NCBI GenBank assembly: GCA_013180625.2
Contig: SNVD02015981.1
Span: 558,001-622,000 of the forward strand
Length of the DNA stretch: 64,000 bases
Direction: 5' to 3'
Source of the DNA: Boswellia sacra
Lineage: Eukaryota; Streptophyta; Magnoliopsida; Sapindales; Burseraceae
Under the pieces are notes generated by a model. That model had not been told where the DNA came from. It saw nothing but the letters and a program-made list of their open reading frames with translations, and ran no database searches. Positions 1 through 64,000 of the stretch are shown in pieces. Both the position numbers and the translations under genes were made by a program. Position 1 is the stretch's first letter. The number at the start of each line of letters is the position of its first letter.

Positions 1-3000
1 GATGATGAAATCTCTAAAGGGGTATTAATTAATTGATTAATCTCTCCATGTTTAATTAATTAATCAATTACTAGTAACTAATTCACCAATCTGCTGTATG
101 AGTCATGGTTTCCAATACGAAGATCTTGATAGAGTTGGATTAATATTTAGACTACCAACAGGAACATGTCAACTTCTTCCACAAACAAATTAGCCATATT
201 ATTTAGCCTCTCAACATTACCAAATCATTATTGGGAAGGCTTTCTCTCTCAGCTTCAAATTCAATATTTTTTTGATGTCTTATTCAGGATCTTGACCTGG
301 ATTCTGGCTTTTATGTAATATAGATATTAGATGGAGATGCATAACGAATTGGATGTGCAGCATTTAAAGTTTAGACCTCAATGACATGATAGATAGGATT
401 GCCATTAGAATTCTACACATTGGAGGTGACTTGCCTGGCTCAAGGATGCAAACTAGTATATATTTAGATCTTTATATATATATGATTAATCAAGTTTTAC
501 GAGTTGGGTTTGACTAATTAAATCCAAATATAAAATAAGATGTTAATTTAACCAACATTCCAATGATTATTCAATTAAGTAATTACTTAACATTAATTAT
601 TGGATAGACAATGTAGGTTGACTTTAAAACAAAATTTGATTTAATTTGATATAATATTGAAACTTTGAGATTAATTTAGGAGCGTGATCTCAAACCCAGT
701 AGCTTTAACTACAAAACTTAAAAATTAATGCAGATAGTTAATTCTAATGTATGTACGGTACTAATCAAAATAATTCACTTAGCCAAACACAAGTACTTAA
801 TATAATATTTTATCATGAAATAACTATTAAATTACCATTTGTTTATTCACTTTTACAAATTCAACAATGAAGAACTCTATCCAATATGCATTCATAATAA
901 AGGAATCAATTTTATTGGAAATTTTCTTTCTAAAGTACTTACAAACTTTTTGAGATAGTTTTGTTGCCCTCTCTTGATGTCTAAGATATAAACATATATC
1001 AATAATATAACTTTAGATTATACATCAGTTCTCTCTATAAAGATAGAGATTTTTGGTAAATTTTATGGAATGAAAAGAAATTGTTTTATGCATGACTAGT
1101 GTATTTTTGTCCTAGCTCATATATTTTATTAAAGAGAAATACTGCGTGATCTAAATGGTATTGAAAATTATTCATATAATTGAGTTGATGATTTGATCCA
1201 ATAGTATTGTGGGATTTGACATATATACTATAGTAATCCACTCATCCCCTAAAATTTATCATTCTATTCTCTCTAGATAACATGCAATAATATTTCTCAT
1301 TCTCTCTAGATAACATGCAATAATATTTCTCCAGAACCGGGATCCACATTAATTGATCAAAGAAACGCTAAGTCACAATCAATTGAAAAGATAGAAGTGG
1401 TCCCCTTATATGTAATCCTACTGGAAGGGGTAAATTTTGCGAAGAAGAAAATAGCTAGCTAGCGTACTTACAGGTTCATGCACTCAGTCAGTTATTTGCA
1501 GTCAATCATTGCTTGACCAATTCTTGTAAAAGCAAAGAAAGTTGTAAGCTACAAGTTAAAGCTAATTGATCGAAAAGCAGAAGATAGAATGGAAAAAAAA
1601 TGTAAAGATTCCAAGCCCAACGTGTTACCATCCACCACTACTATTGATTCTTGGTGGGATCTGAAGTTGACCTTATAATTTAGAGAATAGACTATAAATA
1701 CTAATTATGTGGTTAGACATGAATTTAATTTGTTGTAACATGAAATATTAAATAAGGATTGTCTCACAAATTTTAAGTTATGTTAAATTAGTTTTTTGAT
1801 GGTCAAAATCTTTAAAAATTACCAATAACCAATGGCTAGTCTACATAAATTTATGGAATTGTGGCTATATTGTAGGCAATAAATTTAAGAATATAAAATA
1901 ATATGTGCACTTTAAATTGAAAATCCTCTTAAGTATGATATCTTATATTAGTAATATTGTTTTTATTACGTTACAATGTGATGTTCTACGTTAATTAGGA
2001 AAACGAATTAATTTAACATTATAGCAGGTTAACAGGAACTTAGGTTTTATATATATGAAAGAAGATTCATCATACTAATTCAAAATCTAATTTGTAAAGA
2101 TTTGATTTAAAGGAAACTTTTATAAAAAACTCTAATTTTAAGAAAAGGGCTAAAAAGTGAATCTAAGGGCCTATATCAAATAATAGCGAAATCCGTTTTC
2201 TTAAAACATTTGTGATTTAAGTTTTGAAAAATAGATTTTTATTCAGTATAGATTGCTTGATTTCTTAACGCCGATCTCTTGTTTAATTTTGAAGTTTAAA
2301 TGTTAATATTTACTAGAATTTGGACACCCTTCAATATTTTGCTATTACTTAAGTTTGGTTTATGTTTTTCATTGGGATGGTATTATTTCTGTTTTCATAA
2401 TAAATTCATATTTCATTATTATTATTTCTCAAATTAGTATCAATTTTAAATACAAAAACATAAATATTTATTATTCTTTTTTTTTTACTTTTATTCAAGA
2501 GAAAAGTTCTCTCCAAACCGATTTTTTGATCTACCATCCCTATCATATAAGTACAAGAAATGCTTGATATAAAAAAGAAAGAAAATCTTGAAAGGTTGTA
2601 GAGAACAACAATAAAAAAGGAAAGAAAACATGAAATGATATATTACTGATGGCAGCGAAGGTAGATGAGAGTGAGGACTTCTGCCTTGTGACTTTGAAGT
2701 TGGCATTGAGCTTGATTGTTGCCTAATTAGTTGGCTACTTGTAACTGAGGTCATAATATGGATGCAATATTAGATGGCTTTGAATTTGAATTATCTCAAT
2801 CATGGGACCCCAAACCTTAGGGAGCATTCAAAGGACATAAAACTTGTTAGATATTTATTGTACCCTCTATAGTTATAGCAAAAATAACCTAAGTTTAATT
2901 GCTAATTTTTTGGATACAAATAATACATATGCTATCGGATTGCCATGATCAATATACAATAAATCATGCAAGTAGTGAGTAATATGTTTTATATAATACG

Positions 3001-4189
3001 TTAAAGATTACTGATACAATGTTTTATATTATAAAGAAAATAATGATATTTCATTCGAATTCCTATATTATATATTTACATTAGTCTAAGAGAGGAAACT
3101 TTTATTTTGGAAAAACTTACTAATATTTGAAGTTTATAATTGTTTTTTCAAATATCAAAAGTAGGCAAGCACCAAATTATTTACTGCTAATAAGTGTTTA
3201 TACTGATAAGTATTTATAAGAAGCTATGTTCTTGATTTTAATCCCTTTTTGTTATATTATTGACATTATTAATATTATGAGAAATGTAAATTGTTTGTGT
3301 ATATTTGAATAAAGATGCATTTATTCTTTATATGCTTGAATCACAATTTGTAGAAACTTATATAATAATGTTCTGAATACTTATAAACATATGAAATTAT
3401 GAATGAAAGTAACAAGTAAGCAGTTTGGTGTCAAGTGTAAGCAATTTCTTCTCCCTTTATATAAATTTATAATTAAAAATTAAACTCTAGTATAACCTAT
3501 TTATTTATGAATGAATAATGATAATCTTCTCTAATTATATCTCAAATTTTGTATTATAAATTATGCCTATTTAATATTAACTTGCCAAATGAATGAAAGT
3601 GAACGATGTAATGATATAATAAGCGATATGATATGATGTGATAATTTTAATTTTATGTTATTATTTACGATACATAATTTTGAGATAACTTTAAGGATAT
3701 GTATTACTACTCTTTTCTAACCACCGACTTACATATGATATATTAACCATATGATAATGATAGAATAAATTTTCTTATAAAACAATCATGAGTTCAGTTA
3801 GGGTCAATTAGTTTAAACGAAAACTTAGTTGCATATTAATTTGTAAATAAAATTGGGTTTGAAATTGACTAGTAGATAATGATCATAAATAAGCATCAAA
3901 CTCAAAAAACCATCTTTAATCATAAAATATTTGGTTATGCTAAATTTTATCTTCATAGAATGATTAATGAAATAATTGTGACATATTTCCATCATCAATC
4001 AGCTTACTTTCTATTTTCTTTTAATGGTATAATCTTGATGAATCCTATGGAACATTTAAGATAAATTATCATTAGTGAAACCTGCTAATGTTTCAACAAA
4101 ATTTTTTTTATTAAATATATATTATAAACATTTTTTAAAAATATTATAAAAATAAGAAATATATTATATTATATATTAGACGGAATTAT
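1..4189. other. Gene-free AT-rich upstream DNA
   Basis: I see no coding region, RNA gene or transposon end here. Composition is strongly AT-rich, and the few open frames are short, low in complexity and resemble no protein I know. The only local structure I can name is a 33-bp tandem duplication at 1266-1331. Confidence 0.6.
1266..1331. repeat. Perfect 33-bp tandem duplication
   Basis: Two identical 33-bp units abut at 1266-1298 and 1299-1331; each contains TCTCTCTAGATAACATGC. Perfect identity in neutral AT-rich DNA suggests recent slippage or unequal exchange. Confidence 0.85.
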
Positions 4190-4620
4190 TGTACTTGAAG
4201 AACCCCACAAAGCTTTTATTGGTCCGCCCATTGACCAACCATACGTTTCATGACTCACAGTGGGACCCACTCACTCGTGGATTTACAATTACACACCCAA
4301 CAGAAGGCCAGGCCAAGCCGAAAACCCCCAATTGGACAGGTGACCAATAAATCGAGTCAGACCAAATCTTGTAGGGACCTCGTTGAGGGCGGGACGCCCT
4401 CTACTTCAGACACGTGTGGGACGAAGTACATGGACGTGGGGCCCACGTGGAAAAGTGTGTGACGAGACTTTGACGCGTGTACAGGTGACCAATAAATCGC
4501 CAGGACCCACAAGGGTAGTTGCCTGAAATTTAATAATTCAATGCAAAGGCCCTCGTGGGACCCAGGTGGGCCTAAGTCCTTTAAATTAGTGCTTGTATTT
4601 ACGTGGCTACTTAAGGATCA
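4190..4620. promoter_or_regulatory. GC-rich island with G-boxes and a repeated 19-bp motif
   Basis: This stretch is much richer in G+C than the AT-rich DNA around it. It contains CACGTG G-boxes at 4411-4416 and 4444-4449, a GGGGCCCAC TCP-type motif beside the second, several GGGACCCAC-like words, and a 19-bp direct repeat (ACAGGTGACCAATAAATCG) at 4336-4354 and 4481-4499. G-boxes are bound by bHLH and bZIP factors and GGNCCCAC by TCP factors. No recognisable gene starts beside it: a 70-codon frame at 4250-4462 runs across the island but looks fortuitous. It could be a distal element of the BLH1-like gene about 8 kb downstream, the promoter of a non-coding RNA, or a transposon remnant. Confidence 0.45.
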
Positions 4621-5764
4621 TTCGTGAAAAAATAATGGAGATAAGGCGTAGATTATTTCTTTAAAATATAAATATTCATAAATAATCGTATGTACACTTT
4701 TTTAATTATTAAAGTAATTAGTTTTAATTATACAAAACTAATCAACCTTTTAGATAGTTAGTAAAATCAATTCTATGCAATCTTTTGGTCAAATTATATA
4801 ATTAAACTCTCGTCTTCAAGTTCATTTACATGCACCACTATGCTCGCTCTACCAGTACTAATTAATAATCATCATTAGATGAATCCTTTTAAAATAAATG
4901 TATAAAAATTGTCAAAGACCACCTATTCTTATTTAAAGAATGTTAGTAATACTCTTTTAAATAATCCCTTATTTGTTTTTTACGTTTAGTACTGTTGACA
5001 TGCATCATGAAATTTTGACTAATTGTAGTTAATTAGTTGATGCTTATTGGTTATTATTTAATTTAATGAAGTTCTGTGAAAAAACGTGGATACAAGAAAT
5101 GAAAAATGAATAGGAAAGTGTTGATAGCATTTCTTAAAATATTGGTCACCAATAGTCTTGTTCACTTTGAGACTTGGCCTAGCTAGTTTAGAGATTTATA
5201 GGCTCTAGCTTGTGTGGAGGATTGCAATAAAAGATATTTAACGGAGCATTCTAAGGGTCAATGTAATTAAGTCTTGACTTAATATTATTGCTCTCTTGTC
5301 ATTATTAGAACCAAGTTAATCAAAGTTATGATAACAATTGATGTAATGGAAGAGAATATATTAAAAAAAAATATAGAATAGAATTCTTTGAATATAAAAC
5401 AAACTGATGAATAGTATTATTAAAGTAGTTTAGAAATATATGCAAGATCTCTCTTGTCTTGTGGTTATAATGAATGAAAATAAAACATAAAAGAAATCTC
5501 ACTTTCCAGAGATAGATTGTACGTGTAAGAAAAAAATTAGATAGAAATTAGTTATCATGGAAGTTTCTATTTAATTATCTAATTATTGTTTTAATGGATT
5601 AATGATTACAAGTTTAGACTAGTGTTAATTGATTTAATAACTAGATTAATAATTATGTGTTGCATTGAATTTCCATTCATATATCATCTCCTTTGAAATG
5701 GAATATAACAGAAGACGAAGACTAAACTTGGAGTGGTGCATGGTTGTCATTCTTGTACGGCTTT

Positions 5765-5829
<65 letters not shown>

Positions 5830-7048
5830 GTTCTTGCTGGGAAAGGTTACGAAGATTTTGATGGCAAAATGACTAATTGATATGACACTTTCAAGGATCT
5901 TTCTATTATTGTGGGTGCCTTGTATGTAAGCATAATATGATCATCACATGATTCACAGCAACCCAATGACATAAGGGTTCTACTCGTGGCTGATATGACC
6001 ACAAATCTATCTGGCATTCCTTGCGCATGACACATTTCAAGAATATATATTAGAAGAATTGTTGGGAGTTAATGGATAAGTTTCTGCTGTCGAAGTGAAC
6101 AATAACAATCTTATTACGCAAAACAGAATAGAGCTAGCTAGGGAGAGTCTGGGTTCATTGCATTAGATATTCATCCAACATTTTTATCAAGTGGGTGGAT
6201 GACACATCATATATACAGAAAGTAAATGATGTAATATGTCTATTAAGGTTATTATTATCATTATTTTTTTTGGCTAACGACGCAAGGATATTTATACCGA
6301 TAGAGAATTAATATAAAAAAAGATAAGACATTTTGAGATTGTGATGGTGGTGGTAGCTCGATGGTTGCAAGGCCATAATATGTGCTAAAATAAAGAGCAA
6401 AGAGAAGGAATAAGTGGGCATGATATTAATGGTTTAAGCTACAATTGAGGCCACTAGTAGGGTTAGCTACTAGCGAAGCGTGGTTTTGTTTTGTGAGTGT
6501 GAGCATTGAGGGGCCTATTTATTTGGAGGAAAACCAAACAAACCATGCTTGCGTGTTTAACGGTGCTTTCGGTGAGAAAATGACACATGTGTTGACCCAC
6601 ATTTTGTAGCTAATGAATGAACTTGGCAAAGAGTGTCAAAATTCCTCGAAGACCAAACCAAACAATACAACTTCTTCACTACCCCTTGTTTTTCCCATCT
6701 TTATTGGTAGGTTTCAAGTGACTTATCATGCTCTCTTTGACAGTTGACACATGCACACACCACAATGATATGGGTTAAAAGGAAGCATATCTTTCATTCA
6801 ATTTACTCTAAACCTCAGGTGGCAGAACCTTCTAGCTTGTTGAAAATGAAATTTGCTTTTTTGATAATGAAAGAAAGAAATCATTAGTTTAATCCTAGTT
6901 GGTGGTGTGAAAAAATAATGTCGATAATAAACTAAGATCTAAAAACTAACTTGTAATCTGATGAATGGGTTTTGTTGGGTTGTTGGTTGCATATATATTT
7001 TTAATTTACATGATCCTTTACCGACTTGTTAGCTAGCTAGGGCACTGG
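4621..7048. other. Gene-free DNA with an (AT)n microsatellite
   Basis: No gene is supported. An uninterrupted (AT)n tract of about 50 bp lies at 5768-5818, followed by TATG repeats. Confidence 0.6.
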
Positions 7049-7218
7049 ACTTCTCATCGAATATATATATATATATATATTGGATGAGAACTCTAGTGGG
7101 GTTTCTCTTGTTAATTATGTTAAAAAATGGGCTTCTCATCGAATATATATATATATATATATAATATATTCGATGAGAAGTCTAGTGGGGTTTCTGTTGT
7201 TAATTATGTTAAAAAAAA
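7049..7218. repeat. Tandemly duplicated AT-hairpin unit
   Basis: Two copies of an 80-90 bp unit lie side by side. Each starts CTTCTCATCGAATATATA, continues through a TA tract to a GATGAGAA arm, and ends with a shared tail containing CTAGTGGGGTTTCT and TTAATTATGTTAAAAAA. In the second copy (about 7131-7181) the arms CTTCTCATCGAATAT and ATATTCGATGAGAAG are perfect inverted complements. In the first copy the right arm is damaged (TTGGATGAGAA). Confidence 0.8.
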
Positions 7219-10200
7219 GCACTTTTACTTTTGTTGAAATGAAATGGAAAAAAGTTTGAAAGCATGATGATGTTAACTACTAAACATGTTTTAAAGCGCA
7301 ATCTTGAGGCATGATTCAAGTAAAAAAAAAAAAAAAAAGTAAAAAAAAAAAAAAGAGAGAAATAGGGCAAAACCATGCCAGCCTCAATTCCAAGACACGG
7401 TATAATCAAAAGTTTTGGGATGGGCATAACCGGTAAAATTCATTTATTGAAATACAAGCACTAATAAGGATTATTCCACTCGATGCGTCACCTTCATCTC
7501 GATGGATGTGAAAAAGCAATCTATGCGATCGATAATACAACTTTTATGGGCCTCCAAATGTTCTAAAACTAATCGACTTTAGTCACTTTTGTGGACCAGC
7601 TAACCATGATATTTTAGCCACCATGCAAAAGCAAGTCACTGCATTGGTTGGATAAGGGTTTGAGTCACATCCATTATATTATAGAGACATTTCAATGATG
7701 GACACTTGCTAGCTAGTAAAAAAGAAAATAAAGTTAGCTAGTGATATATAGTTCTTATTCCACAAATCAATTGTAAAACTTTAAAAGTAGGTTCTTTTCA
7801 AGAAATGAAACCACGCACATCTATTATAGTGATCAATAAAGTTTCTTTTGATCTAATTTATATTTCTAGTGCCAATATGATTGCTGTAAACAATATACTT
7901 TCACTGCTTGGAAAATTAAATAATTGGTTTAAACTTGATTAATAAATTTTTATTATATACGGGAAAGTGCACTTAACAACGTACAGCTGAAATCGTTAGA
8001 TGAGAATTAATTTTTGCATATATATTGACTTTTTAAAAACTTTCTGTATTTACCCATGCAACAACATATTCCAACATTTCACTATGATCACCTTATTATA
8101 TGATCATCAAATAAGCCACCCATGTAATTAATTTTAATTTTGGAACTAGAAAATTATGTGAACTCCGATGTTGTTATTTACATATTTGTTGATAGCTAGC
8201 TAGATAGACAATATCAAACCATTCCCTCTTACATGATCAAACCCTTTAAATAATTTTAGTGGCAAGCACGTTGAGAATTGTCAATCAAGAAATTCATTTC
8301 TGTCTGCCGTTATAGAGTTATTCTATATATAAAGATTTTTATAGATCATAGTGTCGCTGCTTTCATATGTTGGAGCAGCCTTCTATTCATATTATAAGAA
8401 ATATGAATTATATTTTTAGAAGTGACAGTGATTGGTAAATTTAATTAATTTATTGACAGGCCAAAGTACAAAAGACTCTTTTTGTACTCATCATCATCAC
8501 TGTCTAGAATTAGCAGGTCCGTAAATTTATTAATCAAAAGAGAGAGAGAGATCGATGCTTTTTAGTCCTCCTTTCAGGCAATTTCAATAAATCCTTTATG
8601 ATAATCATCAGTTAGTTGATAAGATATCTGTTGCAACAAACGATAACAGACACTATAAATAATTAATCCAACCCACTTACATCTCCCATTATTCTAATTG
8701 AATTTGTCCACGTTTTTCCCTTTTCCATTTTTCATCCGTATGAACATTAAATTAAAGCTTTGTTTTGCCATATATTAATCTATTTCGCCTAATATAGCTC
8801 TTAATCATATCAATCAAAATGGAAGAAACAACAATTTCTCTTTAAAGTCAATTTCAAATCCATAATCTCTTAGTTCTTTTCACATTAAGTTAATAAAGGC
8901 TAGCATTCTAGCAACAAATGTGTGTGTATGAAAAAAAATTAGGGTTTTCAACAATAAATTTGAGCAGCCAGTAGCCACACTAAATAACTGTCCATGGTTG
9001 AAATTGGTTGAATAATCTAGCAAAAAAGTAAGGACTCTGACCAAACTTCTATTCTGTAACTTGTAAGCTTTCGCTTAAGTTCAACATTTGGAATGCATAT
9101 TGAGCAAAACAGGTAATTAAATAATAATATAACAACACTTTAACAAAGTGAAGAAGAGAAGAATTTGGAATAGATTCATAGTGTGATGTCACTAATGACT
9201 TGGGATTATGTGATTTAATTAGTACTAGTTTGATGCAGGAGTAATATATATATTCTTTGACGGGATATATATATATATATATACACTGAAAGTAGGCAAA
9301 GTGGTTGTCTTAGAATCATGGAAGCACAATTGATCAGCAGATAAGGAAAACTAAAACCTAGGCCTTTGAAGGGAAAGAAAAAGCTTCAATTTACTTTTCT
9401 TATTGCCATAATCAAATTCAAAGCATAGTTAGGACGAAACCTAATCCAATACCTGTCATAAGCTAGATAGATAGTTGATATGCTTTTCTTAATGGATACT
9501 TTTCTCAAACTTCTTTTTCTTAATTGTGAATATATAATAATGTTTCTTTCTAGGATGTTTTTCTTAATGGAGAATTTTTTTTATATGATTTATAATAACA
9601 ACACAAAAATATAATTGCCACTCAAAGCGGCCTCTTAAAACTTAATTAACAAACAAGAAAATGAATTAATTGAGCTTATTATTTAATCCTGATGGGAAGT
9701 GAGATTTTTGAGGGAATTTGAGTTATATATAGTACATTCTATAATTACCAATTCACCTAAACAATACATGACATATCTTTGTCACTAAGGCTAGTGTAGC
9801 AAAATATCTAAACTTAAGACACTCTAGAATCTAGATGAAATATATTTGATATTTCTTAGCCACGTTTTTTTTTGAATGTTTTATATGTGTTTATAAAGAC
9901 TTCATGTGAGGATCTTTCCAACATAAAAAATAATATATACATCGATCTTCGCGACAAAAATGATTTATATATTGTGCATTTGTCTACATGATATATATTC
10001 TTTTACTTTATATTGATCTTTAAATCTAGACAAAAAGTATATATACAAGCCTTGATGCACCATGCATGGATGGAACATCTAGCCAGTCAAGCTGGTTTTT
10101 TCTTCATTTTCATTGTCTTTTAAATTTTTTAATGTTTTAATATCGTTATATTATTGATATGATAATATTATTAGATATGAAAAATTACTATAATAATTAA

Positions 10201-11347
10201 TCGATCTAAAAGTATTAGAGAAACAACAAAATAAGCTAATTTTTTCATAGTTAAGTTGTTAATTAATTAATTAATCTTTATTTATAGGTAGCTGAAGAAA
10301 AAGGAAACAGTATTAAGGTGTGGTAGGGTAGGCCCTTGTCACTTGGAAAACTGGAACGAGCGGAGGAGAGATATCCACTTGGTTGCTAAGGTCATCTTGC
10401 TAGCCTGTTAATCAATTACGAGATAAACTTTAATTAAGGATCTTGTTAATGTATGGTACAATGGGAAGGTCTTGCGTCTTGGCCGGTGAGATTGGACTTG
10501 TTACTTTCATGTTCATTAATTAATAAAATAATATATCTGTCATGAGCTAATTTATAATTATTGAAACAAATTTTGATTATAATTTTATCTTATGAAGGTA
10601 TTTGAGCATACGTATGGCTCATCTAAGACACTCAAATAGGAGGAATGTTACTCATTTTATGTTTAAGATAGACTAAATAATAGATTTTATTCTCTCTAAT
10701 AAGCCTCAAATTCAAATAGTTTCAATTAAATTGTTTCATTCTAATGACATAATCATTTATGTTATATATGTATATAAATTTATCAATAAAATTGATAATT
10801 TTTTTATATAAATAAGTTTTTATTTTAATATATAGATCAAGTATACAACATAACTATTATATCTTTGAATACCTCTTATACGCTTTTATCATAATCTTTA
10901 ATTACGAAAAGGCAAAACATTGAGTTCACTTTCATATTGTTGGAGGGTGTCTCTTTAACGGTGGAAAAAAGGTCCTAGATAAAATGCGTGTATAATGTAT
11001 ACTCTTGTTCAAAAAACTTGTCCTCTCCTCCATCTAATATATTATAATTTATTAATTTAAAATGAATTACATACATGATGAATGTTTATTGAATTGACAT
11101 ACAAATCGATGATACAATTTATTCATTTTATCGAAGACTTTTTTTTTTGTTTTTTTTACAATGATGTCATGAAACAATTAAATAAGAAGTTTAATATTTT
11201 AGCTTATATGATAAAGATCAACAAATAAGTTTGAAAACATCAATGAAATGAAGTTCCATAACATGAAATAAGATGTTTTGGGAGACAATGATTGGATGGT
11301 AATATTCAAGTTTTGTAAAAACAAACATTTGTAAGACAGTAGTGATT

Positions 11348-11381
<34 letters not shown>

Positions 11382-12006
11382 GAGATTAATATTGACATAT
11401 ATGTATTTTTTGTGTTTCAAATGCTTTATCTCCAAACTCATACATCCAACCACAAAAATTAAAAAAAAAAAAAAGATAATTATAACAATAATAAAAATGA
11501 GAAAAAGTATGTGCAAGACAAAGGGATATTTATCTAAAGTTGTAAAAAGCCAAAGGGCCTTCTCCAACCTCTCTCTCACTCTTCATACTCTCACCATTAT
11601 TAAGCCCTTTGGTGGAAGTAGACGTTTCCTCGTTTATCATCAGCTGTCCGTATGTTCTGCTGACCCACTTTCAATTTTCTTCTTCCTAGTTTATTATTTT
11701 TGCTTTTTAAAAGTGTTTTCCCATCTGATCTCATCTCTTTCTCCCCTATTATTTATTTATTTATTTATTCATATAATTATGATTTATCGTTCCTTATCAA
11801 ACGGGCCTGCATCAAATCATTTGAAAACGAGGCTCTCTAAGCCACTATTGGAATGCTCTCAATTTTCTACTTGATTTAATCTTTTGTTTTTTATTTTTTC
11901 ATCTATCATCGAAGGTACGTACCTAACACAGAACAGTAAGCTAGAGAGATTAGATGAGTAGGTCTGTGTAGAAACAATAATTTATTCTAAACAAGTAGAT
12001 AATTTA

Positions 12007-12046
<40 letters not shown>

Positions 12047-12380
12047 TTTCTTCTTTTTGTTTCTGAAAAGATTAAAATAAAAAAGAGCAAAAGATAAATA
12101 AAGTTAATTAATTATAGACTGAAAACAAATAACTGGGTTTCGTTTTTTTTGTACTCTTTAACCTGCTTTCTCTTTTCTATATTATCATTTTTCACTTTGA
12201 GAGAATGGCAGCAGGAGGAGCCGAGTCTGACAAGATCATCAGCAGAAGCAGCCCCCAGCAGGCCTGAAAAAGCAGATTTCATTTCATTTCTTCCATGATT
12301 TATGGACACTTAAGATATCTAGATAGATACTTGCGCTCAGATAGATCATCTCTCTTGCCTTGCCTCCTCTTGCAGTTCCC
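7219..12380. other. Gene-free DNA upstream of the BLH1-like gene
   Basis: No coding region, RNA gene or transposon end is visible. There are poly-A runs at about 7321-7355, AT tracts near 9240-9285 and 11351-11378, an imperfect (TTTA)n near 11745-11770 and an (ATT)n run at 12007-12044. Open frames across the AT tract (11199-11579 and 11377-11874) are low in complexity and unlike known proteins. Confidence 0.55.
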
Positions 12381-12390
12381 CTATATATGG
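12381..12390 (+). promoter_or_regulatory. Candidate TATA box of the BLH1-like gene
   Basis: CTATATATGG sits about 430 bp before the start codon, just ahead of CT-rich sequence typical of plant 5' leaders. Several ATGs lie between it and the true start. A leader intron is plausible: a polypyrimidine/TTTTCAG acceptor ends at 12774. No donor could be chosen with confidence. Confidence 0.35.
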
Positions 12391-12781
12391 TACTGTTACC
12401 TCTCTCTGGAACCTCCTCTATAGCTCTCCACGATCATCCATGGTTTTCTCTCTCTTTATGATACTTATCTCGCCCTCTTCCTCCTTATCTTTCTTCTATC
12501 TTTGAAAGCGACATGAACCAAAAGTTACGAAATTTAGGCTCTTTGTTACCGTTTCTTTAGTTTCTGATGATAATCGTTTTTTGGGGTTGTGTGTTGTCCA
12601 GGTTAAATATGATTAATTAACCTTGAAAAATGGTCTATTATTGACTCCAATTAATTTGAAATTTTTACTTATTTTTTTTTATTGTATAAATAAATAATTG
12701 CCGAGAGAGGTTTGAAGTTTTGTTATATATGCGTGCGTCTGATCATCAGTCCCTGACGCAGATTTGGTTTTCAGTGTCCGT

Positions 12782-12898
12782 ATGATTAAAGAGAAGATTT
12801 TGCTGCTGTCGGATCAATGGCGACGTACTTTCATGGCAACTCAGAAATCCAAGCTGCTGCTGCTGATGGGATGCAATTGCAAACTCTCTATCTCATGA
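12782..12898 (+). other. Upstream ORF overlapping the BLH1-like start
   Basis: An ATG at 12782 opens a 38-codon frame that ends at TGA 12896-12898. It runs across the main start (12817) in another frame. It lies after the candidate leader-intron acceptor, so it should be in the mature mRNA. Its start context is weak (C at -3, A at +4). Overlapping upstream ORFs usually lower translation of the main frame; that effect here is inference. Confidence 0.5.
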
Positions 12899-15800
12899 AT
12901 CCAAACTACGTACCCTACTCTGACACAGCTACCCTTCCCAACAACAGTACCCTCCTTCTCAACACCGCCGGCGACGCGCTGAACCCTTCTAACATATCCC
13001 ACGCGCCGCCTTCCAACGCCCATCACCACCTACTTGTCGGCACACCTCTCCCTGCACCCTTCTCCAACCTCGCGCAAACCTCTTCTGAGGATATCAACCG
13101 CTCATCCTTACATGGGATCTTCCCTCCTGCTGCTGCTGTCCAGTACGACTTGTGGGGCTCGATTGATCAGAATTCCGACCAAGATCACTCCCAGGTTGTC
13201 ACCTTAGCCGCTCACACTGATGGTTCTCCTTTGGGGTTGCGGCGGCCGGTGGCATCAATGTGTCGGCAAGGGTTGTCTCTGAGTCTTTCATCAAAGCAAG
13301 CAGGTTATAGTAGTAGTAGTAATAATAATAATAGAGCAATGGATATTGAAGTTGAAGGCCAAGCGCGAGGTCAAGTTGCGGCTACATCACCAGTTGCTCT
13401 AACGAGGTTATCCGAAAACTCTCCATCGTCCGTTTCTGCTGTTTCGAATGGAATACCGAATGTGCAAAGTGTGCTTTGGGGGTCGAAGTACTTGAGAACT
13501 GCACAGGAGCTGCTTGATGAGGTCGTTAATGTTGGAAATATGATAACTGACTCTACTGAGAGTAAAGGGAAGATGAAGTTGAACAAAGAAACAATGGCTA
13601 CAGCCGGGGAGGGGTCCAACACTGGTGAAAGCAGTAGCACTTCTAAGCTTGCAGCTGAGTTAACAACAGCGCAAAGGCAAGAGCTTCAGATAAAGAAGGC
13701 CAAACTTGTTAGCATGCTTGACGAGGTAATTGCATGTATCTAGCTAATTTATTCGTTTGTTTTCTTTTAAAAAGTATTATCTACATTCGATCCGTTAATT
13801 TGCCTTTTTGGATCTTTGAAGGTTAAATTCATACCCAAAAAAGGGGTTATTTCTGCACTGAAATGGGAGGGAGTTAGGTTTTCTATCAAGTGAATTGGGT
13901 ACCCATAAGAGAGTTTATCAATATTATGCATTTGTTGCTCAGAAATTTTTGCTTTTATAAAATGAGTACTATCTATATATTCAGATCCTTTCAATCTCTG
14001 AAACTCAGAGGGGGAGAGAGAGAGAGAGAGAGAATCTCAAGTTTACTAGCTTTTTTAGTTGATTTTTTAAGTGAAGATAAACACAGGTGTACACTTTTGT
14101 TGTGCCATTATCATTTGAGCTATTACTAATTAATATTGTTAAACTTTTACGCTCAAGATTTAAATTATCTGGAAACTATAAGCCAAAGCTGGGAATAAAT
14201 TGCATATGGGGCCCTTAGGGAGTCAGTTTTCAGGCTCTTCCTACAAACTTTGAATTGTCCGATTGACCGACCATGAACAAATACATTTATTTTAAATGTG
14301 AAAAATATGGAACTAAGATTGTCTTGGAAATTATTACTCAGGGTTGTTTCTCAATTTTTTCATGGCCCTTGCTTGTTAGTGAAGTTAGTTCTCTGCCAGT
14401 TCAATTGGGTCCATAACCCAAACAAACTTTCATTCAAGACAAACTTCGATCGGCATATAGCTGTAGCGATTGGCTTACTGTTGGCCCACTGAGTGTACTT
14501 GATAGACGGTAACGTATCATAAATAGGGTAGGATTTCTACTAGTACGAGTATGTTTTTATTGAAAAACTGAAATTGAAAGAGAGATAAAAAGAAAAAAAA
14601 ATTAATTCGGGATTATCGAATATTTAATGACTAGCAAATGTGTCTGTTACATAATTAAACTAATCTGTTATCCTCAATTAATTGTGAAGGTTGAGCAAAG
14701 ATACAGGCAGTATCACCACCAAATGCAACTAGTGATCTCTTCATTCGAGCAGGCGGCAGGTTTTGGTTCAGCAAAATCATACACTGCCCTCGCCTTGCGG
14801 ACCATCTCAAAGCAATTCCGATGCCTTAAAGATGCAATTTGCGGAGAAATCAAGGCTACAAGCAAGAAGTTAGGTGAAGAGGAGTGCTTAGGAGCAAAGA
14901 TCGAAGGATCGAGACTCAGGTTTGTTGATAATCAACTTCGACAACAACGGGCACTACAACAGCTAGGAATGATGCAACAGAATGCTTGGAGACCTCAGAG
15001 AGGCTTGCCTGAACGTGCTGTTTCCATTCTTCGTGCTTGGCTTTTTGAGCACTTCCTTCACCCGTAAGCGCCTTTAGAGCTGCGTCAGCTATATATATTT
15101 ATAACAAACCCATGCCAAGATACCTAGCTTCATCATTTTGCTAGATCTATAGTGGATTCGCTGATAATATATATCGCCTCTTGGTTACAGGTACCCTAAG
15201 GATTCGGATAAGCACATTCTAGCGAAACAAACAGGGCTTACAAGGAGCCAGGTGTGCACTAAGTGACGCATTTTTTTTTGTCTACAGTCTGCCCATTTTG
15301 CGTTATTTTTTCTATTCTCAACCATCGAGATGAATTTGTTGAACATACACTTCAATATGAATTGCAGGTGTCTAATTGGTTTATAAATGCTCGAGTTCGA
15401 CTCTGGAAGCCAATGGTTGAAGAAATGTATCTGGAAGAAATGAAGGAGCAAGAACGAAATGGGTCCGAGGACAATGTAAACAAAATCGAGCACAAGGAGT
15501 CGGGATCTAACTCAACTTTCCAAGAGAGCATATCATTTAAACTGGAACAAGAAAAAGCATTTCAATATAAAGCAGAAAAATCAACCAACCACAACGCTTC
15601 TCCTACCAAGCTTGCAAACTCCGCGATATCCATGTCTTCCATGGGAGGAAATCTTCAAGCGCAAACTGAGTTTAACCTCATTGGATCATCTTTTCTTGAA
15701 GGTGTTGTTCAAAGAAGTCCAAAGAAACCAAGGAGTACTATTGACATGCAAAATTCGCCTAGTAGCATTCTATCAATAGACATGGATCACATGAAACAAG

Positions 15801-16219
15801 GTGAGACAAGCAGGGAACTCACTGGACAGTTTGGTAGTGAAAGGCTTACCAAGGATGGCTACAACTTAGTAACTAGCACCACAAATCACGGTGGTGGAGG
15901 ATTTGGTGCATACACAATGGGGGACATTGGAAGATTTAATTCGGATCATCTGGCACCAAGATTTCATGGAAATGGTGTTTCCCTCACGCTTGGCCTTCCA
16001 CATGGTGAGAACCTCTCCATCTCAGGACCCCAACAAAATCTCCTCTCCGGCCAGAACATTCAGTTAGGGAGAGGCCTCGTATTAGGATCCGGCGAGCCTG
16101 GGTTCTGTGGCATTGACTCCCCACAACCTTCTCACTCCAGCACGGGTTATGAACAAACCATTGATATTCAAAGCAGAAAGAGGTTTGCTGCCCAATTATT
16201 GCCAGATTTTGTGACCTAA
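12817..16219 (+). CDS. BLH1: BEL1-like homeodomain transcription factor, BLH1 type
   Basis: A TALE-class nuclear DNA-binding protein; BELL proteins act as heterodimers with KNOX proteins in development. Four exons are read: 12817-13725, 14690-15063, 15191-15251 (the 61-bp third exon characteristic of BELL genes) and 15368-16219. All introns are GT-AG, and the exons join into 731 codons. Domains in order: an N-terminus beginning MATYFHGN as in Arabidopsis BLH1; a first ZIBEL-like motif GLSLSLSS at about residue 151; the SKY box from residue 223; the BELL domain at about 285-375; a homeodomain at about 400-462 with the TALE PYP loop and recognition helix [15 protein letters not shown]; a second ZIBEL motif (VSLTLGL); and a C-terminus ending AQLLPDFVT. 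The BLH1-specific N- and C-terminal ends point to that subfamily rather than BLH2/4 or BLH9. It looks intact, with TCCGTATG leader sequence upstream and no damage. Confidence 0.93.
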
Positions 16220-16628
16220 AAAGGATCGCATATAGAGCTTGATCGCCTTTCAACTCTATACTCTCTTATAACAAATCTTTATATCTTTGTGTCATTCTCT
16301 AAACATTGCAGGTTACGTAGCTATATTGAAGTAAATGGCCAAAGATAAAGATGTGGAGGATCAATTATTTCTTTTTCTGATCGAGTTCCATCGATTGTAC
16401 TGACTTCAGAGAAGATCAGAAAAGAAGGATGCTCTTGGAGCATAATTAAAGCAAAAATGAAGTTAGTTTAGCTAGTTAGCTAGGTTTATACTTACTCAAG
16501 AACAACTTAATGTATTTAATTTACATGAATTATAACTTCTTGGTCAAGATGATAAGGGTGGGCGGTATTGTATTTTAGTGATATATTTCGATATAGACAG
16601 CTTCAAACGTTTTAGAAATATGCGAATT

Positions 16629-16671
16629 AAAATATATGGAAATATACAGCTAGTATATTTCCATATATTTT
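16629..16671. repeat. Perfect 19-bp inverted repeat with 5-nt loop
   Basis: The arm AAAATATATGGAAATATAC at 16629-16647 is exactly complementary to 16653-16671, with loop AGCTA. It lies about 410 bp after the BLH1-like stop codon and just before the (AT)n tract. Confidence 0.9.
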
Positions 16672-16675
16672 ATAG

Positions 16676-16678
<3 letters not shown>

Positions 16679-16732
<54 letters not shown>
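16679..16732. repeat. (AT)27 microsatellite
   Basis: An uninterrupted AT dinucleotide run of 54 bp. It is likely to vary in length between individuals. Confidence 0.95.
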
Positions 16733-16734
<2 letters not shown>

Positions 16735-17535
16735 TTACCTCCTTAAGCTGTTATTAGATATATCTCGAGGCAAAAAGTTGTAGAAACCGTCTTCTTCCTC
16801 GTATTGGAATTGGGATGATTTGCTTTATATTTGTGGATGGGATCGGCTTTGGGGGAATTTTAAACAACTAATTTTAGTTTCTATCATGTAAGAGTTAATT
16901 TCCTTATCATGTCTAATTAATTAATTTTATATAGCTGTCATATATACAAGGACATACTTCATTTTCATCCTTTGTTTTGAATGATACGACCCAAGTTTTC
17001 AGATCATTTGTTGCAAAAGTTTATATGTCAGAAATTCTTGAATCAATATAATTATTGCCTATGTATGCAGTCCATATACATGTCACCACAGATACACGAA
17101 ATGCAAACTTACACAGAAGAAACATAACATGCAGGTATATACGCACATATCATCCAACGTTACATTTAATAGGTTAATCTCTTTTAGAAGACTTATTTCT
17201 AATAATAAATATTATGGTGTCTACTTTTAATATATCTACACTGTAACGGTGGAAAGTAGTGGATAGTAGAGATGACATATATATAACCTGAGGAGTAAAA
17301 TAAAAATTTTAAAAATTGTATTGGATTTGGCCCCTAAGCCCGAGGACTGATTGCAACACGTCTATGCATTGTTTATAAAAGCATAAGCAGTACATAATTA
17401 ATTTAAAAATTCTCTTGTGATCTTAACTTTTCTAACTTTTGGAAAATTGAAGAATAAAATATGTATTACAGGGTATATGGTTTCGATCCGCTTGTGATCA
17501 CTTTTTATTCATTTTTATAACGATCATATGTGTAA

Positions 17536-17876
17536 ACTTGAAGAATAATCTCAGCTCAAGTTCATCTTTGAGTGAGCAGTTTCTATTTATTGAAGGAAGG
17601 ATTACATCAACCTTTTACACATGGCTAACATCAGACTATCCAGCAAATAGTCTCTAACAAGCAAGGAGAAGGTTGCTGACTCACAAAACTTACTTGCCAG
17701 AGTGTAATGTTCTGGAAACAACACAGAAAGAAAAAAAAACATATTTACAGTTCATGACAGTTTTCCTTAACTAATTGTTAACTAACTAATAATTAAGGAA
17801 ACTAAGCATAATTGAAGACTGAATTAACTAACTAATTCACTCATCCTCTTTAAGTGATAAATGAGCCGCCTTAACA
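17536..17876 (-). repeat. 3' LTR of copia element 1
   Basis: It matches 29884-30227 over its full length. On the element strand it begins TGTTAAGGCGG. It is directly preceded by a polypurine tract reading TTTGAGAGGGAG on that strand. Confidence 0.93.
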
Positions 17877-20278
17877 CTCCCTCTCAAACTGAAGGGTGTC
17901 TCAATCATACCCAGTTTGTCTCGAAAGAACATGAATTGTGGAGATGACAGTGCTTTGGTTAGGCAGTCTGCAACCTGATCACAGGAGGGTACATACCTGA
18001 CTTCCAGCTGTTTTTGACGAACTCTATCACGAACATAGTGCACATCAATTTCTATATGTTTAATTCTTGCATGGAAGACTGGGTTGGATGCAAGAGCACT
18101 TGCACTGATATTATCACACCAGGTAATTAAGCACTGTTCTGGTTTGCAATGCAGCTCACTAAGTAGGGATTCAAGCCAGGTAATTTTAGTAGCTACATTA
18201 ACTAGTGCTCGGTACTCTGATTCAGTACTTGATCGTGCAACAACAGGTTGCTTCTTTGATTGCCAGGCTATTAATGATTCACCAAGGTAGACACAATATC
18301 CCCCAATTGATCTTCTATCCTCAAAGTTACATCCCCAGTCTGCATCAGAGAAACATATTATTTTCAGGTCTTCACTTGGTTTGATGTGAAGGCTATGAGA
18401 TATTGTTCCCTTGAGATATCTCAATATGCGTTTGACTCCTTGCTAGTGTTGTATTTTGGGAAAACACAGTGACTGACTGAGTTTATTGACACTGAAGGCT
18501 ATGTCTGGTCTGGTATAGGTTAAGTATTGTAGAGCTCCTATGGTACTTCTATATAGTGTGACATCTTCAAAAAATTCAGAGTTGGAACTGGTGTGACTTG
18601 TGCTCACTGCAGCTGGTGTAGGACAAGGTTTGAGATGCTCCATCTTCAATCGTTAAGCATGTCTACAATATACTTTGACTGGTTTAAGTAAATACCAGTA
18701 GCATCCTTGTTTGCTTCAATTCTAAGGAAGTAGTGCAAATTACCTAGATCTTTCAAGGAAAACAGCTTGTTGAGTTCTTGAATAAATAACAATATTTGAG
18801 ATGAATATGAGCCTGTAACCAGGATGTCATCAACATATACTAGAACAAGGATTAAGCTTCTTTCTCCTTTAAGAATAAATAGTGAAGAATCAGATTTAGC
18901 ATTCACAAAACCCTATCCTTACAAAGTAGTTTTCAGTTTATCGAACCAGGCTCTAGGGGTCTGTTTAAGTCCATAAAGAGCCTTGTGAAACTTGCAAACA
19001 AAGGTTGGTTTGGAGGAACCCACATACCCTTCAGGTTGTACCATATAAACATCTTCTTCAATTTTTCCATTTAGAAAAGCATTATTTATATCAAGTTGTC
19101 TAATGCACCAACCCTTGGAGATAGCTAGTGTTAGAATCACTCTAATGGTACTGGCCTTAGCAATAGGACTAAAGGTTTCTGAGTAGTCAATTCCTGGTGT
19201 TTGGTGACATCTCTTTGCTACCAACCTTGCTTTATGCCTATGTATAGTACCATCAGTGTTATACTTCAATTTAAACACCCATTTATTCCTAACAAGACTG
19301 TAATCAGAGGAGAAAGGAACTAAGGTCCGAGTCTTGTTTTTTCTCAAAGCTTCAAACTCTAAATCCATGGCTTTCTTCCAGCAATCGGTTTTCATTGCTT
19401 CTGCTACAGTAACAGGTTCACTGGTTGCTTTTTCTTTAATCTTTTGCAGTGTGATGGAATAGATTTTGGGTTTGAAAATGCCACTTTTGGCTCTAGTTGT
19501 CATTGAGTGACAAGGTTATGGATTACAGGCCTTTGACATTTGTAGGATGTTTTCTGGTTGTTTCAAAGTGTTTGAGGTAGGTTCATCAGAGTTTTCTGAA
19601 TGGCTCTTTCCTGTGTTGGTGTTTTCTTCATTTTTAGGGAAAGTAAGGATATGATCTAAGTTATTTGAGGAAGTAGGATACCTTGGGGATGAAGCTACTG
19701 CAGAAGGAGAATTTTGATGTGCAGTAGAAGTTCTTTTATCAGATCTTGTTGTTCCCTCAAAGTCAGTTACATCAGTGTGACCTTTTTCCTCACATCTTCT
19801 GTTTTGGGGAGACTATTGTGAGAGAATTGGAAGGGAAAAAGAAGGTAATGTGACTACAGACTCTTGGTTGACAGAATTATTTTTAAAGTTTAAAAAACCT
19901 GTTTCGAACGGAAACTCCATTTCATTGAAGATCACATGTCTTGAGATATAGATCCTCCCTGTAGAACTAAGGCATTTAAAACCTTTATGTATGTCATTAT
20001 ATCCTATGAAGACACATTTTGTTGAATGAAATTGAAATTTGTGCTTTTGGTAGGGTCTTAGGCAAGGGAAGCATGAACAGTCGAAGGTTTTTAGAGATTT
20101 ATAATCCGGAATTTTTTTAAATAAGATCTGCCAAGGTGATTTGCCTCCAAGAACAGGTGTAGGAAGTCTATTTTTAAGGAATGCAGCTGTGTAAAATGCT
20201 TTCCACCAGTATTTAATTGGCATGCTAGCTTGGGCCAAGAGGGTTAAACCAGTTTCCACTAGATGTTTACGTTTCCTC
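17837..20278 (-). pseudogene. Copia 1 pol, 3' part: integrase end, RT, RNase H
   Basis: Decayed polyprotein, read right to left. The integrase C-terminal part lies at 20278-19813 and continues from the other side of the CACTA insertion. Reverse transcriptase lies at 19503-18443, with FLNGKIEEDVYMVQPEGY, the YVDD catalytic motif (about 18830-18845) and SLKDLGNLHYFL. RNase H lies at 18424-17837, with SDADWG, SSTESEYRAL and RVRQKQLEVRYVPS. Frameshifts and stops break it near 19810-19500, 18915, 18650 and 18430. The last frame runs through the polypurine tract into the LTR. It is not translatable as one protein. Confidence 0.92.
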
Positions 20279-20281
20279 TTT

Positions 20282-20775
20282 CACTAAAACAAAAAAGGTT
20301 TTTTGTGTTGGCCGAAAAATGACACATATCAAAATACATGTTGGTTTTTGCGCGACATAAATGGCCCTGACACGTATTCTATACGTGTCACTTGGTCAAA
20401 CTAACAAAAGCATATGTGTCGTTCACAAACAGACATGCATTAACAAATATGTGTCACATAGTAACGGATTTTATCAAATATGTGTCAGTGATTAAGTGAC
20501 ACATATTTTGTGTTGGTCAAAAAACGACATACTAGTGTCATTCCGTGACCGACACATATTATGTGTCGGTTAAGGAACGACATTTGCTTGTCAAGGTATG
20601 ACCGACACCAATGGACTCCGGAAACATATGTGTCATTCTCTGACCGACACATATTTTTTCACTAAGTGACACATATTCCATATTTTCGTGTAAACTTTAT
20701 GTGTCAGTTTTTGGCCGACACGTACATTTTAAAAATATATAATACGTGTCAGGATGGGCTCATCCTGACACGTAT
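20282..20775. repeat. Left subterminal repeats of CACTA 1
   Basis: Many copies, in both orientations, of short words around TGTGTC and GACACATA. CACTA elements use clusters of 10-20 bp subterminal motifs to bind their TNPA-type protein, and these are the obvious candidates. Related GTGACATA words appear at the other end (about 27610-27715). Confidence 0.8.
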
Positions 20776-21032
20776 TATATATTTTTTTATTTTAAAAAGT
20801 ACATAAAACTCATGAATAAGCATACAAGAAACCAAATAAGCAATAATACATAAAACTCAACAGAGTAATAATAGACAAAGGAATCAACTAGGATTTGTAG
20901 TCAAAGTATATAAAATGGCATATGTGGCAATGCATTTATCAGTGTTATATGGCTTTGGACAGTATAAGTGGCAACTCATTAACCAGAACAAAAAGAGAAA
21001 AATAGAAACACAGACATGAAAACCAAGTTAGA
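20776..21032. other. CACTA 1 interior, no recognised content
   Basis: AT-rich sequence between the subterminal repeats and the DUF4218 remnant. No gene piece was recognised. Confidence 0.5.
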
Positions 21033-21054
21033 TCTACGCCAATAACGGACATAG
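21033..21054 (-). repeat. 22-bp copy of an EDR2 START exon segment
   Basis: This is identical, and in the same orientation, to 25901-25922, which lies inside the first captured EDR2-like exon and encodes part of the START domain (YVRYWRR). Here it is attached to the end of the DUF4218 remnant. The remnant's own coding reaches an EQAHLY motif, and the join falls at a shared CTATGT. This looks like filler DNA from template switching. Confidence 0.85.
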
Positions 21055-21379
21055 ATGAGCTTGCTCCCAATCTTCAGCAGTGATGGAGATCACTCTAACC
21101 CCCAACCAGGGGACTATCAACTTCATCTACATTAATATCATTTAAATACTTCCCACTAAATTCAATCGCTTTTGTTGCAATATAACACTCTGCAATACAA
21201 CCTTCATGATGATTTCTATTTCGGACAAACCCTTTTAGAATTTTCATGAAGCGTTCAAAAAGGTACATCCATCTTAAATAAACTGAACCACACAACCTGA
21301 CTTCTCTAACCAAATGGACCGTTAGATGGACCATTATGTCAAAAAAAGAAGGTGGGAAGTATTTTTCAAGTAAGCACAA
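21051..21379 (-). pseudogene. CACTA transposase gene remnant, DUF4218 region
   Basis: The 94-codon frame starts at 21379 and includes LEKYFPPSFFDIMVHLTVHL, CGSVYLRWMYLFERFMK and GCIAECYIATKAIEF. These are hallmark DUF4218 sequences from plant CACTA (En/Spm, TNP2-like) transposase proteins. Typical proteins have several hundred residues before this region, including the Transposase_21 catalytic domain, which is absent here. After a frameshift near 21095 the reading continues to an EQAHLY motif typical of the region following DUF4218, and then runs into the 22-bp EDR2 segment. Confidence 0.88.
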
Positions 21380-22231
21380 GGTAACTAAGAATTAAAACTG
21401 AACGAATTAATCCTCAATTTTAATTCATTAGTATTTTTCAAAACTGAACGAATTAAAAGTTTTAATTTAACTATGCCATTTCAATGTCAAACGCCCTGCA
21501 CTCAATCCTTACACATTTATGTTGTAACTAAGGAGTTTTACTTGGAAAATATTTTAATATCGCACTTAAGACAGAGACAAAAATCTCCACATAAACATTT
21601 CTTTTCTAACAAGCTCACGTATAAATAAAGCAAAATTAAATAAATAAATCCAAGCAAGCGTAAAAATTATTTCCAAAAAGTGGAGCAATTTGACCATTGG
21701 CCCATCGATTTCAACTTACACTGACAAAAATCTCCTAATAAAATGATGAAAGATTCCAAGGTTGTAACATGACATAAAATCAACTAATAAGACGAAGTAT
21801 GTTGTTGTGTCTTTTCAAAACAAAGTAAAGAGGACAATAATTATTGGCAAAATCATCAAAAAGATGAAAAAGAAATCACAAGTATATAGAATAATCACAG
21901 GCGCCGAGTTGTGTCAAGTATTTTCAATATGTGAAGTACTTTTGATGCTTTTAGTGAAGAACAGGGGTTGCCTAAAAGGTGTTCTAATATACAGATTCTT
22001 AGAAGATTTTCCATTTCAATACTTTAACAGAGCCTGTAGAGGGTCATAAAAAGATGCCATCGACCTATATTCAACAGGACTCATGAGTCGTGTCTCTTAA
22101 AACCTTAATGCAGCACAAACATGACCCATTTACAGAAGTTGCAACCCATGAACAACAGATGTAACTTATAAGCAGGTAATTTTCCCAATTCATAAAGACA
22201 TTGAGGGTCTCATGCACTAAATCAGGCATAC
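21380..22231. other. CACTA 1 interior, no recognised content
   Basis: I found no protein-like frame. It may include the intron that followed the last captured EDR2-like exon, because a good splice donor (GTATGCC on the - strand) follows that exon. The missing C-terminal EDR2 exons were not found here. Confidence 0.45.
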
Positions 22232-25200
22232 CTGTACAAAGAAAGCCATATCTACCACCAGTGTTGTGATTACACCAATTACAAGGCCCAAAACTCTATT
22301 AGCAACAGTAGATGAACCAATGTCAACATCGATCTACAGAAGTAGGAACTATGTTAAATCACAATTATTTTTCATGGTATAAGACCAGCTTTTTCAATGG
22401 TAAAATCATGAACTAGAGAAATCCAATAGTACTTACTTCTAAGTACTTCGGACCACGAATATAGTTGCAATAAACTACTTTTCCCAATAAACAAGGGGTG
22501 CTCCCAACACTCTGGCGCACAATCCATGATCCCTGCATGATTCAGTTCTGAAAATCAACAAAGTGCACAACAAATTTAACAGAAAGGGAAAAGCAAAGTG
22601 TTTCTCAGAACTAGAAGGAAGACCGAGGGCAACCGTATATTTATATCAGTGAAACTTGACAAAAGTACCCAAATTAAGATAGTACTTTCACAAGTAAATT
22701 TTCCCAACATATATTTCTCCATTTGTGGAGATCATTGATACATGAACTGTTTAGTTTGGCTTGGACAGCTATTATATGGCCTATGAACTGCTTGTCTTGG
22801 TTTCAGTGGTGAGAAGTTTACAATTCACAAATACATCGGTAAGTATTTATGGTAGCAAAGTGTACACCTAATGGAATCAATACTTCACTTGATAATTAAT
22901 TAAACCAACAACGGACTGAACTGAATCTAACAGTCCAGACATCCAAACTTAAATATTCTAATACATAATGGACTAAGCCAAATACCTTAGGAACTGATGG
23001 AATAAGCTTCAGTCTACTATTATGAAATTCATCATCACTATCCACAAACCGTTGCAAAAGAGATCCAGGTACCAACTTCTTGGTCACATAGTAAAATACC
23101 ATGCTGTAGTGCATCGAAGCAGGAACCTGCATAAGTGCTACATTATAACTATTCAACCTCCCAATGCAAAAACTTTAAAATTAAGACCTGGAGAATGAAA
23201 AAACTTACTTGAAGATTAAAGACAATTGAGAAAAGCCCTTTTTCTGAAGCTACCTATAAAGGTTTATAAATAATGTTCAGATTGTCACAGATTCAAAAGA
23301 AGAATCACAAACAACTCATATTAATAGATATATTATTAATAGTCTATATTGATAGATATATTAATAATAGTCTAAATAACAATTGACAAGTTGCCTGAAC
23401 TCTTAAGAAACAAAAGATATTTATTATAACTTAGTTGAAGTACTTTAGACAATTAGTTATGTTTCTTACTACGGGCCAAAACATCCAACTAATTCAAGTA
23501 TAGAGTTTTCAATGAGGTATATCCTCTTAAAACACTTAAGATTGTCATCAAAGGGGAGAATAATATAAGTATATCCAGGATTCAATTATTATAGTACTGC
23601 TATTTTGAAAAGGAATAATACAGCATCTTGGAGAAGGGATATTGGGGCTAAACACTGAGGTCTAGAAAAGACAAAAGCAGCAGAAAAATACGTTTTGATT
23701 AAATATGGGGAGAACAAAGGGAAAAAGGAAATAAAAAAACAAAGATAAAACAGGATAGGTTGCAATACTTGTGCAGCACATCCTGGACGCCTAGCCACGT
23801 GGTCCATCCTCTTTGTGTCTTTGAACCAATCAACAGCAACAAGATCCATTAAATGTTTCCCTGCAGAAATCTTCAAATACACATTGCATAGAATGAAATA
23901 AGCAAGCTGAGCAACAATATAAGATGTATAAAAAATGGCCATGATGTAAGATAAAAAGTAAATATCAGTTAACCTTTGATTTGTTACTACAAAAATGCTT
24001 GCTATGAACTCTGAAGTTGTTTCCATCAGAAATTCTCCAGCAGTCACGAGCATTCTCACGGTCATCACGTCGCAGATTACCCGAAAAACAAGATAAATCA
24101 ATTTTACTGGCTAGCTTTTCTTCTAAGGCTTCAATCAAAAGAAAATGTTGAGATTAGAGAACCTAACTAATTCGATGAAAGAGTTAACCAAACATATAAA
24201 AATGAATAGTTTAGACTGTCTCCTCTGCCAAGGCAGTAATAGAAATTGTTGAAATTAGCTAATTTAACCTGTTTTAGGAAAAGACTGTCTCAACCAAATA
24301 AATAAAAACTAATAATTTAGTTATCATCACCTTTTTTTTTATGTCAGTATCGTTATTTGTTTGGTGTGCCTGAAAAATCCCATAAAAAACCAAAAAACAA
24401 GAGTTTAGAAAGACATCAATGTTGCAAAGATGAAGACTTTTGAGTGAAAATTTGACCTCTTGTTCCGACTCAGCTATCTGATATTCTTCGTCCTCATCGA
24501 AGTATTCATCCATCATAGAGTTTCTTGCCGCATTCTAGTCAACAGAGGAAGATTGAACAGATGAAATATTTAGTTTCTGAATCCTCTTTGAAGAAACAGA
24601 AGCTGATGCCATATTGACCATCACAGAGATTCTGGGAGGAGCACCCCTCTCATCTGTTTGAGCAAACCATTTTCGTAGACCTATCATAAGAAGTAAAAAA
24701 CAAAAATGATAGCATTGTTATTGGAAGCAAAAAGTAAATTAATATATAAACCCATAAATAAAGTCCATCCAAATGTGTTGAAAGCTCTTAGACCTTTTCC
24801 ATTTCAACTGTTTGGCCCTTTGCATTTATATATAAAACAGAAGGCACAAAAGAATACTCCATTAAAAGGACTGTAAGAAAAAATAACACCAAATACAACT
24901 CATATTGCCTTCTGAAGCTGATTGCAGAATAACTATCATCTCACAAAATGTATGGTATTTTTCATTCTTAATTTAACTCTCCCTTCAAAGAGAAGGAAAA
25001 AGTTAAACAAATGAATAATTATGCTAATCATAAGTTACCTGACATAAATACTAGAAAGTAGCATGTAACTTATTGGTAAAGGAATCACAATATCATGATG
25101 GTACCTACATCAAGTTCCAATACTCAATGAAGGGATTCTTTCAAACTCATAACCGAAGGCAGAGGGATTCTATGTATTGATCAAAGTTAAAATAATTTTG

Positions 25201-25946
25201 AGACAATTATGATAAATTTGTCTTATCAGGACTCGCAGGAGAACAAATGAAAACTGAAAAACACACCAGCCAACATAACGCAAATCCCATTATTGATTAA
25301 TTCATAATCTATCGTATCTTCATGCCCAATAAATAAACTATAAGACCTCAAGAAAAATACAATAAATAAAAAACACGACACAACATGACCATTCATAGTA
25401 ATATTAAATGCTACTCCACAATGTTAAACATGTAGACGATAAAGGAACCAACCAGCAACACTATTTAACATCTGAAGAAGACAATGTTGTTGAAACATTG
25501 AAATGTAACCAACACCCCATCCTTTTAGATCAATCTGCATAAGATGCTACACTTGTGTTCTGGGCCTCCCATTTCGAGGTTTTAGTGGGGAGATGTTGAA
25601 TCCTCCACCTGACAAAATCAGACAATAAGATTGTTGGTTGCATGACCTATTATAAGTAACTCATAATTTAATTCACATTATTAGACAAAGAAAAGGGCAG
25701 CAAACTAACTCTCCACATGAGCCCTCACATATCCTGGTTGTGGACCACAGTTCTCATGCTCCCTAGAATGAAATAAAAGAACTGCACAATGAAAAAATAT
25801 AGCACATGAAAAATTCTAGTGCTAGAAACAATGAATGGAAATCTTAGGAAGAAGCAGGAAAGCAAAAGGCATAGAGCCTACCATAACTTCCATCATCATT
25901 TCTACGCCAATAACGGACATAGCAAAGATCTTGGGGCCAAACCAAC
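22232..25946 (-). pseudogene. EDR2: Captured EDR2-like gene segment, ten exons
   Basis: EDR2 (ENHANCED DISEASE RESISTANCE 2) is a plant lipid-binding protein with PH, START and DUF1336 domains that restrains cell death and salicylate defence. Ten exons can be placed, all with GT-AG borders: 25946-25882, 25781-25710, 25607-25453, 24680-24457, 24128-23974, 23870-23769, 23253-23209, 23126-22986, 22532-22437 and 22333-22232. The first three encode the end of START (YVRYWRRNDDGSY, SREHENCGPQPGYVRAH, LKPRNGRPRTQ). The fourth is the acidic linker. The rest cover most of DUF1336 (NLRRDDREN, DLVAVDWFKDTKRMDHVARR, LVPGSLLQRFVDSDDEF, GSWIVRQSVGSTPCLLGK, IDVDIGSSTVANRV). The PH domain, first START exons and C-terminus are missing. 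In-frame stops follow RTQV and SSVD. Retained introns show capture at the DNA level. Confidence 0.93.
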
Positions 25947-27067
25947 CTGCAATAACATCAATTTACAGAAAACATAGGTAAATGTCCACACAGGAGGAAG
26001 ATTATTCCAATAATGAGACATTTAAACTTTAAAGATCTCCTTTATCTTTTACTAAATACAGGCTACCCTGGGTGCTCTAAAATTATCCCCTGAATTTTTG
26101 GAATGCCTGAGAAACCTCCAAAAAATTTCATATGAAGCCTCCCTTATTAGGCAGGGTTATGACAAATTTCTAGACCACACTGGGCTGCTAGTATTTTGGT
26201 CACGTTAGGGGAGGTTAGAGAAATATTCCTTGAAAAAATATACCAGCTAGGAAATAAGAAAAACAAAGGGAATCAAAAAACTACAATCATTGATTTTCAA
26301 CAGTGACAATGTAATTAATAAACCTGCCAAAGACCTGATTCATAAAGTGTTTGGGACTGACACCTTGGGAAACAATCTTTTTACCGCCCATTTAACATCC
26401 TCTATTTTAAGACCAAATAGAAAGCCTGATATACAAAGTCTAGAAGTCAGTGAAGCATCACAAATAAAAACAAATTGCTACACATATAGACCCACCAATT
26501 TAATTTGATGACAGTTCAAAGACTGTCTCCTCGGACATATCAGAACAAGGGGAAATAGCGGTTCAATCTACAAGATCTATTTGCACATGATTCCATCAAT
26601 TTTTTTCTTTGATATAACCGTTTTTCACCATTTTAATTACAAAATGGAAAATCGCTTCCACCAATTTAAGAAAAAAAAAGAAAATATAAACAAAATGATA
26701 GGACCAGATTTACAAAGCTCAAATTCATTTTTGCCCCCTATAATTTCTAGTAAAGCACCAGATGTACCTCCATTTGTTTAATTACATTAAATGGCTAAAT
26801 ATTTATTTATTTTCTAATTATAATTAAGGAATATCTAATAGTTAAATTAAAATATATTTTGAATTTAGTAATGGCAGGACTTGATTCATAAAATTTAAAC
26901 CCTAATTGGAGTGTAATATCAAAATAAGAAAATAAGACTAAATTTGACACATAAGACAAGAAGCAAAAAAGAAAGAAAAACAAGAAAATTACAAATTTAT
27001 TTATTTATAAGAACAAAATTATAGCTTTTTAATTAAAAACAATTTTAAAAAATAAAAAAATTGAAAC
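25947..27067. other. CACTA 1 interior between captured genes
   Basis: AT-rich DNA between the EDR2-like and ESP1-like pieces. It presumably includes intron sequence from both captured genes. Frames at 26290-26508 and 26581-26781 on the + strand resemble nothing known to me. Confidence 0.45.
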
Positions 27068-27352
27068 CTGAAAAAGAGCTTTGGTCAAGAGAGGGTTCTG
27101 AATTAGGATTTGTCTCGCTTGTTGCTGGTTCTGTTCGATCAACTTCTGGTTTCACCATAAGAACAAAACAAATAATAAATAATAAAGATATAATTAACAG
27201 ATATTGAATATTTTCTATGAATATTGAGTGAGAAAGAGAGGAGGAGAGAGAGTGTGTGCCTTCATTTGAGACATGATGTCGTACAACTAGTTTTTTGACA
27301 TTCCGGCGAGGCTCGTCGGTACGCCATCACCGGCTACTTGCTTTCCCGCCAT
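27068..27352 (-). pseudogene. ESP1: Captured 5' end of an ESP1/CstF64-like gene
   Basis: ESP1 is the plant CstF64-like 3'-end-processing factor that lacks the RRM and starts almost directly at the hinge domain. Exon 1 (27352-27260) runs from an ATG through MAGKQ, SLAGMSKN and LYDIMSQMK, 31 codons, with a stop where the family has Gln after SKN. Exon 2 (27145-27068) encodes LIEQNQQQARQILIQNPL and TKALFQ, 26 codons, and is followed by a good donor. The intron between (27146-27259) ends in AG, but its donor reads GC, perhaps decayed from GT. The domain matches the CSTF2 hinge. Later exons are absent. The fragment sits at the right end of the CACTA element in the same orientation as the EDR2-like exons, where it could supply a promoter and leader for the rest. 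Confidence 0.88.
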
Positions 27353-27729
27353 TGTCTGTGCCTCTGAGAGAGAGAGACTGTGAGATGGAGCCCAATTGGG
27401 GTTTTCAGTAAATTAACGGATGAAATGGTGCTACAAATGTCGAAATGTCGGCAAAGAGAAATGAGGGAGATGATCAGAGTGAGAATGAGAAAGACTATAG
27501 GAGAAGCATGACAAGAGTGAGTGAGGGAGAAGATAGTGACGGCTAGGGCAACAAAAAAGTGAAAGAGGGAGTCAATTTATATGAGTGGCATTTTTGTAAT
27601 TTAGGAAAAAGGGGAGAGTGACATATAAATGAAAGCTTGGGTTTGACTTAGGATACGTGACACTCCCTTTTTTAAAATGACATATATTTCATAAAGGTAG
27701 TGACATAAAAACCTTAATTTCTTGTAGTG
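27353..27729 (-). other. Right end of CACTA 1, possible captured leader
   Basis: Purine-rich on the + strand, so CT-rich on the coding strand, as in plant 5' leaders. It includes TGCCCTAGCC on the - strand at 27541-27550. A similar word occurs near the right end of CACTA 2 (47844-47853). The final 130 bp have GTGACATA-type subterminal words. Confidence 0.5.
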
Positions 27730-27732
27730 TTT

Positions 27733-29857
27733 GCTTTACCTTGTTGTTCATGTGTATAAGGACATGCAACTCTAGATTCAATGCCATTTAGTTTTAGGAA
27801 ATCAGAAAAGGCTCTATACTCACCACCCCAATATGTTTGAATGCATTTAATCTCTCTTTCGAATTTCTTTTCAACAAAGGTTTTGAAGTTCTTAAAAGTG
27901 ACAAACACTTCAACCTTACTTTTCAAGGGATAAATCCAAGTATACCTACTATGATCATCAATGAAATGTATATAGTACTTAAAACCAGAACTGGAAACAA
28001 TTGGTGCTGGGCCCCAAATATCAGAGTGAACAATTTCTAAAATGTGTTTTGTTTTACTGACAGATTTATGGAAAGATAAAGAATGAGACTTTCCTAGTTG
28101 ACAGGCATCATAGAATTGAAAGTTTTCATTGCTATTTGAAGACTCATTACAAGTTTTCAATATTTGATGCAGAACTTTACTTGATGGATGTCCTAACTTT
28201 CTATGCCAAACACTAAGTTTTTCCATAGTAGACAAGCAATTTGGAACTGTGCAAATCAGATTACAAACTTTAGGCTCTTCTGAATTGCACTTAAGAAAAG
28301 ACAAACTATTCATACTGTTATTAAACTCAGCAGCAAAACTAGAATATTTTTGACTTCTTAATTGAGGACTGGACAAAGATGTAACTGATCTTCCGGAGGC
28401 TGGATTGATCTGATATAATCCTTCTTTAATTCTCCCCTGCAGCAGAACCCGGTGGGTGTGTTTGTCCTTCACAAGACACATATTAGAATGAAATTCAATG
28501 TAAATTTGATTGTCTTGTGCAAGTTTAGACACACTCAGTAAATTTTTGGTAATTTTAGGAACACAGATATTCTTCAAGTTTAAAGAAGTGTTCTTAGTAT
28601 GCAAAAGAGAGTGTCCTATATGAGAAATGGCTAATCTATTTCCATCACCTACTTAGAGAGTTTGTTTACCTTTGTATTCATTTCTCACATTGAGAAGTGA
28701 GGGGTCTGCAGTCACATGATTTGTAGCCCCACTGTCAGCATACCGTTCCTCATCTCCAACTGTTTCTAGTGAGGCTATAAAGGCTGATGAACTTCCTTGT
28801 GATCCATGCCAGTTTTACTGCTGCATAGGCCTTTGCCAATTTTGTGATTGAATTGATCCGAACTACTGCTGAAATTATTGTTGCCTATTGTTTTTATTTT
28901 TGCTTGATGAACCCATGTAGCTGAGATCAGTTCTATAGAAGCATATGGAAGCTGGATGACTAATTTTACCACAGATCTGACATATTGGTCGTGAGTTACC
29001 TGCTCTGCCACCTCTTCCTCTAGCACTTTTTCCATCATTTCCTCTACCGGACCCTTGGTTTTAATTCAGATTGTTGTTATGTTTTCCCATTGTAATATTA
29101 GCTGATGCTGTATTCAAGTTAAGATTGGAAAAAGTGTTTAACCTTTCTAACCTATTCTCATAGGTGAGTAAAATTGATTGAAGTTCCTGCCATGAGATAT
29201 TATCTCTGGACTGTATTTGGACAACAATTGGTGTATATTCACCATCTAAGCGACGAGTAACAAATGAAATTAGGTCACTTAATGAAACAGGACTACCAGC
29301 TATAGCCAATTTATCAGAAATTTTCTTCATGGTGATGAGATAGTTACTCATACTCATGGATCCCTTTCTAGTTATTTGCAGATCAAATCTAAGGTTTGCA
29401 ATCTGTGATCTATTTTTGATACCGCATAGAGTTTCTAAAGGCTTCCACAAATCACATGAAGAATTTTGTCCAATTACCTGAGCAGCTAATTGTTCTGTAA
29501 CTGATCCAAGAAGCTAGCCTTTCAACAGATTATCAATTGTGACCCACTCTTTATATTCGGGGTTATGCTTTAACTGAGAGGAGTGAAGCTAAGATTCCCT
29601 TTCATCTTCATGTGCAGTGACTGGAATGAACTCTGCTAGGCAAGCTTTTGTTCCTAGAACAAAACATCCAAACGTTGTCCTCTAAGAGTAGGCAGCATCA
29701 TTTCTTTCCAGATGATGAAGTTATCTTCATTCAGTTTCATTGGGAATGTTTGATTGAGAGAGCTGCCAAAGGGTGAGCTTCCACTTAGAATATTAGTCTG
29801 AGAATGAGAATCAGAATTTCTGCTTGTTGAGGATCGATTATGGAAGCTTGATGCCAT
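27733..29857 (-). pseudogene. Copia 1 gag, protease and integrase N-terminal part
   Basis: Read right to left. Gag starts at about 29857 (MASSFHNRSS). It has UBN2-type gag at 29450-29061 (ISWQELQSILLTYENRL) and a CCHC zinc knuckle CQICGKISHPASIC near 28990-28940. The protease region has the active-site motif DSGATNH near 28740. Gag-pre-integrase and the integrase core lie at 28604-27733 (HRKLGHPS, IHFIDDHSRYTWIYPL). A catalytic integrase Asp (normally in IQTDWGGEY) is Tyr here. Several stops and frameshifts break the frame (for example near 29510, 28800 and 28650). The frame ends at the CACTA insertion and resumes at 20278. Confidence 0.9.
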
Positions 29858-29871
29858 AGCGAGGGCCAGGT

Positions 29872-29883
29872 GCTCTGATACCA
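29872..29883 (-). other. Primer-binding site of copia element 1
   Basis: TGGTATCAGAGC on the element strand, abutting the 5' LTR. It is complementary to the 3' end of plant initiator-Met tRNA. Confidence 0.9.
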
Positions 29884-30227
29884 ACTTGAAGAATAATCTC
29901 AACTCAAGTTCATCCTTGAGTGAGCAGTTTCTATTTATTGAAGGAAGGATTACATCAACCTTTTACACATGGCTAACATCAGACTATCCAGCAAATAGTC
30001 TCCAATAAGCAAAGAGAAGGTTGCTGACTTACAAAACTTACTTGCCAGAGTGTAATGTTCTGGAAGCAACACAAAAAGAAAAAAAAAAAACATATTTATA
30101 GCTCATGACAGTTTTCCTTAACTAATTGTTAACTAACTGATACCTAAGGAAACCAAGCATAATTGAAGACTGAATTAACTAACTAATTCACTCATCCTGT
30201 ATAAGTGATAAATAAGCTGCCTTAACA
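29884..30227 (-). repeat. 5' LTR of copia element 1
   Basis: Counterpart of 17536-17876, with about 20 substitutions and a 3-bp poly-A length change. The target duplication TGTAA follows at 30228-30232. Confidence 0.93.
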
Positions 30228-30232
30228 TGTAA

Positions 30233-31329
30233 TATTCCAGTAAGAATTTAGCTTAGGGGAAACGATCGTGATCATTACTTAATATAATTTTTTAATCTAT
30301 ATATGTTCACGAAAATCCTTTGGCAAAGATAATAGTCAATTGCCCAAATTATTTCTTTGTGTGATGGTAAATATATGTCCCGTATCTATTGGCTAAGAAG
30401 CCCCTGCCTTTTGTTTTAAAGTAAGAGCAAAGTTATAATAATTTTAAAATTTGTATTTGATCAAGAAAATGATGGTGGTTGATAGTTTTGAAGATAGTTA
30501 GATTTTGTAATGTTGAAAAAAAAAATATCCATAAAAATTCGTAAAAATTTTGCTAGACGTTTTTGAATTTTATTTCTAGTAGTAGTCGTTTGAAAACGCA
30601 TATGTGTAACACAGAAATCGAAACTATCAAACATCCATTACCTTTAGCGTATATAATACTAAGAAAATGATCACTTTATCACAAAATTTACCAACTAATA
30701 ATTCTTGAAAATGGAAAAGAAAGGTGGAGGGTTTCTCATGATTGAGGGAAGACAGTGATGATTCTTCGTGTTAAGTGATTATAATGGGGGCTAGCATGAC
30801 ACTCTTACATTCTTAATTTGTAATATAATCCTTCGTATGACACCCTTACATTATCCATTCATCAATAAATCAATTATTTGTCTGTTAAGGTGTTATGTTG
30901 GCCAGTGGGTGCACATGAAATGTATAAGAGATTTTTGGGAAGGAAGATAGAGGAGACACTACTTGTTTGAAAATGTAATAAGCTAGGCAAAAGTTTAGAT
31001 TGGTATAGCTATAGGTACGGAGAAGTGCCAACATATTGTACTATTAATTTCAGTAAATTTTAACCAAATGACCCCGTTTCCCATCCCATGATTGTAAATG
31101 ACTCCTTTCTTAAAATTAACTATTTTTGACCCTTTTAATCAAGTGAAAACATAAAAATACCCTTTAAAACTATAAAAATAACAAAACTGGAAATCAAACC
31201 TATTTCACCTCGGTCTTGGCGTCTCCTCACCTCCGTTGCTGCTCACTTTGATCTAAAAAGAACTTAAATTGAGTTTTAACTATTTTTGTTCAAAACACAA
31301 ACACCAAACTATGCAGAGACGTTTCAGAT
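30233..31329. other. Gene-free DNA between copia 1 and the eIF4A piece
   Basis: Ordinary AT-rich sequence. No protein similarity or repeat end was recognised. Confidence 0.5.
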
Positions 31330-31822
31330 TGAAGTGTTCTGATCGATGTCTCCATGGGTAGTAGAGACTGTATGGTCATGACTTCTCATATCATCTTGTA
31401 AAAATCATAGAGTGTTTCAAGTTTCCACTTTTTTTTCTCAACATGGACACAAAACAGTTTGATACCCTCAAGGATGAGTTCATCACGCTTAACCAAGATC
31501 CTCACAGGCTTGTTCATAAACTTCCTTGTAATTTCCAAAGCTTCAAGTGGCATTGTTGTAGAGAAAACCTTAACATGAACTTTAGCTACATGGAGCTAGA
31601 AAATATCATAGATCTGCTGACCCGATCACCAAAATTAGAAAGCAAAAATAATCAAGCTGCAATGAGATTCTCGAGATGAATAACCAAAAAAAGGCTGCCA
31701 ATCAAAGTATATTATGCTAAACCTGGTCCTTGAAACCACAGGAAAGCATTTCATTAGCCTTATCCAGCATAAACATCCTACTGTAATCAGGACGAAGAGA
31801 CTGCCTACGCAGCATGTCTAAT
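31330..31822 (-). pseudogene. eIF4A (DEAD-box helicase) gene fragment
   Basis: Two exons of an eIF4A translation initiation factor gene are readable on the - strand. The first (about 31822-31723) encodes [11 protein letters not shown], then motif II, where the family's DEAD has become DKAN, and ends GFKDQ. A 109-bp intron (31722-31614, GT-AG) follows. The second exon begins IYDIF and contains [20 protein letters not shown] and WKLETL. A further stretch reads SHDHTVSTTHGDIDQNT after an internal deletion. Normal eIF4A has about 410 residues; under half is present, with stops. The intron shows a DNA-level copy, not a processed pseudogene. Confidence 0.88.
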
Positions 31823-31849
31823 CAATGGTATGAATTTTGAATGTTGTTG

Positions 31850-32180
31850 ACAATTCCTGCACGAATGGGTCGTGCAAGTAGCACGAATGGGTTATGTAAA
31901 AAATAGTGATATTTTTATGTTGTTCAAACGTACTGCACGACCGAGTGGTGCAAAATTTTAGATTTCACTTTTTTGCACGATTGGATTGTGCAAGTAGCAT
32001 GTCTGGGTTGTGCAAAATCTCACAATTCATGCAAAATTCCACAATTAATTTTCTAACACGAGTGGGTCGTGAACTAGCACGACATAGTTGTGCAAAAATA
32101 ATAGTGAGCATTTTTATTTTGTTTTCAATTACTGGATGACTTGGCAGTGCAAAATTCCAGAACTCATTTCTTTGCATGAT
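31850..32180. repeat. GCACGA/TCGTGC inverted-repeat array
   Basis: At least five degenerate copies of a palindromic unit close to GCACGAnTGGGTCGTGCAA, spaced by about 50-80 bp of AT-rich DNA with shared words (AATAGTGA, TTTTTATGTTGTT). Further copies lie at about 33645-33715. The arms GCACGA and TCGTGC would fold on each other. The origin is unknown. Confidence 0.7.
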
Positions 32181-32525
32181 GAAATTGCATTTCATTACCA
32201 TGCAATTATCATGCAATCTCTTCGTAGTTATATGTATCTCAAGTAAGGGAATGTATTCATAGGCTGTGGCTTTTGATATCTTGGTCATACAACTTATTAT
32301 GGTTGCATCCATCTTGGAGATTGTGTGAAGTCTTGTCAAGGCAAAATAACCTTAGATTGACAATTCTAGCCTAACTTCTTGAATTGGTTCATAATTTTTG
32401 GTTGGTTGATGTAGTTATTGACCCTTGTGTGCAACTTTATTAAATTGTCAATGTTCATTTTGGATGTCCTAGAGTGTATATACATTAATATTAATAGAAT
32501 TCATGTCAGATATTTTTCTATATGC

Positions 32526-33200
32526 AGATATGCTATTCATCCTAATCTGGCAGCTATTGAGTTGATGAATGAGCCTCTTGTGCCTGGCGTGGGTTTAAGA
32601 AGCCTTAAAAAGTTCTATAAAGCAGGCTATGAAGTTATTAGGAAATACACCTCAAGTGCATATGTGATATTTTTGAATCAGTTGGGAGGTGATCCGAAGG
32701 AGCTCATTCAATTTTCAAGGACCTTTAGTCATGTAGCCATTGATGTGTATTATTATAACCTCTTCTGCAAGGGTTTTAACGGTATGACCATACAACAGAA
32801 CATTGATTTCATCTACAACAAACAAGCTTCTAATCTTAGTTCTTTGAGCATATCACATGCTCCTCTGACTTTTGTTGGTAAGTCAGTATTCCTTATGTAT
32901 GCAAAAAATTTACCAATTAATGTTATGCTATTTGTCACAAGTAAGCACCATTAATCGGGTTACGATGTGATTCATATTGCAAGGGAATGGACTCGTGAAT
33001 GGAAAGTGAAAAATGCATCAATGCAAGATTACCAGACATTTGCAAAGGCTGAACTTGATGTTCTTGGGTGTGCCATTTTTGGATGGGCATATTGGTCTTA
33101 TAAGTATGACTCCAATCACTAGAGTCTTAGGTGGATGATTAAGAACAATTATATAAAGCTCTAGGGTCCTACTGCTGTCACATTTAAGAGCTGGATTTAG
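32526..33200 (+). pseudogene. GH5 glucan 1,3-beta-glucosidase fragment
   Basis: The piece matches the catalytic domain of plant GH5 glucan 1,3-beta-glucosidase-A-like proteins. It reads RYAIHPNLAAIELMNEPLVP, which includes the family's NEP with the acid/base Glu, then SLKKFYKAGYEVIRKYTSSA, then QNIDFIYNKQAS, SHAPLTFVG. After an intron-like gap with donor GTAAGTC at 32877 come EWTREWKVKNASMQDYQTFA and FGWAYWSYK. Stops occur after SNH, after IKL and after KSWI, and the reading frame shifts across the intron join. The N-terminal half of the enzyme is absent. It reads opposite to the neighbouring eIF4A piece. Confidence 0.85.
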
Positions 33201-34202
33201 GAAAGGACAAGTATGTGCACCAATTTGAAAATGTCAAATTTTTAATTAGCAATTTATGCCTATTGACTTTTAGGTGAAGCTAATGATGCTTTCTTTGTCA
33301 GACAATCAACTAATAAGCAATGCTTAATTAAGTAAATGCAAGGACTTTCTTTACCCCTTGGCGAAATTACATCAGAAAAAAGTGACTTTTAGATCTATAA
33401 ATTCAAAAATTCTCTCAGAATTTTCTATATCCTTTAACTTATTCCTTCTGAAGGGCTCGATTTGATTGCAAAAGACTCCAATTGTTTACTTTGGGTTATT
33501 TCTCCAAGTATGCAGTTTATAGTTGAACATGAAGTGGTTCCCTTACTCTTATTTTTGATGCACTCAAGTATAGATCAGAGTGTTTTACAATCCAATCAAG
33601 TTTATAGTTGAACATGAATTGAGTATAGATCAGAAGATAAGTTTTTGCATGAATGGGTCGCGCAGTAACACGACCTAGTCATGCAAAACATCAGCGAATT
33701 TTTATGTTGTCTAAGCTAAATGGTGATTGTACAAATTAGTATTAGCATCTAAAAAAAATTACTGACTACTAATTACTATTTGACTATATAATTATACTAG
33801 TATTAATTATATCTTAGATTACATAATTCTTAATTTAATCCAAACTATTGTTACTCATAATAATTCTTATTGTCAATAGTGTTATAAAAATTTCTTTTGG
33901 TGTTTAAGATTACCATAATGGGATACTAAGAATTTAGCCTTTATTAATTTGGTTTTTAAACTTTTTTTTAATATTTATAGATATCAATTTATATAAAAAT
34001 AATTAAAAAAGCTTCTATTTAGGTCTTTTTTATTACATATTCTATTAATAATAATGTTAAAAGTGTATTATTCCTTATAAACTTGTTGATTGACAAACTT
34101 TCAAATAATTGATAATACAATTAAATAATTTTTCAATAACATGTTGATTTAATTTCAATATAATGTCAATAATATGATTGACATATGTCAATTAATTGAC
34201 AT
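33201..34202. other. Gene-free DNA before copia element 2
   Basis: AT-rich. It contains another GCACGA/TCGTGC-type unit at about 33645-33715. The last five bases, GACAT (34198-34202), look like the left target duplication of copia 2. Confidence 0.5.
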
Positions 34203-35106
34203 TGAGAGTTCTGGAGGTATGCAGTTATAAAAAATATAACAGTAAACTATAAAGTAAATCGGCACAGGAGAATTTTTACGTGGTTCAGTTATAAAATCTA
34301 CATCTACGGACAGCTATAGAGCTGCAATTCATAAAGTTCTTGTTTGTACAATCTTTAGGACCTTTTATAGTGCTAACTCGCTCTCACACATTGACCTAAT
34401 TTTTGACAAACAAAATCTTCGTAAATATCTTAAACTCTAGTGACACTACCCACTCTCTGTCACAGATAACTTAACAACACACTGTTAAGTTATACATAAC
34501 ACCAGATGTCTGAAACAGAATTACATAAACACTCAACCTTCAAGTTATCCCAAGTGTCTACTAACTCACTCAGACTTAATCAACAACTCATGTATGATTT
34601 TTAACTCTCATATATGAATCAAAAGACTCAAAGAATTAAATCAATGAAGACATTCCTTTTGCGTTGAAGCTCTCTTCTATGAATTCATGGAATGCAGAAC
34701 TCAAAACTCTCTCATAACCAAATCAGCCAACACATCAATCTCTCAATCACATAATCAACCGCCTGAATAGCTTTGTATATATATAGTGAGAGGTCTGACC
34801 AAAATCTCCTAAAAATCCTGTAAAAATTCTAATCAAAATCATATTAGGATTAGGAGAAATAAAATACGAAGTGTTATAAACAAACTCCAAAAGGAATTAG
34901 GACAAATAAATATTCTCCTATTCTAATTAGGATACAAGATATTATATCATAATCTAAAGAGATATTTATTACAAATCAAATACTTCCTAAAATATAATTC
35001 TAGAAACATTAAAATAGGAATAAAAATAATATTTTTGTTTTATCACAAGTTGATCAAAACTCATCATGTGCATGGCACATGCAAATGTAGTAGACTTTGA
35101 CACCAA
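34203..35106 (-). repeat. 3' LTR of copia element 2
   Basis: Aligns end to end with 41044-41946, with clustered substitutions in the first 300 bp on the + strand and closer identity beyond. A TATATATAGTGAGAGG stretch near 34775-34795 is shared by both copies. Confidence 0.93.
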
Positions 35107-35637
35107 TAATCTCCCCATTTTTGGCAACTTATAATGAAAACACCAAACTGTTTCTGATCAGAGAACATCACACATGATAAGTCAATCATAACAATAAGCT
35201 ATCATGAAATAGCAAACAGAAATTGTCATGTGTAAGGAATTAACTAGTAAGCTGTTACAAAACTCATAACAGAACACTGTCAGAATAAGTATATGCTGCA
35301 ATCAAAATGACTTTGTCAAACTGATCAAGCAACACACTTTAATCACTTCATGATCAGAGCAATTATATCAATCAATGCAATCAGATCATGATCAAAGCAA
35401 AACATCCAAGCAAAACATTCATCAAATTAAGATATCTTGAATGCACACATAAAGCAAACATAAGAAGTTCTTCTCACTCCCCCTTACTACTTACTTACAT
35501 CCCTTGAGAAATAAGCAACAAAAATATAAACAAAACAGAAGTAAGTAACCACGGTAATATCAGACATAACAAAAAGATCAAAAAATCAAAAAACTCCTTG
35601 ATCTGCCCCTTGATTTCAGCACAAGTGCCAAAAGCAC
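35107..35637. other. Copia 2 region between last ORF and 3' LTR
   Basis: Contains the polypurine tract (about 35107-35125) and about 500 bp without a recognisable frame. Confidence 0.6.
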
Positions 35638-36090
35638 TTAACAAAGTCTTGGAGACTTTCGAACGGGAGGTTGTTCTTTAGCTGTGTCAAAAGAGGTGGT
35701 AGTGACTTCAGCTACAATTCTTTGAATCTCCCCATTATGTCTTTCTGCACTGGTTTTTGTTATGGGTAACTCAACAGCAGGTTGTTGAGTACGGTTACTG
35801 GTCTGCAAAAAAAAATTTCCAGAACAGGAAGAAAGAAACAAGATACGGGACAAGGAAGAAATTGTTGTGGGAGTATGGAATGAACAAGAGAAGCCCAAAA
35901 CCGATTTGTAATAAACTAGGCCAAATTTAAAAACAAGTTTGTTTTTAACAAAAATTAATGTCAAATTTATTTCCAAAACCGTTTCATAACTGACATTAAT
36001 GGACAAAAATTCAAATTTGAATAAGAAATCTAATAGAAGAAAACTTATGATATTGCAGATACAATTAATATAACAGTAAGCAGTGTTCAT
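35638..36090 (-). CDS. Extra ORF after copia 2 RNase H, unrecognised
   Basis: An open frame of 150 codons after the pol gene. The first half is hydrophobic (ISFLLLDFLFKFEFLSI). The second half is polar and ends PPVRKSPRLC. Sireviruses often have an additional, env-like reading frame in this position, but I see no specific motif to assign it. It could be translated or merely fortuitous. Confidence 0.4.
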   Translation of the reverse strand: MNTAYCYINCICNIISFLLLDFLFKFEFLSINVSYETVLEINLTLIFVKNKLVFKFGLVYYKSVLGFSCSFHTPTTISSLSRILFLSSCSGNFFLQTSNRTQQPAVELPITKTSAERHNGEIQRIVAEVTTTSFDTAKEQPPVRKSPRLC

Positions 36091-39000
36091 TCATGTAACT
36101 GACAGATGCCTAAGGTTTTTCTTAGATTTTCAAATCTTGTTATATCCAATGCCTTAGTGAACAAGTCAGCCAATTGTCTATCAGTGGAGATGTATTCAAT
36201 GTGTATCACCTTAGATTTTACTGGTTCCCTTATAAAATGGTATCTAATATCAATGTGTTTTGTTCTAGAATGCTGAACAGGATTTTTGGAATTATTTATA
36301 GCATTAGTATTATCACAAAACACAGTTATAGGCATTTGTTCAATACCATAATCACTCAACATTTGCTTCATCCACAATAGTTGTGTGCAACAACTCCCTG
36401 CTACTATGTATTCGGCTTTAGCAGTAGATAAAGAAATAGAATTCTGCTTTTTGCTGTGCCATGAAACTAAGTTAGTACCAAGCTAAAAACATCCTCCTGA
36501 AGTACTTTTTCTGTCATCTGCATTTCCTGCCCAATCAGCATCACTAAACCTTGCAAGATAATCATTTGTATCTTTAAAAAAACCATATTCCATAATCATA
36601 TGTTCCATGAACATACCTGATGATTCTCTTAGCTGCTGACAGATGTGATTCTTTGGGATTTGCTTGAAATCTAGCACAAAGTCTTACACTAAAGTACAAG
36701 TCGGGTCTACTTGTTGTGAGGTATAGTAGGCTGCCAATAATATTTCTGTACAAACTTGCATCAACATCTTTTCCTGCATTGTCTTTTGAAAGTTTTAGAT
36801 TAGTACTGATAGGAGTTTTCATTGGTTTTGCATTCACAAGCCCACACTTCTTTACAAGATTTTTAGCATATTTTGATTGAGATATGAATATTCCATCATT
36901 CATTTGCTTAACCTGTAATCCAAGAAAGAAATTTAATTCTCCTACCATGCTCATCTCAAACTCTTCCTGTATCAACTTAAAATCATTAGTTTTGCTTTTG
37001 TTAGTTGATCTGAAAACAATATCATCAACATATATTTGTGCAATAATAGGATAGTTAGATGCATGTTTGATAAATAAAGTCTTATCATTACTGCCTCTTT
37101 TATAACCTTTGTTGATCAAAAAGTTTGTCAACCTTTCATACCAAGCTCTAGGAGCTTGTTTTAAACCATACAAGGCTTTGTGTAATCTGTACACAAAATA
37201 AGGATGTTTAGGATCTTCAAATCCTTTAGGCTGCTCAACAAAGGCATCTTCATTGAGATAGCCATTTAAAAATATAGTTTTAACATCCATTTGATACAAC
37301 TTAAAATCAAGCGAACAAGCAATTACAAGTAGTAATATGATTGACTCAAGTCGAGCTACTGATGCAAAGGTCTCATCAAAGTCTATGCCTTCTACTTGTA
37401 TGTAACCTTGTGCAACTAGCCTAACTTTATTTCTAACTACTTGTCCACTTTCATCAGTTTCATTTTTGAAAATCCATTTAGTTCCAATGACATTTGCATT
37501 TTCTGGCCTATGAACTAATTCCCACACTTCATTTCTTTCAAACTGATTAAGTTCATCTTGCATAGCTTGAATCCACACATCTTCCCTTAAGGCTTCTTTC
37601 ATATTTTTTGGTTCAACTAAAGACACATAACATGCAAACCTTACCTGATTTCTTACTTTGCACTGAGTCTTCATCATGTCATCTAGTGTTCCAATGATAG
37701 AACTTGTTAGATATGCCTTCTGAATCCATGTAGGTGGATTTTTCTTTTCATCTTCTTCCTGATTGAATTTCTATTTAAATCTGAGTTATCAGATGTTACT
37801 GTTATGTCTGGTGTAACAGTCGCTATTTCTTCTTTCATAACAGCATCTTCATTTTTGTTATTGTTTGAATCTGACTTTGCTGAATCTTTTGTGAAGTTGG
37901 TTATCCTTTCCTCTTGTGAGTACTTTGCATAATCATCAAGATCATCAAATACTACATTTGCAGATTCCATGAGAGCCTCAGGTCTCAGATTGTAAACTCG
38001 AAATGCTTTGCTGTTTTGAACATATCCCACGAAGACTCCTTCATCACTTCTTGGATCTAATTTTCCTAATAGTTCTATGTTGTTTAGGATATAACACCTG
38101 CAACCAAAGACATGAAAATATTTCAAATTAGGTTTTCTTCCTTTCAAAATTTCATAAGGTGTCTGATTAGTGCCAAGTCTAAGAAAAACTCTATTTGAAA
38201 TATAACAAGTAGTGCTTATTGCTTCAGCCTGTAGCCTCTTAGTCAACTTCTTGCTATTGAGCATCACTCTAGCCATCTCTTGAAGAGTTCTATTCTTTCT
38301 TTTCACAATGCCATTCTGTTCAAGGGTTTTAGGAGCTAAAAATTCATGATCAATTCCATGATATTTGCAAAAGTCAGCATAGCTAACGTTTTCAAACTCC
38401 TTGCCATGATCACTTCTTATTCTCACAATCCTTCCAATGTTCCTATTTTGCTCATTTTCAAGCTTAACACAAAGATTCCTGAAAGCTTCAAAAGTGTCAT
38501 AGTTTTCTTTAATGAAATCAACCCAAGTATATCTAGAAAAATCATCCACACAAACAAATATATATCTCTTACCTGTAATGTTTTCAATTTGAATAAGACC
38601 CATAAGATCCATATGAAGCAAATCAAGTATTTTGGATGTGCTAAGATGTGGATTTGACTTGTATGAACTTCTAATTTGTTTTCCCATTTGACATGGTCCA
38701 CAAATTCCATTAACTTTGTCATCAAGTTTAAGAACTCCTTTTACAACACCTATCTTAGTTAATTTAACCAAGTCTTTGTAATTTAAGTGCCCTAATTTTT
38801 GATGCCACAATTCTAAATCTGAAAACCTGGTATGAAATGCAATCTTTACCAAATAACAATTATCTGAAGATCTATTACTTTCTAGAATGCATTTACCAAA
38901 ATTATCTAAGACCATGTATTTGTTTTGTGTGAAATTAATAATATACTTGTCATCACAAATCTGACTAATACTAATAAGATTAGCTTTCAAACCTTCAACC

Positions 39001-39293
39001 AACAAGACATTTTGAAAATTGGGTAGACCTTTGACATTCAAAGTGTCTTTACCAATGATCTTACTCTTTGCTTCATCTCTATAAGTGACGTTACCTTCCC
39101 TGTATGCTTTAAAATCTATTAAAAACTGTTTATTTTCAGTCATGTGCCTGGAACAACCACTGTCAAAATACCACAAACCGTTAGAAGTATGTTCAAGAGT
39201 AGTAAGAGCAACATGACATACTGTTTTGTCTTTCTTAACCCATTGCAGTTGTGATTTTGGTAATAATTTGAATTGTTTTGACCTTTTATGCAA
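36087..39293 (-). pseudogene. Copia 2 pol: protease, integrase, RT, RNase H
   Basis: Read right to left. The protease motif DSGCSRHM lies near 39160. Gag-pre-integrase has LWHQKLGHLN. The integrase core has HMDLMG, VDDFSRYTWVDF and RSDHGKEF, but the third catalytic residue, 35 residues after the second Asp and normally Glu, is Lys. Reverse transcriptase lies at 37677-36574, with FLNGYLNEDAFVEQPKGF, YGLKQAPRAWYERL and the intact YVDD motif. RNase H spans 36677-36087 with stop-interrupted frames (SDADWAGNADDRKSTSG, FCDNTNAI, KHIDIRYHFIRE). At least two frame breaks (near 37690 and 36480) make this a pseudogene. Confidence 0.92.
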
Positions 39294-40980
39294 AAAAATT
39301 TAACAATTTAAAGCATCTAGGCCTAATATGTCCCTTTTTATCACAAAAGTAGCAAATAGGAATGTATTTCCTTACCTTTTTAGGATCGAATTTGAAAGAA
39401 CTTAGAAGAGAATCAAATGTTTCACTGCTCTTCGAATTAGGACTTGACTTTAAAAAGTTAAGTTTAAAATTCTTACCTGATGTTGAAGCTTTCACAAACA
39501 CTGTGTTTGATAAAGATGCAACATTACCTTTTGTATACCCCAATCCATGTTTGTTGGAGTTATCTCTTCCAAGATTCAAGACCTGATCAAGTTTAGCTAC
39601 TCCAATTTTGAGTTGATCAACACACCTCTTGCTTTCAACCAGTTCTGTTGTGACTTTCTCAATATGTGCTGTTTTATCTGTCAAAATAGTTTTCAGTTCT
39701 ATGATCTGATTTTCAGTAAAGGATTTTTCACATTTTAGCTCCTCAATCTTCTTCTTTAAGGCTTTAATTTCTTTCTTCTGATTCAGCTATTCACTATAGA
39801 GTGCATTGTATGTCTCTTGTAACTCTTCATAGTATTCTAGTCCATCTTCTTCATCAGAATGATCAACACAGGTTCTACAATTTTCTGTTATGTTAGACAT
39901 AACAGCTTTCCCTTTATCAGCTGCAGATGCAGTAAAAACAACAAAGTTGCTCATGCAATCTTGATCTTCTGACTCTGATTTTGATTCATCACTACAGGTT
40001 GCTGTCAGTCCTTTGTTTTCCTTCTTAAGATTAGCACATTCAGATTGAATTTGCCCATAACTAGAACATTCATAACACTGAATCTGCCCTTTCTTTTTAG
40101 GTTGTTTTGCCTTCTTCTTATCATTCTCCTTGCTGAATTTTCTGAATTTTTCTTCACTTAAGTTTGATGGCTTTCCTTGATTCTTCTTCCTGAAATTTCT
40201 TTTCATAAACTTGACATAATTTCTTGTTAGAAAAGCAATTTGTTTAGAATCAGTTTCATCAAGCTCATTACTATATTCATCATCAGATTTTTCAGCTTTC
40301 ACATTAAATGCAATGCTTTTACCTTTTTGCTTCATAATACTCTGATTAATTTCAAAGTTTTGGAGAGTGTCAATCAGTTCATCAACCCTCATCTCATCAG
40401 TGTTTTTAACTTCCTCAATGGCTGAAATTTTAGGTTGAAATTTATCTGTAACAGACCTAATTATCTTGCTAACAATTTCTGCATCAGTGAAAGTTTTGCC
40501 AAGCGTGTATGTCGAATTTGTAATGTGACATATCTTAGAGTAAAACTCAGAAATTGACTCATCCTCATGCATCATCAGATTTTCAAATTGAGAATTTAAT
40601 CTCATCAATTTAGATCTCTTAACAGATGCAGTACCTTCATGTTTTACCTCAAGTATCTCTCATGCTTCCTTGGCCACTTTACACCTTGAAATCTGTCCAA
40701 AGTTGTTTAAGTCCACTGTAGCAAAAATTGTATTAAGAGCCTTTGAATTCCAGCTGGAACGTCGTTATTCTTCATCAATCCATTCATTCTTAGGTTTCAA
40801 TTCGGAATCAACAAAAGCATTCAACTTTGTTGGTGGTGTCCATCCTTTAAGCACACTAGTCCATGCCCTGTCATCAAGAGATTTGATATATATCATTATT
40901 CTTACCTTTCAATATGAATAATTACCATCATCATGAATGAGTGGTTGTGTTCCGGATCCTCCAGTGGGAATAAACTCCAT
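39286..40980 (-). pseudogene. Copia 2 gag
   Basis: The frame starts at about 40980 (MEFIPTGGSG), and stops interrupt it before 40608. The section 40608-39787 has UBN2-type gag (MRLNSQFENLMMHEDESISE, RVDELIDTLQNFEINQS). A zinc knuckle follows in which the His of CCHC is Gln (CYECSSYGQIQSEC). The section 39684-39286 has a second, intact knuckle (CYFCDKKGHIRPRC). A coiled-coil-like, Lys/Glu-rich stretch separates them. Confidence 0.88.
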
Positions 40981-41029
40981 CCTTCCAGATCAGCATGATC
41001 GTTTTCTTCACTTGTCTATTAGTGAACCT

Positions 41030-41041
41030 GCTCTGATACCA
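41030..41041 (-). other. Primer-binding site of copia element 2
   Basis: TGGTATCAGAGC on the element strand, initiator-Met tRNA type, two bases inside the 5' LTR. Confidence 0.88.
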
Positions 41042-41043
41042 AT

Positions 41044-41946
41044 TGAGAGTTTTGGAGGTATGCAGTTATAAGAAATATAACAGTAAACAGTAAAGTAAAT
41101 CGGCAAAGGAGAATTTTAACGTGGTTCGGTTATAAAACCTACATCCACGGACAACTATAGAGCTACAATTCACTAAGTTCTTGTTTTTAAAATCTTTAAA
41201 ACCTTTTACAGTGCTGACTCACTCTCACACACTGACTTAATCTTTAACAAATAAAACTTCGCAAAGATCTTAAACTCTAGTGACACTGCCTACTCTCTGT
41301 TATAGATAACTTAACAACACACTGTTAAGTTATACATAATACCCGATGTCTGAAACAGAATTACATAAACACTCAACTCTCAAGTTATCCCAAGTGTCTA
41401 CTAACTCACTCAGACTTAATCAACAACTCATGTACGATTTTTAACTCTCATACATGGACCAAAAGACTCAAAGAATCAAATCAATGAAGACATTCTTTTT
41501 GCGTTGAAGTTCTCTTCTATAAATTAATGGAATGCCGAACTCAAGACTCTCTCACAACCAAATCAACCAACACGTTAATCTCTCAATCACATAATCAGCC
41601 GCCTGAATAGCTTTGTATATATATAGTGAGAGGTCTGACCAAAATTTCCTTGAAATCCTGTAAAAATTCTAATCAAAATCATATTAAGATTAGGAGAAAT
41701 AAAATAGGAAGTGTTATAAACAAACTCCAAAAGGAATTAGGACAAATAAATATTCTCCTATTCTAATTAGGATACAAGATATTATATCCTAATTTAAAGA
41801 GATATTTATTACAAATCAAATGCTTCCTAAAATATAATTCTAGAAACATTAAAATAGGAATAAAAATAATATTTTTGTTTTATTACAAGTTGATCAAAAC
41901 TCATCATGTGCATGGCACATGCATATATAGTAGACTTTGACACCAA
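41044..41946 (-). repeat. 5' LTR of copia element 2
   Basis: Counterpart of 34203-35106. On the element strand it begins TTGGTGTCAAAG and ends CTCTCA. Confidence 0.93.
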
Positions 41947-41953
41947 AAGACAT

Positions 41954-43032
41954 TACATACATATGAAACATTAATAATTCAATTAATTAATTAAAATAAT
42001 GATAAATCATATGTTTAAAGTTATAATTGTTCTTACCGTATTTCCACTTACATATTTATAATATAATATATTGATTATATTAGAGGTATGCATTTTGGAA
42101 ACAATCTTATTAATATTGTAATAACTTAATTAGTATTTAATAATCTATATGAAAATGGTATATATTATACAAAATTAATTACTATAGAATATAAATATTT
42201 TATTTTGTAATTATAACATGACTAAATTAATGTTAATATACTAAAGATTCATAGTTATTAATTAAAATATGACTCTTATCAAAGTTTTGATATTGTTTGT
42301 AAAATTATCAAGAATTCATATATATGCCAAGTGTAACAAATATAACCTTAAAAATTACCAACCATTCTCAAAATTTTAAACATTTATAGATATACCCCTA
42401 TATCTTGCAGGGCAAGGTAACGAGTTTGGGGGCTGGACCTGGACTCGGACCTATCCTGGTCGGGGCAACATAATTTTGCCCTATACCAACCCCTAACTAG
42501 CTCTGGGTAAGGTCTTGCCTTGCCCCATTCTTATAAAGCGCAATAGGGCGCAGAACCCAGTGGATCAAATTGCCATACCTAACTTTGGCTAGTGTGTTGT
42601 CTTCACATTCTGAGTACATGGTGGTGCATTCAAGCAGCTACAGATTTTTTGGTTGGCTATAGGTTTTTTATGACAGTGTTTTGAATGGTACATGACACAG
42701 GTTTGCTTGAGTGGTTTTCTTGTTGGTGCTTAATGGTCTATCCAACGGATTATGGCGATGTAATTGGTTGTGTGATAGGTTAAAGGTTTGTGATGATGGC
42801 ATTGTGTGATGGTGGTGTTGTGTGGACTAATTGGCTGGATGTTGGTATTGCTGCACGATGGATGCCATTTGATAGTGGTGATTTCGTAATGGTAGTGGTT
42901 CGCGTAATGGAGGTCATGCTGGTGAAGGAGCTATTAATGTGGTTTTTGTGTGATGAAGGTGAATGAATGTGATAATGGCATCGTGTTAAGAAATTTTAGG
43001 TTGATAAGTAATTTTTTTAATTATATTAGTTA
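41954..43032. other. Gene-free DNA between copia 2 and CACTA 2
   Basis: No gene. 42410-42560 is an unusually GC-rich patch with repeated GGGGCAA/TTGCCCC words, probably a fragment of a dispersed repeat. 42600-42960 is GT-rich on the + strand. Confidence 0.5.
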
Positions 43033-43599
43033 TACTACAAGAAAAATGCTTAAATTTGGCAGTTTTTGGCTGCCACCTAAGTATATGTTTGGCAATCTTG
43101 AAAGCACCACCAATGGGACTGCAAATATGATCCATTTGAAGGTCAGTCAAAATGTCAAATATGTATCTGATCATACTTTGACGGTAGGTTAAAACGCCAA
43201 ACATCTATCTGATCATACATCTCGCATAAAAGAGACAAGTAAAGTTCTCCCGTAATGCTGATTTGATATCCATATTTATCACTTTTCGTCTTCATGTTCT
43301 TATATATTTATCACATCTCAATTAAATATAGTTCATAGTGAACTTATATTTATCACTTTTTAGTCAAATGTAACTCATTTTAATAGTCATATTTTTTTAA
43401 TTTGTTTATATTTGACAGTTTTTGGTCGACAATTGCTATTGATTATAAAATTAAAAAAATACTTGACAGTGTTTAGCCGCCAAGTATAATATAATACTTG
43501 GCTGTTTAGTACTCGCCAAATATTATAGATATTGAAATTTGATTTTTAAAAATTTAAAAAGTGCATAATAATACATCTATTTCATTCATTACATTAAAT

Positions 43600-44190
43600 T
43601 TCTCATACAAGCACCAATACTCCAATCAATAACATTCAACAAACAAGCATAAACAATGCTACTCTACCTAAAACCCACAAATTCACAACAAACAATAATC
43701 CTCTAATCAATCACATTCAACAAGTAAATATAACCCCTTGGCAAATAAATCAAGCAGCAAAATAGAAAATACGTTTAATCAACAATTTAATTATTTGAAT
43801 AAAATCATCTACATTCTTAGCTAGGTTCTATCAATCCCACTGTTTCTTGTTTAATGGTTAAGTTTGGAAATCTTTAACAAAGTCCTTAAATTTAAGAAAT
43901 GCATAATCTGTATCTTTTATCACATTAAACAAATTTCTTATAAAACAAGCATCAATCCTCCAATCAGTCATATTCAATCATATATAAAAAATCCATGTAG
44001 CAAACAAGTAGGCATAACCAGTTTTAACCTATCCCAAATCCATAATCACAACAAGAACCAATCCTCTAAACAATCATATTTAGTTGTATATCACAAATCT
44101 ACATAGCAAGAAGTAAATAGAAACAAATATACAACAAGCACCAATTCTCTAATCAATCACATTTAATCATATATCATAAATCCAACGTAG
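43600..44190 (+). repeat. Degenerate tandem repeat inside CACTA 2
   Basis: Five or more diverged copies of a unit close to ACAAGCACCAATCCTCTAAT followed by CAATCACATTCAA, starting near 43611, 43690, 43945, 44050 and 44130. The period is roughly 80-100 bp with one gap. It may be an internal minisatellite of the transposon. Confidence 0.6.
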
Positions 44191-45839
44191 AGAGGAAACA
44201 AACAAATATACAACATGATTGCAAACACATGGACTTCCAAATAGAAAGAGAAAGAAATCACACTTGTGAGGCAAAAAGCTAGTTCAATTGTTGGATCTTT
44301 GCCAAATTTTCTAGGTTCAAACCTCTTAGCTTCTCTTATTTCTAAAGTAGAATTATTAATGGATGAGTGAGGAACAAAGAAAAGGTATACAAGAACAAGT
44401 TCAGAATTCAAAAGAAGTAGTGTTCAAGTTCAAAAGTAGTATCAACTTCACAAATTCCAACTTCCAATATTAGGACTTTCATTGAAGTAAAAATGGAATT
44501 CATTGTCTAAGCTTATTAACAAAGTAGTTTTCTAAGAAGTAATGTCCTTATCTTAGGGCCTTTATACAACTAACTCACATAACCTACTTAATTATTTAAT
44601 ACATGTATACTTTATTAACCACATTCTATGTATTTATTAATTAAAATTATCTACTAATATGAAAAATTAGTAATATAAAAAATAAAAAAATAATTTTATT
44701 TCGTTATTAAATAGGTTAATTTTTTTCTTAATTATTTGTACTTTACATAATATGTTTAACTATTTATGTTATTAAAAGGATAATGCGTTGAACACCCTAA
44801 CCACAGATTTGACATATTTATTAATTATGTGGAGTAATCTAACCCTAACACGATCTAATTAATAATCATATCAATACTAACATGCTTACAATGATTGCAA
44901 CTCAATTTAACGAATTTATGCTTAAGAAAGCTAGCAATTCAAAAGAAGGATCATCCCAAACTCTGAATCTTTCCTATCGAAATATATTCATTAGTATGTA
45001 CAAGTAATTCAAAGATTAGCTTACCGTGTGAAGCTTGTGATTCAAAAAATAAATTTACATCACCTAGTCAAACAAGGTATATAAAACAATACAAACAAGA
45101 GGTTATGAGCTATTTATTTATATTTAATTTAAGGAAATAAGGTATCTAAACCAATAGAACAATTACAGGAGCATCACTAGTAATTTGTATGTTTTTCACA
45201 TATTCTTTTGAAAGACAAGGTATATACTATTTCAATATGGTTATTTTATAACTAAATGATTGCTCAAGCCCAATAATTACATGATTTTATGTGATTATAG
45301 TCTATATACTTCATAATGATCAAATGTATATGTAATTTATTATATATTTCAATATATTTTTTTCCAGTTAAACTATTTTAGTGTTGTTATGTAGAAAGAA
45401 AGTATGCTAGGATTATGCATTAACCTTGTATTGAAACAAATAACAGCTATGCATAATGATTTGTTCCCATGCACCATAGGATCAATGGAACTTTATTTTT
45501 TCTTTTAATATGCCTGAAATAATAATTTATACGTATTTTTAGCCACAAATTACTTGCTACAATCCTAGAGGAAAAATGCTTAAACTATAACTGAACCATT
45601 CTGAAAAAATGACAAGCATAAGAAAAAAAAATTCTCACCTGTAAATAGCCTATATACAGTTGGTGCACTTCTTTTCTGTGTGACCCAAATGAAATCATAT
45701 TTTTGCGTGCTATATAGCCTTGGGTCAATTATAATAGGCTTGGCTCTCTAATGCCTTTGGACTATGAGAAAGTCTTATGCTGAATTAGACATAGAATTAC
45801 ATACATCTTTTACATTATTTCCAAACCATTTCACAAAGA

Positions 45840-45871
<32 letters not shown>

Positions 45872-47010
45872 GGAGAAGTAAAGGAAGAATGTCATTAGCT
45901 AAAAAGAAATAAATAAGGGAAAGTTTATATAAACCTAGGCAATCTTGACTTTACTACCAATGCAATTTTATATACTTTATTGAGTTTTCTTTAACTATAA
46001 TTCTTTGTTAACACTAACCAATCTCATACTGACATAGAACATGTTTCTTAATAAAGCATTATCAAACTGTGCAAGAAAGAAGCACCAAATTCACCTATAC
46101 AAGTAATATTAAAAAAAAAAAACAATCCTTACTTTGTTTCATTCCTTATTTATTCTATTTTCAAGTATATTCAAACGAACTAATTAATCATGTTAATATT
46201 ATAAGATAGTTCAAAGAAGAACTAGAGAAAGTTATCTTTGATTTCTTGGCCAAAAGATATTTAAAAATTCCTAAACTAAGATTTGATTTCCAATAGAAAG
46301 AATATTTATTTTATATTCATATGTCACTTGATCTAGTGGCTCTATCAACGAACAAGATGGATAATCAAAACAAACTAAAGCTCAATAATGACATGCATTA
46401 TTATAATCTAATAATAATCCCAAACTAAAATTATTATTTATTATAAGCCCAAGTAAGTGCACGATTATCTAATGTCTATATTTTGTTAGTTTTCAGTTTT
46501 CTTAAATCTTATACAAAGTGGACTTTCCACTAGGTATATCACAATTCCTAACTTATTAATTTTAGAAACCGTACAGAGCATAGCTTTTAATTGCTAATAA
46601 ATCGCTCATCCATCTCTTACAAGCCTCGTGGCTACACATCAATAACAAAATGGTAAATTTCTTGACAAGAATCTAAATCAAAATCTATGTTTGCTTTTAA
46701 TTCAACTAATTCTCAATCATTCAAAAACTAAATTAAATCGGATCACACAATTGCAAACTAGGATAATCAATTAAAAAATAAGTAAAAAAAATTAAATTTT
46801 AATACACCAAAATCTCATTCATTTTCTCATAAATAAATAAATTATAAATTACAAATTATTGTGATCTCAATTAATACATTTATGAATTCTCAATCTCAAG
46901 TACATGATTGGAAGAACTTGATTATGTTATTTGGGTATTGGCTTCCATGGACATCAACAACACATTGTTTGTCCAATATAGATCAATCCAAGATTTAACC
47001 AACAATAAAA
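44191..47010. other. CACTA 2 interior, no recognised content
   Basis: AT-rich DNA with an (AAT)n run at about 45839-45871. No protein-like frame was recognised on either strand. Confidence 0.5.
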
Positions 47011-47719
47011 TTAATTTTTTACAAAAATTAGCATAAAAAAATCAATATTACATGACCACAAAATGTTGAAGAGATCCATAATAAATTGAGATGTAAAAGA
47101 ATAAGAAAAAATCATCCGACAACAAACCATACCCACCTCTAGACAAGCAATCGTGAAGCCACCCATATCACCAATTTGCAAATTTTTCAATTTGTACCTC
47201 TTACCCAATGAATGAGCCACTATCACCTCCTGCCATGAGCCTCCCTACTAACCAATCAATTTAACAAAAGAACACCTAGTAAGAATCCTAACTTGAAGAA
47301 ATCATAGCCTAGTTAAATTGTATCCAATTTAGCCCAATAATAAGTTGCATACCTTCCTTCCATTAGACCTACGTGATGTAGCAATTTGATAGAAAAAAAA
47401 AAGGCATTGGTGTTGCTGACAATGAAACCAAGGATTTTTTTGGGACTTAGAATTTCCTATAACAAGATGATTGTGGGTGTATAGGTTTTCTAGGATCTGA
47501 CAAACCTTCCTAATAGCACCCTTCCAATAAACTCATTGGTGATTTTCCCACACCACCTTTCTTGGATTCAGATTTAGGAGAAGAAGGTGATGCCGGAGCA
47601 ACAGTCGCAACATAGTCACCCATACTCGAGAGGAAGTAAGTAGACGGAGCAACATGCGTATGGTGGAAGGTGAGGTAAGGGAGGAGTGAGAGAATGGGGA
47701 CTTGAAGGTGGATTAGCAA
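47011..47719 (-). pseudogene. Possible captured gene 5' end in CACTA 2, unrecognised
   Basis: On the - strand a GCCCTAGCCGCC leader (near 47842-47853) precedes an ATG (at about 47623) opening MGDYVATVAPASPSSPKSES, which continues to a stop. After a gap with splice-like signals, a second frame (47226-47011) reads HSLGKRYKLKNLQIGDMGG. Composition (Ser/Pro/Ala-rich start, GC-richer than the flanks) is gene-like and unlike the rest of the element, and the position mirrors the captured ESP1 piece in CACTA 1. I cannot name the family. It could also be the element's own gene. Confidence 0.4.
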
Positions 47720-48085
47720 AGAGAATAGCAGAGGATTGTGGATGTGAATCTACATGAAGCCATATGTTAGGGCTTCAAAGGACAGCAGTGAGAGAAGAGA
47801 TGAGGAAACCCAAAGTGAAGAGCAAAATGAGGAGGGGTGAGGCGGCTAGGGCAAAAGTGCGGGAAAGAGCAAAAGTAAATTTTTTTATTATATGTATATA
47901 CTTGTCACAAATCTAAGAATGTGATAAATAGGTTTTTGAAGCCAAGACAAAAAAAAAATGACGAATATGAGTAATAGGCGGGTTTGACCTCCAAACAAGT
48001 GTCATAGACATCACTTTTTTTTAATAAAAAGGCCAAATAAGAAAAATAGAAATTGTCAAATATGTGAAAAATTCTTGTAGTGTTA

Positions 48086-49748
48086 AGTTATTGTTAATAT
48101 TGACTTAGATTTTAAATTATAGATTATTAACTTATCTGGTTAAAAATTATTATACTGTTGTTCTGGTGTCTTTTTTTTTTTTATGTGTATGATTACCATT
48201 CTATCTTTACACAACTAATTTTAACATTGATCACCTAGTGACATGGGACAAAATATATGTTTCAAAACCTCTAATGATGATTGATTTTTTCTACACAAAC
48301 CTCATAGGGCAAATTGTTAGTGTCCCCTTTCTCAATTGTCCACAACTATCCTTACTGATATTTATAGGGAATCTTGGTGTTCAATTTAAAAGGATAATTT
48401 ACTAGTGAAATGATAATTCTCTATTTACACTCTAAAATCCCTCATTTTAATTATCTGATGAAAAGCTATTAACCAAGTGTTTTGTTAATTTAATCATGTG
48501 CTTACGCAAATGAAAAATGAGTAACCTCAAATGGAATGCAAGTTATTTTGTTAGATGGCCATGGACATAATTTACCACTTTTTTATTTATTTTATGTTGA
48601 TGTAATGTGTTTGACCAAATTTTTGTTGTAATTTTGCAAAACAAATGTGAAGAAGTGAATTTGCAAACAAAGTTTTTAAGAATTTATGATTTACCTTCTG
48701 AAATTTTTAAGTTAGGGTTTAAAAGAAAGACAAAATAAAAGGAAATACAAGGACGGTAAAAAGATAGAAAAAGATTCAAGGTTATTTTTATGATTTTGAT
48801 GTGTGTATAAAACAACTTTTTCTAAATTGAATATTGCTAAGACTTACAAATTGATGTGTTGTAAATTGACTGTAAGGGAATTCATAAAAGTTAACTTATT
48901 TTATAAGAGGTGCTAATATGTCAATAAAAAAGTAATGTCAAATCAGTACTGATAAGACAAAAATTTGTATATATATAAAATTTATAAATATAATATTATT
49001 TTTTTAAATTTTATTAACATTTCTCATTGAGAAAATTCATGTTGGAAAGACTATGCAAACAAACTCATCTTTAATATATTTGTATAAGGTCTAAAAATAA
49101 AAAACAAAAAAAAATTTGTTAATGATATAAACAAAAGTCCTACATTACTCGAATGAATTATGAAGTTAAATCACAGTCTACTTAGTTAACAACTAAAGCA
49201 AAATCGTATTTCTACTCAAATCAATCTTCATAAAAAGCTTTACATATTCATATTAAAATTCAGATCCAAATTATTAATTTTTAAAATAAAGAATTTTTTT
49301 GAGAAAAAAATTTTCACTGAACATATTATCTTGTATATAATAACTTGAAAAATGCTTAATATGGATGGATACTACCAAGTGACCTTGTATTTCTTAAAAG
49401 ATTAGTTCAATCATCAATTTCTCCAACCAATTCTTTAAAGACCATCGAAGACAATTTTATTGTAATGCAATTTGTCAAGTTGCCATTTGTAAGTCATAAA
49501 GGAGTTTGATAGAGTCAATTAAAAGCGCATCAATATTTATTTATAATTTAATTTATTGTCTCATTTAACAAATAACTTGGTGAAATCCATTGTATACTTA
49601 GTTGATATGCATATATGTCTTTGATAACTTAACATGAGATAATAAACTTTTTATTTGACCTAATATTTTCTTTAATTGTCTAGCTAAATTTAACCTTATG
49701 ATAAAAAACTACTTTTCATTTAAGGTATTATATTTATGAACTAAGAGC
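48086..49748. other. Gene-free AT-rich DNA
   Basis: No gene, repeat or transposon end recognised. Confidence 0.5.
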
Positions 49749-50439
49749 ATGTTTGGTATGCGACACTATATAGCACTATTTTACAATATTATATTAAATA
49801 GTGTAATACATATGTTTGGCGTTAATTTATCATAGTATTAATTAATACAAAATACAAACCTTAGATACATCAACATTGTATTAAATTATGTATAACTAAT
49901 CTATAACATTAGCATCACATTATATAGCACTAATAAAAAATATCAAAATTATTCATATAAAATTTTATATATCCAATAATACCCTTTAATTTTTAAAATT
50001 TTTTTAAAAAATAAATATGTATTACTATATAAATTATAAAATCAAATTTATTTAAAATTTATTTTCTGCAAATAAAAAATCGATGAAGGGAGTCACCGCC
50101 CCCAATGGGTTCACTACCCCTATTGGACCAATTGGCACCTAGCATGCCACTATAAACTCGAATTGTTTGATAGGCCCAGTGGGGGTATTGTACTCTAAAT
50201 AATTTTTTCAACAATTAGCGACTGTTCGATTACTAATTTTATAAATAAACTAAAAATATATTTACACTTTGTATATCTTTTTTTAAAAAAAATTCTTACT
50301 ATTTTTGTACAAATTAAGACAATACATAAATACGTCAAACACTATGTAATTTTGACATAACATTATTTCTAGTACTATACAATATAATGCTATATAATAC
50401 AATATTATACTATACCATATAATATCGCGTACCAAACAT
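49749..50439. mobile_element. MITE-like element with long inverted ends
   Basis: The left end reads ATGTTTGGTATGCGACACTA from 49749. The right end, on the opposite strand from 50439, reads ATGTTTGGTACGCGATATTA. The imperfect match continues through TATATAGCACT-type sequence. There is no coding capacity, and no clear target duplication was found. The TGTTTGGTA-type ends resemble common plant non-autonomous DNA elements. Confidence 0.65.
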
Positions 50440-50536
50440 ATGGTAAGTAGTTTATGAGTTACGCTAATTTACTTGTCATCTCTACTCTTTGACTTAGACG
50501 AGTTATGCCATACTGAATTAACATGTTTGTTTTTCC

Positions 50537-50688
50537 AATGGTGAAGTCCTGGGTTCGAGTCTCCACAATGGCATCCTCCATGATTTAAGTGGGAGACCGT
50601 GACAGTGGGTTGTGGTTGCACTAGTCTCCTCCGAGGATTAGTCGTGATGCGCGTAAGCTGGCCCGGACACCTCGGTTACAAAAAAAAA
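50537..50688 (+). mobile_element. tRNA-derived SINE, 5'-truncated
   Basis: A 14-bp target duplication, ATGTTTGTTTTTCC, flanks the insert at 50523-50536 and 50689-50702. The insert has a Pol III B box close to consensus (GGGTTCGAGTCTC) near its start and ends in an A-run after CCTCGGTTAC. Its body (TCCTCCGAGGATTAGTCG, AAGCTGGCCCGGACACC) is familiar from plant SINEs. The A box is missing, consistent with 5' truncation. Confidence 0.88.
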
Positions 50689-50702
50689 ATGTTTGTTTTT
50701 CC

Positions 50703-50879
50703 TCTTTCATACTACTTTAAAAAATGGTAAAAGAATATTATAATTTAAAATGGACAAATTTATTCTTGTCATTAAAAAGTAAAACTTATATATTATATAC
50801 CTTAAAAATTAAATAGTAAAAGATAATAAAATTAATATAGACCTTAATCAATTAAATTTATATTATTAATGTTGAGTTA

Positions 50880-50913
<34 letters not shown>

Positions 50914-51359
50914 CTTTATAATAAAATTTTTTAAATTAAATTAAATATACTGTGGCAAATATCATAGGCTAGATGGTCATTTGTAGTAATCCAACAACAT
51001 TTTTATTAATTTATTTAAATTATTATATTAAAAAATAATTTTTGATTGAAAACTCTGTCTATTATTATCAATTTACCATACACAATTACATTTTTTTTAA
51101 TTTTATTAAGCAACTTGTTTACACACACACACACACACAAAAACAGATTTATATAAGTTAAAAAATTCAGTTTTTTACATAATTTTTTATTGCTTAAATT
51201 ATGAATCAACTTTTGACTAAAATATATTAGTAAAGATGACAAAACAACAGGAATAATATATAAATCGATACCATTACATTATTTCAACTATATTAAACTA
51301 CATAATTTATCATTGTAACAAAACTATAAAACAAACAATCAACTAATTATTTTCTTGAC
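50703..51359. other. Gene-free DNA with AT and AC tracts
   Basis: (TA)n at about 50883-50911 and (AC)n at 51120-51139. It may contain the 3' end of the PIF/Harbinger element, whose terminus I could not identify. Confidence 0.5.
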
Positions 51360-52125
51360 ATAATGGACAAGCAATTTTCTTGAAGTTGATACATAAAGCC
51401 TCGATCTGGTGATCGAAAAGATTGGCTTTCAACTAATATTTGATTTTGATATGCTTCCTCATTCTCTAACTGAACATTTTCATCATCAAATTTGGAAATT
51501 CTCAGTTGATATCTTTCGAAAAAAATTATGTAACGCAATGCATGCCATCACTATATCATTTTGTGTCTCAAATGAGTACAGTGCCATTTTGTTTTAATAT
51601 TGAGAAACGAGCCTTCAACAACACTCCAAGAGCACGTTTAATGATATGTTTTAATCTAACATGGCAATGGTTGAATGTTTCCTCTTTTCCATTTGCTTGA
51701 CCACCGGCACGAAAGTCATTCAACCAATATCGAACATGACGATACAGTGCCATAAACCCCCATATGTGTGTATATGCAGCATCAACTAAATAATATTTAT
51801 GTAAAAAAAATTATTAGTCAAATAAATAATATCAATAAAATTCAAATCAATTAATTAAAATAATTATCAATAATATAACCTAGTGGTGGCTTTGGAAAAT
51901 TATGTTTCGGATCATTAATAGTTTCTATCAAAATCCTTGAATCATGTGCTCTTCCTTCCCATCCAACAACAACATATCTAAATATCATGTCAAAGTCACA
52001 AATTGCCAAAAACAAAACATTTTGAAAACATTCTCCTCTCCCACTACCTCTAAATGGTATTCTTTTATCAATTGGAATAGATGCATCAGTTAGAGTTCCA
52101 TCAATTGCACCAACAGCTCCTTATC
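51360..52125 (-). pseudogene. PIF/Harbinger transposase, DDE part
   Basis: Read right to left. GAVGAIDGTLTDASIP (first catalytic Asp), FRGSGRGECFQNV, then VGWEGRAHDSRI (second Asp) lie at about 52125-51900. An intron-like 110-bp gap follows, then YLVDAAYTHIWGFMALYRHV and LKHIIKRALGVLLKARF at about 51810-51570. These are signatures of plant PIF/HARBI1-like nucleases. Stops after TVLI and beyond inactivate it. Its N-terminal exon lies at the far end of the window (63790-64000), because a gypsy element has inserted into the intron between them. Confidence 0.88.
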
Positions 52126-52128
52126 AAA

Positions 52129-52157
52129 AAGTGTGTGTGTGTGTGTGTGTGTGTGTT
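52129..52157. repeat. (GT)n microsatellite
   Basis: A (GT)n run of about 28 bp in the transposase intron, just before the gypsy insertion. Confidence 0.9.
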
Positions 52158-52189
52158 ATTAACATAAGAACAACATAAATGTGATATAT

Positions 52190-53740
52190 TGATGAACACT
52201 TAAATACATATGTTTAATAAGAGCTTAATTCATCATATTGCATTAATTATGTCATTAAATTCCTCAACTTAAGCATATTTGTAGTCTTTACATCTTTTGA
52301 ATTAGTTCTATTTTAATTTTAGTTTTTGTTGCAAGTTAGGTAAAATGGGCATAACTTTCTATTTATAGATCAGAATAGTACAAATCTTGATTTGTTGGAA
52401 AGCTGATTAAATTATCTACAAGATCATATTTCATAAGCATTATCACATTCGGGCTCTTAGTAGACCAAAAATGGGCTTGAAATGAACCCATCTATAGTTT
52501 CAGTCCAGCCTGACCATGCCTCCGTATTTTGATCATATGTCTTGATATACGTATTCAAATCATATTAATCAAGATATTCTAGAAAGCTGAGAGAAATATC
52601 TACAACTTTCATAAAGACATATATCAAAATTTTAAATAACTCAGTGCTGAAATCGGTGGTCAAAGTTGGTGCACATGATGATTCAAATTGTCAACAAGAT
52701 ATTTTATAATTGTTTCTTTGTAATTTGACAAATTTGCCCATGAATGTATCTATAAATAGAGGTGTCTTGTGACCCATTAAGGCATCTTGGCCTTGGTTGG
52801 GATCTTTTATTATTGTGTTTTCTCTCTTGTCTTTTGTTTTCTTAATGTTATTAATAAATCATTTTCCTTTTGCAATTTATTTTCTTTATTGCATAATGTC
52901 TTGCTAAATTATCTTTTGCTAAGGTGAAAGAGTGAAACCCTTGATATGAGAATAGAGATTTTCTAACCCTTGACATGTGATTAATAATCATAATCTTGTA
53001 TTGTTTATTTTATATATTTTACATTTATTTTCTTAATCAATCTTGACACCATTCACAAAATAGAGGTCTTGATCCATTGTTAACAATCCTTGGCACATCA
53101 AATGCTCGGATCCTTTCTAGATGTCGTATAGTTCTTCCTTACTGACGCAAGTCTAGTTAGGAACCTTGATTTGTTGTAGACATATAATGATTGGCACATT
53201 GGATACTTGAATCAATTTATAAAAAGTGGTATAAATATTGGTAATGAAACAAATATAATTCATATGACTAAAATGGGCTTAATGACATATCTTCCGATTA
53301 GAACCTCCTTGATGTATGGATTCCAATTGAGTTATAATTGAGTTATGTATCCTTATTTGATATATCAAGGGTGGATCTCCTAACCTTAGCTTTCATTATT
53401 ATTATGTCAATTTCTCTTACTTGTGTATTTTAAGTATTCTTGTTTACTACTTATGAAATTGTTCCTTCATTCGCTATGGTAGGTTTTACCTCCGATTTCA
53501 ATGAATGGTTTTAACACCTTTTGTTTTTGTTTTACATTTGAATGGTCAATAGTACCGCCTACTATCTTTACTTATATTTGTTGATATTATCTTGTCATTT
53601 CTTTGAACTATTCATATCATATTTCTCGTCTATAATTTGTAGTGCTAAATCTCCTTTCTCGCGGATCGACCTCGGTCTTATCAGGTTTATTACTTTGACA
53701 CTCCTATACTTGAAAAATAATTCTATTTTTTGATGTGTCA
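52190..53740 (+). repeat. 5' LTR of the Athila-like element
   Basis: Starts TGATGAACACTTAAATA and ends GATGTGTCA. It matches 62202-63744 over the full length. Confidence 0.93.
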
Positions 53741-53746
53741 AGTTTT

Positions 53747-53764
53747 TGGCGTCGTTGCCGGGGA
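53747..53764 (+). other. Primer-binding site of the Athila-like element
   Basis: TGGCGTCGTTGCCGGGGA, complementary to the 3' end of plant Asp tRNA with one mismatch, six bases inside the 5' LTR. Confidence 0.85.
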
Positions 53765-53932
53765 AGGTAAAATTTGACGTACAAAATTGTAACTATTTTC
53801 TTTTCTCATTTTAGATCTTAAATTTTTTTTTGTATGTTCATCTTTTCTTTTCTCTTTTAAATTTGCATGAAAATTTAGTCACGTACATCTAGTGGTAGAC
53901 TTGCGAGGAAAACATCATCTTCCCTAGAAAAC

Positions 53933-54865
53933 ATGGCTGATAATCAAATGAAAACGTTCACAGATGAAGGGGACAATCGTTCCCAACAAAATGACCAAAA
54001 CCAACCAAGAACCCTTAAAGATTACATGAATCCGGTAAGGATTAGTGCACTATCTTATGTAATTTCTCCTCCCAATGCAATCCATTTCAATTTCAAACTA
54101 AGTTTCGTTCGACTTTTACCCACCTGTCATGGCCTTGATATGGAGAACCCATATTCACACTTAAAAATCTTTGAAGAGGTGTGTAACTCCTATAGTAATC
54201 CAAATTGTAGCATAAACACCATAATATTAAAGCTTTTTTCTTTTTCTTTAAAAGATATAGCTAGAACATGGTTATAAAATTTGAGGTCAAGTTCCATCAG
54301 TTTATGGGAAGAGATGAAACAACAATTTTTGAAAAAAAAATTTCCTACCTATAGATCAAATTCTCTTAAAAGACAAATCACCACTTTCACTCAAAAATAA
54401 GGAAAAACCCTTTATTAAGGTTGGGATAGGTATAAAGAATTACTTAATACCTGTCTTCACCATGATTTTGAAACTTGAAGAATAGTTGCACACTTCTATG
54501 AAGGGTTAACACGTCAAGATAGGCAACTAGTAGAGCTAATGTGTAATGGGCAATTTTAAGATAAAGACCCTGAGAAAGCAATTGACTACTTAGATTCATT
54601 AGCAGACAAAGCCCAAAATTGGGACACTGCTGGCACCTATGAGGTACCAAGCAAAGGCCCACCCTCTACATCTAATAGAGGCATATATAACCTTAGGGAA
54701 GACCATGACCTTCAAGCCAAATATGCATCCCTAGCTAGAAAAGTCAAGGCATTAGAAATAAAAAAGAGTGGTCAATTGAATTCTATTCAAGAAATTGTCT
54801 GTCACATTTGTAATTATAATGACCATCCTACTGAAAAGTGCCCAACTTTGCCTGCCTTTAGGTAA
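53933..54865 (+). pseudogene. Athila-like gag
   Basis: The frame begins MADNQMKTFTDEG. It contains the gag core (LLPTCHGLDMENPYSHLKIF, LFSFSLKDIARTWL, SISLWEEMKQQFLKKKF, AHFYEGLTRQDRQLVELM). It ends at a zinc knuckle CHICNYNDHPTEKC near 54808-54850. Stops after TWL, FTQK and TLY break it. Confidence 0.88.
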
Positions 54866-55579
54866 TGTCTCCATGAACAAGCCAATACCTTGAACACTTT
54901 CAAAAGGCCAAATCACAATCCATAATCACAAAGCCACAATCCTGGTTGGAGAAATCATTCAAATTTTAGTTAAAAAAATGACAATCATGCACAATCTTCA
55001 CAAGTTCCTTTTCAAACACAGCAAAATTTTCAAAATTCTCATGATCATACATATACTCCTCCCCTTAGGAAGGACCTTGAAGAAACATTGCATTCATTCA
55101 TTACAAAGTAAGAGACTTTCAATATTCAAACTGCTCAAACATTGATAAATTTGTCAGACACTTGCAAAATTTGCATCCACATTTAGCATTCAAGAAAAAG
55201 GAAAATTCCCTTCTCAAACATTGCAAAACCCCAAAGATCAATCTAACTTAAATGCAGGGAATGCAAGTAACCATTATGTGGACCAAGCTAAATCAGTCAT
55301 GACTCTTTGCAATGGTAAGATTGTAGAAAAACACATTCCTAAACCTTATGAGAAAGAAGATGAATCCATTTCTAAAGTAAGGAAAAGTTTACTAAAGTAA
55401 CACCAAGCGAAGAAGGAACCAAATCCCCACCTGTGCCTCTATTTCCTTAAGCATTAGCTACACAAAAGAAGCTAACTCACAATTCTAAAATCTTTAAAAT
55501 TTTTAAACAGGTAAAGGTCAACATTCCCTTGCTAGATGTGATCAAATAGGTACCTTCGTATGCAAAATTTTTAAGAGAA
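54866..55579. other. Athila-like spacer between gag and protease
   Basis: Decayed coding sequence rich in Asn/Gln/Lys with many stops and no recognisable motif, as is common between gag and protease in this group. Confidence 0.5.
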
Positions 55580-58500
55580 TTGTGCACTGTGAAACGAAAA
55601 TTGAATGTAAAAAAGAAGGCCTTTCTAGCCGAGCAAGTAAGTGCTATTCTTCAAAATAATAATACAGTGAAATATAAGGATCCAGGTTGTCCTATAATTT
55701 CATGTATTATTAGAGATTATAAAATTGAACGAGCTTTACTTGATCTTGGTGCTAGTGTGAATTTGCTTCCATACTCAGTTTTTTAGAAACTCAATCTAAT
55801 TGAGTTAAAACCAACTTCTGTGGCTCTTTTGTTTGCGGATATATCAATTAAAGTGGCTAAAGGAGTAGTAGAAGATGTGTTAGTTCTAGTTGATAAATTC
55901 ATTTACCCAGTGGATTTTATCGTCTTCGATACACAACCAATGGGAGTATGTAATTCAATTCCTGTCATTTTAAGGCGTCCATTTTTAGCTACCTCTAATG
56001 CTTTGATTAATTGCAGGAATGGAGTCATGAAGCTATCATTTGAGAACATGACATTGGAATCTAATATTTTTAATATGTGCAAACAACCACATGAAGAAGA
56101 TGATGAAATTGAGGAGGCTAATATGATTGAAACTATTATGGAAGCCCACATCCAAAAAGGGAGTTCCTCTGATCCTTTGGAAACTTTTTTAGTGAATTCA
56201 CTACATCAATTATGGAACTAGAGCTTGATCTTTCTGATATATGTTCTTTACTGGATTGTGCACAGGTGATGGAAAAGGCTCAAAACTACAATTCGAAGAA
56301 TTGGGGCAAATGAATGAAAGCGAGGAAGAGGAAGCTCCCAAATTAGAGCTGAAGCCCTTACCTAAAGGACTAAAATATGCATGTCTTTGAGAGAATCAGA
56401 CATATCCGGTGGTAATTTCTTCATCCCTTAGAAGCGAGCAATAAGGTAAGTTGATAGAAGTGCTTAAAAGGCATAAAAATGCAATCGTGTTGGACTTTAA
56501 AAGACATAAAAGGCATTAACCCTTTGATTTGTACACATAGAATATATTTAGAAGAAAATTCTAAAACATCCCAACAAACCTCAAATGAGATTAAATCCCC
56601 ACATGAAAGAGGTCATTAGGGCTGAAGTTCTCAAACTACTTGATGTGGAAATTATCTAACCTATTTCTGATAATAAGTGGATAAGCCCTACACAAGTAGT
56701 ACCTAAGAAATCTGGCATTACAATAGTAAAAAATGAAAATGGTGAATCATTATCGACTCGTATCTCATCTAGTTGGAGAATGTGCATTGATTATAAAAAA
56801 TTAAATGCTGTCACCAGAAAAAACCATTTTTCCTTACCATTCCTTGATCAAATTCTAGAAAGAGTAGAGGGGTACTCTTACTACTGCTTTCTCGATGATA
56901 CTCAGGCTATCATCAAATTCCCATTGCACTTGAAGACCAAGAAAAGACCACATTCACATGCCCCTTCAATACTTTTGCATTTAGAAGGATGCCTTTTGGA
57001 CTTTGTAATGCTCCAGCTACTTTTCAACGATGCATGTTAAGCATTTTAGTGATATGGTTGAGCATTGTTTAGAAGTTTTCATGGATGATTTAACTGTCTT
57101 TGGTAACTCTTTTGATAATTGGCTTGAAAACTTAGAAAGGTCCTTAAAAGGTGTGAAGAAAAAGGTCTTATTTTGAATTGGAAAAAATGCCATTATATGG
57201 TTACTTTGAGAATTGTCTTAGGTCATGTGGTGTCTTCTAAGGGAATTGAAATGGACAAAGCAAAAGCGGAATTAATTTCCCATTTGCCTCCACAAAAAAT
57301 GGTCAAAGAGGTCCGTTCATTCTTAGGGCATGCCAGATTTTATAGGAGGTTCATAAGAAATTTTAGTGTCATATCTAAAACTTTTTATAACATCTTAATA
57401 AAAGACACTTCTTTTGAATGGACTCAATAATGCCAAAATGCATTTGATAAGTTAATTAGACTTTTTAACAACTGCTCCAATTATGCAATCTCCTGATTGG
57501 TCCTTGCCTTTTGAATTGATGTGTGATGCAAGTGACTATACTATTGGTATTGTCTTAGGACAAAGTAAAGAAGGTAAGCCTTATATGATATACTATATAA
57601 GTAGGACTTTAAATGATGCATAAATGAATTACACAACAACTGAAAAAGAACTACTTGCAGTAGTATTTCTATTGGACAAATTTTGATCTTATTTAATTGG
57701 TTCTCCAAAGATTGTTTACACTAACCATGCAGCTGTGAGATTTTTTAATGTCTAAACAGGATACAAAACCTAAATTGATATAGTGGATCTTATTGTCCTA
57801 AGAATTCAACATCGCAATAAAGGATAAGAAAGAAGTCGAAAATGTCATTACAGATCATCTATCAAGATTAATGACAGAGACAATAATTAAAACTTCACCT
57901 ATCAATGACTTTTTTTCTGATGAATTTTTATTCTCTGTTGCTGCAATACATTGGTTTGCTAACATTGTAAATTCTCTTGTAATAGAAGAAATGCCACCTC
58001 ATTGGAATGCTCAAGACAAAAGAAAGTTTTTGACTGAGGTGAAAAATTTTTATTAGAATGACCTATATCTATTCAAATATTGTTCTAATCAAATAATTAG
58101 AAGATGCATACCCAACAATGACGTAAGTAGTGTCATTAATTTTTTGTCATTCTGAAGCATATGGATGACACTTTTCATCTAAAAAACAGCTATTAAAATC
58201 TTACAATATGGATTTTATTGGCCCACTTTATTTAAAGATGCACATGCATTTTGCAAAACTTGTGAAAATTGTCAAAAATTGGGATCCATTTCAAAATGAA
58301 ACATGATGCCTTCGAATCCCATTCTTGTTGTTGAAATCTTTGACTGTTGGGGTATTGATTTTATGGGACCTGTTCCACCATCATTTGATTTTGTGTACAT
58401 TCTTCTTGCAGTAGACTATATTTCAAAATAGGTCGAGGCAATTCCATGTCGAAACAATGATCACAAAACAGTTATCAAATTCTTGAAAGAGAATATCTTA

Positions 58501-59203
58501 TGTAGATTTGGAATTCCTCGAGCAATTATTAGTGATGGTGGGTACACATTTTTGAAACAAATCATTTGAAACTCTAATGAAGAAATATGGAATAACCCAT
58601 AAAATTTCTATACCTTATCACCCCAAACAAGTTGACGAGTTGAATTAGCTAATAGGGAGATAAAATAAATCTTAGAAAAAAGAGTTAACCTAAACCGTAA
58701 AGATTGGTCTTTAAGACTTAATGATGCACTTTGGGCTTACCTAATTGCTTTCAAAACATCATTGGGAATGTCTCCTTATAGATTAGTTTATAGAAAACCT
58801 TGTCACTTGCCAGTGGAAATTGAGCATAAACCTTATTGAGCCATTAAAACATTTAACACAAATTTGGATTATGCTTGCAAGTTACGGAATAAGGCTTATG
58901 AATATTCTAAAATCTACGAAGAAAAAATGAAGGTTTTTCATGACAAATCCAATGTTAGAAAATCTTTTGAACCTTCACAAAAGGTTCTTTTGTATGATTC
59001 AGGATTGCATTTGTTTCCTAGTAAACTTTAGTCTCGTTAGACTTTGTCTTTCCTTGTTAAAAATATTTTCTCTCATGGAGTTGTTGAAATTGAGAACCCA
59101 AAGAATGATAATGTTTTTAAAGTTAATGGACGACGGTTAAAACCATTCTTTAAACATTTTGACTATAATGAAGAGTCTATTGCTTTAATCGATCCTTTTT
59201 AAG
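55580..59203 (+). pseudogene. Athila-like pol: protease, RT, RNase H, integrase
   Basis: The protease (55580-56220) has ALLDLGASVNLLPYSVF, VDFIVFDTQPMG and RRPFLATSNALINCRNGVMK. Reverse transcriptase (about 56560-57430) has WRMCIDYKKLNAVTRK, FMDD near 57080 and GHVVSSKGIEMDKAK. RNase H (about 57455-57860) has FELMCDASDYTIG and TEKELLAVVF. Integrase (about 57990-59200) has the zinc-binding CKTCENCQ, then [24 protein letters not shown] and NREIK, and ends RLKPFFKHF. More than ten stops and several frame changes are present. Confidence 0.92.
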
Positions 59204-60210
59204 GATTGATTTTTTTCGGTCAAGTGGCGAATAGGGTACTTCGTGACTTTTAAAGTCGGTTTTTCAGTTTCCTAAAAACTGTTGCTCACCTTGCATTCAT
59301 TTTCTTTTCTTCTCTCTTATTTTCTTCACATGGATACCATTCTCTCGAATCTGCACAGACGTTTTCCCTCTCTTCCTCAAAATAATTTGCTTAAAATTTA
59401 CAAAGCTCGCGCAGAAAGACTAAGGATATTGATGTGCAAGGGTATTCTGCTGATTTAAGATGGTTAATTGAAGCCAAGGTTTGATTTTCTTGTGAATTTT
59501 CAGCTGATCTTGTTTCTCACATGCCGGGTTTGAGAAAAAGCTCTTACACCAAAAAGCAGAGAGCGAAAAGGTTACAAGTTTATCACAAATGTGCAAGATG
59601 GACTTGTAACCACATTGCCGCTCCTTAGGATATTTGTCTAACAATCGAGAGGATAAGATACAATTCATCAAGAATGGACTGAGTAGGGAGTCTTTGGATA
59701 ATATCCAATTGACTCTTGAGACGCATTCTTGTGGAATTGTGCAGCGTGAAATTTTGAAATCATGGACACAATTTCGAGAAGAGTAGGAACGTTTTAGTCT
59801 TGGAAATCTAACTCAAAATGACCATGTTTACTAGTTTATAAGAAAACTGGATAGGAAGCATATCCTCAACTCATAAAAGGTGTTTAAGCTGTTTCTAAAC
59901 GTAAAACGAGAGGAAGATATGAGCCACAGTCATAACTACCTCTACATATGCATGTGTGCTATCATTTTTAAATTTTTATGCCTTACAACTGTTATTTTTG
60001 AATTAATATCTCTATTTTTTGGTTGACTCATGCATTTATGGTGTCTTATTTCTGTCATTTTTTTGAATTTTTATGCTTTATTGTCAAACTTTTTTCAATA
60101 AACAACCGAGCTACCCGTATAGATGTCATCATTAGATTACCATTTTGCACTTGATAAATATGACTCTCTTGTTCTCCTCTTCACACATATAGTTAGAGAG
60201 TTGCATACAC
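59204..60210. other. Athila-like region between pol and the LOG-like ORF
   Basis: Contains short frames, including one starting MDTILSNLHRRFPSLPQNN at about 59331, interrupted by stops. Athila elements often encode a second, env-like protein here. I see no transmembrane or other motif to support that, so it stays unassigned. The last 100 bp form the leader of the LOG-like frame. Confidence 0.45.
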
Positions 60211-60840
60211 ATGGAGGGAACCTCAAAACGTCGAATCCAAAAGATATGTGTTTTCTGTGGATCTCGACCTAGAAAAAGTGAAGAGTTTGTAACAGTAGCA
60301 AATTATCTTGGTAGGCTATTAACTGAAAGAAAGATTCATGTGGTTTATAGGGGAGGTAGCCTCGGGTTAATAGGTTGTGTATCAACATCTGCACTCGTAG
60401 GAGGCAGTCAAGTTTTAGGTGTTATTTCTAAAGCTCTGGCTGTAGAAAGCATCATTGGAAAAATGGTTGGGAAGGAGTTACAGGTCTCCTCTATGCATAA
60501 ACGCATGACATACATACTTATCAATTCAGATGCCTTTATTACTTTACCAGGTGGCTTTGGTACTCTCGAGGGAATTTTTCAAATTGTCTCTTGGGCCTAA
60601 CTGAAACTCTATCAAAAACCTATAGGTTTGTTGAATGTTAAAAATTTCTTCGATCCTTTGATACATTTTGTTGATGCAGCTGTAGAACATAATTTTATCC
60701 TTCATTCGATGTGACAGATCCTTGTTTCTGTCACTACTGCTAGTGAATTACTTAACAAATTACAAGCAATCGAGTATGAACCTGACCCAGCTATAACTCA
60801 AATTAATTTGTCAGAGGGACAACAAAAAGTGCAAATTGGA
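60211..60840 (+). pseudogene. LOG: LOG-like cytokinin-activating enzyme ORF inside a retrotransposon
   Basis: LOG enzymes release active cytokinin bases from their riboside monophosphates in the cytosol. The frame begins MEGTSKRRIQKICVFCGS. It has the nucleotide-binding region (VVYRGGSLGLIG; the family has YGGGSVGLMG), GGSQVLGVISKAL, a MHKR segment (family MHxRK), and PGGFGTLEG, where the family motif PGGxGTxxE has Glu as its last residue. A stop (60598-60600) falls where LOGs have Gln in WAQL. Similarity continues in the same frame as KPIGLLNVKNFFDPL, AAVEHNFI, a second stop (60712-60714), then QILVSVTTASELLNKLQ and EPDPAITQINLSEG, near the normal length of about 215 residues. Plant LOG genes have several introns; this copy has none, which suggests capture of a spliced mRNA. 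It is not functional as read. Confidence 0.93.
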
Positions 60841-61861
60841 TCTGAATCTCTATTTGTAATCTTTCTTGTCTTTTATTTTATTTGTAGTTTTTTATTTTAC
60901 GTGTCTTTCAGGTCGTCTCTTTTGAATAACTGAAGCTTCAGGTAATATCTCCTATACTTTATCTCTCTACATTTAAACATTGATGACAATGTTTCATTTG
61001 GTTGGGGGGGAAGGATAGTACACACAAGTGTGTCTTAAATTTTCTTTTTCTTTTTTAAAAAAAATGACTTAGTAATTAGATTTAGAGTGTAGTGTAAGGA
61101 GTTCAAATCCTCTTGAGACGCATTCTGGGTCAGGAACATCAGAGTAAAGAGGGTCATTTTGAACTCTTGAAACCTATTCGGCTAATTTGTCATTTTGTTT
61201 TGATTTTGCACTTTTGAAGACTCATTTTAGCTAACTTGATATTATTTAGTTTTGATTTTTGAATTTTATAATGAGGATGTCTTATTCACTTCACTTTGAA
61301 TTATTCAAATCTATGAACTCTCACAACCTTATCATTTAATAAACTGTTTGCTCATGAACTCATTAAGCAAGTATTCATGAGCTTTTCTTCACACACACAC
61401 ACACACATACTTTGATGTATGATTATGGGTTGCAAAATGAAATATTGCAATATTTGAGTTCTTTTGTTTTGTTTAAGATAAAACAACAAAAGGAAGGGGA
61501 AAGTAAAAAAAAAAAAAAAGGAGAGAAAGAGAGAGGAAGAAAAAAGTGAAAGAAAAAAAATTATAAATAAGTTTGGTCTCGTAGTCTCTTTAATTCGAAC
61601 AATTAAGCCCAATGGGTGCCTCAACACCTAATACCCTAAGACTAACTAGTTTGGGAGCTATTGGCCCAAAGCTCGTTACACAGATTAAGGAGAAAGCTTA
61701 ATGGGATTGAACATTGCACTAAGATTCTAAGCAATAATAAAGCATTGACAACCCGAGTCGTTAAGCTCGTAGGGGTGTCTTAACACTTAATACTTTAAGG
61801 CCAACTGATCTAGGAGTCATTAGTCTAAAGCTTGCTATACGAGTTAAAGATGCATTGTTTT

Positions 61862-61901
<40 letters not shown>

Positions 61902-62201
61902 ATGATGAATGAATGCCCCCTACCTAAGGATGTTAGCCTTAACAAATATTAGAACTGATAAAAGTTCTTTCTAATAAGCCCCATAGTCACGTGTCGACTG
62001 AGCACAAAAAGAATGTTTGTTAATATCTTGACTGAAGGGTACATGAGTCTTTTAGAAAAAAGAAAAAAATTGGTTGAGAGTTTGTTTATTTGAATAGAAT
62101 CAATGAGAGTGCAATAATGATCACCTTGGATGGAAAATTCTATAAATCACTTCTAAATAATAACTCCTTAATTGCTAGGGACTATAAGCTGGTTAGGGGT
62201 G
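60841..62201. other. Athila-like 3' internal region
   Basis: A G-run (TTGGTTGGGGGGGAAGG, about 61001-61017) after a GATGACAATG word resembles a motif often seen in plant gypsy elements. Two diverged copies of a segment of about 100 bp (about 61600-61695 and 61755-61855) share TTAATAC/CTAATAC, CTAAGACTAACT-type and AAAGCT(C/T)G words. Microsatellites: (AC)n at about 61391-61407 and (TG)n(TA)n at about 61867-61904. No gene is visible. Confidence 0.55.
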
Positions 62202-63744
62202 TGATGAACACTTAAATATATATGTTTAATAAGAGCTTAATTCATCATATTACATTAATAATATTATTAAATTCCTCAATTTAAGCATATTTGTAGTATT
62301 TGCATCTTTTGAATTAGCTTTATCTTAATTTCAGTTTTTGTTGCAGGTTTGATAAAGCATAACTTTCTATTTATAGATCAGAATGGTGCAAATCTTGATC
62401 CGTTGAAAAGTTGATTAAATTATGTACAATATCTTATTCATAAGCATCATCAAGTTCGGGCTCTTAGCAGACCAAAAATGGGCTTGAAGTGAATACATCC
62501 GTAGTTTCAACCCAGCTTGACTATGCCCCCGTATCTTGACCATATCTCTTGATATAAGTATCTAAATCGTATGAATTAAGATGTTCTAGAAAGCTAAGAG
62601 AAATATCTATAACTTTCATGAAGATATATGATCAAAATTCTAGATAATTCAGTGCCAAAATCGGTGGTCAAACTCGGTGCTCAAACTCGGTGCACATGAT
62701 GATCCAAATTATCAACAAGATATTTTACAATTGTCCCTTTATAATTTGACAAGTTTGCCCATGAATGTATCTATAAATAGAGGTGCCTTGTGACCCATTA
62801 AGTCATCTTGGCCTTGACTGGGATCTCTTATTATTGTATTTTCTCTCTTATGTTTTGTTCTCTTAATGTTATTAATAAATCATTTTCCTTTTACAATTTA
62901 TTTTCTTTTTTGCATAAAGTCTTGCTAAATTCTCTTTTGCTAAGGTGAAAGGGTAAAACCCTTGATATGAGAATAAAGATTTTCGGACCCTTGATATGTG
63001 ATTAATAATCATAATTTTGTGTTGTTTATTTTATATGTTTTATATTTATTTTCTTAATCAATTTTGACACCACTCATAAAGTAGAGGTCTTAATACATTG
63101 TAGACAATCTTTGGCACATCAAATACTGGGATCCTTTCTAGATATCGTAAGGTTCTTCCTTAACGACACAAGTCTAGTTAGGAACCTTGATTTGTTGTAG
63201 ACATATGGTGATTGGCACATTGGATACTTGAACCCATTTACAAAAAGTGGTATAAATATTAATAACGAAACAAATATAATTCATATGACTAAAATGGGCT
63301 TAAATGACATATCTTCTGATTGGAACCTCCTTGATGTGTGTATTCTAATTGAGTTATAATTGGGTTATGTATCCTTATTTGATGTATCAAGGGCAGATCC
63401 TCTAACCTTAGCTTTTATTATTATTGTGTCAATTTCTCTTACTTGTGTATTTTAAGTATTCTTGTTTACTACTTATGAACTTGTTCATTTATTCGCTATG
63501 GTAGGTTCTACCTCCTATTTCTAGGATGGTTTTACCACCTTTGAATGGTTGGTAGTACCGCCTACTATCTTTACTTATAGTTGTTGATATTATCTTGTCA
63601 TTTCTTTGAACTATTCATATCATATTTCTCGTTCTATATTTTGTAGCGTTAAATCTCCTTCCTCGTGGATAGATCCTAGTCTTACCAAGTTTATTACTTC
63701 GACACTCCTATACTTGGGAGATAATCCTATTTTTGGATGTGTCA
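62202..63744 (+). repeat. 3' LTR of the Athila-like element
   Basis: Counterpart of 52190-53740, starting TGATGAACACTTAAATA and ending GATGTGTCA. Confidence 0.93.
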
Positions 63745-63789
63745 TATGTCTTATTCTTATACTAATTCATAAAAAGCATAATATATACC

Positions 63790-64000
63790 TTAAAAAATTT
63801 CCTCAATTGATGACTAGTGATGCCATTCGAAGCGTGATCAAATGAAGGAGAAGTATCATCTCCTTTGAAATCTTTAGCATTGCTTGTAACACCTCATGAA
63901 AATATTTGTGTATTGTTTCACCCAAGTATTGAAATCGATTTTTAATAAATTGACTTTGAAGATTATGGCTTATTTTCACTAAGAACATTGCCATTTTCTC
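63790..64000 (-). pseudogene. PIF/Harbinger transposase, N-terminal exon
   Basis: Runs in from beyond the window end. It reads MFLVKISHNLQSQFIKNRFQ, then LGETIHKYFHEVLQAMLKIS, the helix-turn-helix-like region that precedes the DDE domain in PIF/HARBI1-like transposases. On the - strand, after a frame change, an exon end resembling RKFFK is followed by a GTATAT donor near 63790. The next exon is at 52125, across the gypsy insertion. Confidence 0.8.

Follow-up and report, generated by a model that had tools for sequence, protein, structure and literature searches.

A NABP–LOG gene cassette, candidate host-conditioning pair, in an Athila-type retrotransposon lineage of Boswellia sacra

Host gene sequences transduced by plant LTR elements are described as intronless and in sense orientation in the available text of PMC7264820. 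For genes of the LONELY GUY (LOG) type, section 12 of PMC9289625 reports a YgdH domain in LTR-retrotransposon consensuses of Citrus and Populus, citing Steinbauerova et al. (2011). The presence of LOG in Athila-like elements is already published. Two Athila-like elements similar to LOGL4 were reportedly found by Steinbauerova et al. in 2011. Judged by titles and abstract openings, PMC9289625 was the sole relevant paper among those listed on LOG or NABP in retroelements, and the available text of the blackgrass and Retand papers contains no LOG in elements. Carlavirus and related CRPs are described as nucleic-acid-binding proteins that have a nuclear localisation signal and suppress silencing, and one such CRP as a transcription factor causing hyperplasia (available text of PMC8839810 and PMC12172455). 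For a cassette joining a gene of this type (NABP) to LOG, no report was found among the papers listed, judged by titles and abstract openings. According to its available text, the eORF survey PMC6317226 counted eORFs of at least 250 codons only, a threshold by which both NABP and LOG would be missed.

The window, that is, the whole stretch of 64,000 nucleotides of Boswellia sacra DNA that was analysed (contig SNVD02015981.1, positions 558,001 to 622,000), contains an LTR retrotransposon on its + strand. The 5' LTR (52190..53740, + strand, TG...CA ends) and the 3' LTR (62202..63744, + strand) are repeats of each other, 87.4% identical in one blast alignment (K2P 0.113), and are flanked by an imperfect 5-bp target-site duplication, TATAT on the left (52185..52189) and TATGT on the right (63745-63749), with 4 of 5 bases matching. 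A primer binding site (PBS), TGGCGTCGTTGCCGGGGA, stands directly after the 5' LTR (53747..53764, + strand), and a polypurine-tract-like sequence, GGTTAGGGGTG, directly 5' of the 3' LTR (62191..62201, + strand). Among the 11 further copies of the genome with both LTRs in hand, the PBS is TGGCGCCGTTGCCGGGGA in 10, and the polypurine-tract-like site is GTTGGGGGGTG in all 11. We take this PBS to be of the tRNA-Asp type, the usual PBS of Athila.

Between the LTRs, all on the + strand and all decayed, lie a gag region (53879..55397; tblastn with the gag of copy L019 matches 54002-55397), an aspartic protease region (55537..56113), a reverse transcriptase (RT; 56564..57463), an RNase H (57389..57743), an integrase with H2C2 and rve parts (57742..58926), a NABP gene with a carlavirus-type Cys4 motif (59330..59873; three matched pieces, frame broken) and a LOG gene (60211..60828; interrupted by two in-frame stops and out of frame towards the C-terminal end). 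In other copies, the corresponding regions match Retrotrans_gag (PF03732; L019 and L026), Asp_protease_2 below threshold (L010), RVT_1 (L010, L013 and L015), RT_RNaseH (L015), and Integrase_H2C2 and rve (L010 and L013). The window remnants from 54002 to 58926 stand in the Ty3/gypsy order gag-PR-RT-RH-INT. In L015, the one copy compared in this respect, RT_RNaseH ends at 243 and H2C2 starts at 344, with no second RNase H family between them; in the available text of PMC6317226, lack of an archaeal-type second RNase H distinguishes Athila from Tat. Overall, the window element is an Athila-type LTR retrotransposon. It is a dead, older copy, with an LTR divergence more than twice that of the most diverged of the 11 other copies. 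We regard the identity of the element parts as close to certain.

The earlier note, made from the letters alone, had described a LOG-like frame at 60211..60840 between the integrase and the 3' LTR of an Athila-like element, and had read two in-frame stops and two changed conserved sites as decay of a once-complete gene. Its observation was confirmed and its reading is supported. The N-terminal 129 residues, all before the first stop, exceed the gathering score of PF03641 (3.2e-15). Read through to its end, with each stop written as X, the frame aligns with Arabidopsis At2g37210 (PDB 2a33) over residues 3-191 (1e-47), and it is 81.6% identical to the open copy L037 over residues 1-206 of 216, the last residues being out of frame. 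At2g37210 is presumably LOG3, and At5g11950 presumably LOG8. Both stops were seen on translation. The first Gly of GGGS is changed (YRGGS, for YGGGS in four of five open copies compared), as is the last Glu of PGGxGTxxE (GTLEG, for GTLEE in all five). The retroelement setting was likewise found as described, on the strength of the LTRs, their TG...CA ends, the PBS and the ordered gag-to-integrase remnants. The account of the region between integrase and 3' LTR was right about LOG and overlooked the decayed NABP gene upstream of it. A chance frame was considered for LOG and rejected, and misassembly is excluded by copy number. YRGGS also occurs in L009 (G000:C5653:376000-385999), whose 222-aa LOG frame is open, so that this substitution may be older than the window insertion or have arisen repeatedly.

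The window also contains pieces of a BEL1-like homeodomain gene (12790-16219, + strand; POX in two frames and Homeobox_KN in the third) and, on the − strand, an EDR2_C fragment that is a possible exon of an ENHANCED DISEASE RESISTANCE 2-like gene (23592-24110). Three decayed retroelements, Copia-like by eye, are all on the − strand (17837-20280, 27714-29513 and 36087-40659), the last two with gag_pre-integrs, Pol_BBD and rve matches in one frame each. A DDE_Tnp_4 nuclease fragment below the curated cut-off adjoins the 5' LTR (51851-52120, − strand); we take DDE_Tnp_4 to be PIF/Harbinger-type.

In the B. sacra genome, the NABP–LOG cassette is amplified, is open in many copies, is common to two element subfamilies and is under constraint. 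Within the 638.6 Mb searched, the N-terminal half of LOG gave at least 150 protein matches (11,333 first-look candidates), and 139 of the best 150, a set biased as best hits, have no stop within the matched stretch. A 24-base probe for subfamily-1 LOG, allowing up to two mismatches, was found at 1,050 + 1,076 = 2,126 places, their context not checked place by place; the same probe read backwards had no match in the genome. NABP gave at least 150 matches, and at least 19 of these copies show no difference from the query protein. Twenty stretches of up to 10 kb were fetched around LOG matches, hand-picked and mostly from long contigs, and in 20 of 20 LOG lies about 2 kb before the 3' LTR on the same strand. 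LOG is open over its full length in 26 of 44 distinct copies fetched (24 with the usual tail and two with a deviant end), a share biased upward since these are best hits; in the other 18 it is not fully open. All subfamily-1 copies except L029-L030 were found through LOG. NABP is matched in 41 of the 44 copies and fully open in 15 of those 41, some of the stretches being cut; in many copies it is broken or lost.

Both LTRs lie inside 11 of the 20 stretches. These 11 are short elements, with 6.2-6.7 kb between LTR starts, which contain gag and LOG and have no match to the integrase query; short matches to an RT-containing query were found in four, the first 300 residues of that query not being RT, and the RT match of L019 lies beyond its 3' LTR. 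RT and/or integrase matches were found in 8 of the 20 stretches, and neither in L028. The 222-aa LOG frame is open in 9 of the 11 integrase-less copies, all of which were found through LOG, and NABP is fully open in 6. Thus, copies needing a borrowed integrase can still carry LOG. In one of them, L017, only about 80 last bases of NABP are left (~4997-5076 in element orientation), in frame with gag, and LOG is open, so NABP can be lost with LOG retained. Among the 11 copies with both LTRs, the 5-bp target duplication is perfect in eight, matches at 4 of 5 bases in one and is absent in two, and the LTR K2P is 0.009-0.041. Plant LTR substitution rates are in the range of 0.7-1.3e-8 per site per year. 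At those rates, very rough insertion ages are 0.3-3 million years for the 11 copies vs 4-8 million years for the window copy, dating being limited to the stretches with both LTRs, which favours short integrase-less elements.

Open NABP copies encode a 182-aa protein that has a basic stretch as well as a Cys4 motif and matches two viral families above their cut-offs: PF05515 (Viral_NABP; 1.2e-7, 32.4 bits vs 23) and PF01623 (Carla_C4; 1.1e-6, 28.9 bits vs 20.9). Homologues number 339 at E <= 0.001. Among the 120 listed, the basic stretch is present in 108 and Cys4 in 102, and the named sources are Populus, Xanthoceras, Acer, Rhamnella and Orobanche; in 40 picked from these 120 and aligned, PF05515 was matched in 37 and PF01623 in 34 at E <= 0.001, and no other Pfam family was listed. 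An AlphaFold2 model of a NABP homologue built on 40 sequences was poor (pLDDT 67, pTM 0.32); compared with solved structures, the single protein gave one match at E 0.55 and the profile none. In IMG/VR viral contigs, three stretches fitted the LOG pattern and nine that of NABP, none of which encodes a relative.

NABP may instead be non-viral: either a basic Cys4 protein of the host or one akin to a retroelement nucleocapsid, which resembles carlavirus NABPs and was possibly their donor. The Cys spacing, C-X2-C-X4-C-X3-C, is unlike the carlavirus motif as quoted in the source text available (C-X2-C-X12-C-X4-C), the PF05515 match is confined to the central and later portion of the profile (positions 114-202 of 227), and plant homologues are many, all of which suit such an origin. 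On the other hand, both viral families are matched above curated cut-offs and recur in most of the aligned homologues, for which no other Pfam family was listed, and we consider a non-viral NABP unlikely, if worth keeping in view. A NABP of viral type is the reading followed below.

The LOG proteins of the element belong to the LOG family by score: L011 LOG gave 132 bits for PF03641 (cut-off 27) and 169.4 bits for TIGR00730 (cut-off 96.35). The catalytic motifs GGGS and PGGxGTxxE and the conserved Arg are present in the element LOG alignment; in the window copy the first Gly and the last Glu are changed, and L009 and L053 do not have the full set. Among 119 element-type LOG homologues, YGGG was found in 91, PGGxGTxE[EQD] in 97 and MxxR in 96; among 120 host-type LOGs, PGGxGTxE[EQD] was found in 111 and MxxR in 120. 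The element-type proteins also differ in their tail. An LxLxL end is present in 53 of the 119 vs none of 120 LOG3-like host LOGs, and a basic patch near the C-terminal end in 79 of the 119 vs one of the 120. LxLxL is an EAR-type co-repressor motif.

Such a tail would fit a LOG that has changed its job, with the Rossmann fold kept for structure or ligand and the tail acting as a nuclear co-repressor adaptor or as an RNA/nucleotide binder, damping host defence or regulating the element, and with cytokinin production dispensable. Along the same lines, the element LOG scores 111.7 bits against the NCBI phosphoribohydrolase equivalog NF058542, below its cut-off of 300, in a comparison that covers the element LOG only, and single open copies have an altered GGGS (YRGGS in L009 and YGEGS in L053). 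Against it, PGGxGTxE[EQD] and MxxR are kept by most element-type LOGs, as counted above, and both by five of five open copies compared. We regard a change of job as rather improbable, and continue with the element LOG as a putative cytokinin-activating enzyme.

Where did this LOG come from? Host LOG genes are represented by 16 exon-length best matches, 72-91% identical to the Arabidopsis LOG segment; the remaining matches among the 150 listed are 57-63% identical to it, with one further exon-like match at 66%. Together, an intronless sense LOG in the element and a host paralogue that probably has introns, judging by the exon-length matches, would make this a host-gene transduction. Of the 43 LOGs placed in a maximum-likelihood tree, all 22 of element type (20 homologues plus two B. 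sacra sequences) form one clade (99/95) and all 20 canonical LOGs another (99/85), a split that is partly expected as the two groups are the best hits of two different queries, with the canonical set almost all LOG1/LOG3-like and including the moss P0116 by name; bootstrap values had yet to stabilise, and the alignment includes some long rows. Both clades contain Diospyros lotus, Diplodiscus trichospermus and Primulina eburnea, as well as the genus Hibiscus.

Judging by homologue counts, relatives of both cassette proteins are many in other eudicots. By eye, the Rhamnella gene model P0196 joins an integrase C-terminus to NABP and P0212 joins NABP to LOG, so that the link to an element outside this genome is direct only in Rhamnella; elsewhere, member counts suggest it, and one Orobanche cluster has 328 members. 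Two partial LOG domains are present in each of the Xanthoceras proteins P0001 and P0025, which are probably fused models of neighbouring element LOGs.

A canonical LOG probe found at least 150 further places in the B. sacra genome that, by eye, do not overlap the LOG N-half matches and constitute subfamily 2. NABP is followed by LOG in all four subfamily-2 stretches fetched, and the LOG frame is open in three and split in L054. Between subfamilies, dN/dS of LOG was 0.176, 0.185 and 0.146 in three pairs (dS 1.25-1.58), and that of NABP 0.18 in a single, partial pair (106 codons); within subfamily 2, LOG gave 0.084 and 0.088 in two pairs. Since inserted copies decay freely, the true values for the line that replicates can be no higher than these. 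The dN/dS evidence is independent both of LOG having served as bait and of the way in which the tree groups were chosen. Within subfamily 1, synonymous/nonsynonymous LOG variants numbered 24/16 when present in at least four copies, 14/23 in two or three copies and 35/98 as singletons (Fisher p = 2e-4 for at least four copies vs singletons, 9e-4 for all shared vs singletons), with little change when the gapped row L045 was removed (p 4e-4). The corresponding NABP counts, from which the misaligned partial copies L017, L033, L036 and L039 are left out, were 12/12, 17/29 and 39/105 (p = 0.03 and 0.04). Both counts exclude sites at which at least three different letters occur (58 in LOG and 52 in NABP), and some shared variants may be recurrent as C-to-T and G-to-A changes dominate. 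Constraint on NABP inside subfamily 1 is weakly indicated. Overall, LOG and NABP are under purifying selection in the element lineage, and since selection has kept both, the pair probably helps the element.

These results bear on passive transduction, in which a host LOG mRNA was packaged, joined by chance and spread as useless cargo. It would account for an intronless, sense LOG, as in the transductions known from PMC7264820, and is in keeping with the dead window copy and with the 18 of 44 copies whose LOG is not fully open. The dN/dS of 0.08-0.19 strongly disfavours it, however, and shared nonsynonymous LOG variants are depleted, and the element-type LOGs of several eudicot genera form one clade; we consider it highly improbable. 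That an intronless host LOG gene or retrogene was hit by retroelement pieces has the intronless frame and nothing more in its favour, and is refuted by the constant distance from LOG to the 3' LTR in 20 of 20 stretches and by exon-split host LOGs that stand apart from those of the element (exon-like at 72-91% vs 57-63%).

The earlier note had named that last case, together with a LOG present in a single copy with no related carrier, as fatal to its reading. Host LOGs proved to be separate, exon-split and distant, and the single copy is contradicted by 2,126 probe matches. Its suggestion that an element family spreads LOG copies is borne out by those matches, by the same place of LOG in 20 of 20 stretches, by the 26 of 44 copies with LOG open over its full length and by purifying selection.

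We think it fairly probable that the element lineage carries the NABP–LOG cassette between integrase and 3' LTR as a host-conditioning pair. By analogy with known proteins, LOG, given its family and kept motifs, would raise active cytokinin locally upon transcription of the element, and NABP would act as carlavirus CRPs do, entering the nucleus and/or weakening RNA silencing. Together, they would keep the cell dividing and less silenced, favouring copying and germ-line passage. This combination of cytokinin and suppressor is a tentative mechanism, about which we have more doubt than confidence. The LxLxL tail may recruit host co-repressors to LOG or direct LOG to the nucleus. As for expression, the copies compared have a TTTTTCAG-like site (TTTTTTAG in L047) some 65 nt upstream of NABP and sites resembling CACATAG or CACAAG some 24 nt upstream of LOG; as putative 3' splice sites, these may give separate NABP and LOG mRNAs, by analogy with retroviral env. 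More speculatively still, a eudicot-wide Athila lineage may have taken up a virus NABP gene and a host LOG gene once, long ago, and kept both as a host-conditioning module consisting of a viral silencing suppressor or transcription factor and a cytokinin activator whose tail binds co-repressors. If true, the lineage would parallel, in plants, the retroviruses that carry oncogenes, and integrase-less copies would share the module in trans.

Extra ORFs of plant retrotransposons are often without evident purpose; here, two have a readable identity and measurable selection, and the role of extra ORFs for the element becomes testable by standard enzyme and silencing assays. The explanation proposed would tie cytokinin, and silencing suppression of the virus type, to the success of retroelements. 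For annotation, there is also a warning, since in a genome of this kind by far the most LOG-like sequences belong to elements and are not host cytokinin genes.

How does the cassette compare with known systems? The LOG-bearing Gypsy elements described earlier likewise have a LOG-type domain in a plant Ty3/gypsy element; section 12 of PMC9289625 gives the presence of the domain only, without a NABP partner, selection, tail, clade, integrase-less carriers or copy scale. With carlavirus CRP/NABP proteins, the element NABP has in common a basic NLS-like stretch followed by Cys4 and profile matches above cut-off, whereas it is longer (182 aa; in the source text available, the product of one carlavirus ORF is about 11 kDa), has a closer Cys spacing and is retroelement-borne beside LOG. 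Arabidopsis LONELY GUY enzymes have the family domain in common with the element LOG, as well as the catalytic motifs, and are 51% and 48% identical to the two segments; unlike them, the element LOG is intronless, forms its own clade and has a new C-terminal tail and an extreme copy number. The AlkB-like m6A demethylase of a Phalaenopsis Gypsy element is, in the available text of PMC9289625, also an extra domain kept in many copies, but is another gene in another lineage. Retand antisense TRP28 ORFs lie between pol and 3' LTR in many copies (available text of PMC11963269), whereas the two genes here are in sense. Maize Bs1 contains host gene sequence inside an LTR element, as here, and transduced aORFs are present in one or a few copies in the available text of PMC7264820, in contrast to the 2,126 probe matches and the purifying selection found for the NABP–LOG cassette.
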